Shown here: one piece after another, positions 1 through 64,000 of the stretch
Position numbering within the stretch: the stretch's first letter is position 1
Layout of the letters: each line of letters opens with the position of its first letter
NCBI GenBank assembly: GCA_009777735.1
Contig: WRLF01000001.1
Location: 124,001-188,000, forward strand
DNA: 64,000 nucleotides
DNA from: Treponema sp.
Lineage (GTDB): Bacteria > Spirochaetota > Spirochaetia > Treponematales > Breznakiellaceae
Reading direction: 5' to 3'
Notes under the pieces: model-generated
What the model saw: only the letters and a program-made list of their open reading frames with translations
The model's database searches: none
Told to the model about the DNA's origin: nothing
Program-made: the position numbers and the translations under genes

Positions 1-850
1 CTGTTCAAGCCGGATTTTAAGAGATATCAGGGAACAAACAGAAATATTTCCGGCGGTTGCGGTTGCGACTAACAAATTGGTGTCCAAGGTTGCTACACGG
101 ACTATACGCCCTGCAGGTTTAATACAAGTTCAGGCCGGAACGGAAGCAGAATTTTTAAGCCATCAGGATATTCGATTATTACCGGGTATGGGTGCGAAAC
201 TGCTGAAAACAGCGGCGATTGTTGGGATTCGGGAAATTGGGGAAGTTGCCCGGCTTACAGATAGTGAAGCCATAGCATTATTCGGTAAAAAAGGGTCAAT
301 GATTAAGAGCATGGCTTTAGGGATTGACGGCTCTATTGTTGAAGATATTAGCGGGAATAGGCGTATTTGCCAACAGGCAGACTTCGGGGAAAATACAATA
401 GAAAAAACGGCAATAATGGGAGCAATAGAAGCCCTTGCAGAGCATGGGGGCTTTTTAATGCGGCGTGACAAACTGGGAGCGGCAATTATTAAACTACTGG
501 TTGTATATGCTGACGGAATGAAAGTTGAAGGGCAGGATAAACCCCGGCGATCTTGTATCCTTGACCGGGAAATATCGGCGGCGGCAGAGAAAATTTACCG
601 TAAAATAGCTGTGCGAAGAATACAGATACGGAGTATTGGATTATCCCTTGAAGGGCTAATGCGTCTTGGTTTTGAACCGGATTTATTTGAACCGGAAACG
701 GAAATCGCAAACCGGAAATTGCAGGAAGCAATAGATAAAATACAAAATCGTTACGGTGCAGGCAAGATAACAAGAGGGCCGGTATTGGCAGCAAAAAAAA
801 TGAGGAATGATGGGGGCGTACTGATTACGGGGGCTTCTTTTGTACATTAG
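1..850 (+). CDS. Y-family DNA polymerase, C-terminal part (5' end outside window)
   Basis: The frame is open from base 2 through the left edge, so this is the C-terminal ~280 residues of a larger protein. A helix-hairpin-helix-like stretch (LLPGMGAKLLKTAAIVGI) is followed by a little-finger-type domain and the common DinB/UmuC ending LQEAIDKIQNRYGAGKITRG. Such enzymes copy past damaged bases. The palm with its catalytic acids is not in the window, so an active polymerase (DinB/UmuC) cannot be separated from a non-catalytic ImuB type. It overlaps the downstream dnaE2-like gene by 11 bp, implying translational coupling, as in imuB-dnaE2 mutagenesis cassettes. The TTG at 77 is an internal codon, not a start. 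Confidence 0.85.
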   Translation, partial: CSSRILRDIREQTEIFPAVAVATNKLVSKVATRTIRPAGLIQVQAGTEAEFLSHQDIRLLPGMGAKLLKTAAIVGIREIGEVARLTDSEAIALFGKKGSMIKSMALGIDGSIVEDISGNRRICQQADFGENTIEKTAIMGAIEALAEHGGFLMRRDKLGAAIIKLLVVYADGMKVEGQDKPRRSCILDREISAAAEKIYRKIAVRRIQIRSIGLSLEGLMRLGFEPDLFEPETEIANRKLQEAIDKIQNRYGAGKITRGPVLAAKKMRNDGGVLITGASFVH

Positions 851-3800
851 GCTTGGTCTTGTATCGGGGTACTCATTTCTATATGGGGTGCATAAGCCGG
901 GGGAAATACTAAACCGTGCTGCTTCTCTTGGGATTAAGGTAGTTTCCTTCTGTGATTTGAACAGCCTGTATGGTGTGCATACGGTTCTTGAAGAAGCGAA
1001 AGAAAGGGATATAAGACCGATTATTGGTGCGGCTTTAACTATAGGTAAAAATACCAATCCGGCGGTTTATTGTTTCGTGGAAAACCGGGCGGGGTTTAGA
1101 CGGCTTTGCGAACTGCTGACTTTAAGGAACAAGGATAAAGAAAATTTTAATCCGATTTTGCCGTTATGCGAGCAATCAGCGGGACTTGTTTTAGCTTCTA
1201 CCGACGATAAAGTTTTGGAAAATCTTAAAGGGCGGGTAAAGCGGCTTTTTGCGGCGATAACTCCTTCTGATATTAGAGCCGCACCTTCCGGCCGCAGGCT
1301 GAATATTCCGCTTGCTTTTCTGGATGATTCCTTATTTTTGGAAGCCGGGGATTTTGCCGTTCATCGGGTGTTACGTGCAATAAGCCTTTTGAAAACAGTT
1401 GGCAATTTAAGTGAAGGCGATACTGCCGATAAAGAAAGATATTTACGTTCATCGGGTGATTTACACCGCCGTCTTGTATCATGGCCGGAAGCGGTCAGGG
1501 GGACAGAAGAAATTGCCGCTATTTGCACTTTTAATGAAATTTTTAATAAATGGATATTCCCGGCTTATGCGACCGGGGGGCTGCCGGTCATTGATGAATT
1601 GCGGCATAGGGTGTATGAGGGGAATGCTGTTCGTTACGGCGAACTGGCAGACAGGGAAATCGGACGGATTGAATATGAACTTGGTGTGATAGAGGAAAAA
1701 GGATTTGCAGAGTATTTTCTGTTAATTGACGATATTGTCAAAATGTCTAAGGCTTCCAAAGGAAGCACTACCTGCGGGCGGGGTTCCGGCGCGGCTTCTA
1801 TTGTTTCGTATGGTTTGGGTATTACCAATGTTGATCCCTTGCGGCATGAATTGTATTTTGAACGGTTTCTTAATCCTTCACGCTCTGATCCGCCTGATAT
1901 TGATATAGATTTTGCATGGGACGAAAGAGACGATTTAATCCAGGCGGTTATTGATAAGTTTGGAGCTGAATATTGCGGCAGGGTGGCTAATCACAATATG
2001 TTCCGCTATAGGTCGGCTTTGCGTGAAACAGCGAAGGCTTACGGTTTTGGAGATGCCGAAATTACGCAAACGGAACGGCGGCTTTTTCAATATGGGGATA
2101 AGTCCTGCACGGCAGATCCGGTCTGGCAGGAAACTTTTGCTATTGCAAAAAGAATAGAAGGATTGCCTCGCGGTCTTGGTATGCATTGCGGCGGGGTGGT
2201 GGTTACGCCGCAACCGATTTGCCGTTATGTGCCTATTGAGAAGTCAGCAGAGGGTTTTCCGCTGTTGGCCTGGGAAAAAGAAGGCTGCGAAGCCGCGGGA
2301 TTCGTGAAAATTGATCTATTGGGTAACCGGAGCCTGGCTGTTATTCGGGATGTATTAATAAACCTTGAGGAACAGGGAATTACTATTGACCGTAATATCT
2401 GGAGGCCAATAGACGATACCGCAACTATTGAGGCATTGGCAAAAGGCGACAGCATCGGGGTGTTTTACATTGAAAGCCCTGCCATGCGGCAATTACAAAA
2501 AAAGACAAACAGAGGTGATTTTGAGCACATTGTAATACACAGTTCGATTATCCGTCCGGCAGCCAATAAATTTATTTCTGAATATGTCCGGCGGTTAAAA
2601 GGCGGAAAATGGAAGCCGCTTCATTCCCGACTGGAAAGTATCCTTAATGAAAGTTACGGCATACTGTGTTATCAGGAAGATGTATCAAAGACGGCTGTTG
2701 CCCTTGCAGGGTTTAATGAGGCTGACGCTGATAAATTACGGAAAGTGATAGCCAAAAAAATGGGCGGGGTAAAATTGGCAGTTTATCAGGAACAGTTTTT
2801 TGAAGGCTGCCGGAAAAACGATGTGCAGGAAGAAACTATTCAAAAAATTTGGGATATGATGCTATCTTTTGATGGTTATAGTTTTTGTAAACCCCATAGT
2901 GCAAGTTACGCTATGGTGTCTTATCAATCGGCATACTTAAGGGTTCATCACCCTGCCGAATTTATGGCGGCGGTTCTGTCGAATCAAGGCGGGTATTACC
3001 GCCCCCATGCTTACATTGCAGAGGCTCGCCGTATGCGGCTTTTTACTGCAGGCCCCGATGTCAATATTTCAAGGTGGAAGTATTACGGCAGGGGACAGGA
3101 CCTGGTAATCGGCTTAATGGCTGTCAAGGGGCTTTCGGTTTCAGGGGCAGAACGAATACTGAATGAAAGGGACAAAGGCGGAGAGTACAAAAGCCTTGAT
3201 GATTTTTCACGAAGGGTAAAACCGGGGCGTGATGATATTATTGCTCTTTGCCCTGCCGGAGTGTTTGACAGCATTGCCGGTGGTCTTTCCCGGTCGTTGC
3301 AAGCCCGGCGGCTTTTGGCTGCAAATACCGGAACGGTTAAAAAAGAGCAGCAAGATTTATTTACTGCGGAACTTTCTTCTGCTTTTGGGATTGTGCAAAA
3401 AACCGTTCTTGCTCCGCAAGTAAAGAATGTTCAAAAAACAGATGCTGACTTATGGGAAGAATATCGGGCTTTGGGATTTTTACGTAATATTCACCCTCTG
3501 ACTTTATGGAAAGATGATGTCTTGGCAGTTAAGTCTCGGGTTAAGGCTGTGCATATTGGGGATTACATAGGAAGGAATGTAAAAATGGCTGGTTGGCCTG
3601 TTACGCAAAAAGACGTATGGACTAAAGATGGTTTAACAATGTCATTTTTATCATTGGAAGATGAATCAGCTTTGTATGAAACTGTAATTTTTCCGCAAGT
3701 TTATGATCGATATAGTAAAATTCTTTTTGAACAACGGCCTTTACTGGTTTTTGGACGGGTTGCTGATGATAATGGGGCTGTATCGCTGGAGGTTAGCCGG

Positions 3801-3866
3801 CTCGAGGTTTTGGGGAAACAGGGCGCGGGAGAGAATTTTGCGTTGAGGTATGAATGTGCGGGTTAG
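840..3866 (+). CDS. dnaE2: Error-prone DNA polymerase III alpha subunit, DnaE2-like
   Basis: 1008 residues, near the usual DnaE2 size and shorter than replicative DnaE. The N-terminal PHP domain is recognisable (YIRLGLVSGYSFLYGVHKPG), but the metal-binding HxH of active PHP domains is replaced by RLG, so PHP nuclease activity is unlikely. The C-family polymerase core has GRGSGAAS near residue 313 and the catalytic motif PPDIDIDF near residue 352. A helix-hairpin-helix region and a C-terminal OB-fold (VKMAGWPVTQKDVWTKDG) follow. Start is TTG at 840 inside the end of the Y-family gene; the PHP fold begins right there, supporting this start. Expected role: damage-tolerant, mutagenic DNA synthesis with the upstream polymerase, normally SOS-induced. 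No LexA box can be judged because the operon start is outside the window. Confidence 0.9.
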   Translation: MYIRLGLVSGYSFLYGVHKPGEILNRAASLGIKVVSFCDLNSLYGVHTVLEEAKERDIRPIIGAALTIGKNTNPAVYCFVENRAGFRRLCELLTLRNKDKENFNPILPLCEQSAGLVLASTDDKVLENLKGRVKRLFAAITPSDIRAAPSGRRLNIPLAFLDDSLFLEAGDFAVHRVLRAISLLKTVGNLSEGDTADKERYLRSSGDLHRRLVSWPEAVRGTEEIAAICTFNEIFNKWIFPAYATGGLPVIDELRHRVYEGNAVRYGELADREIGRIEYELGVIEEKGFAEYFLLIDDIVKMSKASKGSTTCGRGSGAASIVSYGLGITNVDPLRHELYFERFLNPSRSDPPDIDIDFAWDERDDLIQAVIDKFGAEYCGRVANHNMFRYRSALRETAKAYGFGDAEITQTERRLFQYGDKSCTADPVWQETFAIAKRIEGLPRGLGMHCGGVVVTPQPICRYVPIEKSAEGFPLLAWEKEGCEAAGFVKIDLLGNRSLAVIRDVLINLEEQGITIDRNIWRPIDDTATIEALAKGDSIGVFYIESPAMRQLQKKTNRGDFEHIVIHSSIIRPAANKFISEYVRRLKGGKWKPLHSRLESILNESYGILCYQEDVSKTAVALAGFNEADADKLRKVIAKKMGGVKLAVYQEQFFEGCRKNDVQEETIQKIWDMMLSFDGYSFCKPHSASYAMVSYQSAYLRVHHPAEFMAAVLSNQGGYYRPHAYIAEARRMRLFTAGPDVNISRWKYYGRGQDLVIGLMAVKGLSVSGAERILNERDKGGEYKSLDDFSRRVKPGRDDIIALCPAGVFDSIAGGLSRSLQARRLLAANTGTVKKEQQDLFTAELSSAFGIVQKTVLAPQVKNVQKTDADLWEEYRALGFLRNIHPLTLWKDDVLAVKSRVKAVHIGDYIGRNVKMAGWPVTQKDVWTKDGLTMSFLSLEDESALYETVIFPQVYDRYSKILFEQRPLLVFGRVADDNGAVSLEVSRLEVLGKQGAGENFALRYECAG

Positions 3867-4019
3867 GTGTTACGTTTAAGGTTTGTTACAAGGTTGCGGT
3901 TATTCCATATTTTTTTATTCAGATGATTTTCGCTTTCCTGAATAACTTCTTTTGCTCCATCAAGCATATCATTAGAGCCGGTTTTCCAGCAAATACACCC
4001 ACATTGCGGGGCGTACTCG

Positions 4020-4448
4020 TCAATCAATGCCGCCAAATTCTACGATATCGCCTATCTCCGTTATTACATCATCAATATTCGGCCCAAGCTCCAGGGCAGC
4101 GTCTGTTATTGGTACGACATCAACCACTATTTGCGAATAAGGGGCGATGCTGACTTTAAACATGTAAGCTCTAACTTGGTTATGGATACTGTCCGGGAAC
4201 ATTTCCCGCAAAACGGGGGGATAAAAAGCCGGAGGGTACAGCGGCCACCAGACATTTTGTGTATCAGAAAACTCATCCCGTACCGGGCTCAGTATGAATC
4301 GGTAAAGCCACTTTGCCCAGGGCGGCTCAAGGCGCAACACGGGTATGATGGTACAGATGTAGATCGTCGCGAGGACTGCAAGCAGAGCCGGTATTCCAAA
4401 CAAGGCAAGCTCATAACCCACAAGGATAATCCGCACCGCTGTCGGCAT
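4020..4448 (-). CDS. Hypothetical protein with N-terminal membrane segment; probably frameshifted at its 3' end
   Basis: 142 residues with a hydrophobic segment near residues 10-38 and a Trp/Pro-rich soluble part. I do not recognise the family. It stops at 4020, but the next frame stays open with normal-looking codons (DEYAPQCGCICWKTGSNDML and onward) until a stop at 3863. A single-base difference at the end of the ORF would join the two into one protein of about 195 residues. The start lies 38 bp inside the upstream 202-residue gene, so the pair is probably co-translated. It converges on dnaE2 with almost no spacer. Confidence 0.5.
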   Translation of the reverse strand: MPTAVRIILVGYELALFGIPALLAVLATIYICTIIPVLRLEPPWAKWLYRFILSPVRDEFSDTQNVWWPLYPPAFYPPVLREMFPDSIHNQVRAYMFKVSIAPYSQIVVDVVPITDAALELGPNIDDVITEIGDIVEFGGID

Positions 4449-5019
4449 GGAATATCACCGGCAAATATTCAACTAACGCAACCAAAGCAATAAACAACAC
4501 AAAAACGATGGCGGACGCCAGTAATTGAATTCTTAACAAGCGCTTCTTCTTGCTTTTCGTTTCCTGTTCTTCCTCAATTGGCTTTTCCAACACAACCGAT
4601 GTGTCAAAAGCCGCAAGGCGCTCCATAAACAGATCAAAACCGATGTCTTCTGTTTGGAGGTAGAAGAGTATCTTCTTATCTTTTGAATGAAAGTTGCGTG
4701 TTGTCGATTTAACATCCGAAGGCATTATGCTGATGTCGTCGAAGGTGAATGTTTTACTGGAAAGAAACGACTTGGAATGGATATTTTTGCTATCAACGGA
4801 AATTGTCCGGGTCATGTTATCTATGGCGCCTATTAAGCAGAATATGAAAACAGTCATCATTACGAAAAAAAAGATTTGAATATACAGTTCTTCCTCAAAA
4901 GGAAACCCTTCTACAAATATCAAATAAAAAAAAGCCGAAATAAGCAGCAGCAGTATTACGGAACTAAATACCATCAATATCTTAGTTTTCTTGCTTGGGC
5001 TTACTGTAAAATTTCTCAT
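4411..5019 (-). CDS. Hypothetical membrane protein
   Basis: 202 residues: two adjacent hydrophobic segments near residues 14-34 and 45-66, a soluble domain of about 90 residues (TRTISVDSKNIHSKSFLSSK), a charged linker (EEEQETKSKKKR) and a third hydrophobic segment near 165-185. The arrangement resembles PH-like or YcxB-like small membrane proteins, but no diagnostic motif is visible. Its 3' end overlaps the next gene by 38 bp, so the two could be parts of one ancestral gene. It belongs to a run of four minus-strand membrane-protein genes from 6.35 to 3.9 kb. Confidence 0.55.
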   Translation of the reverse strand: MRNFTVSPSKKTKILMVFSSVILLLLISAFFYLIFVEGFPFEEELYIQIFFFVMMTVFIFCLIGAIDNMTRTISVDSKNIHSKSFLSSKTFTFDDISIMPSDVKSTTRNFHSKDKKILFYLQTEDIGFDLFMERLAAFDTSVVLEKPIEEEQETKSKKKRLLRIQLLASAIVFVLFIALVALVEYLPVIFHADSGADYPCGL

Positions 5020-5058
5020 TATTTCTCCTTAAAATATATTTTGAGTTATTTTGAATTG

Positions 5059-5886
5059 TTAGCTAGACGTATCAAACCAGGTAATAATACTGTCCATTCG
5101 TTTACGAAGGTCCGGATCGTCAGAATCGCACTGCCAATACCATGCCATAATTTCCTCTAATGCATGGGGAGCATGTTTTGGACTGTAATGTAATAGAATT
5201 AAAGGCAGACTGTATCGTTTTCCTTTTTTTCCATTCTGCCCCTTTGTATAATAGTCCACAACCGCGGCGGACAAGTTTTTTGCAATCCTTAGTTGTACAT
5301 CGTTGATGTTTTCCCTGAACATTAGAAACAAACCCGCAACAAAAATAAAATTTTCTGTAAGATAGATAGAACCCGGCGGTGTATCCATATCTTTATTTCC
5401 GGTGTGTTTCATCGTATCTACTATTTTGCGCTCAGGGTATTCCCGTAAAAGCATTTCTTTTTGCGTTGCATCCAATAAATTAAACTGAGCACGAAACTTT
5501 CTGTGTCGATTAATTCTGCCTAATTTCATAAATGGGGCAAAAAAAACAAAATAGATAAAAAGGTAAAACATTATACCGGCAAGAAAAAAAACAACTGTCA
5601 TAATAATACCGGCCAATACAGAGCCAACAATCGGGCTGAAACCAAAGGAAGCAATAAAGATGAAAATATGTAAAAGAAAGGTTAAATCGCTTCCTTCAAA
5701 ATATCTAGGATCGCTAAGATGCTCAAGAAACCCGATTCCGCTCATCACACCCGCAATAGTTGCCATAATCATAAGAAATATCATTAAACCTTTCCAATAA
5801 AAGAAACGTTTAACGGGATACCACAGTAAGTTTTTATTTATTTTTTTGTATTCGTCATTTGTTAAATTAATAAAATCTATGTCCAT
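5059..5886 (-). CDS. Hypothetical multi-spanning membrane protein
   Basis: 275 residues from the ATG at 5886, chosen over an upstream TTG because GGGAGA lies 8 nt before it. Three or four hydrophobic segments occupy roughly residues 30-55, 70-95 and 98-125. A soluble C-terminal half follows with a basic region (KLGRINRHRKFRAQF) and an acidic tail. Function is unknown. The gene sits between two other membrane-protein genes on the same strand with short gaps, suggesting one transcription unit, possibly a small envelope or immunity-type module. Confidence 0.6.
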   Translation of the reverse strand: MDIDFINLTNDEYKKINKNLLWYPVKRFFYWKGLMIFLMIMATIAGVMSGIGFLEHLSDPRYFEGSDLTFLLHIFIFIASFGFSPIVGSVLAGIIMTVVFFLAGIMFYLFIYFVFFAPFMKLGRINRHRKFRAQFNLLDATQKEMLLREYPERKIVDTMKHTGNKDMDTPPGSIYLTENFIFVAGLFLMFRENINDVQLRIAKNLSAAVVDYYTKGQNGKKGKRYSLPLILLHYSPKHAPHALEEIMAWYWQCDSDDPDLRKRMDSIITWFDTSS

Positions 5887-5904
5887 TAGCAATGTCTCCC
5901 TATT

Positions 5905-6348
5905 TTATTCATTTTTACTATCTCGCATTATTTTAAGATATTTATTCCAGGGAATTAAAAGGGAAAAAAATAAGGATAATACACTAATTATAATAAATAT
6001 AAAAAATATTATTTGATATCTGCTTCCGTCTTTAAGACGTACATTTTCAGGGTTATCCGGATTTATAAGAAGTAAAACATCACTTCCGACTGTACGCCTG
6101 CCTGAAATTCTATAAATATATAAATGTTCGTCAACTTCATATTGCACCAATGATACAGAAATAGGGTCTGGAGAATAGGACTTTTCTACTCGAATAACAA
6201 CACCAATAAGCTCTGTACCATTTTCTGAAAGATAAATATGTTCACGATAAGGAGGGAGGAAAAAACTCAAAGCAAAAAAGCCAAATATTATAGTGTTGAA
6301 AATACCAAATACACGAATTATTGTTGCCATATTACCTTTAATATCCAT
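5905..6348 (-). CDS. Hypothetical membrane protein, DUF3592-like architecture
   Basis: 147 residues from the ATG at 6348, which has AAAGGA six bases upstream; a TTG at 6366 is less likely. Two transmembrane segments (about residues 10-30 and 112-133) flank a beta-rich domain of about 75 residues containing GVVIRVEKSYS and YEVDEHLYIYRISGR. This TM-domain-TM layout with an 'E..G.V' opening strand is typical of DUF3592-type proteins. It is first in the minus-strand cluster running down to 3.9 kb. No enzymatic residues are evident. Confidence 0.55.
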   Translation of the reverse strand: MDIKGNMATIIRVFGIFNTIIFGFFALSFFLPPYREHIYLSENGTELIGVVIRVEKSYSPDPISVSLVQYEVDEHLYIYRISGRRTVGSDVLLLINPDNPENVRLKDGSRYQIIFFIFIIISVLSLFFSLLIPWNKYLKIMRDSKNE

Positions 6349-6541
6349 ATTAATTCCTTTAGCCAAAACTATCTATTTCACTTATCCAGATTTATATTTC
6401 TTTAAAAAGTAATTTTGATAGGTTGTTTGCTTTCTCTTTGACTTAATATTTTCCTTACTAAAGGATATACTATTTTTTATATATATTGTTAATTTATAGT
6501 TAATATTTAGTTAATTTTTATCATTTCTTTTTCGCGACAGG
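6349..6541. other. AT-rich intergenic DNA upstream of a ferredoxin remnant
   Basis: About 190 bases, very AT-rich, with no open frame of coding appearance on either strand. It lies between the divergent membrane-protein cluster and the truncated ferredoxin, and replaces the expected 5' half of that ferredoxin gene. No confident promoter was identified. Confidence 0.5.
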
Positions 6542-6697
6542 GATGTATGTATGGAGTGCAGAGCTTGTGCGTTGAATTGTGTCACCCAAGCTATTACGGT
6601 ATATCACGGTGTCGGCTGTGCGGCGGCGTTTATTTTTGGCTGGCTGTCTGGAAAAGATCCTGCCTGCGGCTGTTCAGAAACACGCCCTGCCTACTGA
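6542..6697 (+). pseudogene. Truncated 4Fe-4S ferredoxin, HgcB-like C-terminal fragment
   Basis: One frame encodes a cluster motif (CMECRACALNC, first Cys codon at 6548) followed by GVGCAAAFIFGWLSG and a CGCS tail, stopping at 6697. This matches the C-terminal half of small two-cluster ferredoxins of the kind annotated as HgcB-like, which continue from the second CxxCxxCxxxC motif into GVGCA. The first cluster motif and natural start are missing and the upstream DNA is AT-rich and non-coding, so this is a 5'-truncated remnant. An ATG at 6551 falls inside the motif and would give only 48 residues lacking the first cysteine. Assignment to HgcB rather than a generic ferredoxin is uncertain. Confidence 0.6.
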
Positions 6698-6714
6698 CCG
6701 GATTGCCCGTATAT

Positions 6715-7236
6715 TTATAATTTTATCATAAATATATCAGCTTTACTTCCATGATATTCAAAACTTCTTTTATATATCCCGCCATTTTTTGTTATAGTCT
6801 TTACAGAAGGAACATTATCACTTACACAAGATAATTGAAATTCTTTTAATCCGATTTTTCGAGCAATTTCCAATACTTGTCTTAACATTTCGGATGCATA
6901 ACCTTTTTTCCTTTCAGAAGGTCTAACACTGTATCCACAATGCCCAAAATCCTTTAAGAAATCATTCAATTCTTGTCTAAAATCAATTACTCCGATTATT
7001 TTTTTATCATGTTCACGAATTGCAAAAAATGTATCTGTAACAACCCAATTAGGGTCAACAGTTTCTTTGTTTATTTGAGTTGTTACTTTTTCAAGCCAAA
7101 TATGATAATTGTCTGTTTTGTCCCATAATTCACTACCGTTTATTTCAGTTTCACCATTATTAAAGAATTCATTTTTAAATTCAATAGCTTGAAATTCCAT
7201 ATCTTTAGTTGGCCTTACCAATGTTAGTTTATCCAT
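6715..7236 (-). CDS. GNAT family N-acetyltransferase
   Basis: 173 residues with the GNAT acetyl-CoA signature near residues 100-130: GYSVRPSERKKGYASEMLRQ, where the R/K-x-x-G-x-A element holds the cofactor pyrophosphate. This is followed by NVPSVKTITKNGG, the motif B loop (N..S..... .GF/G) typical of RimJ/RimL-like enzymes. It transfers acetyl groups from acetyl-CoA to an amine; the substrate cannot be told from sequence. AGGAGAG lies 7 nt upstream of the ATG. It stands alone, divergent from rtcB. Confidence 0.85.
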   Translation of the reverse strand: MDKLTLVRPTKDMEFQAIEFKNEFFNNGETEINGSELWDKTDNYHIWLEKVTTQINKETVDPNWVVTDTFFAIREHDKKIIGVIDFRQELNDFLKDFGHCGYSVRPSERKKGYASEMLRQVLEIARKIGLKEFQLSCVSDNVPSVKTITKNGGIYKRSFEYHGSKADIFMIKL

Positions 7237-7529
7237 AAATGCTCTCCTGGCGTTAGACTATTCTTATTTTACAAAAATGTCAATTCTATACTTATAAAAT
7301 CATACGGCGGGTAGTTTAGTTGCTCTGTTTTTGCCCTTTGTTTATAGCAGCATGGTTGAAATATTAAATGAAATTAAATCCATGAGAGACTACCTCCTTC
7401 TTAATTAACTTGAAAAACCCATAAAAACGGCTATACTTACCTCATGAACCAGGAAATCACCAGCCATATCCTATTGGAAGAAGGTTTTGTTAAGATACTT
7501 GATTATTGTGAGGTGTTGTAAGAAATTAA
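7237..7529. other. Intergenic region with two tiny open frames
   Basis: About 290 bases between the divergent GNAT and rtcB genes. Plus-strand ATG frames at 7350-7406 (18 codons) and 7444-7521 (25 codons) exist but lack convincing ribosome sites or recognisable sequence. No terminator, riboswitch or tRNA could be identified. Promoters for both flanking genes presumably lie here. Confidence 0.4.
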
Positions 7530-8753
7530 ATGATAGAAATTACCGGAAAGTATAACACTGCTAAAGTGTTTACGAACAACCTGGATGAAAAATCCAGGGA
7601 GCAAATTGAACTACTCTGCGAGCAGGAATTTGTAAAAGGAAGTACCCTGCGTTTAATGCCAGATGTTCATGCCGGGGCCGGTTGTACCATTGGTACAACT
7701 ATGACCATAAAAGATAAGATAGTTCCCAATCTTGTTGGTGTTGATATTGGCTGCGGCATGGAAACAATTATAATCTCCAAAGATGATCAAGTTTCCAGAG
7801 AATTTGATCCGGCAAAACTGGATAAGTGGATACACAAAAAGATTCCCTGCGGCAGAAATGTCCAATGGAAACCCCATGAATTTGCTGAAACTGTTCCTCT
7901 GGCTAATATACGCTGTCCTAAGGTTAACCTACACCGGGCACGATTGAGCATAGGCACTCTTGGAGGAGGAAACCACTTTATTGAAGCCGGAAGAGACGAA
8001 AACGAACATTTGTACATAGTCATTCATTCGGGTAGCCGTCACCTGGGTCTTGAAATTGCAGAATGGTATCAGGAGGAAGCCTGGAACCAGCTAAACGGTA
8101 AACGAAGGACAGATACTGATGCTGTAATTTCACAGTTAAAAGCTGAAGGCCGGGAAACGGAGATACAAAGCAGGATAGCGGAAATCAAGGCACAAATTGT
8201 CGTGGATATACCGAAAGATTTAGCCTATGTAGCCGGTGATTTGTTTGACGATTACATCAATGATATGAAGATAACCCAATTATTTGCTGACACTAATCGT
8301 AAAGCAATGATGCAAATTATTTTAAATGGGCTTGGGATTAAAGACAGCAGCGATTATGAAAATTTTACTACTGTGCACAATTACATCGATACTGATTCTA
8401 TGATTCTACGCAAAGGTGCAGTTTCTGCAAAGACAAGAGAAAAACTGCTTATTCCCATTAATATGCGTGATGGCAGCCTTGTATGCGAAGGCCTTGGAAA
8501 CCCTGACTGGAACTATTCCGCGCCGCATGGAGCTGGACGGCTTATGAGCAGAAACAAAGCCTTTAAGACTCTTTCGTTGGATGATTTCAGGGAGCAAATG
8601 TCGGGTATTTATTCAAGCTCTGTTCACAAGGGAACTCTCGATGAAAGCCCCATGGCTTATAAGGATATGGATGACATTGTACGCCATATTACGCCAACGG
8701 CAAGGATTATCAACATAGTAAAGCCGATGTATAATTTTAAGTCGGCGGAGTGA
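7530..8753 (+). CDS. rtcB: RtcB family RNA ligase
   Basis: 407 residues, almost the length of E. coli RtcB (408). Family motifs are in order: MPDVHAGAGCTIG near residue 42, NLVGVDIGCGME near residue 69 (metal-binding Asp/Cys), GTLGGGNHFIE near residue 144, VIHSGSRHLG near residue 167 and SAPHGAGRLMSR near residue 329 (the His that is guanylylated). The enzyme joins 2',3'-cyclic phosphate or 3'-phosphate RNA ends to 5'-OH ends using GTP and Mn2+. It probably repairs tRNA or other RNA cut by ribonucleases. No archease or rtcA partner is adjacent. The gene stands alone between the GNAT gene and the R-M block. Confidence 0.95.
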   Translation: MIEITGKYNTAKVFTNNLDEKSREQIELLCEQEFVKGSTLRLMPDVHAGAGCTIGTTMTIKDKIVPNLVGVDIGCGMETIIISKDDQVSREFDPAKLDKWIHKKIPCGRNVQWKPHEFAETVPLANIRCPKVNLHRARLSIGTLGGGNHFIEAGRDENEHLYIVIHSGSRHLGLEIAEWYQEEAWNQLNGKRRTDTDAVISQLKAEGRETEIQSRIAEIKAQIVVDIPKDLAYVAGDLFDDYINDMKITQLFADTNRKAMMQIILNGLGIKDSSDYENFTTVHNYIDTDSMILRKGAVSAKTREKLLIPINMRDGSLVCEGLGNPDWNYSAPHGAGRLMSRNKAFKTLSLDDFREQMSGIYSSSVHKGTLDESPMAYKDMDDIVRHITPTARIINIVKPMYNFKSAE

Positions 8754-8755
8754 GG

Positions 8756-8993
8756 GGGATGATCTAATAAAAAGTTCTCTATTTCACTGAAGTATTGTAC
8801 TGCTTGACCAGTAACGGTTATTTTATATACTTTTTTTGATTTCTCTATTAAAGACGAGCAAAAATCATATATTTCATCAATTCTTTTAAGACGTTCAGCT
8901 TTGACTTGTTGTTTTGTTTGTCTTTTTGATTGCACTACCTACTATAACTCCAATTATTACAGAGAACCAACTGGAAATAAAGATTTCATTCAT
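8756..8993 (-). pseudogene. Small membrane-anchored coiled-coil protein, likely frameshifted
   Basis: An ATG at 8993 overlaps the stop codon of the type III Res gene (ATGA), so it is placed for coupled translation. That frame encodes a short hydrophobic segment (WFSVIIGVIVGSAI) and ends at 8895 after 32 residues. In the neighbouring frame a charged helical sequence (KAERLKRIDEIYDFCSSLIE, then AVQYFSEIENFLLD) continues through 8756 and runs into rtcB antisense, ending at 8657. A one-base slip in the A-rich stretch around 8910-8925 would fuse them into one TM plus coiled-coil protein. Alternatively only the 32-residue peptide is made. Function unknown. Confidence 0.35.
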
Positions 8994-11788
8994 GTTTTAC
9001 ATACATACCTCCCAATAATACCGTCTACATCGGCGGGATTGTAGGAAATGTCGCTGCACCATTGACCGTATTCTTTGAGGGAGTTGACGGCTGTTACCCA
9101 TTCTTCGAGGGCGGCTTTTTTTGCCTGTACTTCGGGGCTGTCTACTCCTTTTGTTTCCAAGACAAGGGTTTTACCGTTGGCAAGTTTTATCAGGAAGTCA
9201 GGGTAGTATTGACGTACTATACCGTTAAATGTGTAAAGGATAGAAAAGCCGAGATGGTCGTTTTTTGCAAAGGCTGTTACATGGCAGTTCTTTTCCAGCT
9301 TATTTGCTTCGGCGGCTTCCATTGCACTGTCATATACTATGTGGTTTGTGTGGGTTTTCGTAAAGGTTTCACGGTGTTTTGTTGTCCACCATGTAGGCAT
9401 ATCGCCTGTGGAGCGTATTTTATTGGATGTATTAAAATGCGGAACAAGGCGGGATATGGTCTGACATTTTATTGATGTCCATAGGTGCTGGACTATAATA
9501 TTCATGTTCAGCATATACATTATTTTCCGCATTTCCGGATTTTTGTTCACAAAGAGGACTGGTTCAATAACTATCTTGTTGCTGTCAAGGTAGCGTTCTA
9601 CCCAACGGAACACTTGAGAAAGCAAGGCATAGGGTGTTCCTTCTTTTTTCCAGTCATCGTTCATTTGTTCAAAAACCATTGCTGATGTTTTGAAAATGAT
9701 ATTTTGCATACGCATACGCTTTTGAATTTCCTCTATGTCTATGGGGGTAAGGTCTGTAAGGTCTGGTTTGCCGTCAAGGACTTTAGCGAGTTCGGCTTTT
9801 GTTCTGATGTCGCTGGCTTCAAGGGTAAGTGATGGTATTTTTGAAAAATCAACGTGAAGCCGGGGGTCTATTTCATGGTCAATGCGGGTGATGTTAGGCC
9901 AGGTGATTTCATATTGTGCTTTGGTAGGGACTACGCTAATGTAGTATTTTGTTTTTGTTTGACCGCCTGAACCACCGTCCCCTTCATGGGGGAGAAATGA
10001 AAAAGGTATGCCGAAGATATTAACATATTCGGGTTCATACAGGCCGTTTTCCCCTATATCATAAGAGGAACGGCGAAGGCCACGGCCTACTACCTGTTCG
10101 CATAGTAACTGGCTTGAAAAGGCACGTAAACCCATGATGTGTGTTACGGTTTTTGCGTCCCATCCTTCGGTAAGCATACCTACTGAAATGACATTGCGGA
10201 TTTGCTCGCCTAATTTTCCTACCTGTCCGACCGTGTTTACTGTTTCTCTTAGGAGTGCCGCTTCGTATTTCTTTGACAGTTTTCTTGTGCCTTCTGCTTC
10301 TTCATCTGTTGCAGGGGTAATGTCGTTAAGGGATATGTTGTCTATTTCTGCCTGTTCAAGTGTTTTTGAGTCTATATGCCGCATGAATTCGGTGTCGCAA
10401 AGTTCGTCAACGTGGATTTGTTTGTGCCTGAAAGCATACTCTATTCTTGCGGCGGTTTCTGTGCGGTTGGCGACTGTTATCATAACAGGGGGTACATCGG
10501 ATTTTTTATTTTTCCATTCATTGTAGGTTTCAAGCCAGTCTGCACTGAGGAGATTGTATGCTTGTATAATAAGCGGCGGTAAAGGTGCTTCTGGTTTTAC
10601 AGGCTGGTTTATATTGCTTTTAACTTCGTCTGCCATGTAGATATGATAGAGTTTAGAACGGAAGGTTTTAGCGTCCGGGGTATTATCGTCTTTGACAACT
10701 ATGCGGGGTGTTTTTACGAGGCCACTTTCAATGCCGTCATTTAAACCGAAGTCTGAAACTATCCATGAAAACAGAGCTTCTTCATCATTCTTTTTTCCGG
10801 AAGGGGCGAAGGGCGTAGCGGAAAAATCATAACAGGTTAATATGTTCCGGGCTTTGTGGATGCGGTCGAGGCCGCTAATCCAGATTGTGGCTTCCTGTTC
10901 GTCTTTTTTATCTACGCCGACATACTTGCCTTTTATTTCGGGATTTTTACGCCAGGCGTGATGGGCTTCATCATTAATTACCAGAATGTTACGGGATTTC
11001 GCCATTGAACCCAAGACCTGGCGAGCGTAGGCTTCATCGCTTTTTGGCCCTCGTTTGTCTACGGATTTTTTCTTCTTTAGTGATTCTGCATCATCCCATG
11101 CCAGAGCTTGCCAGTTATTTATAATTACTTTCCCTTGATACAATTTGTCGATGAAGGTATCGGGTACTACCCTGAATTCGATGTAGTAGTTTGAACCGCC
11201 GCCTGTCTGTAAGACCTGCAAACGGTCTTTTACTGTTATGCCGGGGGCAACTATAAACACATTTTTTGAATATCGGGTATCTTGCGGATAGGACACTTTA
11301 TTGCATACTTGCCAGGCTATGAGCATGGCCATAACGGTCGTTTTACCGCCGCCGGTGCAGAGTTTTGTGCATATTCTTTGAAATGCACCGCCGTCCCCTT
11401 CGATGTGAATTCCTGTTTTATCGGCGGCGGGGGCTTCGGCAAGGTATATTATTGTTTCGATTGCGTCTAACTGACAGAAGAAAAAAGGATAGTTGCGTAC
11501 TTCCTTTGTGTGCCAATGTTCAAGCAGTTTTCGTGTAACGCTGGTAACGCCGGGGTAATTATTATCACGCCATGTTTTTACTCTTTTTCGTATTTCGTTG
11601 GTAAGTTCAAGTTCCTTGAAAGTGCCCATGTCATTGAATTGGTTTGTTCCCGGAGTGGTAACATAGTAGCCTGCTCTTCGGCGGCCTGAAACACGGTCAA
11701 AGGATTGGTTTTGAGAGTCATATACCCAATGTTCTTTTGGTTCTTCGTAGGGGGAATTTATAATAAGTTGATCAATTATTTTTGCCAT
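8990..11788 (-). CDS. res: Type III restriction enzyme, Res (helicase-nuclease) subunit
   Basis: 932 residues from the ATG at 11788, which has GAGGAAAA upstream; the longer frame to 11830 starts inside a repeat. Superfamily 2 helicase motifs are present: Walker A CTGGGKTT near residue 146, DEAHH near residue 272 and SATPF near residue 340. Motif VI is VVGRGLRR, and a C-terminal PD-(D/E)XK-type nuclease site has PDFLIKL followed by LVLETKG near residue 860. Res cuts DNA after ATP-driven communication between unmodified sites and needs Mod for recognition. Its Mod partner lies upstream, separated by a GxxExxY gene flanked by repeats. Confidence 0.92.
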   Translation of the reverse strand: MAKIIDQLIINSPYEEPKEHWVYDSQNQSFDRVSGRRRAGYYVTTPGTNQFNDMGTFKELELTNEIRKRVKTWRDNNYPGVTSVTRKLLEHWHTKEVRNYPFFFCQLDAIETIIYLAEAPAADKTGIHIEGDGGAFQRICTKLCTGGGKTTVMAMLIAWQVCNKVSYPQDTRYSKNVFIVAPGITVKDRLQVLQTGGGSNYYIEFRVVPDTFIDKLYQGKVIINNWQALAWDDAESLKKKKSVDKRGPKSDEAYARQVLGSMAKSRNILVINDEAHHAWRKNPEIKGKYVGVDKKDEQEATIWISGLDRIHKARNILTCYDFSATPFAPSGKKNDEEALFSWIVSDFGLNDGIESGLVKTPRIVVKDDNTPDAKTFRSKLYHIYMADEVKSNINQPVKPEAPLPPLIIQAYNLLSADWLETYNEWKNKKSDVPPVMITVANRTETAARIEYAFRHKQIHVDELCDTEFMRHIDSKTLEQAEIDNISLNDITPATDEEAEGTRKLSKKYEAALLRETVNTVGQVGKLGEQIRNVISVGMLTEGWDAKTVTHIMGLRAFSSQLLCEQVVGRGLRRSSYDIGENGLYEPEYVNIFGIPFSFLPHEGDGGSGGQTKTKYYISVVPTKAQYEITWPNITRIDHEIDPRLHVDFSKIPSLTLEASDIRTKAELAKVLDGKPDLTDLTPIDIEEIQKRMRMQNIIFKTSAMVFEQMNDDWKKEGTPYALLSQVFRWVERYLDSNKIVIEPVLFVNKNPEMRKIMYMLNMNIIVQHLWTSIKCQTISRLVPHFNTSNKIRSTGDMPTWWTTKHRETFTKTHTNHIVYDSAMEAAEANKLEKNCHVTAFAKNDHLGFSILYTFNGIVRQYYPDFLIKLANGKTLVLETKGVDSPEVQAKKAALEEWVTAVNSLKEYGQWCSDISYNPADVDGIIGRYVCKT

Positions 11789-11807
11789 GGAATTTTCCTC
11801 TTTTTTT

Positions 11808-11851
11808 ACCACGAACCACACTAACCACACGAACCTGTTGTTTCATGTTCT
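11808..11851. repeat. Direct repeat copy 1 flanking the GxxExxY gene
   Basis: A 44-bp sequence beginning ACCACGAACCACACTAACC and ending TTGTTTCATGTTCT. A second direct copy lacking 9 internal bases lies at 12377-12411, and an inverted relative (TTCGTGTGGTTCGTGGT) at about 12424-12452. Copies bracket the GxxExxY gene. The repeat also contains the first, probably unused, start of the res frame. Confidence 0.75.
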
Positions 11852-12266
11852 ACCTAACCATCCTGATTATCTCTGCTTTGGGATATGATTTAAAGTTTAC
11901 CAATAATCCCAATTTGAATCCTGTAGCTGCTAAATAGTTCAATAATTGTGCTTTATGATGCTCGTTGACTTTTGACACTGCCTTTATTTCTATTATAATT
12001 TTATTATAGCAAATAATATCTGCTATATATTTTGTTGTTAATGGAACTCCATCATACAATATTTCTAATTCTTGCTGTGAAACAAAAGGTATATTTTTTC
12101 TTTTTAATTCAATTTCCAATGCTTCCTGATATACTGCTTCCAGAAAACCAGCTCCTAACTTCTTGTTGACTATATATATACAGCCATATATATCATAACA
12201 TTCATCTTTGAATAGCAAATTTTTCTTATCTTCTTGTTCGTGTTGGTTCGTGGTAAGATTATTCAT
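11850..12266 (-). CDS. GxxExxY protein (PD-(D/E)XK-like)
   Basis: 138 residues from the ATG at 12266, preceded by CGGAGAAATATC; an earlier ATG at 12308 has no ribosome site. The name-giving motif GAGFLEAVYQEAL (G-x-x-E-x-x-Y) is followed by YIADIICYNKIIIEIKAVS, giving a D...ExK arrangement consistent with the PD-(D/E)XK fold, and by HKAQLLNYLAATG. The family is widespread, multi-copy in genomes and has no settled function. The gene separates mod and res of one R-M system and is bracketed by ~40-bp direct repeats, so it looks inserted. Confidence 0.85.
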   Translation of the reverse strand: MNNLTTNQHEQEDKKNLLFKDECYDIYGCIYIVNKKLGAGFLEAVYQEALEIELKRKNIPFVSQQELEILYDGVPLTTKYIADIICYNKIIIEIKAVSKVNEHHKAQLLNYLAATGFKLGLLVNFKSYPKAEIIRMVR

Positions 12267-12320
12267 GATATTTCTCCGATACACATAATTGCACACCAGT
12301 GCGACCAAGACAGATTTTCA

Positions 12321-12349
12321 GGATTCGCTAGACGGCGTCTAGCGAATCC
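12321..12349. repeat. Perfect palindrome in the GxxExxY insert
   Basis: Two 13-bp arms (GGATTCGCTAGAC and its complement) separated by GGC. It sits just upstream of the GxxExxY gene and inside the unit bracketed by direct repeats. There is no T-run, so it is a mobile-element structural end or protein site rather than a terminator. Confidence 0.7.
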
Positions 12350-12376
12350 AATACAATGATTTTTCTCCGTTTTTCT

Positions 12377-12452
12377 ACCACTAACCACACTAACTTGTTG
12401 TTTCATGTTCTCTTCCTCTCTTCCTGTTCGTGTCGTTCGTGTGGTTCGTGGT
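12377..12452. repeat. Direct repeat copy 2 plus inverted copy
   Basis: 12377-12411 repeats 11808-11851 in the same orientation (ACCACTAACCACACTAAC then TTGTTGTTTCATGTTCT). 12424-12452 carries the complementary pattern TTCGTGTGGTTCGTGGT. It lies immediately 3' of mod. Confidence 0.7.
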
Positions 12453-12460
12453 AAAATTCT

Positions 12461-14992
12461 TCAATCTTTCTCTCCCACATTGATTACTCTAAGGCTTTCT
12501 ATACCACGATCGTCAATTATTTTGATGGCTATGGAAGTGTTGTCTTTTACTTCAAATGGTATAGATTCTGTTCCTCTGTACTTTTCTATCAGTTCGGGGT
12601 TGATTTCTGCTTTGAGGTTTCGTGCCAGTTTATCCCATCCTTCGTTGGTTCCTTCCATCGGGAAGAATACCTGTTTGGGGTCTATGCTCATTCCGTCATA
12701 GTCAGTGTCCAACATCCACAGGGCTATTTTTTCAGCGTTGCCGGAGTCCACTATGCCTTTATGAATATCGTAATAATCAAAACCTTTAACCTTGACTTTG
12801 TATTTTCCCTTGTCTTTTCCTTTTTCTATGTGGATTAGCTCTACATCGGGCTGTCCGACAAGCCAGAAACTTTGGCTTGTTGATACTTTCTTTTTGAGGT
12901 CGGCGGTCATCAGGTCGGGGTTCATTTGGGCTTTGAGCAGCACTATGCCAGGCCAGTTTGTATCTTCGATATATTTTGAAGCGTTGGGGTCAAACTGGAA
13001 AGCGGCGAAAATGATATATGCTGGTTTTGGTCTGATGTTTTCGGTTTCGTTCATGGCTTGCGTTACCATGCGGGTATCGAGGGGGCGGGTTTCCCCTGCG
13101 AAGCAGATTACGGCTCGTTTGGGTTCTTTTTCTTTTGTTTCGGCTTCGGCGTGGAGATACTTTGTTCCTTCGAGGGGCTCAACTCTTGAAAAATCCAGTT
13201 TGTCTTTTCCACGTAGATTTATACCGGAGGCTTTTAACTCCCCCATCCAGTCGGACTGTTTTTTTGCGGCGTTTTCGTAAAAGAAGGGAGCCGGGGCGGT
13301 CTCGTCATCGGTAAGAGGCATGACCACCGGGGCTGGCAGGGCTTCTACCGTGAAGGGGCCGGAGATACGGACTTTCCGTTTTTCTACTTCTGGTTGGTCG
13401 TAAAGGGTTTCCTGTTCCGCTGGTTCGTTGTTTGCTATTGATTTAAGGGTAATGTGAGGAACGGCCTTATAGACAAAGCCACTTCCAACTCCCTGTTCAG
13501 GGTGGGCTAATTTGTAATAATCGTATGTTGCAGTCATTAAGCGTTTTTTTGCAAGAGTAACGGCAATGCGGGAAGTATCACAAGTAGTCCATCGTCTGCC
13601 CCATTGTTCGGCAACATAGGCGGTGGTTCCGCTTCCACAAGTTATATCCAGAACGAGGTTGCCAGGGTCAGTAGTCATTAGTAGACAGCGTTGGATAACC
13701 TCTTTATTTGTTTCCACTACATATTTTTTATCAGTAGCAAAACCTGCAAAACCTGTATCTGTCCATGCATTATTTTTTGGAGTTACGGGATTATCGTCAA
13801 TGTATCTAATATATGCTAATGATGATCCAAATAGAGTGACTCTACTCTTTTTAATCAGATTATTCATACCATCTGGATACTGCGCTTTCCAATGACTTCC
13901 TGTGTTAGGGTTATATATCTTGCCTTCAAATTCTAATGGGGTTGGTTCTTTTGAAGCTCCTTGTGATTGTATATTATCTACACGATATATCTTACTACCT
14001 TTAGGTACAGTGGTTAAATCTTTTTTTTCACTTTCTGATAATGGCCTTCGTTCGCCAGATAATAATTCGATATATTTATATGCAGAATCAAACGCAGGCT
14101 TCTCATCGAAAAGCTGATGATATTTCATTTTTTCTAAATCTTTTGCATACCATACTAAATAATCACCTATTCTGCTTAAACCTTTTGTTGCAAACCCTCC
14201 GGTTGTTCTAAAATAAATTAAATTTGAAAAATTCTCTACTCCAAAAACCTCATCACATAAATTTCTAACCAAATGAACATTCTCATCGCTAATTTGCACA
14301 AAAACACTTCCTGTTTCTGCTAACAATTCTCTAGCAAGCAAAAGCCTGTCTCGAAGGTATGTCAAATACGAATGTATGCCTAATTCCCATGTGTCCCGAA
14401 AGGCTTTTATCATTTCCGGTTCTGCGGTCAAGTCCTCATCTTTTTTATCTTTAACATCCCGCTTGTTTACAAAGGGCTGGAAGTTTGAACCGTATTTTAT
14501 ACCGTATGGCGGGTCTATGTAGACCATTTGAACCTGCCCTGCCATGCCTTCTTTTTGGAGCATGGAATTCATAATGACAAGGCTATCTCCGGCAATTAAG
14601 CGGTTTGTCCATTGGTTTTTGTGCTGGTAGAATTCTATTTCCTTGTTTCTGCGGCTGGCTCTGTCTACATCGGATTCAAAAAGTTCTCCCTGTACTTCTG
14701 TATAACTGTCGCCGAGGGTCTGGACGGTGTGGATTATTTTATATGGTTTGATTACTTCGTGAATGTGAATTGAGGTTGTGGGGACTTCAAATGAGGTTCC
14801 TTCCTTCTTCCCTGCCCATTGCAGAGAGGGGTCTATGTGAGGGTCATATTCGTATTTTGCTTCGGGGCTGGTTACGGTGTCATGCTGTGCCATGCCTACA
14901 GGGGGGAGATTTACCCGGTCGTATTCGGGATAGCTGTAGTCGTCTATCTGTTTGAGGTTTCGGGTGTCGTGGGTGGGCTTTCTTTTAGGCAT
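12461..14992 (-). CDS. mod: Type III-like DNA adenine methyltransferase, Mod
   Basis: 843 residues. Catalytic motif IV is MVYIDPPYGIKYGSNFQPF near residue 157. SAM-binding motif I (LVLDITCGSGTTAYVAEQWG) comes later, near residue 448, the beta-class order used by type III Mod subunits. Between them lies the variable target-recognition region, which is noticeably AT-richer (about 13.6-14.4 kb), suggesting exchange of that segment. The enzyme methylates adenine N6 using S-adenosylmethionine and supplies specificity to Res at 8990-11788. The long N- and C-terminal extensions suit the large subclass with 'DPPYGIKYGSNFQPF'. No simple repeat tract for phase variation was seen. Confidence 0.92.
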   Translation of the reverse strand: MPKRKPTHDTRNLKQIDDYSYPEYDRVNLPPVGMAQHDTVTSPEAKYEYDPHIDPSLQWAGKKEGTSFEVPTTSIHIHEVIKPYKIIHTVQTLGDSYTEVQGELFESDVDRASRRNKEIEFYQHKNQWTNRLIAGDSLVIMNSMLQKEGMAGQVQMVYIDPPYGIKYGSNFQPFVNKRDVKDKKDEDLTAEPEMIKAFRDTWELGIHSYLTYLRDRLLLARELLAETGSVFVQISDENVHLVRNLCDEVFGVENFSNLIYFRTTGGFATKGLSRIGDYLVWYAKDLEKMKYHQLFDEKPAFDSAYKYIELLSGERRPLSESEKKDLTTVPKGSKIYRVDNIQSQGASKEPTPLEFEGKIYNPNTGSHWKAQYPDGMNNLIKKSRVTLFGSSLAYIRYIDDNPVTPKNNAWTDTGFAGFATDKKYVVETNKEVIQRCLLMTTDPGNLVLDITCGSGTTAYVAEQWGRRWTTCDTSRIAVTLAKKRLMTATYDYYKLAHPEQGVGSGFVYKAVPHITLKSIANNEPAEQETLYDQPEVEKRKVRISGPFTVEALPAPVVMPLTDDETAPAPFFYENAAKKQSDWMGELKASGINLRGKDKLDFSRVEPLEGTKYLHAEAETKEKEPKRAVICFAGETRPLDTRMVTQAMNETENIRPKPAYIIFAAFQFDPNASKYIEDTNWPGIVLLKAQMNPDLMTADLKKKVSTSQSFWLVGQPDVELIHIEKGKDKGKYKVKVKGFDYYDIHKGIVDSGNAEKIALWMLDTDYDGMSIDPKQVFFPMEGTNEGWDKLARNLKAEINPELIEKYRGTESIPFEVKDNTSIAIKIIDDRGIESLRVINVGEKD

Positions 14993-15112
14993 GGGGGCTC
15001 CTTATCCAGCCTATGATAGGCTTTATGGGGTATTTTATCCAATATTTGACAGAAATGTCAAATGCTCAGTTCTCTTTATAATTTATTCATCTACTTTTAT
15101 TTAATCCATCTA

Positions 15113-15168
15113 TTGAATAACTTAGATATCATTGATACAATTGAATAACTTAGATATCATTGATACAA
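15113..15168. repeat. Perfect 28-bp tandem duplication upstream of the PIN gene
   Basis: Two identical 28-bp units (each TTGAATAACTTAGATATC then ATTGATACAA) at 15113-15140 and 15141-15168. They end 38 bp before the ATG of the PIN-domain gene, within its promoter region, and contain the GATATC palindrome. They may be operator sites or a recent duplication. Confidence 0.85.
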
Positions 15169-15206
15169 TGATTTAACATGAGAAAATTGACTAAAGTGGT
15201 ATTTTT

Positions 15207-17291
15207 ATGGATAAAGTAGTTACGTATGCTTTTTTATCAGTTATTAAAGAAAAAAGCGGTAATATAACTTCACTTTTGTCTATATTTGAGGAGCTTATTG
15301 AAGGTTTATTATCCACTTGGATTAGTAAGAAAATAAAGGGAGGGAACATTAGTGATTTACAAAAAGATTTTAAGCTTACATATTCCATAGATATTCCAAT
15401 ACCAACTATAAAAACTATTATAAACAATATCATTCAAAAAAATAATACTTTAATAACAAAATATGAAGATGATTCATTTACAATAAATGAATCCCCAGAA
15501 GTTAATTTTGAGTTAATATTAAAAAAAGAACAAGATATTATTGAAGCATTTTATGAGTTATATAATAGATATCTTCAAATTAGCGGTTTGAAACTTGATG
15601 ATTATGATCTGTTATTATTTTTTGAGCAAAATAAAAGATATATCATTAGTTGTTTAACAGCAACTGTTTCTACACAAATTATTGAAGAAAAATATCAAGT
15701 TCAAGCAAAATTTATTAAAAGGTTATTACATCACAATAAATATAAAGAACTTATTTATAAAATATTTTTAGGCTCTATTATATCATCGTATATAGAATTA
15801 GAAATTGATGATTCAACGAAGCATAGTAAAATATTATTACTTGATACAAGTTTTGTTGTTAGTTTATTAGATCTTGATTCAGAAGAATCATATGAAAATT
15901 GTAAAATGTTAGTTGAAATTGCTAATCAGTTAAGATATAAAGTCGAAATAATGCCATATACCATCGATGAAACAAAAGCTCTTTTAAATAGAATTGCATC
16001 AAAACTTAACTCTGTAACTTTATTTCAATCTCTTAATAAAGATTCAATATTTTATGGTTGTTCTAGAAGAAATATTAATGCATCAGGTCTAATGTTTATT
16101 GTCAATAAATTTGAAGAAATGTTGAGAGAAAATTACGGAATTCTAATTACCGATGAAATGATAAATAATTCAATGATATCTGAAGCACGGCAGAGTGATC
16201 TATATAAACAACAATTAGACAGGAAACATAATCCAGGCGGGGCTTTACATGATGCAACTATTTTGTATTACACAAGAAAACTGAGAAAGGGAACCCCCAT
16301 ATCATTTAATGATGTCAATGTTTGGTTTGTTACAAACAAGCCCAGTATCAAAGATATTTTTAATATTTCTTATCATAATTGTCCATTAAGTATTAGAGCA
16401 GAAGAATTATTACATATTATGTGGTTGTCTCATCCATCATATAGTGCTGATAATTACATTAAAACTACAATATCTCGATTATTATCAACAACATTAAATG
16501 TCGTTCCTGATGAAAAAATGCTTAAAGCATTAGATAAAAAAATCCAGGTCATTAATGACTATCCTATAAGTGCAAAAGATTGTATACAAATAGCAGAAAC
16601 TATAGGTAGTATTGACAATCAAAAATTAAAATTATTATTAGAAAAAAACACTCAGACAGGAATTATTAATGAATTAAAGAATCTTTCATTGATTGCAGAA
16701 GAAAAAGAAAAGATTAAAATTAAAGAAGAAGAAGATTTCTTCTTCTTATTGAAAGAAGATATGCAAAAAAGCATTGAAAGAGAAAGATCAATTATAAAAA
16801 AAATGAAAGATATAGAGATTAAAGAAATTACTATTGAAGCAAAAAATGACGCAATAAACAGAGAGATTATATTAATTGAAGAAATTATTAAAAGAGACTG
16901 TGACGAATTAATGTCCATAAATAATAATATTATATCTCAAATACCTATAAAATCTAACAAATATGTAAAAAAATTGTTTATCTTTATTGGGATATTATCT
17001 TTGGTTGTTCTTTGCTTTTTATCTTATATAATTTATCAAAATTGGGAATTTTCACAACCTTTTTTATACTTATTATCAATGATACCAATATTTTTACCAT
17101 ATTTTTTGGGAATATTCCGATCAAAAAAATTAACAATTTCTGGAATTAAAAAATTTATAAAGAATAAAAAAGAAAACAAATTGAAAAAAGAAAATATAAA
17201 TTATTATTTAAGATCAGAAACTATAGAAAAACGAATACTTGAGAGTCAAAATAAAATTAAGTCTATTAAAGATGATATTTTTATTTTATAA
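15207..17291 (+). CDS. PIN-domain protein with C-terminal membrane anchor, candidate defence effector
   Basis: 694 residues, much more AT-rich than its neighbours, suggesting transfer. The centre holds a PIN-like RNase signature: LLLDTSFVVSLLDLD near residue 211 (first acidic residue), YTIDETKALLNRI near residue 253, and GGALHDATILYY near residue 346. The last motif reads VTNKPS where an acidic residue is usual, so one ligand may be replaced. Residues ~500-580 are strongly charged and coiled-coil-like; two hydrophobic segments lie at ~588-608 and ~613-633, followed by a basic helical tail. The N-terminal 200 residues are unassigned. It sits next to the first R-M pair, divergent from mod. A membrane-tethered RNase acting in defence is inference. 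Confidence 0.7.
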   Translation: MDKVVTYAFLSVIKEKSGNITSLLSIFEELIEGLLSTWISKKIKGGNISDLQKDFKLTYSIDIPIPTIKTIINNIIQKNNTLITKYEDDSFTINESPEVNFELILKKEQDIIEAFYELYNRYLQISGLKLDDYDLLLFFEQNKRYIISCLTATVSTQIIEEKYQVQAKFIKRLLHHNKYKELIYKIFLGSIISSYIELEIDDSTKHSKILLLDTSFVVSLLDLDSEESYENCKMLVEIANQLRYKVEIMPYTIDETKALLNRIASKLNSVTLFQSLNKDSIFYGCSRRNINASGLMFIVNKFEEMLRENYGILITDEMINNSMISEARQSDLYKQQLDRKHNPGGALHDATILYYTRKLRKGTPISFNDVNVWFVTNKPSIKDIFNISYHNCPLSIRAEELLHIMWLSHPSYSADNYIKTTISRLLSTTLNVVPDEKMLKALDKKIQVINDYPISAKDCIQIAETIGSIDNQKLKLLLEKNTQTGIINELKNLSLIAEEKEKIKIKEEEDFFFLLKEDMQKSIERERSIIKKMKDIEIKEITIEAKNDAINREIILIEEIIKRDCDELMSINNNIISQIPIKSNKYVKKLFIFIGILSLVVLCFLSYIIYQNWEFSQPFLYLLSMIPIFLPYFLGIFRSKKLTISGIKKFIKNKKENKLKKENINYYLRSETIEKRILESQNKIKSIKDDIFIL

Positions 17292-17358
17292 ACAATATTT
17301 ACAGTAATTTGAATAGTTACATATTTTACATTTATATTTCATTTCCCCCTTCACATTC

Positions 17359-17943
17359 CTAATTCGCCATTGCCTTCTTCTGCTTCTCCACATATCCGCT
17401 TTGAGCGGTTGCCAAATTTGCCAACCGCTGGTTTAACAGGGATTTTTCAATGGGGTCAATGCCGGGAGAGCGGAGAATATTTTTAAGCCTTGTTCGGTGG
17501 GCTATGCAGGCGATGTGATATGAGTCCTTTGGGTAATTACTTACACGATATTTTCCATTATGAGGAAATACCATATCAGCCGTTATATAGCCGGAACCTT
17601 CAACGGCTTTAAGGGCTAAAAATGCATCATCAAAACTTTGTACTGCTTTTGTCAGGCTGTCGATAGAGTCTTTATCAGTTTTCGAGCATAGCTCAAGTTC
17701 CTGGGTTAAGAAGGTGTACTCGGCCAGTATTAAGGCTTGAGGGTCTGTTGAGGATTGGGCTTCCTGAAAAGCAGACATAGCCTCTGATATGCCATCTTCA
17801 TATAAAATCCGGCCTTCTTGCTCCTTCCCTCTTGAAGCAAAACCTTTACGACCTGAATCAATATGGGTGGTAGCTTCAGTTATCTTATTTGCTAAGCCAA
17901 TCAGATCCAAATTCTGCCTCTGCTTCTGATAAGTTCCAGCCAC
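17359..17943 (-). CDS. Hypothetical protein
   Basis: 194 residues, mostly helical in composition (EAMSAFQEAQSSTDPQALIL), with a central YRVSNYPKDSYHIACIAHRT and no membrane segment. The family is not recognised. It overlaps the preceding 78-residue gene by 59 bp, so they form a coupled pair. The early residues up to ~20 fall in the overlap and may not be translated. Small overlapping pairs in such islands are often toxin-antitoxin or immunity modules, but nothing diagnostic is seen. Confidence 0.6.
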   Translation of the reverse strand: MAGTYQKQRQNLDLIGLANKITEATTHIDSGRKGFASRGKEQEGRILYEDGISEAMSAFQEAQSSTDPQALILAEYTFLTQELELCSKTDKDSIDSLTKAVQSFDDAFLALKAVEGSGYITADMVFPHNGKYRVSNYPKDSYHIACIAHRTRLKNILRSPGIDPIEKSLLNQRLANLATAQSGYVEKQKKAMAN

Positions 17944-18121
17944 TATTTATTAAGTAGTCAACCCCAACTTTTTCCTTCATTACCTTTGCAATGTAAGGGG
18001 GTAAAGGAATGGTCTTTGTAAGGCGTTCATAGCCTTCACGATCACCGGATTTTTTAAGCTCTATTGCTTTACAGCCTACTGCAAGTTTTTCATCCAAAGT
18101 CATGGTTTGAGCTAAGGGCAT
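17885..18121 (-). CDS. Small hypothetical protein paired with the downstream gene
   Basis: 78 residues: MPLAQTMTLDEKLAVGCKAI opens a helix, then DREGYERLTKTIPLPPYIAK and WNLSEAEAEFGSDWL. It is acidic at its C-terminus and soluble. The start has GGAGAAAACCC upstream. It is first in a two-gene unit. Size and position (small gene first, overlapping a larger one) fit an antitoxin-first arrangement, which remains inference. Confidence 0.6.
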   Translation of the reverse strand: MPLAQTMTLDEKLAVGCKAIELKKSGDREGYERLTKTIPLPPYIAKVMKEKVGVDYLINSGWNLSEAEAEFGSDWLSK

Positions 18122-18185
18122 GGGTTTTCTCCTTGAGTAAAGTATACTTCACACCTCTGGTATTCTGCAAGAGAAGCTTTATTAA

Positions 18186-19080
18186 TTGTGTCATACATGC
18201 GTAGACCTTCCCATAGCCAAGGCTCGTGATTTAATAGATAGCCTCTATCAGGGTTATCCTATAGGTTATTTGATCGCCTGGCAAAATCCGTCTATTCGTT
18301 TAAAAGATGGAACCACCTCGGCGGGCAAAAAAATCCTTATAGATGGACAGCAAAGAGTTACAGCCCTAATGGCAGCCTTATTAGGTGAAGAGGTCATGGA
18401 TGATGACTATAGACCAAAACGTATTAGGATTGCTTTTCATCCCATTGAAAGGAAATTTGAAGTTTCTAACCCTGCTATTCAAAAAGATAATGCATGGATA
18501 CCAGATATTTCCATTCTTCTGAATTCTGATGTTAATATGTTTGACTTAGTAAAGGAATATTGCAAATTGAATTCCAGTACAGACGAAAGAGATATTTTGC
18601 GTAATGTTGAAATCCGGAATAATGAAGTTCATGAACAAAACCAATTTTCAACGTTTTATAATGATTGTTCGTTCTGCCGGATTTATTGATCCATCTATGA
18701 TCCGGTCACAAAACGTTTTAAACTTTGCTTATATTATTTATCTTTTGTCTGTTTCAATAAAGGTAAGTCCTGCCAAAATTGAAAAGCTGGTTAGGCGCTG
18801 GCTGGTTATGGCAATATACGTAATGATGCAAAGTGAAATTAATATTGCGATAAAAGACCGATCTCCCAAAGAATACTTTTCTGAGATTATTGAGAATTGC
18901 AAAAATGGATTTTCCAAATACGGAGCAATAGTTGATATGGAAGAGTTAAAAGAAAATTTTAAATCTCATTGTATACCAAAGGATATGGAAAACTGGACTT
19001 TTGATGATTATAATGATTTTCTTATACAAAGACGAATTTTAGTTTCTGAAAAAATCAGAAGGTATTACAAGAAATTATAA
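18186..19080 (+). pseudogene. Decayed DUF262 (GmrS-like/ParB-fold) protein
   Basis: The first frame (to 18689) begins inside the domain with [20 protein letters not shown] and carries the nucleotide-handling motif [18 protein letters not shown]. The N-terminal strand (usually 'PRFQR') is missing. The second frame (18604-19080) carries the later region [31 protein letters not shown] and a C-terminal helix. The two are out of frame and about 150 residues normally between them are gone, so the gene has a 5' truncation, an internal deletion and a frameshift. DUF262 proteins with DUF1524 partners attack modified DNA; this copy should be inactive. Confidence 0.75.
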
Positions 19081-19524
19081 TTTTTAAAGTCCTTCTTTAA
19101 AAAAGTTATTGCTTAATGGTTTTCCAGGAACATTAGGGCTTGCAAGAATAAAACTGTCCGGGGAAATTTGAATTGCCATATTGCTGGTCTTGTGTAACCG
19201 TGCCATTTCTTTGGCTATGTCCAAAATTCCTTGAACTGCGGCAGGGACAGGAACCTTCCTGACAGAATTGTATTAGGGTAATATCAGTCCTTCCATGTCT
19301 TGATAGTTATGCCGTACGGTTATGAGGCCGTCTGCTATATCTCCACATTGCAGCCCTCGAATTTCTCCCCTGCGTACTTCTGGATTGATTCGTCCCAAAA
19401 GCGGACATACCAGAATGTACCCGACTTCGTTTTTTCTTTGTAGAGTGTAAACGGGCGGCGTATAACGACCTCTCCTCGTTTGACCAAACAAAACCAAAAA
19501 AAGTATCAGTTTTGAATCAGTCAA
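19081..19524 (-). pseudogene. Tyrosine recombinase (integrase) remnant
   Basis: The minus strand reads RRGEIRGLQCGDIADGLITV then RHNYQDMEGL, the region around the first catalytic Arg of phage integrases. After an in-frame TAA at 19273-19275 it continues in the same frame with SVRKVPVPAAVQGILDIAKE and ILASPNVPGKPLSNNFFKEGL to a stop near 19084. N-terminal and catalytic C-terminal (HxxR, Tyr) regions are absent. It lies ~80 bp from the 3' end of tRNA-Leu, the usual position of an island integrase. It therefore probably marks the boundary of the accessory island to its left. The start assigned here is only the edge of the open frame. Confidence 0.75.
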
Positions 19525-19604
19525 AGATTTTTGACGTTATATTCCACCCTTTTGATGGGAAAGAAATAACTGCTAAGTCCTTACAACGTAACGAATTAGC
19601 GTAC

Positions 19605-19688
19605 TGCCCAGAAGAAGACTCGAACTTCCATACCACTGAAGGCACTAGTACCTGAAACTAGCGTGTCTACCAATTCCACCATCTGGGC
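19605..19688 (-). tRNA. tRNA-Leu (anticodon CAG)
   Basis: Read on the minus strand the 7-bp acceptor stem is GCCCAGA/TCTGGGC with discriminator A at 19605. A leucine-type D arm (TGGTGGAATTGGTAGACACG), an anticodon stem CTAGT/ACTAG with loop TTCAGGT (anticodon CAG), a long variable arm and a TTCGAGT T-loop follow. CCA is not encoded. It reads Leu CUG codons. It is the likely integration target for the island carrying the broken integrase. Confidence 0.95.
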
Positions 19689-19698
19689 TTGTTGTTGT

Positions 19699-19727
19699 AC
19701 TATGCCTTTTTTATAAGCAAAAGTCAA
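19699..19727 (-). promoter_or_regulatory. Promoter of tRNA-Leu
   Basis: Minus-strand -35 TTGACT (19727-19722), 17-bp spacer, -10 CATAGT (19704-19699), placing the start about 7-10 bases before the mature tRNA. Good sigma-70-type match at -35, moderate at -10. Confidence 0.6.
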
Positions 19728-19752
19728 TGGCAGGGAGCTTTGCAAACCCTTG

Positions 19753-20877
19753 TTAAACATTAAATTTAATGAATAACACATCGCCGTCCTGTACGATGTA
19801 CTCTTTACCTTCAATACGGTATTTGCCGGCCAGTTTAATTTGTGCTTCGGTTCCGTAGTGAAAAATATCGTCGCAGGTGTATACTTCGGCTTTAATAAAA
19901 CCTTTTTCCAAATCGGTGTGGATGGCACGTGCAGCTTTAGGTGCAGGCTGCCCGGCGTGAATTGTCCAGGCGCGGCATTCGTCTTCTCCGGTAGTGAAGA
20001 ATGTCCGCAGATTCAAAAGCCCGTAAGCAGCACGAATTAACGGGGCAAGAGCGGGTTCTTTCAGGCCGAGTTCTTCAAGAAACGCTTGTTTTTCCGCCGG
20101 GTCTTCGATGGCAATGAGTTCTGCTTCAAACTTGCCGCAGATGACCACAACCGGAGAACCTTCGGCTGCCGCTATATTCCGCACAGCTTTGACATAGGCA
20201 GTTTCCCCGCCGTTAATAACTGTTTTCATGCCTTCTTCGTCAACATTACACACATATAATTGCGGTTTAGCGCTGATAAAATGGCAGTCGTAAATAAGGG
20301 CTTTTTCCTCAGGCGTTAGCGGAACCGAGCGGACGGGTTTTCCGTCTTCAAGCGCCGGGTTTAATTTATCTAAAATACCCAGCACGGTTTCTGCGTTTTT
20401 TTGCTCAAGCTTATTCTGAACCTTAAGCGCACGCTCGGCTCGTTCTCTGCGTTTTGCCAGTGTTTCTATGTCAGCAAGGGCAAGTTCAATGTTGATGGTC
20501 TCGATGTCCGATTCAGGATCGATTATTCCGCTTACATGTACAATATCGGGATTGTCAAAACAGCGTACCACATGGGCTATAACCCCGACTTCACGGATAT
20601 GGGCAAGAAACCGGTTCCCTACTCCCTTGCCTTTGGAAGCGCCTTTTACCAGGCCCGCTACATCAATAAATTCTACCGTAGCCGGAATAGTGCGTTTAGG
20701 TCTGAATATTTCACTTAGTTTTGTTAACCGGTCATCCGGCACATGAACGATGCCTATGTTGGGATTTTCATTGTACACCTGATACTGTGCTGTTTCCGCC
20801 GGAACAGAACTCAGAGCCGAAAAAATGGCGGTCTTCCCCACATTGGGAAGACCTACAATGCCGCAATTGATAGCCAT
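19753..20877 (-). CDS. ychF: Redox-regulated ribosome-binding ATPase YchF (Obg-like)
   Basis: 374 residues, normal for YchF. P-loop GLPNVGKTAIFSAL lies near residue 8; switch and G3 element FIDVAGLVKGASKGKGVGN follows near residue 69, and NxxE (CNVDEEG) replaces the NKxD specificity motif, explaining ATP preference. A C-terminal TGS domain contains FFTTGEDECRAWTIHAGQPA and ends YIVQDGDVLFIKFNV. It binds ribosomes and is linked to translation and oxidative-stress responses. It is transcribed toward tRNA-Leu and is the first clearly core gene right of the island. Confidence 0.97.
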   Translation of the reverse strand: MAINCGIVGLPNVGKTAIFSALSSVPAETAQYQVYNENPNIGIVHVPDDRLTKLSEIFRPKRTIPATVEFIDVAGLVKGASKGKGVGNRFLAHIREVGVIAHVVRCFDNPDIVHVSGIIDPESDIETINIELALADIETLAKRRERAERALKVQNKLEQKNAETVLGILDKLNPALEDGKPVRSVPLTPEEKALIYDCHFISAKPQLYVCNVDEEGMKTVINGGETAYVKAVRNIAAAEGSPVVVICGKFEAELIAIEDPAEKQAFLEELGLKEPALAPLIRAAYGLLNLRTFFTTGEDECRAWTIHAGQPAPKAARAIHTDLEKGFIKAEVYTCDDIFHYGTEAQIKLAGKYRIEGKEYIVQDGDVLFIKFNV

Positions 20878-20949
20878 GGTTTTATTTCTTCAATTTTTTT
20901 ATATGATGAGAAACAGGCAAAAATACAAGCAGGTAACATGTAAAATTAT

Positions 20950-21393
20950 TTAATCCTCATATTCATAAAAATAATCGGCATCCTGAAAAGATACAGCAGC
21001 ATTACCGTTTGAAAATGCAACAGAGTAAAATTCCAGCTCTGCTATACTTTCCCAATCATCAATCGATGGTGAATCAAGAAGCGCAACTCCAATCATAAGC
21101 GTATGATTGCCGGCATACTTTACCATTGTATCCCTATCCTCAAGCCATAGAGGAATACTCACTCTGCCATTCGAAATACGAGCCCCTGTACCGGACCAAG
21201 ACGAAGGCTCTACACTCTGGGCCCCGATTAGATCTATGCCGTCTCCTTCAGCAACAGCATATTTTCCGTTAAACCTGACCGGAATGTCCGTAATTGTTAA
21301 TACTCCGCCCTGATCGGCGCCGCAAGCAAAAACCATCATTCCGAATAAAAACACCAATGCCAATATTGCCCCGCATTTTTTATTGCTTTTCAA
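20950..21393 (-). CDS. Putative lipoprotein
   Basis: 147 residues with a basic N-terminus, hydrophobic core and lipobox-like FLFGMMVFAC followed by GAD, so cleavage before Cys24 and lipid anchoring are expected. The mature part is beta-rich, with an alternating pattern (LTITDIPVRFNGKYAVAEGD), and ends in acidic YFYEYED. Function is unknown; similar small lipoproteins with 'ITDIP..FNGKYA' openings are common in treponemes as far as I recall. It is monocistronic, with GGAGAAAAAATTG before the ATG. Confidence 0.7.
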   Translation of the reverse strand: MKSNKKCGAILALVFLFGMMVFACGADQGGVLTITDIPVRFNGKYAVAEGDGIDLIGAQSVEPSSWSGTGARISNGRVSIPLWLEDRDTMVKYAGNHTLMIGVALLDSPSIDDWESIAELEFYSVAFSNGNAAVSFQDADYFYEYED

Positions 21394-21559
21394 TTTTTTC
21401 TCCTTAACTTACTGTAATTCTTCAATTGAATTGCAAAAATGTCAAGGGGACGAGGCTGAATGTTATAGTTACTATTTTATATATTTATGTATTATATTAT
21501 CAAATTTTTTCTGATATAGGTATCTTCCCTGTCCTGTCATGGGAAAAGAGTGGTGTTTT

Positions 21560-21588
21560 ATTCCCCGCCGCATGAGGGCGGCGGGAAT
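21560..21588. terminator. GC-rich hairpin 3' of the permease gene
   Basis: ATTCCCCGCCGC, a six-base loop, then GCGGCGGGAAT. It lies 15 bp beyond the stop of the minus-strand permease gene. The flanking T-run is weak, so it may act as an mRNA-stabilising hairpin as much as a terminator. Confidence 0.55.
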
Positions 21589-21602
21589 AGCAAAAGCATA
21601 CA

Positions 21603-22931
21603 TCAGAAAATAAACACAATAGGCACAAGCGCAACAACAATAAGTACCGTTGGGATTACCACCGTTGTCCACCATAAATGGCGGTAGGCTTCTTTGTGGG
21701 TACACCCTATCATGGACAGGAACAGGAAGATCGCTGAAACGTGGGGCAGGGTATCCAGAGAACCGCCGGAAATGGCAATCACACGGTGCAGTACCGGAAG
21801 ATTGACGCCTTCCACAGTTTTGAAAAATTCACCAAGGTTATCCAACAGTATTTGCGCGCCGCCGGATGAAGAGCCGGTAATACCGGAAATAACAGCGGTT
21901 GAAACAGCACCTTTTACATATATGTTCATATCAAGGTTCATGAGCCAATCAATAATGCTTTGAAATACCGGAGCGTTTTGTACAACAGCACCAAATGCCA
22001 CTACCGAGGCGAGGGGAACAATGGCGTATATGCCATTGGTAGCGCCATCCTGAGTCCAAATAACCGAATCAATGCCGATTTTTTTTGGGTTGAGCACGAG
22101 GCACAGTATCAATGCGAGTAACATTCCCAAAGAAGCCAGCATTACCGGATCTCTGCCAAGGGATGTTTGTAAAAGCGTGTTCACGACAATAAACAGAATG
22201 GCCACAACAATGGGAACAAAGGCAATTACGGGATGCGGAAGCTTGCTTTTATCAATAGTTAAAGAAGAAGCATCAAAACCTTTGGGGAATTCAAACACTT
22301 CATTCTTTTTTCGGGCATCTTTTTCCGCCCACTTAAAATAGACGGCAGTAAACACTACAACGGCTGCTGCAAAAATTAAACTGAAAACCGGAGCTGCGGT
22401 CATGGGAGTGCCAAGCGCTCTGGCGGGAATAATATTGGTCAGCGATATTGTCCCGGGCAATGTTGTCATGGTAATGGTCGCACCTCCGGCAGCCATAGGG
22501 GCCATAATTAAATGGCGCGGCAAGCCTGCTTCCTTGAATAACACAAATGCAATGGGAACAACAGCAAACATGACAACAAAGAGCATCACTCCGCTAAATG
22601 TCAGGATGACGGTAAATGCATAGACAATCCACATGACATTTTTTATCCCGAACCATTTTACCAACTGCTGCCCGATTGCCGCTGTAGAGCCGGTTTTTTC
22701 CATCACTGCAGCATAAGCGGCGGAGGAGATAAAAACGAACATAAACCTGCTGAATATTCCAACAAAACCGCCAACGTAATACTCGGAGTAACCTCTCCAA
22801 ATACCCATTTGATTGAAAAGAATAACCACAAGCGATGCCAAAAGCGTGAGAACAATCGGCTTTAACCCCCTGTAGGCACCGAATATCATCACGAGGATAG
22901 CGAGAAACATACCAATGATTCCAATCGTCAT
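21603..22931 (-). CDS. GntP-type transporter (gluconate/organic-acid permease family)
   Basis: 442 residues from the ATG at 22931, chosen over 22967 because GGAGG lies five bases before it. About 12 hydrophobic segments span the chain, with family-like loops GGATITMTTLPGTISLTNII near residue 150 and GITGSSSGGAQILLDNLGEF near residue 360, and HRVIAISGGSLDTLPHVSAI near residue 390. GntP-family proteins import gluconate, other sugar acids or hydroxy-acids by proton symport. The substrate cannot be read from the sequence and no catabolic gene is adjacent. Next to it are genes of unrelated function. Confidence 0.85.
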   Translation of the reverse strand: MTIGIIGMFLAILVMIFGAYRGLKPIVLTLLASLVVILFNQMGIWRGYSEYYVGGFVGIFSRFMFVFISSAAYAAVMEKTGSTAAIGQQLVKWFGIKNVMWIVYAFTVILTFSGVMLFVVMFAVVPIAFVLFKEAGLPRHLIMAPMAAGGATITMTTLPGTISLTNIIPARALGTPMTAAPVFSLIFAAAVVVFTAVYFKWAEKDARKKNEVFEFPKGFDASSLTIDKSKLPHPVIAFVPIVVAILFIVVNTLLQTSLGRDPVMLASLGMLLALILCLVLNPKKIGIDSVIWTQDGATNGIYAIVPLASVVAFGAVVQNAPVFQSIIDWLMNLDMNIYVKGAVSTAVISGITGSSSGGAQILLDNLGEFFKTVEGVNLPVLHRVIAISGGSLDTLPHVSAIFLFLSMIGCTHKEAYRHLWWTTVVIPTVLIVVALVPIVFIF

Positions 22932-23170
22932 TAAAACCTCCAATGTCATGCGAGACACCATGACCACTGTTCTTAATTATGACGATTTTACAATATATGT
23001 CAAGGTGTCAAACTGGACAATGTCTATTTTTCCGGTAATGTGTTAAGAAAGTGTTATCGCTGTTTAAAATTAATTAAGTTATTTAAAAATAGGTAAAACT
23101 GCTTGTCTTGCCTCTCTATGCATGATTTATGATGTCCCTGACATTCAATACCAAAAAAGGAAACATAAGA

Positions 23171-24469
23171 ATGCAAAGAATGGTTTTATTTGGGCTAATG
23201 CTTGGATTGGTTACTGCCCTGCAGGCACAGATAACTGTAAGTGGTTCGGTTGATATGGTCGTTATTCCGTTTCAGTTAATCCAGGCTGTGGATGGTATGG
23301 ATGAAAAGGACAACCCAATCAGACACAATGCGGAAATGGGCGCCGGCCTTGGGCAAATAGAAGGAATTGCGGGACCAAGGATACGGCTTGATGTACGGGC
23401 AATGAACGAGACAGGTACAGCCGGAGCGAGACTGAGACTCCAGGCACTGGGCCACACGTACATTGGCGTAGAGAACTTCCTGCAGGCATGGTGGAGCCCG
23501 CTGGACTGGCTACGGCTTGATGCCGGCCGTTTTGATGATGATCGTATGCGCGGTAAAATCGGCTGGGACGACATGCACATTTTTACCGTTTTATCATACA
23601 ACGAAGACGCGATTTTTAACCGTATCAGGGCACGCGGCGGATTTATGATGAGCCTGGAACCCATCGAAGGACTCTTGGTTACTGCCCTGCTCAACGATCT
23701 TAATCCTCTTGCGGTTCAGGGGCATGATGAACTTCATCTCCATCGCCCCAATTTCCCCGAACTCAGTTACGTTCAGGATCGTTTCGAAAATGGCAATATG
23801 TGGCGCAATCTGCACATAGCGGCAAGTTATACCATAGAGGGGATAGGGATGTTCAGGGCGCAGTATATCGGAGTCATACCGGATTATACCAGCTATGATC
23901 CTGAGATGGGACTGCTTCCCGGTGATATTCGCGCCCCGCGTTTCGAAGCAGCCTTTGCACTCAGCGCTATTTCGGATCTGACATTAGATATAGGCGGAAA
24001 ATTACCGCTGCCCATAAACAATAATGATGCCTTTGGTACAAATACCTGGCAAGCGCCGTACCAAATATCAATTGGGGCGCAATATGATATGGATAAACTG
24101 ACAATTGCCGGGCGTGTAGATACCGGATTAGGCGGCGGCTGGAAAGTCAGCGGCGCAGGAACAGAAGAATTTTCTTTTGCCCCCAAAGTCAACATCCATT
24201 TATGGCCTTCATATAATTTTGGAGCATTCAAAGCTATCCTCAGTGCTGGCCTTGAATTGTTAGGCGAAGAAACCCTAATCGCCGGTAACACTGTGACCGT
24301 TACCGGGGACGGCGGAATCCGCTTCGGCGCGGGTATATCGCTGGAAGGAACCGTCATCGGTGGTTTCAGAACGAGAGGCGGTTTAGCCTACCGGTTCCCC
24401 GCCGAGATCAACGGCATAAAAGAAAGGGGCGTGTTTACCATCCCCCTGTTTCTGGAATATTCATTCTAG
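23171..24469 (+). CDS. Predicted outer-membrane beta-barrel protein
   Basis: 432 residues from the ATG at 23171 (AAGGAAA upstream), giving a clean signal peptide MQRMVLFGLMLGLVTALQAQ. The mature part alternates polar and hydrophobic residues with turn-like Gly/Asp/Asn loops, and the last strand ends with Phe (PLFLEYSF), the outer-membrane assembly signature. Segments such as WWSPLDWLRLDAGRF resemble porin-like barrels. Specific function is unknown. It is followed after 14 bp by the CotH lipoprotein and then the lamin-tail lipoprotein, suggesting a cell-envelope operon. Confidence 0.75.
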   Translation: MQRMVLFGLMLGLVTALQAQITVSGSVDMVVIPFQLIQAVDGMDEKDNPIRHNAEMGAGLGQIEGIAGPRIRLDVRAMNETGTAGARLRLQALGHTYIGVENFLQAWWSPLDWLRLDAGRFDDDRMRGKIGWDDMHIFTVLSYNEDAIFNRIRARGGFMMSLEPIEGLLVTALLNDLNPLAVQGHDELHLHRPNFPELSYVQDRFENGNMWRNLHIAASYTIEGIGMFRAQYIGVIPDYTSYDPEMGLLPGDIRAPRFEAAFALSAISDLTLDIGGKLPLPINNNDAFGTNTWQAPYQISIGAQYDMDKLTIAGRVDTGLGGGWKVSGAGTEEFSFAPKVNIHLWPSYNFGAFKAILSAGLELLGEETLIAGNTVTVTGDGGIRFGAGISLEGTVIGGFRTRGGLAYRFPAEINGIKERGVFTIPLFLEYSF

Positions 24470-24483
24470 CTAAAGGAGTTATT

Positions 24484-26052
24484 ATGTTAAAATTTTTTGT
24501 CATTGTGTTAATTATATCAGGAACAGTTCTTTCCTGCGATATTCCCGAACCTCCCTACAATCCCGAAGAGCCGGTCAACTATACCATCAAATGGGATCGC
24601 CCGCTTGAGCGTTTAACATTCCCTTCGCTGTATCTTTCCGTACCTGCGTATGAACATGGCGGGTTTATTGTTGACTATCGCCCCGACGGGACATCGATTA
24701 ATCTTTGGCCATCGGATTCCAATTCATTGGTTTCCCTGCGAGGAGCCGGAGAATATAACTTTGAGAATGCCGCTGCGCAGGTACGAAGCCGGGGCAATTC
24801 CACCTGGCGTTATTTCGTTAAACGGCCTTTGCGCTTTAGGTTTTACCCCACAGGCCCCGGCGCCCGCTCCATGTTTGGCAGCAGTTACGAGGCGGCTAAC
24901 TGGACGCTCATTGCCAATGCCATGGACTATTCGCTTATGCGAACCTATCTGGGTTTATTCCTCGGCGAGTCGCTGGGCAGCTTCGACTATAATCCCATGC
25001 ACCGCTTTGTGCATTTGTACATGGCGGGCGAATACCGGGGTCTATATATGTTCAGCGACCATGTAGAGCGGCTCGGTTACGGCAATCCCGGACACCGCAT
25101 TCAGCTAATGGCACATAATCAGTCGGGTCTGCCCGCCAATGCGCCGCACCTCAGGGAATTTCTTTTGGAATGGTGCCGCCATCCCGATACCGTTCCCACC
25201 AGCCGATCAGGAGAAGCGATGGTAACAGAGGAGCAAGTGAAGAACTGGGTCATACCGGACGTTGCTCCTGCCGGTGCGGATCTCAGTGTCGAATTTGAAC
25301 AGTTTTTTTGGTCAGAGCAGGGCATACCCTTTGAGATTGGTTTTCCGGAAAACACTGGTTTTATGAGAGGAACCACCGCTGCCAATCCGGGATGGAGATC
25401 GGGGACTACTCCCAACAGCGGCTGGGCGTTTGTACGGAACTTTATCAATCTGGCCGAACGTACCATGCGCAGCGGAGACGAAGCCGCGATACGGCAGATA
25501 ATTGATATCGAAACATTTGTTGATTTTTATCTGGTGAATGAATTGTTCAAAAACCACGATGTGGCGGTGTCGAGCGTCCGTTTTCAAATTAAGCAGGTTG
25601 ACAACAGTGTTGCCTGGGCTCACAACAGCGATGCGACAAGGCCCAAACTGTTTGCCGGTCCCCTTTGGGATTTCGATCAAACAGCCGGGGGCTCAACAGG
25701 TGGTGACAGGCCCGGATACAGTTTCAGCCCAGTGGGCGCATGGGCAGCTACCGACAATCTGTGGTTACGCTACCTCATGAGCAAAGACTGGTTTAAGGAC
25801 GAGGTACGGCTGCGCTGGAACCATATAAAAAACAATGAAGTGCAGGGGATGCTGTTTGAACTTGAACGCATTGCAGTGAGCTACCAGAACTGTTTTGAAC
25901 GTAATTTTAAGCGCTGGGACGAAAAGCTGGGCTTTTCAACCTACCGCACGCCGTCGCCGGTTGCCGCCATTCTTACATGGAAAGGGCAGGTTGAGTACCT
26001 GGACAATTGGTTCCGCCATCGCATGATCTGGATGGACGAATTCCTGCGATAG
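24484..26052 (+). CDS. CotH-like kinase-domain lipoprotein
   Basis: 522 residues. The N-terminus MLKFFVIVLIISGTVLSC is a lipoprotein signal with Cys at 18. CotH-family hallmarks follow: VRSRGNSTWRYFVKRPLRFR near residue 101, ANWTLIANAMDYSLMRTYLG, VHLYMAGEYRGLYMFSDHVE, and the metal-binding AGPLWDFDQTAGG near residue 390. CotH proteins are atypical protein kinases known from spore coats and surface proteins; here it would phosphorylate surface or periplasmic partners. Adjacent genes encode a barrel protein and a lamin-tail lipoprotein, a pairing seen between CotH and LTD domains in other bacteria. AGGAG lies before the ATG. Confidence 0.88.
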   Translation: MLKFFVIVLIISGTVLSCDIPEPPYNPEEPVNYTIKWDRPLERLTFPSLYLSVPAYEHGGFIVDYRPDGTSINLWPSDSNSLVSLRGAGEYNFENAAAQVRSRGNSTWRYFVKRPLRFRFYPTGPGARSMFGSSYEAANWTLIANAMDYSLMRTYLGLFLGESLGSFDYNPMHRFVHLYMAGEYRGLYMFSDHVERLGYGNPGHRIQLMAHNQSGLPANAPHLREFLLEWCRHPDTVPTSRSGEAMVTEEQVKNWVIPDVAPAGADLSVEFEQFFWSEQGIPFEIGFPENTGFMRGTTAANPGWRSGTTPNSGWAFVRNFINLAERTMRSGDEAAIRQIIDIETFVDFYLVNELFKNHDVAVSSVRFQIKQVDNSVAWAHNSDATRPKLFAGPLWDFDQTAGGSTGGDRPGYSFSPVGAWAATDNLWLRYLMSKDWFKDEVRLRWNHIKNNEVQGMLFELERIAVSYQNCFERNFKRWDEKLGFSTYRTPSPVAAILTWKGQVEYLDNWFRHRMIWMDEFLR

Positions 26053-26109
26053 TAACACAGTAACACATTTTTAAAATGTGAATATAGAACAGAGGAGAAT
26101 ATTGTATGC

Positions 26110-26120
26110 AAAAAAAAAAA
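26110..26120 (+). repeat. Homopolymer A11 at the translation start of the LTD lipoprotein
   Basis: Eleven consecutive A residues separate a well-placed ATG (26106, with GAGGAG eight bases upstream) from the in-frame ATG at 26120. With 11 A the first ATG meets TGA after five codons; with 12 A (or 9) it would read straight into the lipoprotein. This is the structure of a slip-strand phase switch. Confidence 0.7.
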
Positions 26121-27946
26121 TGATGAGCAGGTTTGGATTAACACTGGCCGGTTGTATGTTACTGGCTGTGCTCATGGCAGGATGTGAAACCGAGGCTAAC
26201 TCGGTAGGTGTTACCGGAGTGTACATCAACCAGGGTAACCAGCCCGCCCCGCAGGTGATTGACCTGTACCTCGATCCGGCGGACGGCGATGGCACTGTGG
26301 CGCTGACGGCAGTGGTAGAACCATCCAACGCTGACAACAAAAACGTCAGTTGGAGTTCGAGCCACCCTGCAAGGGCAACCGTAACGAACAATGGTTTGGT
26401 AACGGCAGCCGGTGTAGGTCAGGCGCAGATTACTGTTACCACTGCGGACGGCAGCTTCACAGCTTCTGTCGACATTAATGTACACGGGCAATCGGTAGAA
26501 ACTGAACCGGGAGATCCCAGTGAATATGCCGGTACGCTGCTTATCCTGCAGGCTGCCGGAACCGCCGGCGGCGAGGTAGGACGCTCATTTGTGGAGTTGT
26601 ACAACAACAGCAGCGCAGCTATCAACCTGGACGGTTTCTCGCTGCAACATGCCGGAGGAACCGGTGCATGGAGCGTAATACCCCTTGAAGGAACCATCCC
26701 TGCCAACAGTTCGTTCCTTATCCTTGGTAATCGCGGATCAGCGGGGAATTGGCGGCTGGATATTCCGGATACAGATGGGGACATGGTTGTTAATTTTACT
26801 CTGAGCAACCGGGCTTTCAGGGTGGCAATCATGGAAAGCCTTGATACGCTGAGCGTTCCCAATCCGTCTGACATGAGCATCACCACTGGTGCAGATATGA
26901 GATCCCATATGCCGCCTGATGGCACTGCCTGCACCCGGACCATCGGGAATACCGTCGCAGCAGGGCTTGTTGACCTGCTTGGCGTTGTCAACGAGCGCGC
27001 CGATGATCGGGACGTGATGCACGGCGCCGAAGCGACACCCGCATTCCGCATATCAAACCAGGTTGCCATCCGCCGCGCGGGTTTGACAGATACCAACAAC
27101 AATTTTAACGATTTTATCTTGATCGATTATCGTGTGTGGTCTGCCGGCGACCCCTACAGACTAACGAATGAACAGGTACCCATATTTATGCCAAGGAGTT
27201 CAAATTTCCAACCCAGAAATGTACAGTTTCCCGAGCCCGGCAATACTCCGGATCCGATTGAACCAGGTGATGAAACCAAGACTCTCATGATCCTTCAGGC
27301 TAACACTTACGGCAATGCAAACAATTCGACAACAGGCTCCGGCCTTCCGGCTTCTGCAGTGGAGTTGTACAACAATTCCGACAGCGCCATCAATTTTGAT
27401 GTCGAAGACTATTACCTGCATATCGGCGGCAGACCATCTGCAGGCGTATACGAATGGCATCATGCAATAAAACTGACTGGTACAGTACAACCCGGGCATT
27501 CATTTCTTATTGTAAGTACAACTGATATTAGTACCAATATACACAGAGCTAAACTTCCAACTGCGGATGTGGCATCCGACTTTGTTATTCCCAATGACAG
27601 GTTTACAATAGTTATAATGAAAAACCGGGCGACATTACCTGCCGGCAACCCGTTTGGCAATGCAGAACTGGCAAATGATTATGTTGATATGTTCGGTGTT
27701 GGAGACACAATAGGTTTTGAAGGTACTGCTTTTTCCAATCAGTCCAGACCACGAGTGCCCCGCCGGGCTTCGCTTGCCGATACTGATAATAATGCAAACG
27801 ATTTTACTGATATTGACTATCGAAGCAGCAGCACAACTGCTCCATCCGATGATGATCTGCATAAAGTATGGCCCAGAAGTGCAACAATGGGCGCATGGGA
27901 TCCCATGACCGGCTTACCTCGGATAGATCCTGCCCCGCGGGATTAG
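26120..27946 (+). CDS. Lipoprotein with Big_2 domain and two lamin-tail (LTD) domains
   Basis: 608 residues from the ATG at 26120. Signal with lipobox LLAVLMAGC, then an Ig-like Big_2 domain (VTGVYINQG to VTTADGSFTASVDINVHGQ; LVTAAGVGQAQITV is the typical ending). Two LTD-like repeats follow, near residues 145-310 (FVELYNNSSAAINLDGFSLQ) and 390-560 (AVELYNNSDSAINFDVEDYY). Each closes with a 'R.A..DTNNN.NDF..IDYR' motif. LTD domains occur in secreted bacterial proteins with nucleases or CotH and probably mediate surface assembly. The better-placed start at 26106 is out of frame by one base because of the A11 tract, so expression may be phase-variable. It ends the three-gene envelope cluster. 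Confidence 0.85.
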   Translation: MMSRFGLTLAGCMLLAVLMAGCETEANSVGVTGVYINQGNQPAPQVIDLYLDPADGDGTVALTAVVEPSNADNKNVSWSSSHPARATVTNNGLVTAAGVGQAQITVTTADGSFTASVDINVHGQSVETEPGDPSEYAGTLLILQAAGTAGGEVGRSFVELYNNSSAAINLDGFSLQHAGGTGAWSVIPLEGTIPANSSFLILGNRGSAGNWRLDIPDTDGDMVVNFTLSNRAFRVAIMESLDTLSVPNPSDMSITTGADMRSHMPPDGTACTRTIGNTVAAGLVDLLGVVNERADDRDVMHGAEATPAFRISNQVAIRRAGLTDTNNNFNDFILIDYRVWSAGDPYRLTNEQVPIFMPRSSNFQPRNVQFPEPGNTPDPIEPGDETKTLMILQANTYGNANNSTTGSGLPASAVELYNNSDSAINFDVEDYYLHIGGRPSAGVYEWHHAIKLTGTVQPGHSFLIVSTTDISTNIHRAKLPTADVASDFVIPNDRFTIVIMKNRATLPAGNPFGNAELANDYVDMFGVGDTIGFEGTAFSNQSRPRVPRRASLADTDNNANDFTDIDYRSSSTTAPSDDDLHKVWPRSATMGAWDPMTGLPRIDPAPRD

Positions 27947-27982
27947 CATAGAGTGTAAGTTTTTAAGCTAAGCAAGCAAAAG

Positions 27983-28008
27983 GCTGCTCCTTCAGGGGCA
28001 GCTTTTTT
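27983..28008 (+). terminator. Rho-independent terminator of the envelope lipoprotein cluster
   Basis: GCTGCTCC, loop TTCA, GGGGCAGC (8 bp with one G-U), then six T. It lies 37 bp after the LTD gene stop and also faces the 3' end of the convergent acyl-CoA synthetase gene. Confidence 0.85.
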
Positions 28009-28022
28009 AGTTTCTAACAAAA

Positions 28023-29969
28023 TTACTTTTTCCCCAAAACTTCCCGCAATGCTTCCCGGTTGCCCGGCAAACGGGGATCCGCCGAACCAGTGGCGTAAAT
28101 TTCATCAATTCTGGCTTTGTAGTGTTCCCGCACTTTGTGCCTCACCAGTTTCATGGTTGAGTTGATTAAGCCGTGGTTTTCGTCCATTATCTCCGGGATT
28201 AAGGCAAAAGATGCAGGCCGCCACTGTGAGGGAATTCCTGCATAGTCAGGGTGTTTGGCAAAAGCAGTAATATCATCCCGAATAAGATCGATGATAAGAT
28301 CGATATCCCCTTCAGAACAGGGTATAAGCCCTTGTTTCTCCGCCGCTGTTTTAAGCGCATCGGTGTTCAGGGTAATAATGGCGCTGGTAAATTTGCACTG
28401 TTCATTGTAAACCATGATTTGATTTACCAGTTTTGAGGTGTTAATCACCGCTTCCTCGATGGTTTCCGGGCTGTATTTTTCTCCGTCCTGGGCGATAAGC
28501 AGAGCCTTTTCCCGGCCGGTCACCACCAAAAAGCCGTCCGGGTCTTTGTAGCCAAGATCACCTGACCAGAGCCAGCCGTCGATCAGCGTTTCCGCGGTGG
28601 CTTCGGGGTTTTTGTAGTAGCCTTTCATTACCGAGCCGCCGCGGGTGACGATTTGACCGATCTCCCCAATGGCACATTCGGTTTCCATGTCCTTCATGAT
28701 ACGCACGTCAAGATCAGGTATGATAACGCCGGACGTGCCGAATTTATGTTTCGCGGCGGAGTTGGAGCAGATAATCGGCGCGTTTTCGGTAAGGCCGTAC
28801 CCTTGATATACCGGTGCGCCAATGGCATTAAAAAATTCCTGCTGCCGTATTTCCAGCAGGGCGCCGCCGCCGATGCAGAACTTTATGTCCTTTCCAAAAA
28901 CCGCACGCAGCTTGGGAAAGATCAAGGCATTTGCCACTGCCCAGGGAAGGTAATTTTTAAACCTGACAGAAAAGGGCGGCTTGTTGTAGCCATTCCCCGC
29001 ACGGGCTATCCCCGCTTTCAGGCCGTTGTCAAATAGTTTTTTTATCAGCCCTCCCTTCTCGGAAACACCCTGGATCATCTTTTTCATGAAATTTCCCGAC
29101 AGGGCAGGAACGGTAAGCAGGAAATCGGGGTTCACTTCCTTAAGGTTTTTGGGGAGGTTTCGCAACGCTGCCATCGGGCCGCCCTGGGCATCGACAAAAT
29201 ACATCGATAACCCCTTGATGACGAAGATATACGATCCCACTGTGTGGGCAAAGGAATGATCCAGGGGCAGCATGATAAGGCTTTTCCATCCCTTCTCTAC
29301 ATGAACAACTTTCATGGAATTCATTGCATTGTGGATGTAATTACGATGGGTAAGCATAATTCCCTTGGGATTTCCTGTAGTACCTGATGTGTAACAGATG
29401 GTTACCGTGTCATCTTCGGAAATATTTTTTTCGATGACGGCAAGTTTTTCCCGGTAGTCCTCCTGCTCAAGGAGTTTTTCCCCTTCGGCAATAAGGTCAT
29501 CGTACAGCAAAACGGTATCGGCCTGGTCATATTTTTTTATCATCTCTTCCAGATGGGCGGTGCGGGGAGAAATGACAATCAGTACCGGCTTGGGATTAAT
29601 TTCCTTGAGGGCTTCCGCCGCTTTTTGAAAATTATTTTCCGATACTAAAAACGCTTTGGATTCCGAGTGGACCAGCCTGAAGACAATTTCATCTTCCAAA
29701 AGTTTGGTGGATAGCGGAACCGAAGTACAGCCGGCTTTCAATATCCCGAATTCGCCTATCACCCAGGAAGGCCGCCCTTCGGAAAGAATTGAAATATTAT
29801 CCCCTTTATTAAAGCCACGTTTAACCAGAGCTGCTGCGAAAGCAGAAGAAAGCCGATCTGATTCCCTGAAGCTGTATGTTTTCCATTGATCTCCAACCTT
29901 GCTCCCAAGATAGGTCATATCCCCGTGGTTTTGAGCGCCTTCATGCATTAATGCAATAACCGTATTCAT
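28023..29969 (-). CDS. Long-chain acyl-CoA synthetase (AMP-forming)
   Basis: 648 residues. AMP-binding signature ICYTSGTTGNPKGIMLTHRN near residue 190; YQGYGLTENAPI near residue 395; WLWSGDLGYKDPDGFLVVTG near residue 468; and a REKALLIAQDGEKYSPETIE hinge. It adenylates a fatty acid and transfers it to CoA, feeding phospholipid or lipoprotein acylation. This large FadD subtype with an extended C-terminus is typical of spirochaetes and related bacteria. It is monocistronic and convergent with the LTD lipoprotein gene. A gene symbol is not assigned because several paralogues usually occur. Confidence 0.92.
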   Translation of the reverse strand: MNTVIALMHEGAQNHGDMTYLGSKVGDQWKTYSFRESDRLSSAFAAALVKRGFNKGDNISILSEGRPSWVIGEFGILKAGCTSVPLSTKLLEDEIVFRLVHSESKAFLVSENNFQKAAEALKEINPKPVLIVISPRTAHLEEMIKKYDQADTVLLYDDLIAEGEKLLEQEDYREKLAVIEKNISEDDTVTICYTSGTTGNPKGIMLTHRNYIHNAMNSMKVVHVEKGWKSLIMLPLDHSFAHTVGSYIFVIKGLSMYFVDAQGGPMAALRNLPKNLKEVNPDFLLTVPALSGNFMKKMIQGVSEKGGLIKKLFDNGLKAGIARAGNGYNKPPFSVRFKNYLPWAVANALIFPKLRAVFGKDIKFCIGGGALLEIRQQEFFNAIGAPVYQGYGLTENAPIICSNSAAKHKFGTSGVIIPDLDVRIMKDMETECAIGEIGQIVTRGGSVMKGYYKNPEATAETLIDGWLWSGDLGYKDPDGFLVVTGREKALLIAQDGEKYSPETIEEAVINTSKLVNQIMVYNEQCKFTSAIITLNTDALKTAAEKQGLIPCSEGDIDLIIDLIRDDITAFAKHPDYAGIPSQWRPASFALIPEIMDENHGLINSTMKLVRHKVREHYKARIDEIYATGSADPRLPGNREALREVLGKK

Positions 29970-30075
29970 ACACAGCCTCCAAAAAATTATAGTTTTTTCC
30001 AGTATGACACAAATCCAATGAACGTCAAGTTATATTATATTGTGTGAAAATAATTTTAATGTAAGCTTTTTGAAA

Positions 30076-31332
30076 CTACCTGAACAATCTGCTGATTATA
30101 TCAACAATAGAACCAACCAGTGCCGATCCGGCAACAAAAGTAGCGATGGAACTGCCCAGGCTCGATAAAAAGAAAACCAGCAAAACCCTGCTTATCCGGT
30201 TACGGTAAAAACCCTTTATGCTTGCGACATCGGACGAAAGATTCTCGGCATCACAGACACGGGGTTTGCGGAGAACCGCATGGACAAGACCGGACAGAAT
30301 TCCCACGCCGATAAATGGATTAAGCGATGTGATGGGAGCGCCCGCAAATGAAACCAACACCGCAAGGGGATGGCCCAGAGCAATAATACAGCCCAGTGCG
30401 GCAAGGCTGCCGTTCCAGAATATCCAATGCCAGACCATCTCAAGGAATTCATTAAAATCGGCGAGAATAAACCCGGTGGTGAGAAGGCCAAGGATAAGCG
30501 CAGGGATGATCCATTTAATTGATTTGGAAAAAAAGCTTTTGGGCGGAATAGATTCAATTTCGGCAAGATCTGCTACCGCATCGCCGCCTCCGGATGCCGC
30601 GCTTGCTGAAAATTGTTCCAGATACGTTTGTATTCCCCGTAAATGTCCGGCACCGATTACCGCAATGGTTATACCGTCCGTTGTTTCTGCCGCTTCCCAT
30701 ATTTTTGTTGCCAGATACCGGTCACGCTCGTCGATAAGGACTTCCTTGACTGCCGGAAGATAGTTGGCCATTTCCTGCATCATGCCGTCAAGTTCATTGG
30801 AATTTTTCAGATCGTTGATTTCTTCGGCACTGATTTTTTCTGTGACAAAAGCACTTGAAAGTAAAGCGGCAAGAAGCTTGCATTTGCTCCACAAGCCGCA
30901 GCGGGCCCATGCCCGGCGGAGGGTTAGCTGCACCTCACGATCGCACAGGCTGAACGGAATATTCAGCTCTTTTGCGGCGGATATGGCGGCAAGCATCTCT
31001 TCACCGGGTTTTACGCCAAGCTCGTTTCCCAGACGGCGCTGGAAACTGGTAAGGGCAATATTGGCCAGCAGGAGAAATCCCTTGCCTTCTTTCAGGACTT
31101 TGGATATGTTAAGCCGTTCCCAGTTATTCTGCTGGGTGATTGCGGAGTAACGGCCTTGATCCAGTTCAACGCAAACCATACTGGGCGTTGCCTCATTAGG
31201 TTTTTCGCCGCCGGAATTCAGCCCACGTATGGCATTTGAAACTTCTTCAATACTTTCTTTGGAAACATGGGCGGTCCCTATTAGATGAATATTTTTTCTG
31301 CCCAAACTCAGATGCACATTATTGTTACTCAT
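30076..31332 (-). CDS. TraB/PrgY-family membrane protein
   Basis: 418 residues. The TraB-domain opening HLIGTAHVSKESIEEV near residue 16 and the later VCVELDQGRYSAI near residue 52 are the two conserved motifs (GTAHVS, ELD..R). AVIGAGHLRGIQTYLEQF near residue 225 gives the third (GAGH). The C-terminal third has about four hydrophobic segments. The family is proposed to be metal-dependent peptidase-like or to neutralise peptide signals (PrgY). The start overlaps the stop of the upstream TPR gene by 4 bp (ATGA), so the two are translationally coupled. Confidence 0.88.
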   Translation of the reverse strand: MSNNNVHLSLGRKNIHLIGTAHVSKESIEEVSNAIRGLNSGGEKPNEATPSMVCVELDQGRYSAITQQNNWERLNISKVLKEGKGFLLLANIALTSFQRRLGNELGVKPGEEMLAAISAAKELNIPFSLCDREVQLTLRRAWARCGLWSKCKLLAALLSSAFVTEKISAEEINDLKNSNELDGMMQEMANYLPAVKEVLIDERDRYLATKIWEAAETTDGITIAVIGAGHLRGIQTYLEQFSASAASGGGDAVADLAEIESIPPKSFFSKSIKWIIPALILGLLTTGFILADFNEFLEMVWHWIFWNGSLAALGCIIALGHPLAVLVSFAGAPITSLNPFIGVGILSGLVHAVLRKPRVCDAENLSSDVASIKGFYRNRISRVLLVFFLSSLGSSIATFVAGSALVGSIVDIISRLFR

Positions 31333-32711
31333 TGTAAATTAATTCCCCGGTCATCAAGCATCATCTCGTTCATTTTCCACTCAATGGTGTGGGTACGGTT
31401 CAATTCCTTTACCTGTAAAAAGAAATTATTGGCCAGGGTTCTGCTTCCGATAGCATCATAATAAAGGGCAATATAAAAAAACATCATGGATTTTGTGTCC
31501 AGATTTTGTTCCCGGTTGGCATTGGCAATAACGTCCATGTCACCGGAAAGATCGTGATACAATCTGAGAAGCCGCCATTCAGCCGAATCGCGGGGAGCGG
31601 TCCGGAGAACCTGGGTAATAAACTGTTTTGGGTCGCTTGTTCTTCCTGCCTTCATCCAGTTGTATGCGGCAAGGAGTGCGTATCGGAATTCTCTTGGTGC
31701 CTGCCGGTAAGCTGTCAGAAAAGCATCTCTTGCTTCTGTAAACTGACGGTTTCTCATTTTTATTATACCCAGTCCCTCGGCGGCAAAATAATACTCCGGT
31801 CTGATCCGTGTTAAAACCTGATAATCCTCTGCAGCATCGTTAAAATAACCCATATCGTCCCTGATTCCGGCACGGTACACATAGCCCAGAAAGCCGCGCG
31901 GGTCCAGAGCGACAGAGTGATTTAATTCTTCCAGCGCTTCCGGTCTCCGGTTTAAATCGAGCAATGTCGCGGCCCTGTCAACGGATATCCAGTAATTTTC
32001 CGGTTCGAGGCTTTTCGCCGTATCCAAATCCAGGAGAGCATCTTCCGGAAAACCTGCTCCTTTGTAGAGTCTTGCCCGCTCGTGATATGGAGTTGCCCAT
32101 TGAGGGTTCTGCCGTATTGCCTGATTAAGAAGCTGTTCTGATCTTCTAAGATCCCCGGAGTAACGGTACGCTATCGCCCTGCCAACCAATGCCTCACGGT
32201 AATTCGGATCTATCGCCAACGCCCGGTCAAAATGTCCTGCTGCGGTCCTCACTGAATTCGTTTGCAGAGCGATATAACCAAGGTCGGAATGAGCTTTGAG
32301 ATTTTGGGGATCTGCCCTGAGTACCCGATCCAGAGAAGTGCGCTGCTCCCTTTCATTACCTGTCAGGGCTGCGGACGAGGCGAGCACCAGGAGTGCATCG
32401 ACATTGTCCGGCTCACGGGACACAATCCCCGAAGCAATGGAACGGGCATCGGCCGGCCGCCCGGCAGCATTCAACAACGAGGCGCGCAGGAGCTGCCTCT
32501 CGGTGGTTTGCCTGGCTTCCGCGCTAATGGTATCAAAAAGCGCAAGTGCTGCGGTAAATTCTCTCCGTTCCATCAGCCGGGACACCTCGGTAAGGGTTTC
32601 CTGTGTTGAAGCATCGGTAATTGTCTGAGCGGCTGCGAAAAAAGACGCAGCGGATAACAAAACAAACAATAGTAAAATTTTGCCAATTGTGTAACGAGTA
32701 TTTATTCCCAT
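31329..32711 (-). CDS. Exported TPR-repeat protein
   Basis: 460 residues with a signal peptide (KILLLFVLLSAASFFAAAQ). Around eight tetratricopeptide repeats follow; good examples are SDLGYIALQTNSVRTAAGHFD, ALVGRAIAYRYSGDLRRSEQ and HERARLYKGAGFPEDALLDL. TPRs are protein-interaction scaffolds, so it probably works in the periplasm in envelope assembly. It is the first gene of a two-gene unit with the TraB-family protein, sharing a 4-bp overlap. Divergent from the polyproline-tailed gene at 32799. Confidence 0.85.
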   Translation of the reverse strand: MGINTRYTIGKILLLFVLLSAASFFAAAQTITDASTQETLTEVSRLMERREFTAALALFDTISAEARQTTERQLLRASLLNAAGRPADARSIASGIVSREPDNVDALLVLASSAALTGNEREQRTSLDRVLRADPQNLKAHSDLGYIALQTNSVRTAAGHFDRALAIDPNYREALVGRAIAYRYSGDLRRSEQLLNQAIRQNPQWATPYHERARLYKGAGFPEDALLDLDTAKSLEPENYWISVDRAATLLDLNRRPEALEELNHSVALDPRGFLGYVYRAGIRDDMGYFNDAAEDYQVLTRIRPEYYFAAEGLGIIKMRNRQFTEARDAFLTAYRQAPREFRYALLAAYNWMKAGRTSDPKQFITQVLRTAPRDSAEWRLLRLYHDLSGDMDVIANANREQNLDTKSMMFFYIALYYDAIGSRTLANNFFLQVKELNRTHTIEWKMNEMMLDDRGINLQ

Positions 32712-32798
32712 AATGTTCCATACATGCTATCATAAAAGAGAAACAAAGGCAATTTGTATAAGTGCCGAATTTTAAACATATAAGAAGGTTTATACTCT

Positions 32799-34223
32799 AT
32801 GAGAAAACGAGTTTTCCCCCGGTTAATCTGTTTTTTATTTATCGGTTTTCTTGTCTTCGTGCTGCTGGGAGCAATGCAATTCAGCATGCCGTCAATGTCT
32901 TACCGCCATGTATCTGACACAGAGGTAAAAGAAAACAACCCTGGTGATTTTATCGTTCAAAACGCCGAAACAACCCAGGCCTATGCGGAAGCGCTGACCC
33001 GATGGACAGCCGATAATTCTGAATTGTGGGCTCGTAATATGCCTCCGCCGGGCGATGAAGACCAGGTAATAGCCCTGAGCGCCGAAGCGTTAAGGCAAAA
33101 CAGGTTCCGCAATACAAGTTCATTAATTCCGGCCAGTTTCAGCAACGGCCCCAACCGCAGTTGGGAATCCTCAGTGTACCAATTTGATCAGAGAACCGGC
33201 GTTTGGGCGGACGCTGTACGGAACATTGGTGCCAATGAGCGTGAAAAAGAAAACCTTATTTCAGCCCTGATTACCGAAAAAGATTACAGCCTGTTCATGG
33301 CAAATCATCTGATCGAATTTTTGGCAGTCAGGAACCAAAACATGTTGATTGATGAGGTATTGGAATTTGCCCGGGAAATAGATCCATCCCTGCTTACTCT
33401 TGCAATGAGTCCGGGTATTTTGGAAAACATCATGGATACAAACAGATTACGGCCCAATGTTCTCAATCCTTTTGAAACTCTTGCCGAGCAAGTCTGCCGG
33501 CTTGTTGCCGAAGGCTTGCATGGTTCTAACGAGCAGGTTTTTATTTTTTCTGACGGCCAGGCAGACACGGAATTTAATGTACGGCTGGGCATAATCCTTA
33601 ATGAATGGGGAACACACTACGATCAGGAAGACTGGGCGGCGCTGGGCCGCTCGCTGGTACTTTCCGCTTTTTCTCTGGGCAATGAAACCGGCCTGGTTCC
33701 GGTAACACTGAGAACAGGTCAGAACGGTCAGTTTATCCCTTCCGCAGATTATTATAGTACTGCAAGACTGTACCGCATGCTGGCAAACAACGAGAATCTA
33801 CCCCGCGCAACAGCAGGGTTAAACGATATGTGGGTTTGGAGCGCAGCTTCATCGGTAGCAATTACTCAAGCCAACAATATAATGGATATAAATGTCCGGT
33901 TTCCCGCCGGTGAAACTCATTATCTCATGCTTCGCAATATGCGGCCATTCTACCAGCTTAACATTCACAATGTGAATTACAACAGCTCTCCCGGTTTTGA
34001 AAGTAATTATGATACTCCCGGCTGGCTGTATATCAATGACGAACAGACCCTTGTGGTAAAAATCAGACACCGTACCGTTGATGAGCGGATACGGATTACT
34101 TTATCCGCTCCGCCGCCGCCGCCAGCGCCCCGGCCGCCTCCACCTCCGCCTCCTCCACCTCCGCCGCCACCGGCACCGCCACCACCACCTCCACCACCGC
34201 CGCCGCCGTCACCGGAAGAATAG
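32799..34223 (+). CDS. Membrane-anchored exported protein with polyproline tail
   Basis: 474 residues: an N-terminal membrane anchor or signal (FPRLICFLFIGFLVFVLLGA), a soluble domain of about 390 residues that I do not recognise, and a C-terminal tail of some 40 residues that is almost pure proline with a few Ala, Arg and Ser, ending SPEE. The tail is encoded at about 34105-34217 by mixed CCG/CCT/CCA/CCC codons. Such a tail would be rigid and needs EF-P for translation. It may reach across the periplasm or bind partner domains. The gene lies 17 bp upstream of the peptide-importer lipoprotein gene and could be co-transcribed. Confidence 0.7.
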   Translation: MRKRVFPRLICFLFIGFLVFVLLGAMQFSMPSMSYRHVSDTEVKENNPGDFIVQNAETTQAYAEALTRWTADNSELWARNMPPPGDEDQVIALSAEALRQNRFRNTSSLIPASFSNGPNRSWESSVYQFDQRTGVWADAVRNIGANEREKENLISALITEKDYSLFMANHLIEFLAVRNQNMLIDEVLEFAREIDPSLLTLAMSPGILENIMDTNRLRPNVLNPFETLAEQVCRLVAEGLHGSNEQVFIFSDGQADTEFNVRLGIILNEWGTHYDQEDWAALGRSLVLSAFSLGNETGLVPVTLRTGQNGQFIPSADYYSTARLYRMLANNENLPRATAGLNDMWVWSAASSVAITQANNIMDINVRFPAGETHYLMLRNMRPFYQLNIHNVNYNSSPGFESNYDTPGWLYINDEQTLVVKIRHRTVDERIRITLSAPPPPPAPRPPPPPPPPPPPPPAPPPPPPPPPPPSPEE

Positions 34224-34240
34224 GCAGAAAGGAAAAAACC

Positions 34241-35749
34241 ATGAAAAAAACTCTGCGTTTTGCCGCTTCGTTTTTATTACCGGCAGTTTTAACCATTATT
34301 TTCACATCCTGTCTCCGGCAAAAAGCCGATGCTTCGGGAACTGAAATGCGCTACGGTATTGCTTCAGAACCCGCTACCTTTGATCCATTGAGTCCTTCAA
34401 ATACAGCGGACGGCAGAAGCATACTTTTTAATGTTTTTGAAGGTTTGGTAAAACCCGATACCGAAGGAAGGCTCCTGCCGTGCATTGCAGAATCAGTAAC
34501 AGTGGAAGAACTGGGGCGCGTGTACCGTTTTAAACTGCGTGAAAATGTACGTTTCCACGATGGTTCTCCGCTGACATCAACTGATGTAAAATTTTCATTG
34601 GAAACAGCACAAGCCGCTGGTTTTACCGGCTTGGACTCGATAGAAGATATTGAAACCGGCGGAGATTATGATATTCACTTAACCCTTCGCCGCCCTGATC
34701 CCGAATTCCTGCCTTACCTTACCGTTGGCATAGTTAAAGCCGACAGCGTTGATCGTGAAAATAATGCAATCGGAACAGGGCCTTATTATATTGAAAGTTA
34801 CACTGTCCAGCAGTCGCTTGTACTGCGAAAATTCAATGATTATTGGCAGGATAATGTACCAAACCTGGAAAAAATAACGGTACTGTTTTTTGCCGATTCT
34901 GATGCAATGATCCTCGGCTTGCACGGAGGCAGCATTGACGGGGCAACATTTTACAGCGGTCATGCCCATCAACTCAGCCGGGAACGTTTTGATATAATAC
35001 CCGGCTACTCTGCTGCGGTTCAGCTTCTTGCCCTGAACAATGCGGCAGCGCCGTTAAACGACATCCGTGTACGCAGGGCGATTAACTACGGGATCAATGT
35101 TCAGGAAATCATTGACACGGCTTTTTACGGCAGGGGAGAGCCTTCCGGCAGTCCGCTGATACCCGGGCTTGCGGTGTATTATAACCAGTCATTAAGCGAT
35201 CCTTATCCGTATGATCCGGAATATGCACGGGCATTGCTGGCGGAAGCGGGCTTTGACGAAGGGGGACAAAGTCTTTCACTGGTAATCACCGTCCCCTCAA
35301 ATTTCACCATGCATGTTGATACAGCCCAGGTAATTACAGGCCAGCTTGCGAGAATTGGCATACAAGCCGGCATACAGCTTGTTGACTGGGCAACTTGGCT
35401 ATCAGACGTATACCGGGACCGCAACTATCAGGCAACGATTATCTCTCTGGACAGCCCACACGTTTCGCCGCAGAGTTTTTTAATCCGCTACCGTTCAGAC
35501 AATAACGGGAATTTCATCAATTTTTCCGATGCCGGGTTTGATGAAGTTATTGATGCAACCCTGATTGAAACAAATGAAGACATGCGCATTGCCCTGTACA
35601 AAGAAGCTCAGCAAATAGTTTCAGACAATGCCGCAAGTGCGTTCATTCAGGACATTATGCGATTCAGGGCTTTCCGTGCCGGTGCATACGGCGGCGTGCT
35701 GAACTATCCGTTATACGCCATCGATTTTGCATCTATGTACAGCAGGTAA
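34241..35749 (+). CDS. Peptide ABC transporter substrate-binding lipoprotein (SBP family 5)
   Basis: 502 residues. Lipobox LTIIFTSC near residue 25. Family 5 features: EPATFDPLSPSNTADGRSIL, FKLRENVRFHDGSPLTSTDV near residue 95 (the signature of peptide-binding proteins), GTGPYYIESY and LNNAAAPLNDIRVRRAINYG. It captures peptides or similar ligands and hands them to the permease genes that follow. It is first of five genes (SBP, two permeases, two ATPases) with overlaps or tiny gaps. AGGAAAAAACC precedes the ATG. Confidence 0.93.
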   Translation: MKKTLRFAASFLLPAVLTIIFTSCLRQKADASGTEMRYGIASEPATFDPLSPSNTADGRSILFNVFEGLVKPDTEGRLLPCIAESVTVEELGRVYRFKLRENVRFHDGSPLTSTDVKFSLETAQAAGFTGLDSIEDIETGGDYDIHLTLRRPDPEFLPYLTVGIVKADSVDRENNAIGTGPYYIESYTVQQSLVLRKFNDYWQDNVPNLEKITVLFFADSDAMILGLHGGSIDGATFYSGHAHQLSRERFDIIPGYSAAVQLLALNNAAAPLNDIRVRRAINYGINVQEIIDTAFYGRGEPSGSPLIPGLAVYYNQSLSDPYPYDPEYARALLAEAGFDEGGQSLSLVITVPSNFTMHVDTAQVITGQLARIGIQAGIQLVDWATWLSDVYRDRNYQATIISLDSPHVSPQSFLIRYRSDNNGNFINFSDAGFDEVIDATLIETNEDMRIALYKEAQQIVSDNAASAFIQDIMRFRAFRAGAYGGVLNYPLYAIDFASMYSR

Positions 35750-36716
35750 ACCGGCATTGCATTTTATTCTAAAAAGAACAGGTGCCGCATTAATAACCCT
35801 TTTTATTGTGTCGGTATTCAGTTTTATTGCGTTTAACGTCATTCGCGGCGATCCGGCAAGTTTGATACTGGGAATAGATGCAACGGCAGACCAAGTGGAA
35901 ACATTTCGCGAAGAAATGGGGTTGAACCGCAGCCTGCCTGTCCGTTACATAAATTGGCTAGGGAATTTTCTCTCCGGCAATCTTGGTAATTCCGTTCGTT
36001 TCCAGGGTGAGTCTGTCTCCGCACTTATTCTTGAACGCCTTCCGGTGAGTTTTGCACTTGCTTTGCTTTCCCTGTTCTTCGTTCTGTTAATTGCCGTACC
36101 GGTTTCTGTTTTTACCGTACACCGCGAAAACGGCTTTGTTGATAAATCGGTTAATGTCTTCAGCGCAGCCGGCATCAGCATCCCCAATTTTTTTCTGGGA
36201 GTATTATTCATCTGGATTTTCGGGATAGGTCTGCGTCTGTTCAGCACGGGAGTGTACGTTGATTACCGTGACAGCTTTACCGGCTTTATTGGTTATCTGA
36301 TCTTTCCCGCTCTTGCCATTGCCATTCCCAACGCGGCAATCCTTATTAAATTCCTCCGTTCCTCGCTTTTTAAGGAACAACGCGGCGATTATATCAGAAC
36401 CGCGCGCAGCAAAGGGGCTTCTGCTTCAATTGCCCTGCGCTGTCATGCTTTTCGCAATGCCGTTATTCCCGCAATCACCGTACTGGGGATGATTATTGCA
36501 GAAATTTTTTCCGGCAGCATTGTCATTGAACAGGTTTTTGCCATTCCAGGCATAGGGCGGCTGCTTATTGCCGCAATTACATCACGGGATTACCCGTTGA
36601 TACAAACGCTTGTAGTATACATTGCCTTTATCGTAATAATCGCAAACACCCTTGTAGACATCGTCATTCAGATTGTTGATCCCAGAATTCGGCTGGCGGG
36701 GGATGTAAGTAAATGA
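35727..36716 (+). CDS. Peptide ABC transporter permease, DppB-like
   Basis: About 320 residues with six hydrophobic segments. N-terminal FILKRTGAALITLFIVSVFSF and GDPASLILGIDATADQVETF are typical of DppB/OppB. The EAA coupling loop reads DYIRTARSKGASASIALRCH near residue 215. The start is uncertain: the open frame begins with TTG at 35727 inside the preceding gene, and a TTG at 35757 fits the family N-terminus better. It forms one half of the membrane pore with the next gene. Confidence 0.92.
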   Translation: MHLCTAGKPALHFILKRTGAALITLFIVSVFSFIAFNVIRGDPASLILGIDATADQVETFREEMGLNRSLPVRYINWLGNFLSGNLGNSVRFQGESVSALILERLPVSFALALLSLFFVLLIAVPVSVFTVHRENGFVDKSVNVFSAAGISIPNFFLGVLFIWIFGIGLRLFSTGVYVDYRDSFTGFIGYLIFPALAIAIPNAAILIKFLRSSLFKEQRGDYIRTARSKGASASIALRCHAFRNAVIPAITVLGMIIAEIFSGSIVIEQVFAIPGIGRLLIAAITSRDYPLIQTLVVYIAFIVIIANTLVDIVIQIVDPRIRLAGDVSK

Positions 36717-37504
36717 ATACTACATTAAAAACAGGAATCATACTGACAGTATTAATACTGTTAATATCATTGACAAGTCTTTTCTGGCTTGATCAGGATT
36801 ATAACGCGATGGATTCAAACATTCGTTTCCAAAAGCCAAGCCTTACTCACCCTTTGGGAACAGACAACTTCGGCAGGAATATTCTGCTCCGGATAATTGC
36901 CGGAAGCAGGTATACCATTGTCCTTGCTGTTTGCACCGTTGCCGGCGCCGTTGTACTTGGCGTTGCGCTGGGGCTTTTTGCCGGTTATTCGGGCGGTATT
37001 CGTGATGAAATGGTCATGCGCCTTATGGACGCGATCCACTCCTTTCCGGGAATTTTACTTGCCCTTGTCATGGTTGCAATTCTCGGCAACAGCCAATTTT
37101 CCCTTTTTATCGCCCTATTGATCCTGTTTATTCCCAGCTTTACCCGTATTATGCGGAGCGGCGCATTGCAGTACAAACATAAAGATTTTATTTTGGCAGA
37201 GAGGCTGCTGGGGGCAAGCCACGCACGAATTGTATTTATACATATTCTCCCCAATTTGGCGCCCTCACTGTTATCGGCAACCGCGCTGGGATTTTCCAAC
37301 GCAATTCTTGCCGAGGCGGCAATGAATTACCTTGGCCTGGGCATACAGCCGCCGCTGCCAAGCTGGGGAAGAATGCTCTCTGAATCACAAAGTTTTCTGT
37401 ACAACGCGCCCTGGTGCGCCCTTGCACCGGGTTTCGCCATCATGCTTACGGTCATTGCCTTTCACTGCCTTGGCGAAGGCCTGCGGCGGAAGTTTGGGGA
37501 ATAG
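36713..37504 (+). CDS. Peptide ABC transporter permease, DppC-like
   Basis: 263 residues, slightly short for DppC. HPLGTDNFGRNILLRIIAGS near residue 45 is the family signature, and the EAA loop FILAERLLGASHARIVFIHI near residue 158 contacts the ATPase. Five or six membrane segments. ATG overlaps the previous stop codon (ATGA). It pairs with the DppB-like permease. Confidence 0.93.
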   Translation: MNTTLKTGIILTVLILLISLTSLFWLDQDYNAMDSNIRFQKPSLTHPLGTDNFGRNILLRIIAGSRYTIVLAVCTVAGAVVLGVALGLFAGYSGGIRDEMVMRLMDAIHSFPGILLALVMVAILGNSQFSLFIALLILFIPSFTRIMRSGALQYKHKDFILAERLLGASHARIVFIHILPNLAPSLLSATALGFSNAILAEAAMNYLGLGIQPPLPSWGRMLSESQSFLYNAPWCALAPGFAIMLTVIAFHCLGEGLRRKFGE

Positions 37505-37508
37505 AGCC

Positions 37509-38624
37509 ATGTCGTCATCTGCTGCGCAGCCGTTGCTGGAAGTACAGAACCTTTCTGTCGGTATACGACGGGGGCGGCATTGTTACACAGCGGTGAATCA
37601 AATCGGGTTTACCATTAACACCGGAGAAATAGTCGCCCTTGTCGGCGAATCGGGTTGCGGCAAAACCCTGACCGCCCTTTCCATAATGCGTCTGCTTCCC
37701 CTTGCCGCTGAAATAACCGGCGGTGAGATAAAGTTAGGGACCAGGGACCAGGGACCAGGGACCAGGGATTGTTATACGAGAAATTACATTGCTTCCGAGT
37801 TATCTCCCGGTAGTCTGAATACTTCCCCCCATTCCCAGGTCCCCGGTCCCCGATCCCCGATCCCTAACCAAATAGACCTCTGTTCCGCAAACGAAAAATC
37901 CCTGTGCAAAATCAGAGGTAAAGACATTACCATGATCTTCCAGGAACCCCGGCAGTCGCTCAATCCGCTGATGAGAATTGGTGCACAAATCTCCGAGGTG
38001 CTGAAATTGCACGGCGCTGATAAAAAAACAGCAGAAGGGGCGGCATTGGAAATACTGCACAACCTCAGGTTCTTGCAGCCGGAAAAAATAATCCAGGCAT
38101 GGCCCCATCAGCTTTCCGGCGGAATGTGCCAGCGGGTAATGATTGCCATTGCCGCAATAAACCGCCCCCGATTGATTATTGCAGATGAACCGACAAGCGC
38201 CCTTGACTCGGAAAACAGCGGCAGTATTTTATCCCTGCTAGAGCAGATAAATCGGGAATATGGCACAGCGATTCTGTTTATTTCCCACGATCTTTCTCTG
38301 GCACAGCGTTTCAGCAGCCGTAGTCTGATTATGTATGCGGGAAGTATTATTGAAGAAGGACCGTCCGAAACAATTTTTTCCAAACCCATGCACCCGTACA
38401 CCACTGCTCTTTCGGGAACAATTCCATGCAGAGAATCCAAAGGCAAACCACTTGCGGTTATTCCCGGCAAAGCGCCGTCTGTCGAAGACAATTTTCGCGG
38501 CTGCCCTTTTGCCCCCCGCTGTCCGAGACAACAGGAACGCTGTACATCGGCTTTTCCGCCAACGGCAAGGACCGGCAATGACAGGAAAGTACGCTGCTTT
38601 TTCCCCGGAGCCGAAAATGCATGA
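37509..38624 (+). CDS. Peptide ABC transporter ATP-binding protein, DppD-like, with a palindromic insertion
   Basis: 371 residues from the ATG at 37509, five bases after the permease stop. Walker A is GESGCGKTLTALS near residue 45, Q-loop IFQEPRQSLNP, signature LSGGMCQRVMIAIA, Walker B LIIADEPTSALD, and the C-terminal cysteine/proline oligopeptide domain CPFAPRCPRQQERC. Between Walker A and the Q-loop lie about 45 extra residues (from GTRDQGPGTRDC to VPGPRSPIPNQ) encoded by an inverted-repeat element. Normal family members have a short linker there, so the element entered in frame and the protein may still work. Confidence 0.92.
   Translation: MSSSAAQPLLEVQNLSVGIRRGRHCYTAVNQIGFTINTGEIVALVGESGCGKTLTALSIMRLLPLAAEITGGEIKLGTRDQGPGTRDCYTRNYIASELSPGSLNTSPHSQVPGPRSPIPNQIDLCSANEKSLCKIRGKDITMIFQEPRQSLNPLMRIGAQISEVLKLHGADKKTAEGAALEILHNLRFLQPEKIIQAWPHQLSGGMCQRVMIAIAAINRPRLIIADEPTSALDSENSGSILSLLEQINREYGTAILFISHDLSLAQRFSSRSLIMYAGSIIEEGPSETIFSKPMHPYTTALSGTIPCRESKGKPLAVIPGKAPSVEDNFRGCPFAPRCPRQQERCTSAFPPTARTGNDRKVRCFFPGAENA
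37734..37867. mobile_element. Small palindromic element inserted in frame within the DppD-like gene
   Basis: Imperfect terminal inverted repeats of about 37 bp: TTAGGGACCAGGGACCAGGG onward at 37734-37770 and the complementary CCCGATCCCCGATCCCTAA end near 37867. Each arm is built of 7-bp units (GGGACCA and variants). The total of ~134 bp keeps the frame open through the host gene. It resembles protein-coding palindromic elements described in other bacteria, but no family is assigned. Confidence 0.75.
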
Positions 38625-39333
38625 AGTACCAGAAGCAATGACTGAAACTCGCACAGCAGTCAAACCGATCATCGTTATCCGTAATCTTACTCAGGCATAT
38701 GTCAGCCGCAATTATGGTATGTTCGGAAAAAAGGAAGTTAAACCTGTATTAAATAATATTAACCTGGACATTGCCGCCGGGGAAATATTCGGGATTTCAG
38801 GCGAATCGGGCTGCGGCAAAAGTACCCTTGCCCGCTGCATATTGGGTCTCATTGATTATAAAGGTGAAATTTTCATTGATGGCACATTGCAGCAGCCGGG
38901 AAAACAATTAAATCCGGCTTCACAAATGATTTTTCAGGATCCCGGCGCCTCACTCAGCCCGACAAAAAAAGTCGGCTGGCTGCTGGAAGAACCGCTGGTC
39001 ATTCACCGGCGCGGAACAGCAATAGAACGATCCCGTAAGGCGGATGAAATGCTTGTCCGCGTCGGGCTTGATCCCCTGTACCGTAACAGGCAGGTAAATG
39101 AATTATCCGGCGGCCAGAAACAGCGGATCTGCATTGGCCGCACCCTCATGCTGGAACCAAAAATTCTCATCGCCGACGAAGCCATCAGTTCGCTGGACGT
39201 TTCCACCGGAGCGCAGATACTCAACTTGTTCAGCGAGCTTCGCCAAAGTCTCGGACTAACCGTCATCTTTATTTCCCATGACAGAAACGCCGCAGAATAT
39301 TTATGCGACCGTGTTATGGTGATGTCTTCATGA
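38617..39333 (+). CDS. Peptide ABC transporter ATP-binding protein, DppF-like (short)
   Basis: 238 residues from the ATG at 38617, which has GGAG six bases upstream and overlaps the previous gene by 8 bp. Walker A GESGCGKSTLARC near residue 60, Q-loop MIFQDPGASLSPT, signature LSGGQKQRICIGR, Walker B ILIADEAISSLD and the switch FISHDR. It ends shortly after the H-loop (CDRVMVMSS), so the ~60-80 residue C-terminal oligopeptide domain of OppF/DppF is missing. A fragment of a DUF4143 gene lies only 15 bp beyond the stop, so a rearrangement may have trimmed the end. Confidence 0.9.
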   Translation: MHEVPEAMTETRTAVKPIIVIRNLTQAYVSRNYGMFGKKEVKPVLNNINLDIAAGEIFGISGESGCGKSTLARCILGLIDYKGEIFIDGTLQQPGKQLNPASQMIFQDPGASLSPTKKVGWLLEEPLVIHRRGTAIERSRKADEMLVRVGLDPLYRNRQVNELSGGQKQRICIGRTLMLEPKILIADEAISSLDVSTGAQILNLFSELRQSLGLTVIFISHDRNAAEYLCDRVMVMSS

Positions 39334-39348
39334 TGTTCTCCTCACGTC

Positions 39349-39402
39349 GTCTTTGCGGCGGCAGGCAAAACCGTTAGCGGTAATTACCGTGAGCGCTTTT
39401 GG
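39349..39402 (-). pseudogene. Fragment of a DUF4143 ATPase gene tail (inner part)
   Basis: 54 bp match 52499-52552, the 3' end of the DUF4143 gene at 52460-53716, with four differences; it translates on the minus strand as PKALTVITANGFACRRKD. The match begins exactly at a 9-bp core GTC(C/T)TTGCG also present at 47282-47290 and 52499-52507. No other part of the gene is here. Confidence 0.8.
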
Positions 39403-39592
39403 TGGGAAATGTGAAGTGGTTTCTAAAAGATCGTTGAATTGTGTTTGCAATCAGCATGGTCGCACTCCGAAAATTACTTTCACTTTGCTCCCTGCTGCCC
39501 ATGATCGTTACACCATAGTTAATATATAGACGAAGGGCAAGGGCTTTTGGTTTATGGCAGATGAGGAATCTTAACGATATAATAGGTTTGGA
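39403..39592. other. CRISPR leader-side intergenic DNA
   Basis: About 190 bases between the DUF4143 fragment and the first degenerate repeat, without a coding frame. It holds the array promoter described separately and is AT-rich toward the array. Confidence 0.5.
39555..39584 (+). promoter_or_regulatory. Candidate promoter of the CRISPR array
   Basis: Consensus -10 TATAAT at 39579-39584 with an ATGGCA -35 (4 of 6) at 39555-39560 and an 18-bp spacer. Predicted start is near 39591, at the edge of the degenerate first repeat. Its direction agrees with the crRNA strand implied by the tracrRNA. Confidence 0.6.
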
Positions 39593-42267
39593 TATATTCG
39601 TTAGAGAATTTTCTTCGTAAACTGTATTATACCCTTTATCCCTGTAAATGCACCGCCAGTTGCAGACCGACCAATTTTCTTAGTAAACTGTATTATTCAG
39701 GGAAAAAGGTTGAGGAAGTCGCGCGTTGCAGACCGACCAATTTTCTTAGTAAACTGTATTGCAACAAGCGCAACACTTGATTTCCTAAAGTTGCAGACCG
39801 ACCAATTTTCTTAGTAAACTGTATTAATTTATCCCTAAAGGGTACTCCCGCCATAGTTGCAGACCGACCAATTTTCTTAGTAAACTGTATTACTTTGGAA
39901 CAAGAAGACGTACTCAATAAGTTGCAGACCGACCAATTTTCTTAGTAAACTGTATTAGAAAAAAGAGCTTAAAGCCTACAGCGTAAGTTGCAGACCGACC
40001 AATTTTCTTAGTAAACTGTATTATTTAACAGTAATAGTGGTTACAGCTTTTCGTTGCAGACCGACCAATTTTCTTAGTAAACTGTATTAGTCAACCTCAA
40101 ACGGGCCTTGCAGGTGGTGGTTGCAGACCGACCAATTTTCTTAGTAAACTGTATTTGGTACAAAAGTACGCAGAGGCCGGAGATGGTTGCAGACCGACCA
40201 ATTTTCTTAGTAAACTGTATTAGAAGGTAAGCTCATATTGCAAGCCGCCTGGTTGCAGACCGACCAATTTTCTTAGTAAACTGTATTGCCAGCGAATGGC
40301 GGGAAGAGTGAGGTGTAGTTGCAGACCGACCAATTTTCTTAGTAAACTGTATTCAGCAATAACAATACCTGTGTCAGAGGGCGGTTGCAGACCGACCAAT
40401 TTTCTTAGTAAACTGTATTCATCACTTCTGACGACATGATACCCATTATGTTGCAGACCGACCAATTTTCTTAGTAAACTGTATTTAGCACTTCAGCCTC
40501 TTACTGGGGGTTTTTGTTGCAGACCGACCAATTTTCTTAGTAAACTGTATTAGCATCCATAAAAAGCAACCGTAAAAAACGGTTGCAGACCGACCAATTT
40601 TCTTAGTAAACTGTATTTCAGCAAATTCTGAATTACAAACCACCACCGTTGCAGACCGACCAATTTTCTTAGTAAACTGTATTCGCTTGTATTAACATTG
40701 AAACGCGCGGCACGTTGCAGACCGACCAATTTTCTTAGTAAACTGTATTCACTATCACAAGTGAGAAGCATATCCATTGGTTGCAGACCGACCAATTTTC
40801 TTAGTAAACTGTATTGAACGGAAACCTTTGAAAGCAAAGAAGACTGTTGCAGACCGACCAATTTTCTTAGTAAACTGTATTCTGATCGGGACAACTACGA
40901 CCCCGTAAACAGTTGCAGACCGACCAATTTTCTTAGTAAACTGTATTTATTGACGGGCAACCCGGCGCAGATGGCAAGTTGCAGACCGACCAATTTTCTT
41001 AGTAAACTGTATTATGCACGTCTTCCCACCACGGACTGGCTATGTTGCAGACCGACCAATTTTCTTAGTAAACTGTATTCAGATTCAGAGGTTTGTAAAA
41101 CTTCTGAGAGTTGCAGACCGACCAATTTTCTTAGTAAACTGTATTTGGGGCTGTTTCTCCACCGGGGAGCGCAAGTTGCAGACCGACCAATTTTCTTAGT
41201 AAACTGTATTCTGCCAAATTATCGTATTCACTCCATCCGCGTTGCAGACCGACCAATTTTCTTAGTAAACTGTATTGGTCGCGCTCTGCCTCGGCTTCGG
41301 TGTTATGGTTGCAGACCGACCAATTTTCTTAGTAAACTGTATTATGTTATGAAAAATGGTACTGTGAATTCACGTTGCAGACCGACCAATTTTCTTAGTA
41401 AACTGTATTCACTCTCACGTATGATGATGATCATCTACCGTTGCAGACCGACCAATTTTCTTAGTAAACTGTATTTTCATGCTTATGGATATGTTTCATA
41501 GCCCAAGGTTGCAGACCGACCAATTTTCTTAGTAAACTGTATTATGCGGAGCACTCGAGCGCTGCTTTGCCTGGTTGCAGACCGACCAATTTTCTTAGTA
41601 AACTGTATTATTGGCAATACTATAAACTTCAAGCTGCAGGTTGCAGACCGACCAATTTTCTTAGTAAACTGTATTCCAGCATTGTGTATTGTTTGATCCT
41701 TCATCGTTGCAGACCGACCAATTTTCTTAGTAAACTGTATTCAGTTTGTTGTGTTGTCATGCGTACATTAGTTGCAGACCGACCAATTTTCTTAGTAAAC
41801 TGTATTTTAGTTCCCTTGAACGGGTTTTCTATGGCGGTTGCAGACCGACCAATTTTCTTAGTAAACTGTATTTCGTAGAGGCAGAGGTAAACGTTTACGA
41901 CGGTTGCAGACCGACCAATTTTCTTAGTAAACTGTATTCTGGTTCCATGACGAAATCGAATGGCGGTTGTTGCAGACCGACCAATTTTCTTAGTAAACTG
42001 TATTTCGATATGTCTACTCGTTTTGACCGTACCGGTTGCAGACCGACCAATTTTCTTAGTAAACTGTATTTAAAGACAAGGAAACCAATAACAATAATGA
42101 GTTGCAGACCGACCAATTTTCTTAGTAAACTGTATTCATCACTGAATTAGCTCCAACTGAAGCTTTGTTGCAGACCGACCAATTTTCTTAGTAAACTGTA
42201 TTTGACCCGTTCGATCCCCAAGAGGCGATTAGTTGCAGACCGACCAATTTTCTTAGTAAACTGTATT
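39593..42267 (+). CRISPR. CRISPR array, 41 repeats and 40 spacers, type II-C-like
   Basis: 36-bp repeats (begin GTTGCAGACCGACCAATTTT, end AAACTGTATT) alternate with 30-bp spacers; one spacer (39761-39789) has 29. The first repeat at 39593-39628 is degenerate in its 5' half, while the other 40 look identical on reading. The last repeat is 42232-42267. The crRNA strand is plus: the 5' end of the repeat is complementary to the tracrRNA anti-repeat that precedes the AAGGC nexus. The array therefore runs toward cas2, opposite to the cas operon. Forty spacers in clean register suggest a long-active system. All frames reading CRPTNFLSKLY or YSLLRKLVGLQ here are repeat artefacts, not genes. Confidence 0.98.
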
Positions 42268-42269
42268 CG

Positions 42270-42310
42270 TTAACGGCTAATTCCTTGCATGATAAGGAAT
42301 TAGCCGTTAA
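42270..42310. terminator. Perfect 17-bp hairpin between array and cas2
   Basis: TTAACGGCTAATTCCTT, loop GCATGAT, and the exact complement. It starts two bases after the last repeat and ends 20 bp before the cas2 stop, between converging transcripts. There is no strong T-run, so bidirectional termination or insulation is likely but not certain. Confidence 0.65.
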
Positions 42311-42329
42311 GGTCGGGTAAAAAAACGGG

Positions 42330-42662
42330 TCAAAAAAGCAATAATTGGGATGGTTTTTGCTTGTTTTTTCCTTTTGATTTACCTGAAAATGAAATAATTC
42401 CTTCATATTGTTTATCCGTTATCGCAAGAATATCCACTTTCCCTTTAGTTGGAAGCTGCGATTGGATTTCCCTAATATAACCATCAAGAGCTTCTTTGCC
42501 GGAAAGTAGTCTGTAGTATACCGAATACTGGCTCATGTGAAAACCCTTATCCAACAGGGTTTTCCTGAAAAGAGATGCCGCTTTCCGCTCCTCCTGGGTA
42601 ATTACAGGCAGATCAAAAAGTACAATCATCCACATAAGTTTATATGAACTAAGCTCAGTCAT
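42330..42662 (-). CDS. cas2: CRISPR-associated endoribonuclease/integrase subunit Cas2
   Basis: 110 residues from the ATG at 42662, overlapping the cas1 stop by 8 bp; the longer frame to 42779 only reads cas1 out of frame. The ferredoxin-like opening MWMIVLFDLPVITQEERKAA holds the conserved Asp (FDLP). GFHMSQYSVYYRLLSGKEAL and VDILAITDKQYEGIISFSGK follow the type II Cas2 pattern, with a basic tail. Cas2 dimers bridge two Cas1 dimers for spacer integration. It is last in cas9-cas1-cas2. Confidence 0.95.
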   Translation of the reverse strand: MTELSSYKLMWMIVLFDLPVITQEERKAASLFRKTLLDKGFHMSQYSVYYRLLSGKEALDGYIREIQSQLPTKGKVDILAITDKQYEGIISFSGKSKGKNKQKPSQLLLF

Positions 42663-43560
42663 TTTTTGATAATCGGATTTTGGCAATTTCAATTTGAGGC
42701 TTTTTGGATTTATAGGATTTAACCAGAGAAAAAGCCAGCCGTTCCATGGCTGTATAAAGAGGCGTGGTCTCTCCTTCAAAACTAAGATCTGCCCATAAAA
42801 AAGCGCTTACCTTATGTTTAGCAGTTGAGTTCATTTCATTAATTTCTGTAGTTAAAATTTGCTTTACATAGAAGTCCACAAGCGGACGATAAGGCTCCAT
42901 AATATCATCTGCTAAGGGAAAAGGATTTGTGCTGTTTTCATGATGAATGCCAAATATGGGATTCAGTCCTGCTGCACATAAAGCTCTGGCAGCGGATGCC
43001 CGCAGTATTGCATATCCATAATTTAATAGACTGTTAGGCCAATCACCATCGGGATTACGGGAAAATTCATCGCCAAAAAGAGTTTTCCAGTAAATCCTTG
43101 CACCGCTGGCTTCCCTGTTTTGCGGGTCACCGGATTGAACCTGCCGAGCATATACATCAATCTGATTTGCTTTTTTCTGCTTATTAAAATATCTTAATAC
43201 TTCACATTGATTTTTTAGTTTTGCTATTACAATAGATTGCCAGAGCCGTTTTTTTAAAGGTTGACTTGCCTGAGTTTGGAGTTTTATCCGTAAGGCAGAT
43301 TCATAATTGGCGTTAACCGGTAGTACCAGAGCAGATGGCAGCCCTTTGGAGCCGCAGAGAATTGTTACTGCCCCGCGTTCAGCAAGACTGACGAGTGCAT
43401 CTTTGGTGCAAGTCGCGCCAAATGCTGAAATCATTAAAACGCCAATATCATCCAGCGGCACTTCGCCTAATGATTCATTGCCCTGTTTGATTGTAATGAA
43501 TCCGCATTTTTTGGCAATAAAACGACCGTTTTCACTTACATCAACAATTCTTGGTATCAT
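42655..43560 (-). CDS. cas1: CRISPR integrase Cas1
   Basis: 301 residues, typical of type II Cas1. The N-terminal beta domain begins RIVDVSENGRFIAKKCGFIT. The helical catalytic domain has REASGARIYWKTLFG (Glu of the active site near residue 145), NYGYAILRASAARALCAAGL, and GIHHENSTNPFPLADDIMEP (catalytic His and Asp near residues 203 and 217). With Cas2 it integrates protospacers at the array. It starts 6 bp after the cas9 stop. Confidence 0.97.
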   Translation of the reverse strand: MIPRIVDVSENGRFIAKKCGFITIKQGNESLGEVPLDDIGVLMISAFGATCTKDALVSLAERGAVTILCGSKGLPSALVLPVNANYESALRIKLQTQASQPLKKRLWQSIVIAKLKNQCEVLRYFNKQKKANQIDVYARQVQSGDPQNREASGARIYWKTLFGDEFSRNPDGDWPNSLLNYGYAILRASAARALCAAGLNPIFGIHHENSTNPFPLADDIMEPYRPLVDFYVKQILTTEINEMNSTAKHKVSAFLWADLSFEGETTPLYTAMERLAFSLVKSYKSKKPQIEIAKIRLSKND

Positions 43561-43566
43561 AAACTA

Positions 43567-46500
43567 TTAAGATCGGCAATTAAGTTTCCCGTCTATAGTT
43601 ATTTTTATTTTTTTAACATCGAATTCATTGAATAAAACATTTATTGATTTAAAATTTTGTCCCTCAATATCTGAAGGCCAAAAAGCTGATGTAAGATTGG
43701 TGTTTGTGTTTTTCTTCCAAGCAGCAATTGTATCGCTGGCATATATAGGACGAATATCTATTTTATTCCGTGTAGTTGCATACCCTGCAATTCTACAAAA
43801 TTCCTGTGTCGTTTTATTGGATAATTGCACAACATCATTTTTACATAGGCTCATAATCAATTTAGCCGCAGGATGAGGTTTCTGTAAAAAACCTGTTTCT
43901 TCATTATATTCATGTCCCTGCATAGCAACAGGACGGGAAACAAACACCCCTTCATATTTGGTTTTTCCTTTTTGTTCAGGCAGCCGCCAAATATCTACTC
44001 GGTAAAAATCATCAGGCATATAGGCTTTGTTAGCATTATCTTTAATGCTAACCGGAACTTGATCCTTGGGAAAATAACGAACAGAATATATTCCGTTCTT
44101 TTTACTGAATTGGGCTAAGACATCTTCCAATTTTTGTCCAACTTTACCTGACTTAGAATTAAGTAACGCTTGAATTCTATCCCGAATAACAAGGTCTGCA
44201 ATTCTGGAAATATCCTTAATGGATTCCAGTGGAGTGCGGGACACCCATTTGTCTCTAAAAACCCGAAGGAATTTGTATTTTTTTTGAATCAATGATTTTG
44301 CTTTTCTAAACCCTTCCTTTTCTACTAAAAGAGCTATATCCTCTTTTATGCTTTTTGGAACAATACGGTTAATTTCATTTTCTCCAAGTTCGGTTGGATT
44401 AATCTGTTCCAAATAGGAATGTTTTGCCATGGCAGTTTCTGCGTACAGTTTTCCTTCTATCCCATGATCCGGTTTGTAGGAAACAACAATTGATTTTAAA
44501 TGTTCCTCAATTACTTTCCTGTCTATTGGACATGGCGGAGCATGAATTTCTCTATAACTCATGTTGTTGTTAATTCGGGCAGCCTCGGCGATAATGTTTC
44601 TGTCACACAGGCCAATAACGAGAGAATCCAGCGCATGATGCCTATGATCGCTTCTGTTTTTATACCAGGTTTCCTGTCCCCGGTTAAGCAGGGTATTAAA
44701 TCCCCAAAACCCGCGAAGTAAAGCGGTAAGCTTTCCCGGGCTAACCCATATTGCATTGCTTTTACATACAACAGAAAGGTACTTTTCGCCAGCTTTGGAA
44801 AGATAAGCTGTATCTGTCAACTGTCTATCAAGAAAACCTCCTTCTTCTTCGTTGAAGCTAGTCATTGCATCAGGAAAGAACTTTCTTCGCTTTCTATATG
44901 GCAACTTAGCAGTAATATCCATGATTTGATTCCAATCAAATCCGCCTGTATTATTGCCAAATGCTTCAAAAGGGCTTCTGTTCCTTTTTGCTTGATTACA
45001 CTCCCGATGAGCCACGATAAGATTATCGCGAGAGTTGAGTAAAGTTCTGGAATATGGAAGAATATGATCAATCTCTACTGCACCAGACATTAATTGTTTA
45101 GCAGAAATTGTTTTTCCGCAATAGGGGCAGCGCCTTGCGATCCCTTCTGGGGCAAGTTCTTCCCACAGTTTATATTTCTTGATGTCTTCACTGCCTACTT
45201 GCAAATATCCAAGTTCTTTTATCTCATTTCTTATCCGCTCATTGTCTTTCTGGTTTTTTGCTTGCTTTTTCATTTCTTCTTCTTTTTTGGTTCTACTTGA
45301 CTTTAGTTCTCTATTTACTTCCATGATGATTTCAGTTGGCTTACCAAAACGACGGACAAGGGCATTCACCAATTTTCGCAGCTGATTCAAGGCAATGTGC
45401 ACAGTGGGATTTGCTATACGTCCATACTTTTCTTCATCGTTACCCTCGTAGTCTTCGCCTTTGGCGCCGCTTACTTGTCCTGTAAGTATTTTTCCATAAT
45501 AAGGGAGAGAACGCTGTATTTGACGTGCTTCTTTTTTTGAAAGTCCCATCTTTTTAACCGCATCTGAATAACCAATCCATTCTTTCAACATAACTTCCGA
45601 ACAATCAATCATGAACTTTGAAGAAAGCATAGTTGTTCCGGCAGGAAAATTATATCCCGAAATATTTTTTATTTGTTCTGTAGTTAAGCTAAAAGTTGCT
45701 AAAAAATCATAGATAACCTTTTCATCATCTTCGATCATCAATTGTTCGATAATTTCATCCTGTTTTTGAACTGTTAAATCATCCCAGATGGAACCGAAAT
45801 ATTCGGGTTTTCGTAACACGAACGATGTTTCATTACCTTTGAGATTTTCCCGTTTACTGTCTTCAAGATTAAATGAACCAGTGTTGTCTTTGCCTAAAGT
45901 TTTTCGTATTTTGCTAAAGGCAAGAGATTTTTGTGTATTGAGTGCATCAAATAATTTTTGTTTTAATTCGGAGGAGATTTCTTCTTCAATGTTTTCATCG
46001 TTATAGTATTTTAGGTTATTAATATCTTGTAATATTCTAAAACGATGAGCCGAAACAAATGCCCCGTAGCCCCGTTTCTCTTCAGTATAAAACTGACACG
46101 ATCCACGCTCTGAAGGTTTAAGTGGTCGTTGTAAAAAGATGATTTTATAAACCCTTTCCCAATTTAATTCTTTGTAATATTTTTTTTGTTTGTCCATAAT
46201 CGCAATAAATTCTGTTTCATACATTTCTCTGGAAGGATAAAAAGAATACAGAATTTTTGATTTTTCCATTACAGGTTTAAAACGAACAGAGTTGCCTTTT
46301 TCCTTTTGTCTGAATAACCACTGCCCAAGGGTAAGCCCCTGCAGGTCTGCTTCCAGTGTTTGAATACCGCCGAGCATTCCTTCCTGTTCTGCGGTTTTTT
46401 CTGTTTGCCCTTTTCTGCCGGACTTAAAACCCCGGCGGACTGAGAACTGCATCATAATCCGACCTAGCTCGTAAGGTTTTAATTTACGTTCCAGGGCAGC

Positions 46501-46821
46501 TACACGAAGTTGATACGGATCAAGGCGTGCCACAATCAGCCGTTTTTCCTTGTCATGGGGCATAAGCTTGTTGTTGATAAGAAAGTTAAGCATAGCTTTT
46601 TTTCGCCGTATTTTTCGATCCCGCTGACGCCTCATTTGCCTAGCATTTCTGCGTGCCTCATTCATAGGTGTTCCGGTTTTGGCTTCCCTGCCGTCGGTGA
46701 AAATGCGTACACCCATATCCAAGATTTCTGTTGGTTTGGGTTTGTCCTTACCTTCAAATTCCAGTTGTAACGCGGTCCAGCCTATTGAATTCGTCCCTAA
46801 ATCTAATGCCAAGCGCCACAT
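43567..46821 (-). CDS. cas9: CRISPR-associated endonuclease Cas9 (compact, II-C-like)
   Basis: 1084 residues, in the compact range of type II-C. RuvC-I LALDLGTNSIGWTAL with catalytic D7; an arginine-rich bridge helix ARRNARQMRRQRDRKIRRKK near residue 57; RuvC-II EIIMEVNREL near residue 500; HNH EIDHILPYSRTLLNSRDNL near residue 583 with a CPYCGK zinc-type pair before it; RuvC-III HRHHALDSLVIGLCD near residue 727. All catalytic residues look intact. It cuts DNA guided by crRNA:tracrRNA. The absence of csn2 and cas4 and the three-gene operon point to II-C. AGGAGG is five bases before the ATG. PAM cannot be read from the window. Confidence 0.98.
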   Translation of the reverse strand: MWRLALDLGTNSIGWTALQLEFEGKDKPKPTEILDMGVRIFTDGREAKTGTPMNEARRNARQMRRQRDRKIRRKKAMLNFLINNKLMPHDKEKRLIVARLDPYQLRVAALERKLKPYELGRIMMQFSVRRGFKSGRKGQTEKTAEQEGMLGGIQTLEADLQGLTLGQWLFRQKEKGNSVRFKPVMEKSKILYSFYPSREMYETEFIAIMDKQKKYYKELNWERVYKIIFLQRPLKPSERGSCQFYTEEKRGYGAFVSAHRFRILQDINNLKYYNDENIEEEISSELKQKLFDALNTQKSLAFSKIRKTLGKDNTGSFNLEDSKRENLKGNETSFVLRKPEYFGSIWDDLTVQKQDEIIEQLMIEDDEKVIYDFLATFSLTTEQIKNISGYNFPAGTTMLSSKFMIDCSEVMLKEWIGYSDAVKKMGLSKKEARQIQRSLPYYGKILTGQVSGAKGEDYEGNDEEKYGRIANPTVHIALNQLRKLVNALVRRFGKPTEIIMEVNRELKSSRTKKEEEMKKQAKNQKDNERIRNEIKELGYLQVGSEDIKKYKLWEELAPEGIARRCPYCGKTISAKQLMSGAVEIDHILPYSRTLLNSRDNLIVAHRECNQAKRNRSPFEAFGNNTGGFDWNQIMDITAKLPYRKRRKFFPDAMTSFNEEEGGFLDRQLTDTAYLSKAGEKYLSVVCKSNAIWVSPGKLTALLRGFWGFNTLLNRGQETWYKNRSDHRHHALDSLVIGLCDRNIIAEAARINNNMSYREIHAPPCPIDRKVIEEHLKSIVVSYKPDHGIEGKLYAETAMAKHSYLEQINPTELGENEINRIVPKSIKEDIALLVEKEGFRKAKSLIQKKYKFLRVFRDKWVSRTPLESIKDISRIADLVIRDRIQALLNSKSGKVGQKLEDVLAQFSKKNGIYSVRYFPKDQVPVSIKDNANKAYMPDDFYRVDIWRLPEQKGKTKYEGVFVSRPVAMQGHEYNEETGFLQKPHPAAKLIMSLCKNDVVQLSNKTTQEFCRIAGYATTRNKIDIRPIYASDTIAAWKKNTNTNLTSAFWPSDIEGQNFKSINVLFNEFDVKKIKITIDGKLNCRS

Positions 46822-46852
46822 GGGGGCCTCCTATATTAAGAGATCAAATAAC

Positions 46853-46909
46853 AACCTCCCCAAAAAGACAAGCTCAACTATGAAGACACATGGTCTTGAT
46901 AGGGAGGTT
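46853..46909 (-). promoter_or_regulatory. Structured 5' leader of cas9 mRNA
   Basis: In the minus-strand transcript AACCTCCC (46909-46902) can pair with GGGAGGTT (46860-46853). Inside that stem AAGAC/GTCTT forms a further hairpin. The 5'-terminal CCUCC is also complementary to the AGGAGG ribosome site at 46832-46827, so a switch between pairings is conceivable. Confidence 0.45.
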
Positions 46910-46913
46910 ATAA

Positions 46914-46942
46914 ATTGTAGTTCATTTATCAAATAATGTCAA
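46914..46942 (-). promoter_or_regulatory. cas9 promoter
   Basis: Minus-strand TTGACA (46942-46937), 17-bp spacer, TACAAT (46919-46914). Consensus -35 and a 5-of-6 -10 give a predicted start near 46907 and an ~85-nt leader before cas9. Confidence 0.8.
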
Positions 46943-47003
46943 GGGAATACACAAACCTACCTGGAGAAAATATGGTATTATTAACTACCACTCTGTAATA
47001 AAT

Positions 47004-47038
47004 AATCAGTTTACTAAGAAAATTGGTCGGTTTGCAAC
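47004..47038 (-). repeat. Solitary CRISPR repeat mimic (or upstream anti-repeat) between cas9 and tracrRNA
   Basis: On the minus strand this 35-bp sequence matches the array repeat with one substitution (G to A at position 7) and one missing base near the 3' end, a closer match than the functional anti-repeat. Read on the plus strand it is an anti-repeat. It lies between the cas9 -35 box and the tracrRNA promoter. It could yield a crRNA-like or scaRNA-like RNA, or be part of a longer tracrRNA. Confidence 0.8.
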
Positions 47039-47081
47039 ACAAACCTATCGATTCGCATTCAATAAGTTTGTTGCATACATC

Positions 47082-47110
47082 TTGACAAATCCTACACTAT
47101 CATATATATT
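47082..47110 (+). promoter_or_regulatory. tracrRNA promoter
   Basis: TTGACA (47082-47087), 17-bp spacer, TATATT (47105-47110). Predicted start near 47117, at the first bases of the anti-repeat. Confidence 0.85.
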
Positions 47111-47114
47111 TAAT

Positions 47115-47228
47115 CTACAGTTTATTAAGAAAATTGGTCGGTATGTTAACAAGGCCTCCCGCAAGGGTTGTGCCACAAAATGACGTCGTATGGTGGCAAA
47201 AAAGGAGGGTTCGCCCTCCTTTTTTTTA
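47115..47228 (+). ncRNA. tracrRNA
   Basis: The anti-repeat 47115-47150 complements the array repeat apart from a few mismatches and one bulged base. It is followed by AAGGCCTCCCGCAAGGG (nexus-like, CCC/GGG stem), then a hairpin with TGCCAC/GTGGCA arms. It ends in a perfect terminator AGGAGGG-TTCG-CCCTCCT with eight or more T at 47202-47228. About 110 nt, transcribed divergently from cas9. It pairs with crRNA repeats, permits RNase III processing and scaffolds Cas9. Confidence 0.93.
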
Positions 47229-47249
47229 TTCTCTGGCTCCCTCTCTCGC

Positions 47250-47291
47250 CGTCAAAACCCCCAAAGGCACAACATTAACCCAGTCCTTGCG
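47250..47291 (-). pseudogene. Fragment of a DUF4143 ATPase gene tail (stop side)
   Basis: About 40 bp match 52467-52507, the last codons of the DUF4143 gene (VNVVPLGVL on the minus strand), with about four differences. The match ends at the core GTCCTTGCG (47282-47290), after which phage-derived sequence begins. It complements the inner fragment at 39349-39402. Confidence 0.75.
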
Positions 47292-47989
47292 AGCGCCCTG
47301 ATGTACGGGTGTATCTCGCGGTCAATGCGCCGCTGGTCCCGCCCTATTTGCTCCCTTTCTGCGGCATCTTCCGCTGTCTGCGCTTCAAAGTGCTTCAGGC
47401 TCATGCGTATTGTACGGCCAATCCCCAGTACAAAGCCGTCAACCACGCGGGGCAGCTTGGCGGCAAGCCGCCGGTTCGCCTCGCTCGTGGTTATCGGGCC
47501 GTCCTTTACACGGTCTTGAGTTCGGCTATCACCGCGTCCTTCGCGTCCCCCAGCGTCTTCAGCACGTCCGGCAACTCCGTCACCAGATCCTCGCTGTACC
47601 GGATCGTCTCTATCGATCCACGAATGTCCCGGAGCCGCTTGGTCAACGCCAGTATCCGGTCTATCCGGTCCGGCCCGCTCATCCCCTGAAATGTTGTCTG
47701 TAAGCTCATGCGCTTCCTCCTCGTATAATTCCGGGTTAAACTCAATGCTCCCGGCGTCGTCCAGTAATTCGGGGTCGACCGATTCGGCGTTTGCCTCCGT
47801 CCGCTCCCCGTCGTCCCACAGCGCGTTTTCCCGCGCCAGCACCCGCGCCTCGTTCCACTGCTTTTCGTACCAGGTTTTCAGCGCTTCCCTGGTCTGCGGC
47901 TCCGCGTCCGCATCGTCCAGGCGGAAGGCGGCCTGGTATTCCCCGTAGGTCACCGCTTCGGTGAATTCATCGCTTTGCATCCACTCCTG
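47292..47989 (-). pseudogene. 3' remainder of the phage polyvalent protein region, after an amber codon
   Basis: The frame continues without shift from the MuF-domain part after a TAG at 47992-47990 (LQHDT-stop-QEWMQSDEFTEAVTYGEY; a Trp codon would fit). The first ~85 residues look coding (EEEAHEL). Further downstream two frames are open because of high GC, and a small gene at 47506-47709 uses another frame. The last part (EANRRLAAKLPRVVDGFVLG, then EIHPYIRALART) again looks protein-like and is cut by the DUF4143 fragment. Degraded phage DNA. Confidence 0.5.
47506..47709 (-). CDS. Small helical protein of phage origin
   Basis: 67 residues from the ATG at 47709, which has a strong GAGGAGG site eight bases upstream. 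MSLQTTFQGMSGPDRIDRIL opens a charged helical sequence (ALTKRLRDIRGSIETIRYSE). It overlaps the open polyvalent frame. The ribosome site and codon pattern favour this frame between these coordinates. Function is unknown; small helical genes follow polyvalent-protein genes in many phage-like elements. Confidence 0.5.
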   Translation of the reverse strand: MSLQTTFQGMSGPDRIDRILALTKRLRDIRGSIETIRYSEDLVTELPDVLKTLGDAKDAVIAELKTV

Positions 47990-49086
47990 CTAGGTGTCGT
48001 GCTGCAGCGCCTGCTCGTGGATTTCTTCGCGGGTGAGCTGGAAGAGTAAACCAGAGTTTTCTTCTAAACCGCTTGACAAATTCGCGGAAGTGTTAGATAT
48101 TTGAGATGAAAGGTCATCAAATAATGTCGCCTTGAGCAATTGGCGCTCTGTTGTGCTAACATATTTGGTGGCCTTATTTTTATCTACCGCTATTAACTTA
48201 TTTTCAATAATTATGTTGTGAATATGTCTATCAAAATTTTCTTTCCCGTAAAGGTTAATTATGTTTGTATAATTGCCTCTTTCGTTTTTAACCGGGTTTT
48301 GAATAACTATTACAGGGTCTCCGTCTTTGTCAACGGCATCAATAAGTGTAATAAATTTTCCGGATTCTGACAAAGAATGATAAATGAGGACAGGTTCATT
48401 CAGCAGTTCCGGCAATTTTTCAATGGTCTGCATATCCACTTTATGCGGGCCAGTGGCTTTCTCTATAGCTTTTACAGATAATTTTATCGGGTAATCCGGC
48501 AGTCCGTGCCTCGCGTATGCTTCCGGAGCCATGCCCAAAGGTATCATCCGGCCGGGGTTTATTGTGCCGTCTTGTACCTGCCGTAACTCGTTTTGGTAGC
48601 TCTGCCGTTCCGCAGCCCTTGCCTGGTTTGCCTGTATTTGCCCCACAGAGGCCCCAGGCTGCGCCGCAGCTCCCCTTGCCGTGTCATTTTGCGTTTCGTC
48701 CTGTTCTGCGCCGTCATGGGCTTCTATTGCGCTCGCGGCGGCTGTCAGCCCTTTTTCAATGAAAATCTGCTCCGCGCGGGCCACGTCCTCGGTCTGCTCC
48801 AGCAGGGTCTGCCGCCGTTCGGCATCGGTGAACCCTTGCCGCACCTGGGCGTTTCTGGCTTCTACCTCTCCGGCAAGGCGGCGGTACAAGCCGTGCGCTG
48901 TGTCTTCATCATACCTGCTGGTAGTGATTTTTGATAAAACATCAAAGGCCTCTTGCCCAGCCGCCTCAATAAATGCCGCATCCGCTTCGCTTAACTGCCG
49001 CCGCAGTTCTTGTACTTCCGGGTAGCTTTCCCGCTCGCTTGCAGGCCGCCATTTTTCAATCTCCTGTACCAGCATCCGTCTATGAT
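47990..49086 (-). pseudogene. Phage polyvalent protein, C-terminal part with MuF C-terminal domain
   Basis: Open frame from the IS110 junction to a TAG at 47990, with an internal ATG at 49075. It begins with MLVQEIEKWRPASERESYPE, then LYRRLAGEVEARNAQVRQGF, the third-ligand helix (GEVEARN) of a zincin-like domain whose HEIQHAIQ lies beyond the IS. From about residue 170 a MuF C-terminal domain follows (NPGRMIPLGMAPEAYARHGL, VDMQTIEKLPELLNEPVLIY, VIVIQNPVKNERGNYTNIIN), a family seen in phage and conjugative polyvalent proteins, often toxin-like. GC-rich, unlike the flanking cas genes. Confidence 0.75.
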
Positions 49087-49091
49087 AAAAG

Positions 49092-50189
49092 TCAAGCTGT
49101 TTTCAAAAGATTTTTTCTTTTTTCAAGAAATCTTTTGTATTGAAGCATTTTAGCATCATGCATCCGTGCATCCCTGCCATAATGGTATTCCCCCTTCTTG
49201 AGCATTTGATACATCTCTGCGAAAACCCTTCTGCGCAGCCCGGTTCTTACCAGCCCTTTCTTCTTAAGCTGGGTCAGATGTTCGTACCAGCGGTTCAATT
49301 TTGGGCTGGCGGAAAGCACATGGTTTAAAGACTGTGTTATAAGTGTGGCGGCCAGTTTCCGGCCTTTCTTGTTGGTTCCAAGCACTGACTTGGAAGTATT
49401 GGAATTTGACACCTTCGGTGCAGAGCGTAAATATGAGGTAAACGCTTTGGAGTTCTTAAACCGGTTAACTTCGATTATATCCGCAATAACCGCTATCGCG
49501 GTAAATACCCCTATCCCCTTCATGCTCGTCAGTATCGCTATCTCCGTCATATATGGTTCGGCATGTTCTTTAATCTTGGCCTCAAGTTCATCAATTTGAA
49601 CCTCCTTAGAGGCAAGATTATCCAATAGCTGGTGTATCTGGAAAGCCATAGCCGTACCGTTCTCCAACTTCCGTATCTTTTCCTGGTCTTTTTTGCTGAA
49701 AATCTCTTCCTGCGTAAAACCGTACAGCCGTTCCTTCAATAACGAGTGTACCCGGTTCTTGATTTGCGTGGTTTGCTTGCGGTACAGCCGGTACGTGGTG
49801 AACAAACTCCGTAAATCCTGTATGGTAACGGGCGGAACCGTAACCGGGGATACCGCACGCTCCCCGGAAAGCACTTGCATCTTCAGGATGCGGCACAAGA
49901 TGTCCGCGTCTATCTTGTCCGTATTCTTGCGGGCAAGGCTTATCTGTTTCAACTCGTAGGTGTTTGCTATTATCACCTCCTTCACCATCGGCTCTATCAG
50001 CCGGACAAAAGCGAACGTCGGGTTTGTGGCTTCTACCAACACATACGTTTCATCGGTCAATGTCTGATAGAACTGCGCCAGCCCGTAATCGGTCAATTCA
50101 AATGTCGCCGTTTCCTTTTTTTCTTTCTCTTCACCGCGGTAACAGCAGGTGAACCTGTTGGTGTGTAAATCAATTCCCACAAACTGCAT
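49092..50189 (-). CDS. IS110-family transposase (DEDD recombinase)
   Basis: 365 residues. The N-terminal RuvC-like DEDD domain starts FVGIDLHTNRFTCCYRG (first Asp), with LVEATNPTFAFVR and ARKNTDKIDADILCRILKMQ giving the remaining acidic residues near 60 and 95-100. The C-terminal 'transposase 20' domain holds LTSMKGIGVFTAIAVIADI and TSYLRSAPKVSNSNTSKSVL near residue 265, including the catalytic Ser region. It performs RNA-guided recombination in the IS621 model. GAGGAGG precedes the ATG. The stop codon overlaps the TTGACT at the element end. Confidence 0.93.
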   Translation of the reverse strand: MQFVGIDLHTNRFTCCYRGEEKEKKETATFELTDYGLAQFYQTLTDETYVLVEATNPTFAFVRLIEPMVKEVIIANTYELKQISLARKNTDKIDADILCRILKMQVLSGERAVSPVTVPPVTIQDLRSLFTTYRLYRKQTTQIKNRVHSLLKERLYGFTQEEIFSKKDQEKIRKLENGTAMAFQIHQLLDNLASKEVQIDELEAKIKEHAEPYMTEIAILTSMKGIGVFTAIAVIADIIEVNRFKNSKAFTSYLRSAPKVSNSNTSKSVLGTNKKGRKLAATLITQSLNHVLSASPKLNRWYEHLTQLKKKGLVRTGLRRRVFAEMYQMLKKGEYHYGRDARMHDAKMLQYKRFLEKRKNLLKTA

Positions 50190-50416
50190 ACAAGCCTCCT
50201 CAAAATGATTTGATTGTCCGGTTAAACTACGGTATAATTACCATGCGTCTATTCGGGGTATTGGCGGACCAAGGTCAACCCCCATTAAGCAAATGCGGCT
50301 GCCGGTTGTTATTCGCGTTTACGGTGATCAAACGGGTTTTGGACCCGGATGTCCCAACAAAGGCCACAACCGGCAGCTGTTCTTCCGAACACCTGCATTA
50401 TACCGTGCAACCGCAT
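50190..50416 (-). ncRNA. Candidate bridge RNA region of the IS110 element
   Basis: Non-coding end upstream of the transposase. On the minus strand a perfect 12-bp stem, GCTGCCGGTTGT with ACAACCGGCAGC, encloses a large loop with smaller hairpins (CCGGGTCCAAAACCCG). A consensus -10 TATAAT lies at 50402-50397, 14 bases inside the end, without a -35 in place. This is the layout reported for the IS621 bridge RNA. The exact RNA ends cannot be set. Confidence 0.6.
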
Positions 50417-52420
50417 ATCTTTAATCATAGCTTCGCGTTTCCATGTGTCATGTGCTTCAAGCTGCTCGTCATTTAATGTTTCAATTATTGCGACAGCCTG
50501 ATCCCGCAGCGTGGCATCTATCCCCTGGGGGTTTCCGCCTTGCGCAAAACCTTCAATGTCTTGTATTGCGTGCTGTATTTCGTGAACTAAAATGCTTTCC
50601 GCTTCGCCCTTAAACACCCCCGTCCAGTTATCGTAATCGACCGACAGGTACTGCGAATCCAGTGTTATCTCGCCGTTGCGGTACATCCCGCCGCCGCCGT
50701 CAAGCGATTCAAAGCGAACGGGCATTTTCCGCAGTTGCGGGTAGGCGGTAAACAGTTCTTTGTTTTTAACGATATGGGATAAATTTAAGGTGACGTTTTT
50801 CCCTATCCTGAAAATATCCCTTTTAATTAATTGTATGTCACGTATCTCGTGCCGCCACTTGCCGTCCGCCCCCCGCTCCCAGCCCGTGGCCATGCGGACC
50901 GCCTTGGCGTCTTTACCCGCCTGCTCCATGTGCCGGGCGGTCTCAAGGTTATCCAGCCGGGCTGTGGCTTCCCTCGCTTGGTCTAAGGCTTGAGCTCCCT
51001 TTTCGCCGATGATCTGGAAGTTCATTTTCGAAGAATTGCTATTGACATTATTGAGCCATTGTTGTAACTTTAAATCAGTGGTGCCGCTTGCACCCCAAGT
51101 TGCCGTCGTGATAATTGACGGATTTACGCGGGGGCCAGCGGCATTATTTTTTACTTCGTGTGATAAATGTACCGAATGAAATTGGCTTATTTTAGGTTTT
51201 CCGGGTTTTGTTTTCAAGTTTTCAAGTGTAAATCGTGCATATACCGGCTGTCCGTCAATGGTTATTTTTGCAGCATAATGACTGTACCCTGTAAAATTAG
51301 TATGTTTTTTATGTGATACGTCTACTGTCTCATCATACATGAATACGGCGTTTTCAAAAGCCTCAGCAAGTACCGATATTACCCTGTTATCAAATCCCTT
51401 GTGTCTTAATATTTTTTTTAGAGACCTTGTCACAAATAACGCTGTCTGGCCTGTCTGTTTATTTTGCCGTGTTTGTATCTTTGCATAGATTCCTTTGGCT
51501 GCTTTCTTTTCAATGGCTTCGGCAGGAACCTCAATAGCTTCCATGTTCCTGAGCGCTTCCTGTTGCGCCCTGGCCATCGAGTAGAGCATCTCCGCCTTTT
51601 CTTCCGCCGTGTGCAGGTCGCTTTGCAGCACCCGCTCCGGCTCGGTCATCTCCGCGTATTCATGCTGCTGGGCGTTGTCCGTCTGCACCCGCGTCGTTTC
51701 CTGGGATTGGGCGTCGCCGCCCAGCACGGCCCCTTCCTCTCCTCTCAGTATCTGGTCAAAGAAAAATTTAAGTTCGGGGTTGCCGGTCCATTTTGTATCG
51801 CGAGCCAGAGGGCTTTTAGCTATCCAATCTTTAAAGGCGGCGGCAATCCGCCTGAACACCGCCTTCAGCCCGGCTGTCGGCGCCTCTCCTGTTTTAAGGT
51901 AATGCTCAAAGTTATCCGCCAGCCACTCGTGGTGTTTCTTTTGAAAGTTCTCCAGCTTGATGTCCTCTTTGAACGCCTTGCTCACCGCGTCTTCCACCAG
52001 CGCCTTGTACTGAGGGCTGTTGGGTATAATAACCCTTGTCATAAAGTGCAGCCATTCATGGAGCAGTGTGGCGGGGTTGAAATCGTTGGTCAGTACCGTT
52101 ATTGCCCGGAGCTGGTCATACGCAATGTTTGCCGCTTCCTGGTCGGTGACAAGTCTGCTGTTGCCGTTTTCGTCAACTGCAATGGCAGCCATCCCGCCGC
52201 CGACCGTTTGCTTAACCTGCTGACCGCCTACTATTTTCCCTGTCTGTTGTGCAGCAATCCGCCCGCTTTCAAGTTGCTGCAGCACCCGTGCTTCAATTCC
52301 CTGGGGGTTAGCCGCAACGGCAGCCCGCAGGTCTGCTTCGGTGGTAGGTAACATTTCCATCAAGCGGTTTACTATCCGCTCGCATCCGTCCCAGTAGTTG
52401 ATAAATGCTTCGAGGTCTTA
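50417..52420 (-). pseudogene. Phage polyvalent protein, N-terminal part with two metalloprotease-like motifs
   Basis: Open frame from about 52420 (LEAFINYWDGCERIVNRLME reads in frame before the first ATG) to the IS110 border. First motif LLHEWLHFM near 52056 with HHEWLADNFEHYLKTGEAP behind it; then a barnase- or LPD-like central region (QPVYARFTLENLKTKPGKPK, FHSVHLSHEVKN); then ESILVHEIQHAIQDIEGFAQ near 50590, the first half of the zincin-like domain completed beyond the IS. The 5' end is truncated against the DUF4143 gene. Such multidomain proteins are injected or expressed by phages and mobile elements; this copy is dead. Confidence 0.75.
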
Positions 52421-52459
52421 GGCTATATCTTTAAATCTCTGCCTAAAGGCCCCCCCCCT

Positions 52460-53716
52460 CTACCCTCCCAAAACCCCCAACGGCACAACATTCACCCCGT
52501 CCTTGCGGCGGCAGGCAAAGCCGTTAGCGGTAATTACCGTAAGCGCCTTTGGTTTCCCTGCCTTTTCCCAATCAATCTTCTTTGCAAATTTAAGCAGGTT
52601 TGCGGCGGCTTCATCCTGGGCATTGAAGCCCATCTTCACTTCAAAAGCCGCCCAGGAGGTATCGGGATACTCAACAATGGCATCGATTTCCATGTTTCGT
52701 GAATCACGGTAATGGTAAATTTTCCCGTCATGCACATCGGCATAAATCCGCAGATCACGAATAACGAGCGATTCAAACAAGAGGCCAAAATAATTAAGGT
52801 CAGCCAGCAATTTATCGACAGAAAGACCCAATGCGCCAATAGCCAAAGACGGATCGACAAAGTGACGCTTGGGCGTTTTTCTTAGAGTGTCGGCACTGCG
52901 GATATGGGTAGTCCATGCCGGAAGCTGTTCCAGTGTCATGAGGCGTTCAAGTGTTTCCAGGTATTCGGTTATTGTCTCATCGTTAAGCGGTAGCCCTGAT
53001 CCGCCGGTGTCTTTTGCTATGGCAGTAAGCGATGCTTCCGTAGAAATATTTCTTGCCAGCGACTGCATTAGTCGCATGACTTTTTGTGGGTCTCTTTTTT
53101 TCCCGGCAACCCGGTTTATGTCGACTTCTGCAAGAAGCGCAATATAGTCCTTCGCAAACCGCAAGCCTTGACGGTGTGTGGCTCCCAAAAGACCCGGCCA
53201 ACCGCCAAGAGTCAGTTTTTCTGCCAGCGTTGCAAGGTCAAATTCCGCCTGAGCAGAATTAGGAGCCTTGCCCTTCACCAAAGCAGAAAGGCTCACTTCT
53301 CCCGTTGACCAGCCCTTTTCATACAGTGACATGGGACGCATTTTTATAACAGAAAACCGTCCCGCACCTGAATGGAGTTTCACTCGTTCCTCAGGATTTG
53401 CCGATCCAGTCAGAATAAATTGCCCTTTCTTTTTACGATCATCTACTTCGCGCCGTACATACTTCCAAATGTGCGGATATTCCTGCCATTCATCAATAAG
53501 CCGGGGAACAGGCCCTGTAAGCACCGATTTTGGATCAAGTTCCATGCGGATTCGAATCTCATCATCAACATCAAGCCGTGCAGTGCTTTTTGCAGCCTGC
53601 ATTGCCGTCTCGGTTTTTCCACAGCCTTTTGCGCCCTGTATCAAAACCGCACCGGTATTGCGAAGCCGGTTATGCAGAATTTGGTCGGCAAAACGCCCTC
53701 GGTAAGTATCCATCAT
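52460..53716 (-). CDS. AAA ATPase with DUF4143 C-terminal domain (first)
   Basis: 418 residues from the ATG at 53716 (GTG at 53719 and ATG at 53713 are alternatives). P-loop GAKGCGKTETAMQAA near residue 28, Walker B PRLIDEWQEYP near residue 72, sensor FILTGSA near 101; the DUF4143 part includes SLARNISTEASLTAIAKDTG and the restriction-endonuclease-like MEIDAIVEYPDTSWAAFEVK (D...ExK). Function of the family is unsettled; partners and mobile or toxin-like roles have been suggested. Its 3' tail is repeated as fragments at 39.35 and 47.25 kb, and it abuts the dead phage gene. Confidence 0.9.
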   Translation of the reverse strand: MMDTYRGRFADQILHNRLRNTGAVLIQGAKGCGKTETAMQAAKSTARLDVDDEIRIRMELDPKSVLTGPVPRLIDEWQEYPHIWKYVRREVDDRKKKGQFILTGSANPEERVKLHSGAGRFSVIKMRPMSLYEKGWSTGEVSLSALVKGKAPNSAQAEFDLATLAEKLTLGGWPGLLGATHRQGLRFAKDYIALLAEVDINRVAGKKRDPQKVMRLMQSLARNISTEASLTAIAKDTGGSGLPLNDETITEYLETLERLMTLEQLPAWTTHIRSADTLRKTPKRHFVDPSLAIGALGLSVDKLLADLNYFGLLFESLVIRDLRIYADVHDGKIYHYRDSRNMEIDAIVEYPDTSWAAFEVKMGFNAQDEAAANLLKFAKKIDWEKAGKPKALTVITANGFACRRKDGVNVVPLGVLGG

Positions 53717-53746
53717 CACATCTCTATTATAAGTTTAATATATAAC

Positions 53747-53825
53747 CGCTAAAATGTAAAGGTTTCATCCGCTAAAATATGACTATTTCAACCGCTAAAA
53801 TGTAAAGGTTTCAACCGAAAAATTG
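53747..53825. repeat. Four degenerate ~23-bp tandem repeats upstream of the DUF4143 gene
   Basis: Units AACCGCTAAAATGTAAAGGT-TTC (first and third identical), ATCCGCTAAAATATGACTAT-TTC and a partial AACCGAAAAATTGTACA follow head to tail. They begin about 30 bp before the gene start and probably cover its promoter, consistent with operator sites. Confidence 0.7.
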
Positions 53826-53871
53826 TACACCAGATACTTGGGCTACCCAGCAGACTGCGGTGCATCCAATT

Positions 53872-55182
53872 TCAAAAAATAATCCCCGGCAGTTCAGAAA
53901 TCATATACAACGGCACAGAATATAAATTTTCCATAACACCATAATTTTTTAATGAGGTGCGCACTGCATATTTTGGTTTGTATTCCTGCATGTATACTCT
54001 TAATGATTGCGATTTTGTATGTTTTGCAGATTTTACTTCTATCGGAATAATTTCGCCGTTATCCTGTGTTAAGAAATCTACTTCTGCTGTACTGTTCTGC
54101 CGCCCCCAGTAAAACAGGGGGCTGACTTTTGCGGCTTTTAATTCCTGGCAGACGAACTGCTCCGCAAGCGCACCGTACATGTCATCTACTATGTCTGAGC
54201 CGGCTTTCAGTATGTCAGCGGATTTTATTTCTGCCTGAGCGCCCAATAAGCCTATGTCCAGTATATACAATTTAAAAAAATCTTCTTTGTAGTGCATCTT
54301 TAGAGGAATTTTTGGAGTTTCTACTTTGTTTATTTTATATATTAATCCTGTATCAACCAGCCATTGCATTGCTGTTTCAAACTCAGCGGCACGTCCGCCG
54401 GATTTTATATTTTTATAAACAAACTTTTTATTTTCCCGTACTAAATGTAAAGAGATTGAATCCCACAACATTCTGATTTTCGGCTCTGTGCGTGGGTCAT
54501 TTATGTGTTTGGAAAAATCACCTTTATATGATGAAAGCAATCCATTCTGAATTTCGCGTACTTTTGACAAGTCGCCGTATTCAGCATATTCGGATAAAAC
54601 CGGCGGCATTCCGCCAACATAAAAGTATTGCTTGAGTAATGATTCCAGTAAATCACTTGCGCCGGACAAAGCTCTGGTATCATGCAGTTTGATAGTGTCT
54701 GCCAGAATCTTATGCCCCATTGCTTCCAAAAATTCACAAAATGACATTGGATATAAGGTCATCTGGTCAGTTTGCCCTACCGGTCTCTGCCCAAGCATGA
54801 CGCTAAGAAAACTGCCTGCTGCGACAATGGTATATTCGCGCCCTGCATCATTGAAAGACTTTAACGCATCCATAGCCCGCTGGGACTCTTGAATCTCATC
54901 AAAGAACAGAAGGGTTCGAGCCGGGTCAATTTTTTTTTCAAACCGGAGTTCAAGCTGCTGGATAATGTATGCCGGGGAAATATCTTTTGCAAAAATCTCG
55001 TTTATTGAATGATCCGTAAAGAAATTAAGTTCCATCAAATCGTCGTATTCAGAGGCGGCAAAATTCCGGACAAGCCATGTTTTTCCAACCTGCCGTGCCC
55101 CAAAAAGCATTAAAGGCCGGCGGTTTGGCGAATTTTTCCAGTTTTTTAAGGAATTCAGTTCATATCGTCTCATATTTTTCAT
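53872..55182 (-). CDS. AAA ATPase with DUF4143 C-terminal domain (second)
   Basis: 436 residues. P-loop LFGARQVGKTWLVRNFA near residue 27; Walker B TLLFFDEIQES near residue 89; sensor IVAAGSFLSVML; PMSFCEFLEAMG. The C-terminal nuclease-like part has STAEVDFLTQDNGEIIPIEV (D...ExK). It belongs to a different subfamily from its neighbour, so this is not a recent duplication. Family members are often multi-copy in spirochaetes and Bacteroidetes; role unknown. AGAGG lies seven bases before the ATG. Confidence 0.92.
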   Translation of the reverse strand: MKNMRRYELNSLKNWKNSPNRRPLMLFGARQVGKTWLVRNFAASEYDDLMELNFFTDHSINEIFAKDISPAYIIQQLELRFEKKIDPARTLLFFDEIQESQRAMDALKSFNDAGREYTIVAAGSFLSVMLGQRPVGQTDQMTLYPMSFCEFLEAMGHKILADTIKLHDTRALSGASDLLESLLKQYFYVGGMPPVLSEYAEYGDLSKVREIQNGLLSSYKGDFSKHINDPRTEPKIRMLWDSISLHLVRENKKFVYKNIKSGGRAAEFETAMQWLVDTGLIYKINKVETPKIPLKMHYKEDFFKLYILDIGLLGAQAEIKSADILKAGSDIVDDMYGALAEQFVCQELKAAKVSPLFYWGRQNSTAEVDFLTQDNGEIIPIEVKSAKHTKSQSLRVYMQEYKPKYAVRTSLKNYGVMENLYSVPLYMISELPGIIF

Positions 55183-55280
55183 TTATTGCCTCTTACTCGA
55201 GACAAGTATACTGGAAATCTACATTTATTGCAACCAATAAATGTATGGTGCTTACACTATTTGGAACCAATAATCGTGGA

Positions 55281-56456
55281 CTACCCCGCATCATGCACAA
55301 TCTTTCCGTTTATAATCGTGTAAGCCGCTGTGCATCCAATTTCGAATAGGGGATTCCCGTTGAATATGGCTATGTCGGCATCCTTGCCTTTTTCCAGACT
55401 GCCAACCCGGTGAAATACGCCCATTGCTTTTGCGGGAGTTACGGTAATGGCTTCCCATGCCTTGTCTTCGTTCATTCCCGCTTTTACCGCAAACCCTGCA
55501 CACATCGCAAGGTTCTGCTGAGGTATCACCGGAGCATCGGTGATGATGGCAATTTTCAAACCGGCATCGGAAAGAATTTTGGCGGTATCAAATGACATAT
55601 GGAGCAGTTCCAGTTTTGACTTTGATCCAAATGACGGGCCGATAAAAATAAATTTATTTTCTTGTACCAGTGCATCAACAATCAGATGCCCCTCGGTGCA
55701 GTGTTCCAGAGTGATGTCCAGATTAAATTCGCGCGCTATTCGCAGGGCAGTGAATATATCATCTGTTCTATGGGCATGGGCTTTCAGAGGAATTTTTCGC
55801 CTCATCACCGGCAGGAGAGCTTCCATCTTCATTTCAAAGGGAGGTTTCTTCTTATCCTTCTTCGTGGATTTCTCATATTCCAGCAGCTCGTCGCTGTAGC
55901 GCTGTGCCTTAAACAAGGTTTCTCTAATGAGCGCAGCAGTGGCCATGCGGGTACTGGGTGATTTTTTTTGATGCTGCCCGTAGACCCATTTGGGGTTTTC
56001 GCCGAACGCAATTTTCATGGCAAAGTTGTCTCTGAGAATCATGTCGTCAACCCGGTTTCCGTGCAGTTTTATACAGGTAAATGTTCCGCCAATGGCGTTC
56101 CCGCTTCCGGGGCCGGTTCCTATGACGGTTACGCCTCCGGTTACGGCGGTTTTGAATCCCTCGTCCATGGGATTAATCGAATCTATGGCGCGCATGTGGG
56201 GTGTTATGGGATCGGTCATTTCGTTGCCGTCATCACCCTCCCAGCCGCAGGCTTCTCCAAAAAGGCCGACATGGCTGTGCCCGTCAATGAGCCCTGGAGT
56301 GGTAAGCCGTCCGGTAGCATCAATAACATGCGCTCCTGCAGGCGTAGTTAAATTTTCACCAATCTTCTTTATCTTGTCGCCTTCAATCAAGATACAGCCA
56401 TTCGGGATGTCTTTTCCTGCCATTGTTTTTATCATGGCATTTTTTATTAAAATCAT
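55281..56456 (-). CDS. Amidohydrolase family protein (imidazolonepropionase-like)
   Basis: 391 residues from the ATG at 56456 (GAAGG five bases upstream; ATG at 56474 has no site). Metal-binding HxH in the strand-1 motif TTPGLIDGHSHVGLFGEACG near residue 59; later KAHAHRTDDIFTA and ITLEHCTEGH supply further His ligands; AIITDAPVIPQQNLAMCAG holds the catalytic Asp. C-terminal VGSLEKGKDADIAIFNGNPL is the usual beta-sandwich return. It hydrolyses an amide or ring bond in an unidentified substrate, possibly a dipeptide or imidazolone-like compound. Monocistronic in appearance. Confidence 0.9.
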   Translation of the reverse strand: MILIKNAMIKTMAGKDIPNGCILIEGDKIKKIGENLTTPAGAHVIDATGRLTTPGLIDGHSHVGLFGEACGWEGDDGNEMTDPITPHMRAIDSINPMDEGFKTAVTGGVTVIGTGPGSGNAIGGTFTCIKLHGNRVDDMILRDNFAMKIAFGENPKWVYGQHQKKSPSTRMATAALIRETLFKAQRYSDELLEYEKSTKKDKKKPPFEMKMEALLPVMRRKIPLKAHAHRTDDIFTALRIAREFNLDITLEHCTEGHLIVDALVQENKFIFIGPSFGSKSKLELLHMSFDTAKILSDAGLKIAIITDAPVIPQQNLAMCAGFAVKAGMNEDKAWEAITVTPAKAMGVFHRVGSLEKGKDADIAIFNGNPLFEIGCTAAYTIINGKIVHDAG

Positions 56457-56564
56457 ATTCACCTTCTTTGACATAATAAGTAGTATACCAGATTTTTATT
56501 ATACCGTATCCCCCCTACCGCCGCTTCACCCATTTCTTTCATGGATTTTGCTGCTGGTAGGACT

Positions 56565-59500
56565 TCAGTTTTCTTTCCACCAGTCCGGTATTTTGTCGGT
56601 CACTTGCCGGTAACTGATGCCCAAAGTATTAAAGTGTTTTTTGGCACATTCAATCTTGCGCTTTTCGTTGCTGAAACGTAATTGATTGGGGTCGATCGAT
56701 CCTTTAGTTTCACGGACAAGTTGAATTTTTGCTCTGCCGTCATTGCCGATGCGGACGATACCCCAGTCGGGGTTGTAGTTGCCGATGATTTTGGGAATAC
56801 GTATTTTGAAATTGCCGGGAAACTTGAAGTAGCAGGCAATGTTTCCATTTTTATCATCTTCTTTGAGACGAAGGTTTACAAAGTTTTTTTCTACATCGGA
56901 ATCTGTCTGAATGTGATCATATAAACAGTGAGCGGAACCTTCAACCAATTCTCGCTGCGGATATTCCTTTGATCGGGGGAAATAGTGCTCGATAGCCTGT
57001 TTCTTGCTGCCTTTTTTTTCTGCTGTTTGGAGAACAGGATCGCCATAAGGAGGCGGATCTTCGGCGGCAAATAAAACTTGTTGTTCTCTTTTTTGTTCCG
57101 GCAAGGTATATTCTTCAAAACGGTATTCACGGAAATCATTTGAAAGTGAGTATTCGATTTTGTTTGCAACATGGTCTGCCAGTTCCACGCGGATTTCGTT
57201 GATAAAAACATGGGCAAACCCTTCGGGGTTGTTAAACAGTTTAGCTTTTTTTGAATCCTGTATGCTCTTGAAAATAGAAAAAATGGTAGGCCTTGTAAGA
57301 CCGGCCGCTTTTGCAGCCCGATCAATAATATTAAAAACAGGGTAATTTGTCCCGGCTGTCTGAACCGTTCTTTGGCTTTGCATTTGCATGGGATTTCCGC
57401 TGAAAGTGATTGGGTTTTCCCGTGTTAATGTTTCGCCGTTGCCAAATTCAACAACCGGATCATTTTTATCATCAATGATAGTAATAATTTTATAACCGGA
57501 AAGATTTTTATCTTTGCTGCTTCTGCCAAAATCAAACCCTTTTTGATAATACGTACCAAAGAAAGTGTCGTTTCTCCCCCTGGTATCTTTAACAGTAATT
57601 TCGATTTTTGCATGACCAAGATTTGTACCCAGCAGAGTGATGCAGTAATCGGTCATGATTATTTCTCCCTTAGAAATGACAATTTGGGTATCGGGGAAAA
57701 TGGTATCGGGATGATTGAGTTTTTCTGCACATTTTTTAACCAGTTCGGCAGTATCGATATTGATAAGGTAGTTTGTTTGCCGGGAAAGGTTTTCCCAGAA
57801 AGTGCGGAAGTCGGCGTGATTAAATACTTCCTCGTTCCGCGTTACCGGTTTGCGGACCGCATTGGTCGGCGGCGGCGGGGCAATGTCGCCGGTAGCGGCA
57901 TATTCATCCTGCAGCTTTTCGGCATACTGGCTGAAGTCTTCGGGACACACAATCGTAAGAATATTTACCCCTTCTTCTTTGACCCGTTCGCCGTCCTGGT
58001 TTACACAGAGCCGCAATCCCCGTCCAAGTTCCTGGCGACGAGTATTTTTTTGGTTATCTGTTTCGTAGACCGGATCTTTAAGCAGACAGATCGTAAAGAC
58101 ATTGGGGTTATCCCATCCTTCCCGCAGGGCGGAATGAGCAAAGATGAAACAGGTTTTTTCTGAAAAACTCAAGAGCTTTTCCTTTTCCCGCATAATTTTT
58201 TGAAAGGCTTCTTTCTCCGCTTCCCGCATCGCTTTTTTGTCTTTATCGGCAAGGCCTTTAATGCCATCGGTATCAAGCGAATCAAAATACACATCATCGC
58301 TTTTTTTCCGGGCAAAATAACCGGCATGAACTTCATCAGCGGTAAATTTATTGAAAAACGCATCTTTTATTTTTAATTTTTCGAAAGCTGCTTCAAAATA
58401 CATTTTGATAAAGGGATCGTTGTTTCCCTGATAATGTGCCACACGGTCAATAAAGAAAAGAGTTAACACTTTTATATTCTTGCTCAAAAGGCTTTTTTGT
58501 TTTTCAAAATGATACTTTACCGCTTCTTCAATCTGCACCCGAAAGATTTCTTTTTTGGAAAGCGTGATGCTTGCATGGCTTTCTTTGGTTAATACCGATT
58601 GGTTCGTAAACAAGATTGTGCCTTTGCCGTAATGAATTTCTTCGATAATAAACCCTTCAAAATCAGAGTTGCCGGTTTTTTTAAATAGATCATCGTTCTT
58701 TTTTACCTTGATGGTTTTAAGGCTTTTAATGCCGTCTTTTATACAGTATGCCTGTAATTCTGCAGAAATTTCATTGTTAACGTTTTTTATATCAACAATA
58801 GAAACTGAGAGGGTTGTATCGTTGAGGTTATGCTGCTGAGTGACTCCGTGAACCTTAATTCGTTTAACCAGATTGTGACGAAAAGCATCGGCGGGGGACA
58901 AGCGATAGAGCAAATTATATTTATCCACCGGAGTCGCGCTGTAATTTACGGCAAAAAGTGGGTTAAGAGTTCGCAGGGCTTCACGGGAAAGGGAACTGCG
59001 GTAATTCTGGCTTTCATCGAGAATAAGAATGGGACGCGTTGTCTGAATATATTCAATGGGCAGCCATTCTCCCTGCAATTTTTCTGTTTGCTTGTAAATG
59101 ATATTGCTTGCCTTGTTAAAACTGTCAATGGTCATAACCATAATTTCGGTGAATGTTGATGCAGCAAATCCTCGAAGGCGGGAAATGTGCTGTCCGTCAT
59201 ATTCTGTTAGACTGATATTTTCGTTGCTGTACAGGGTTTTAAAATGCGCTTTTGTTTGCTTGAATGCCTTAATCGTCCCCTCATAAATGGCAATGCTCGG
59301 AACGACAACGATGAATTTTCGAAAACCATACGCCTTTTTTAATTCGTGCATGGTGCGGAAATAGACATACGTTTTACCGGTTCCCGTTTCCATCTCGACG
59401 GTAAAGACAGGAAAGCGGACAGGCTCGTTTTCGAATTTGGTTTTTTTCAGCATAAACCCGTCTTCGTATTCAAGCACAGGGTTCATGGGCAGTTCTGCCT

Positions 59501-59726
59501 GTGTTTCAGCTGAATTTCTGTTAGCTGCAATAATTTCTGCATAATTGGCATACAGCCATTCCGTATTAAACTCGTCTTCGATAATATTGGGAACAACATC
59601 ATGGGCAAGGCTAAAATCCGCCGTTTCCTGCGAAAATCCGGTAAACAAATTAACCACGCTGTCAACGGCTTCCCGCTGGTGCGGCTGACCGGATTCAAAC
59701 TTAAATCTGAGTGGCCCAAAACTCAT
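56565..59726 (-). CDS. res: Type III restriction enzyme, Res subunit (second system)
   Basis: 1053 residues. The type III-typical N-terminus is FKFESGQPHQREAVDSVVNL. Walker A METGTGKTYVYFRTM near residue 110, DEAD-like LILDESQNYRSSL near residue 233, SATP motif NYSATPVDKYN, motif VI QELGRGLRLCVNQDG, and a C-terminal nuclease site NPDWGIVRIGNDG followed by IQLVRETKG near residue 985. It cleaves DNA when two unmodified, head-to-head sites communicate. It starts 9 bp after the Mod stop, in one operon. Confidence 0.96.
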   Translation of the reverse strand: MSFGPLRFKFESGQPHQREAVDSVVNLFTGFSQETADFSLAHDVVPNIIEDEFNTEWLYANYAEIIAANRNSAETQAELPMNPVLEYEDGFMLKKTKFENEPVRFPVFTVEMETGTGKTYVYFRTMHELKKAYGFRKFIVVVPSIAIYEGTIKAFKQTKAHFKTLYSNENISLTEYDGQHISRLRGFAASTFTEIMVMTIDSFNKASNIIYKQTEKLQGEWLPIEYIQTTRPILILDESQNYRSSLSREALRTLNPLFAVNYSATPVDKYNLLYRLSPADAFRHNLVKRIKVHGVTQQHNLNDTTLSVSIVDIKNVNNEISAELQAYCIKDGIKSLKTIKVKKNDDLFKKTGNSDFEGFIIEEIHYGKGTILFTNQSVLTKESHASITLSKKEIFRVQIEEAVKYHFEKQKSLLSKNIKVLTLFFIDRVAHYQGNNDPFIKMYFEAAFEKLKIKDAFFNKFTADEVHAGYFARKKSDDVYFDSLDTDGIKGLADKDKKAMREAEKEAFQKIMREKEKLLSFSEKTCFIFAHSALREGWDNPNVFTICLLKDPVYETDNQKNTRRQELGRGLRLCVNQDGERVKEEGVNILTIVCPEDFSQYAEKLQDEYAATGDIAPPPPTNAVRKPVTRNEEVFNHADFRTFWENLSRQTNYLINIDTAELVKKCAEKLNHPDTIFPDTQIVISKGEIIMTDYCITLLGTNLGHAKIEITVKDTRGRNDTFFGTYYQKGFDFGRSSKDKNLSGYKIITIIDDKNDPVVEFGNGETLTRENPITFSGNPMQMQSQRTVQTAGTNYPVFNIIDRAAKAAGLTRPTIFSIFKSIQDSKKAKLFNNPEGFAHVFINEIRVELADHVANKIEYSLSNDFREYRFEEYTLPEQKREQQVLFAAEDPPPYGDPVLQTAEKKGSKKQAIEHYFPRSKEYPQRELVEGSAHCLYDHIQTDSDVEKNFVNLRLKEDDKNGNIACYFKFPGNFKIRIPKIIGNYNPDWGIVRIGNDGRAKIQLVRETKGSIDPNQLRFSNEKRKIECAKKHFNTLGISYRQVTDKIPDWWKEN

Positions 59727-59735
59727 GATTTTTCC

Positions 59736-61613
59736 CTAAATGGTTTTAAGCTGGCCTTTGTCATCCAGCCGCGCCTTATCCTGATCGCTGATTGCACTGT
59801 CAAGGCAGATAAAAATATCGTTATCTTCAAGACTTAAGTTTTGTATGGTATCGGAATGTATCTCGCGGTCAAGACAGACATACAGATTGTGTTCGCAAAA
59901 ATCAGACTCAATTTTTTTAATGGTGTTTTTTGCAAAAGCTTTCAAATCGGTTATTACACTGTCCAGCGGAAATCCTTCCAGAAGCATTATTTCGGTCAAG
60001 AGGTTTTCCGGTTTCCAGTTGTCTACCAGAGGATTTTCAAATTGGCGAAACATATCTTCCGCTTCTTTGATGTTATTCCCGGTATAATCGTGCCATTTTT
60101 TGTAATTTGATGATTCAGCACGGTAGACTTTAAATCCAATGTCAAGGTTTTTTGCTTTTTCGCCTGCTTCCTGTTTAATTTTTTTCCCTGCCCGCCGTAT
60201 GCGTTCTTTGCCTATTTCACAGATGTTTTTGTATCCGGCTTTGGCGGCTTCGCTTTTTTCATTGCATTGTTCCGGGATTTGTACCATGATGAACTTACGG
60301 TTTCCTCCGTCTTCGGCGTTAAGCTGCATGACGGCATGAGCGGTGGTGGCGGAACCGGAGAAAAAGTCGAGGATGAGGGAATCTGTATTCGTTGCATTTT
60401 TGATTATATGGAAAATTAGATTCCATGGCTTTGAATAATCAAAAGTATGAGATCCAAGTAAATCTTCAATTTGTTTTGATGCCATAGTACTTGAATATTT
60501 TTCAATTAATGCTATCGGTGGTAATCCTCTAATAATATTATTACCATCTATATCGACTTTGAAGTATTGTTTTGTGTATATTTTATTATCTCCATCAGCA
60601 CCTTTTTTAATAACAATATAGCCATTTGCTAACCCCCATTCATAACGTTTTTTAGACCAACGCCAACAACCACGTTTTCCTTTTTCGCTAGGATAAATAA
60701 ATTCACCTTTATATTCAATAGGATAATCAAGAGATGATGAATACTGAATACTAAAGCTATTCAGTTTGATGAGTTTATATTTTCCTCGTTCACTTAAATA
60801 TTCATCTTGATAGTTATAGGATTTATCTTCTTCTTGTATATCTTGGTTAATTAAGAGTTTTCCATATTCTTTTGCATAACAATAAATATATTCGTGCTTG
60901 GTTTTAAAATATTTACTATCAGAGCTTCCTCCTCCTTCTTTATTTGCCCATACCAAATTAGCTACAAAATTCTCCTCCCCAAAAATCTCATCACAAATTT
61001 TTCGTAACTGTGCAACCTCATTGTCATCAATACTGATAAAAATTACTCCGTCTTCACTTAATAAATCCCGTGCAAGTTTTAGCCGGGGGTATATCATTGA
61101 ACACCAATTTGAATGAAATCGCCCGTCAGATCGCTTGTTTGTTGTTTGAGTTATTCCCTCAGAATCAATCTGCCCTGTTTTCAACATGAACGATTCTTCC
61201 GTTTCAGAAAAATCATCTTTATACAAAAAATCGTTGCCGGTATTGTAAGGCGGATCGATGTATATCATTTTGATACGGCCTGCATAGGCTTTTCGAAGCA
61301 GTTTTAACACTTCAAGGTTTTCACCTTCAATGTAGATATTTTTCGTAGTGTCTTCATCCACACCGTCGCCGGAGACGGGAACAAGGCTTTGGGTGGGCGG
61401 CCTAAGAGAAGCTTTTTTTGCTGCTTTTTTACCGGGCCAATACAGGCCAAAAAAACTATCGTCTGAATCGATATCTTCGGTATAACCTGACAGGGCATCC
61501 TGGAGGGCATCAAAATCCAGCATATTGTCTTTAAAGGCTTCAGGGATGAGTTTTTTTAGTTGACCGAGAATTTCTTCGGTAACAGTGAAGGATGGACGTA
61601 GCTTTTCTGGCAT
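59736..61613 (-). CDS. mod: Type III DNA adenine methyltransferase, Mod (second system)
   Basis: 625 residues. Motif IV MIYIDPPYNTGNDFLYKDDF near residue 115 precedes SAM motif I LDFFSGSATTAHAVMQLNAE near residue 415, the beta order of type III Mod. The intervening specificity region (about 60.4-60.9 kb) is AT-rich relative to the ends, which suggests domain exchange. It methylates adenine N6 and recognises the target for Res. Its promoter (TTTACA at 61661-61656, 17 bp, TCTATT at 61638-61633) overlaps an operator palindrome next to the divergent controller gene. Confidence 0.96.
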   Translation of the reverse strand: MPEKLRPSFTVTEEILGQLKKLIPEAFKDNMLDFDALQDALSGYTEDIDSDDSFFGLYWPGKKAAKKASLRPPTQSLVPVSGDGVDEDTTKNIYIEGENLEVLKLLRKAYAGRIKMIYIDPPYNTGNDFLYKDDFSETEESFMLKTGQIDSEGITQTTNKRSDGRFHSNWCSMIYPRLKLARDLLSEDGVIFISIDDNEVAQLRKICDEIFGEENFVANLVWANKEGGGSSDSKYFKTKHEYIYCYAKEYGKLLINQDIQEEDKSYNYQDEYLSERGKYKLIKLNSFSIQYSSSLDYPIEYKGEFIYPSEKGKRGCWRWSKKRYEWGLANGYIVIKKGADGDNKIYTKQYFKVDIDGNNIIRGLPPIALIEKYSSTMASKQIEDLLGSHTFDYSKPWNLIFHIIKNATNTDSLILDFFSGSATTAHAVMQLNAEDGGNRKFIMVQIPEQCNEKSEAAKAGYKNICEIGKERIRRAGKKIKQEAGEKAKNLDIGFKVYRAESSNYKKWHDYTGNNIKEAEDMFRQFENPLVDNWKPENLLTEIMLLEGFPLDSVITDLKAFAKNTIKKIESDFCEHNLYVCLDREIHSDTIQNLSLEDNDIFICLDSAISDQDKARLDDKGQLKTI

Positions 61614-61623
61614 ATTGAGAAAA

Positions 61624-61677
61624 TACTCTAAAAATAGAGTACTTACAAGCCCCCTTGTAAACTCAATTTAAAGAGTA
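61624..61677. promoter_or_regulatory. Operator cluster between mod and the controller gene
   Basis: Three 18-bp palindromes lie almost end to end: TACTCTA-AAAA-TAGAGTA (61624-61641, perfect), TTACAAG-CCCC-CTTGTAA (61643-61660, perfect) and an imperfect AACTCAATTTAAAGAGTA (61660-61677). The outer two share ACTC/GAGT half-sites at 36-bp spacing. They overlap the mod -10 box and the controller start, as C-boxes do. Confidence 0.8.
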
Positions 61678-61678
61678 G

Positions 61679-61906
61679 ATGGAATCAGAAACAAAGCAAA
61701 TTCTGGAAAATATTCGTAAAAAACGCATGGAAAAGGGGATTCCCTATGAAAAGTTGGCATTAGAGGCAGGAATTGCCCGAAGCCACATGTATTACATCGA
61801 AAGCAAGAGGGTTATTCCAACGATTGATACTCTGGTGAGGATAGCCAAAGGCTTAAATATCAGTCTGAGCGAACTTATTGATACTGCGGAAGTCAAGCAG
61901 GAATAA
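61679..61906 (+). CDS. XRE-family controller (C-protein-like) of the type III R-M system
   Basis: 75 residues, the size of R-M controller proteins. HTH: EKLALEAGIARSHMYYIESK with recognition helix ARSHMYYIE, then RVIPTIDTLVRIAKGLNISL. C-proteins bind C-boxes as dimers to delay restriction during establishment. The gene is divergent from mod and its start lies two bases after the third palindrome; no Shine-Dalgarno is evident, so the mRNA may be leaderless. Controllers are classic for type II systems, so the pairing with type III is notable. Confidence 0.85.
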   Translation: MESETKQILENIRKKRMEKGIPYEKLALEAGIARSHMYYIESKRVIPTIDTLVRIAKGLNISLSELIDTAEVKQE

Positions 61907-61969
61907 TAATTTTTTTGTAAAAATCCTAAAACAGCCAAGCATTTTTCATTTTCAGTCCATATATAGGGT

Positions 61970-62884
61970 ATGAAAACATTATTTACAAGACCGCTTTTTG
62001 TCGGTCATCGAGTGAGGCAAGAGACACATCCTGACGGCTTTTCACAACGGTTTGACCCGCTCAATGACTACCTTTTTTGCAAGGTAATGGGTGAAAAAGG
62101 GTGCGAAGTACAGCTTTTGGGTTTTATCAACGCGGTTTTGGGGAAAACGAGAGGAGAGCAATTTACTTCTATCGAAATCCTCGAAAACAAAACATTCACT
62201 CCGGAAAAAATCGGTGATAAATCTGTCACTTTTGATGTACGTGCGGTATTGCAGGGAAAAACAAAAGTCAACGTCGAAGTGCAGCTGCGTAACCGGTATA
62301 ATATGGATAAAAGGAGTCTTTTCCACTGGAGCAGGGAGTTCTCAAGTAGTCTGATATCAGGACAGGATTTCAACGAGCTGCCAGATGTGATAGCCATTAA
62401 CATTGTAAACTTCGACTATCTTGGTACCAAGGATTTCCACAGTTGTTTTCGTTTAAGGGATGATAAAGAGCCCGATGTCATTTTAACCGGAGCACTGGAA
62501 ATTCACTTTATTAATATGGTAAGATATCGTAAGCTGAAGCAAAAGCTGAATGACCCATTGTACCGGTGGCTGACATGGTTTAACAAAAGTAGTCCGCCGG
62601 AATTGATAGCGGAGGTGGTGAAGATGGATCTTTCAATTCTGAATGCAGAAGAGAAACTGGCATTTATTTCCGGAGACAAAGATACTATAGATTTCTACAA
62701 TAGACGCTTCATGGCTATGTGCGATGAGACCAGCTGGCGAAATTATGAACGAGGAGAAGGTCGTAAAGAAGGTCATCAGGAAAAAGCGATTGAGATTGCA
62801 CGCAATATGAAAGTCCGTGGTCATCCATTGGAAGAAATTGCTATGGACACTGGTCTTTCAGTAAATACTGTTAAAAAATTGTGA
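61970..62884 (+). CDS. Rpn family recombination-promoting nuclease / PD-(D/E)XK transposase-like protein
   Basis: 304 residues. RFDPLNDYLFCKVMGEKGCE is the family opening ('DPLND.LFK..'). The active site follows as TFDVRAVLQGKTKVNVEVQL (D...ExQ) near residues 85-105, then RSLFHWSREFSSSLISGQDF. The C-terminus ends with an HTH-like helix (HPLEEIAMDTGLSVNTVKKL). Rpn proteins are nicking nucleases that stimulate RecA-independent recombination and have phage-defence-like features. Genomes of this type carry many copies. It lies just beyond the R-M controller on the same strand. Confidence 0.88.
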   Translation: MKTLFTRPLFVGHRVRQETHPDGFSQRFDPLNDYLFCKVMGEKGCEVQLLGFINAVLGKTRGEQFTSIEILENKTFTPEKIGDKSVTFDVRAVLQGKTKVNVEVQLRNRYNMDKRSLFHWSREFSSSLISGQDFNELPDVIAINIVNFDYLGTKDFHSCFRLRDDKEPDVILTGALEIHFINMVRYRKLKQKLNDPLYRWLTWFNKSSPPELIAEVVKMDLSILNAEEKLAFISGDKDTIDFYNRRFMAMCDETSWRNYERGEGRKEGHQEKAIEIARNMKVRGHPLEEIAMDTGLSVNTVKKL

Positions 62885-62894
62885 TCTTTCACAT

Positions 62895-63128
62895 CTAATA
62901 ATCGTAATCATCATAGTCATCATAGTCTCTGTCATAATCATCATAATCCCGGTAATCATCGAAATCTCTATCAAAGTCTCGGTAATCATCATAGTCCCGG
63001 TAATTATCCCGGTAATCATCATCCCTGAAGCCATCGATGAAATCGCCAACAAATCCCAGCACCGAAATGATAACAACAATAAGTCCGAGGGCAAGTATAA
63101 TAACTACAATAAAAAACAATGCAATCAT
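62895..63128 (-). CDS. Small membrane peptide with Asp/Tyr/Arg-repeat tail
   Basis: 77 residues: a hydrophobic N-terminus (FFIVVIILALGLIVVIISVL) followed by a tail of about 44 residues made almost only of Asp, Tyr and Arg (RDYDDYRDFDRD pattern), strongly acidic. The ATG overlaps the stop of the upstream nuclease gene (ATGA), so coupling is likely. The tail DNA is a degenerate repeat of CATCATAATC-like units. Function unknown; the tail could bind basic partners or metal at the membrane. Confidence 0.6.
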   Translation of the reverse strand: MIALFFIVVIILALGLIVVIISVLGFVGDFIDGFRDDDYRDNYRDYDDYRDFDRDFDDYRDYDDYDRDYDDYDDYDY

Positions 63129-63943
63129 GTCTGTCCCTCTTCGGCAAGATTGGCTGCAAAAAAATGTTCCTGCTCGGCATCGTCGCGGTAGTCTTCAAAA
63201 TATTTTTTGAAGTTTTGGGCGGTTCTGATGCCTGACTCCAGGGCGTATTCGCGGTAGCTTTCGCAGGAATAGCGGCCGTCACAGTTGCTGCATACGCGCA
63301 GGGCAAAGCTGACATTGCTGCCTTCAACTTTTTCTTTCAGTGTTTTTACCGGAGGGGGCTGGAAACAATGCGATTCGATGTTATCTACCACTCCGGCAAA
63401 TTCCTGTATGGTTTCGCCTACCCGTATTTCGTTAAATGCTATTGGTATGACCGGATCCCACTTTTCCAATTCTGCGTTAATGCGTTCCTCGCTGTTTAAA
63501 TAAATCGCTGAGCGCAGTCCCGGAGGCAAAGAAGTAGAAATAATCGCGGTATGGTCAAGATTATTTTCCCGTATCTTTTCCCAAATATAGGCATATACAT
63601 TTAACTGCCGCTCGTACATGTCGCTGTTTGCTTTGATATAACCGGCATCATGGGTTTTAATGTCGTACATTGTCACCTCTCCCTGCTCGCTGACAATATC
63701 AACAATGCCTTCAATGGCAAAACGTCTGCCGGCAGGGGTAAATTGATCGGACAGTGTTAGTTTGAGCTCGGTTTCACTGATGCGGTGGGCAATGGATTTC
63801 ATGCGCCGGTAGTAATACAAAATTTGGTTAAGGGCAGTTTCCTTGGCATCTTTCGTGAGGGCATGGCCTCCTTCAGACCTGAGGATCTCATAGTTAAGCT
63901 CGAACCGCTCCCTGATTTTTTCTTCAATTTCATCATGTGTCAT
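63125..63943 (-). CDS. PD-(D/E)XK nuclease, RecB/Cas4-like with C-terminal cysteines
   Basis: 272 residues. The RecB-type motif is FAIEGIVDIVSEQGEVTMYD followed by IKTHDAGY near residues 75-100 (D...DxK), and the QxxxY element is ERQLNVYAYIWEK. The C-terminal RVCSNCDGRYSCESY (three closely spaced Cys; one more at 'HCFQPPP') may bind an Fe-S cluster as in Cas4/AddB. It probably acts on DNA ends. Its ATG overlaps the stop of a gene entering from the right edge, and its stop overlaps the next ATG, so three genes are coupled. Not part of the Cas9 locus 16 kb away. Confidence 0.85.
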   Translation of the reverse strand: MTHDEIEEKIRERFELNYEILRSEGGHALTKDAKETALNQILYYYRRMKSIAHRISETELKLTLSDQFTPAGRRFAIEGIVDIVSEQGEVTMYDIKTHDAGYIKANSDMYERQLNVYAYIWEKIRENNLDHTAIISTSLPPGLRSAIYLNSEERINAELEKWDPVIPIAFNEIRVGETIQEFAGVVDNIESHCFQPPPVKTLKEKVEGSNVSFALRVCSNCDGRYSCESYREYALESGIRTAQNFKKYFEDYRDDAEQEHFFAANLAEEGQT

Positions 63944-64000
63944 AACAATGCATCCTTTTTTCTTTCTTTGATAAGAATATTATGCAAATCTTCTATGGTT
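63940..64000 (-). CDS. 3' end of an unidentified gene running off the right edge
   Basis: The minus strand is open from the window edge and ends TIEDLHNILIKERKKDALL-stop (TGA 63942-63940), overlapping the nuclease ATG (ATGA). Only ~19 residues are visible, so no function is given. A helicase or other partner of the nuclease is plausible. Confidence 0.55.
   Translation of the reverse strand, partial: TIEDLHNILIKERKKDALL

Follow-up and report, generated by a model that had tools for sequence, protein, structure and literature searches.

A type II-C CRISPR-Cas locus of a Treponema species carries a lone copy of its CRISPR repeat between cas9 and the tracrRNA, and the nine nucleotides directly 5' of this copy, where the seed of a crRNA guide would lie, recur just upstream of the cas9 promoter-like site. 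We consider it probable, at roughly 70%, that the element specifies a crRNA-like RNA, comparable to scaRNA or CreR, that would park Cas9 on its own promoter. In a relative of the same genus (G160), guide and target carry the same altered seed, and this matching change in both halves suggests, at the level of sequence, a built-in RNA brake on Cas9. The locus lies in a window of 64,000 nucleotides, by which we mean the whole stretch of DNA that was analysed, and its features are collected in Table 1. An earlier note on this DNA had proposed such a self-repressing RNA, and its interpretation is partly supported: the anatomy and the conservation of the seed pair were observed, and pairing with the anti-repeat is predicted by modelling.

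Table 1. Features of the cas9 locus, with positions in the window.
Feature	Position	Strand	Remarks
CRISPR array	39659..42267	+	39 spacers, 40 identical repeats of 36 nt
cas2	42330..42779	-	
cas1	42655..43560	-	
cas9	43567..46821	-	1084 aa; HNH and RuvC III domains detected
cas9 mRNA leader	46822..46907	-	start inferred; predicted hairpin
cas9 promoter-like site TTGACA-17-TACAAT	46914..46942	-	11/12 consensus match
Seed target upstream of cas9 promoter	46951..46959	-	PAM side 46950-46943 = GTATTCCC
Lone (ectopic) CRISPR repeat	47004..47038	-	one substitution and one deletion relative to the array repeat
Guide segment 5' of lone repeat	47039..47062	-	24 nt, length assumed; PAM-proximal seed 47039-47047
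AACAAACTTATT	47061..47072	-	weakly like array-repeat 3' end; inverted repeat with seed
tracrRNA promoter-like site TTGACA-17-TATATT	47082..47110	+	11/12 consensus match
tracrRNA	47117..47229	+	anti-repeat, then stem-loops, terminator 47198-47225; both ends inferred

The locus has the composition of a type II-C system, with cas9, cas1 and cas2 adjacent on the minus strand, the tracrRNA on the plus strand upstream of cas9, and without csn2 or cas4. Neither of these last two genes was among the NCBIfam matches listed for the flanking ORFs scanned (32799-39333 and 47252-52363), which comprised six of the 11 ORFs in the former interval, the other five overlapping these on the opposite strand, and four ORFs in the latter. 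The motifs expected to hold the catalytic residues of Cas9 are present, and no Rfam family was matched within 40000-56000. Ahead of the 40 perfect repeats, a degenerate repeat with an intact 3' end (39593-39628) and one extra 30-nt spacer likely mark, from their sequence, an old end of the array. On the other side of the locus, two different ORFs each have a copy of a 39-bp repeat (92% identical) at their 3' end (47253-47291 and 52469-52507), and within 47990-52363 an IS110-family transposase has ORFs with MuF-C and large-polyvalent-protein domains on either side, which would fit an interrupted phage-like polyvalent gene. Between two AAA/DUF4143 genes that match PADLOC PDC-S01 models, a 33-nt sequence occurs three times at 23-nt spacing (53744-53822).

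The lone repeat differs from the 36-nt array repeat at base 7 (G to A) and by one T missing near its 3' end; the earlier note had described it between cas9 and the tracrRNA, and its coordinates, substitution and deletion were all correct. When the window's genome was scanned with 20 bases of the repeat at up to two mismatches, 42 places were found, namely the 40 array copies, the lone repeat and the tracrRNA anti-repeat. The part of the lone repeat that pairs with the tracrRNA is kept, and its differences from the array repeat fall mainly in the last bases. Predicted duplexes with the anti-repeat reach -40.8 kcal/mol for the lone repeat, -36.3 kcal/mol for that of G160 and -42.1 kcal/mol for the array repeat, while 200 control pieces gave a mean of -9.4 and a best of -15.1 kcal/mol. 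By these energies, the lone repeat should form a duplex with the anti-repeat that is nearly as stable as those of the array repeats, and the proposal that a crRNA-like RNA can pair with the tracrRNA finds its support in the predicted duplex. As is required of a scaRNA, the element is homologous to the array repeat, stands outside the array in the tracrRNA locus, has the sense of the repeat on the proposed strand and, by predicted energy, pairs with the tracrRNA.

The seed word TAGGTTTGT has just two copies in the window, those of the guide (minus 47047-47039) and the target (minus 46959-46951), where shuffling gives an expectation of 0.64. The target ends eight bases before the cas9 -35 element TTGACA (first base 46942), part of the best promoter match on the cas9 strand, and the recurrence of the nine nucleotides upstream of this box was found as previously described. 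Two base pairs of the 11-bp direct repeat belong to the lone repeat, which leaves a guide match of 9 nt. Read on the plus strand, the seeds of guide and target are both ACAAACCTA in the window and both ACAAACTTATT in G160. The G160 match begins exactly at the repeat junction, that of the window 2 nt within the repeat. When the 182 bp between cas9 and the lone repeat of the window were dinucleotide-shuffled 20,000 times, a junction-anchored match of at least 9 nt arose at a frequency of 0.00645, and in shuffles of the 223-bp stretch of G160 matches of at least 11 and at least 9 nt arose at 0.0004 and 0.0035, respectively. The array's own spacers served as a control: from the junction end, all 39 match at most 6 nt of the window stretch and at most 7 nt of the G160 stretch, compared with 9 and 11 nt for the respective lone guides. 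Across the genomes, the respective seed words occur at 13 sites in the 2.69 Mb of the window's genome (G000) and at four in the ~2.4 Mb of G160, guide and target counted; the 12 non-guide sites in 2.69 Mb give an estimate of ~0.0008 expected in 182 bp. Of the 13 sites in the two genomes that are neither guide nor target, 12 fall inside ORFs of at least 100 aa. By these sequence counts, the guide-target seed pair exceeds chance. As in CreR, the guide seed matches the region of its own cas promoter in both genomes, with less certainty in G160, where two 9/12 promoter candidates exist and the seed target lies upstream of one and inside the other.

The lone repeat of G160 is in the same place as that of the window, and the two Cas9 N-termini are identical at 194 of 261 residues. 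The guides differ, and the cas9 upstream region of G160 carries the same altered seed as its guide over 11 nt: the single seed change from the window to G160, C to T, is present in target and guide alike. The covariation comprises this one position and the two further positions over which G160 is matched. Identity between the two genomes is 31/35 in the lone repeat, 19/24 in the guide, 95/109 in the tracrRNA and 651/882 in the DNA of the cas9 N-terminus, and the cas9-to-lone-repeat stretch agrees at 92 of 180 aligned positions. Within the targets, eight of nine seed positions are equal and three of the 15 beyond the seed (11/24 overall). The earlier note had named as a test whether relatives with the lone repeat also conserve the seed pair, and the outcome was positive in G160, the sole such relative found. 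The Cas9 N-terminus of G160 is identical to that of another genome of the genus, G166, at 233 of 261 residues and is therefore nearer to it than to the window's, which makes the element common to diverged lineages. The Cas9 N-terminal tree does not settle the branching within the genus, so both inheritance with losses and transfer of the upstream module are possible.

Cas9 matches occur in six of the 195 family genomes, the window's own and a weak 41-residue match (G062) included. Five cas9 loci of the genus have their upstream region assembled, and the lone repeat is present in two of them (the window and G160) and absent from three (G166, G183 and G151); a further locus (G162), whose assembly ends inside the anti-repeat, was left out of this count. 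The tracrRNA is kept in G160, G166, G183 and G151, and partly in G162. Three other genomes of the genus (G150, G154 and G174) gave short weak DNA matches only, and G158 has one repeat match at two mismatches, with no array in its 19-kb stretch. At the order level, a Cas9 match was found in 46 of 390 genomes, and none of the 22 loci examined outside the genus has a second strong repeat copy upstream of cas9. Twenty of these loci have one strong repeat-like copy there, which is the anti-repeat; those lacking one are L154, with a repeat consensus of just 16 nt, and L160, with 455 nt searched. Five order-level loci had no detected array and were searched with the default repeat of the respective family, and L145 and L146 each showed one further weak repeat match with a score of 12, equal to the cut-off. 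A separate scan of 22 loci for paired 22-mers upstream of cas9 found them in L038, L043 and L044, none of them repeat-like by eye. Further Cas9 scans yielded one distant locus from genome contigs and none from viral contigs, and the f4 family added no Cas9 (two of 30, both previously counted). A 27-base pattern spanning the repeat-guide junction was found in one of 394 class genomes, the window's own, in a sample without G160. By eye, the array repeats of several order-level relatives, L145, L146, L151, L152 and L161 among them, contain a promoter-like site in each repeat (TTGACC, 16 nt, TATAAT), of which the window's array repeat has just a weak equivalent.

The PAM-side letters of the two targets agree at NNATTNC (GTATTCCC in the window and AGATTACA in G160), a motif that is drawn from these two targets themselves. 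The seed combined with NNATTNC, at up to one mismatch, is found at two places in G000 and three in G160, the target accounting for one place in either genome, and the reversed control at none and two, respectively; since the pattern was taken from both targets, its genome counts are not independent. No PAM emerged from the spacer matches, and no exact protospacer was found when the array was compared with phage and plasmid records or its spacers with the 195 family genomes and viral contigs; five of the six viral-contig scans, which used whole spacers or parts of them, gave no match. The 27th spacer of 39 (41410-41439) is the sole one with a consistent family of matches, at 3-4 mismatches and with variable flanks, to seven of the 11 phage records (Microviridae, replication genes) and to seven viral contigs. 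The remaining spacer matches, to four Vibrio phage records and one plasmid, have E values of at least 0.06. Weak matches occur in four family genomes besides the window's; the best single spacer fit has six mismatches and the others at least nine.

We propose that a minus-strand RNA composed of the guide (47062-47039) and the lone repeat (47038-47004) would be transcribed, pair with the tracrRNA and enter Cas9. Through the 9-nt seed, or 11 nt in G160, Cas9 would bind but not cut its target, which lies 8 bp ahead of the -35 element of cas9, and the complex, abutting this element, would lower cas9 transcription. Array crRNAs would compete for Cas9 and the tracrRNA and may thereby release the promoter, so that the brake would be looser when crRNAs are abundant. 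Points that weigh against this reading are the small number of loci with the element (two), a PAM-side motif drawn from the targets themselves, the want of a minus-strand promoter shared with G160, the uncertain cas9 promoter of G160 and a predicted hairpin over the seed. The minus-strand promoter suggested for this RNA in the earlier note (TTGTCA/TATTGA) failed the promoter scan; it coincides with the -35 region of the tracrRNA on the opposite strand and is not kept in G160. Another promoter-like site on the minus strand upstream of the guide (47128-47099) matches the consensus at 9/12, where shuffles yield 1.5 sites per region, and has no counterpart in G160. A consensus scan gave no minus-strand terminator between the lone repeat and cas9, and the RNA may therefore derive from a processed transcript that runs into cas9. 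A scaRNA gene would be expected to have its own promoter and terminator; by consensus scan, the window and G160 share no promoter-like site upstream of the guide, and no minus-strand terminator was found. Between the seed target and cas9 there is no minus-strand ORF of at least 80 aa, and the cas9 leader is predicted to form a strong hairpin, with raw folding energies of -23.9 kcal/mol in the window (46822-46907, minus) and -34.7 kcal/mol in G160, the sequences differing.

A protein operator stays the main rival because the seed word recurs in inverted form, as ACAAACTTAT at 47071-47062 in the window and, with one change, as ACAAACTCAT in G160. ACAAACYTA would then be the half-site of a regulator near the cas9 promoter, with an inverted pair by the tracrRNA promoter and the lone repeat as a bystander, and the C/T position that varies between the genomes could be a degenerate operator base. 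However, the direct match begins at the repeat junction and is, in each genome, identical to the guide word, from which the inverted copy is one base off in both, and an operator leaves the kept anti-repeat pairing of the lone repeat without a reason. Moreover, G166, G183 and G151 lack ACAAACNTA between cas9 and the tracrRNA, G166 having one bare ACAAAC there, and 10 of the 11 other exact sites in G000 lie inside ORFs, so that no regulon is apparent. On balance, we regard an operator as unlikely. AACAAACTTATT is possibly, on a weak likeness, the remnant of an upstream repeat.

The guide itself is predicted to fold. For 38-nt guide pieces of both genomes, self-folding has z values of -2.18 and -2.55, and the predicted fold pairs seven of the nine seed bases; four of the 39 array crRNAs equal or exceed this, and four of 39 have a stronger predicted fold than that of the window guide. 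A predicted hairpin AAUGCGAAYY-RAUA-RGUUUGUGUU is possible in both genomes, with one pair changed from C-G to U-A and another from U-G to C-G. With 48-nt pieces, the window guide folds differently, together with the inverted copy (z -3.50), and the z value for G160 is -1.62. As modelled, the guide hairpin could be a switch, or the sign of a conserved non-targeting role. It is also conceivable, at a similarly low probability to that of the operator, that a longer cas9 transcript begins with the guide RNA, which tracrRNA-directed cutting would then free, with the hairpin masking the seed until Cas9 and the tracrRNA are loaded. Given that no terminator was found between guide RNA and cas9, each read-through would in that case yield both guide and cas9 message, and because the seed would be masked until loading, the brake would sense the level of Cas9 directly.

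Read on the plus strand, the repeat copy could instead belong to a longer or spare tracrRNA, as a duplicated anti-repeat, rather than to a crRNA, and it does have the orientation of an anti-repeat on the tracrRNA strand. This is improbable: the copy has a local score of 31 against the array repeat, compared with 26 for the true anti-repeat, the sequence downstream is, by eye, unlike that after the true anti-repeat, no plus-strand promoter-like site lies ahead of the copy, and the seed pair is left unexplained. We attach equally little credence to a vestige of the array with an accidental seed match; the element is missing from most loci examined and chance can yield short matches, but both the shuffle probabilities and the conservation of the lone repeat, far above that of the cas9-side stretch, speak against it. 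A tracrRNA sponge, in which the minus-strand RNA would bind the tracrRNA and shrink the pool of active complex with no DNA target, agrees with the strong predicted pairing and with a seed covered by a predicted hairpin, but it is also improbable, for the conservation of the target seed and its matching change would go unexplained.

The preferred reading, that a crRNA-like RNA would park Cas9 on its own promoter, can be compared with several known systems. In tracr-L of the S. pyogenes type II-A system (Workman et al. 2021; PMC8616872, PMC11417352), Cas9 is directed to the cas promoter by a guide that matches over 11 nt, and represses it without cutting, and by analogy the 9-11 nt match described here, close to these 11 nt (PMC8616872), fits binding without cutting. 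The tracr-L guide lies within a long tracrRNA that acts as a single guide in some II-A systems, and according to PMC8616872 other subtypes do not have tracr-L. In contrast, the window's locus has a separate crRNA-like unit in a cas9-cas1-cas2 locus, and guide, repeat mimic and tracrRNA do not share one transcript, the mimic being on the strand opposite the tracrRNA. In CreR, known from types I and V-A, crRNA-like RNAs are aimed at, and repress, their own cas operons (PMC12737573). The effector here is the type II Cas9, and a tracrRNA is therefore expected to be required, unlike in CreR; release by crRNA competition, reported for CreR (PMC12737573), is a proposal for the window's locus.

The scaRNA of the F. 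novicida II-B system likewise combines a degenerate repeat outside the array, the tracrRNA, a short match and repression by Cas9, although it represses other genes (a lipoprotein operon) and not cas9 (PMC9458426, PMC8616872). By repeat homology with promoters and terminators, scaRNAs have been predicted in several type II loci, some of them II-C, in a study which notes that such signals can be missed and that computational recovery of a known target failed (PMC6199352); a II-C scaRNA of Neisseria meningitidis acts on efeO mRNA (PMC13431127). These II-C examples share a repeat-like RNA gene in a II-C locus, but no cas9-promoter target is described in the accessible text of either paper. CreA of the type I-B CreTA system also has one or two ectopic degenerate repeats and a partly complementary guide, although its target is the promoter of a toxin RNA (PMC9458426). 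Among the papers listed by our searches of the open literature, a coverage that takes in few subscription papers, we found no II-C crRNA-like RNA that targets the cas9 promoter. Autorepression at the cas promoter has previously been described for II-A (tracr-L) and for types I and V-A (CreR), and a II-C form would be new as far as these searches showed.

The arrangement can be turned into a simple rule for searching other genomes: a repeat copy should stand by itself upstream of cas9, and the 9-11 nt that adjoin it at the junction should appear again in the region ahead of cas9. If our reading is true, the autorepression of Cas9 by partial-match guides has a further form, in which a separate crRNA-like RNA works with the tracrRNA in a II-C locus, and this would suggest that cas genes have repeatedly come under RNA-guided feedback.
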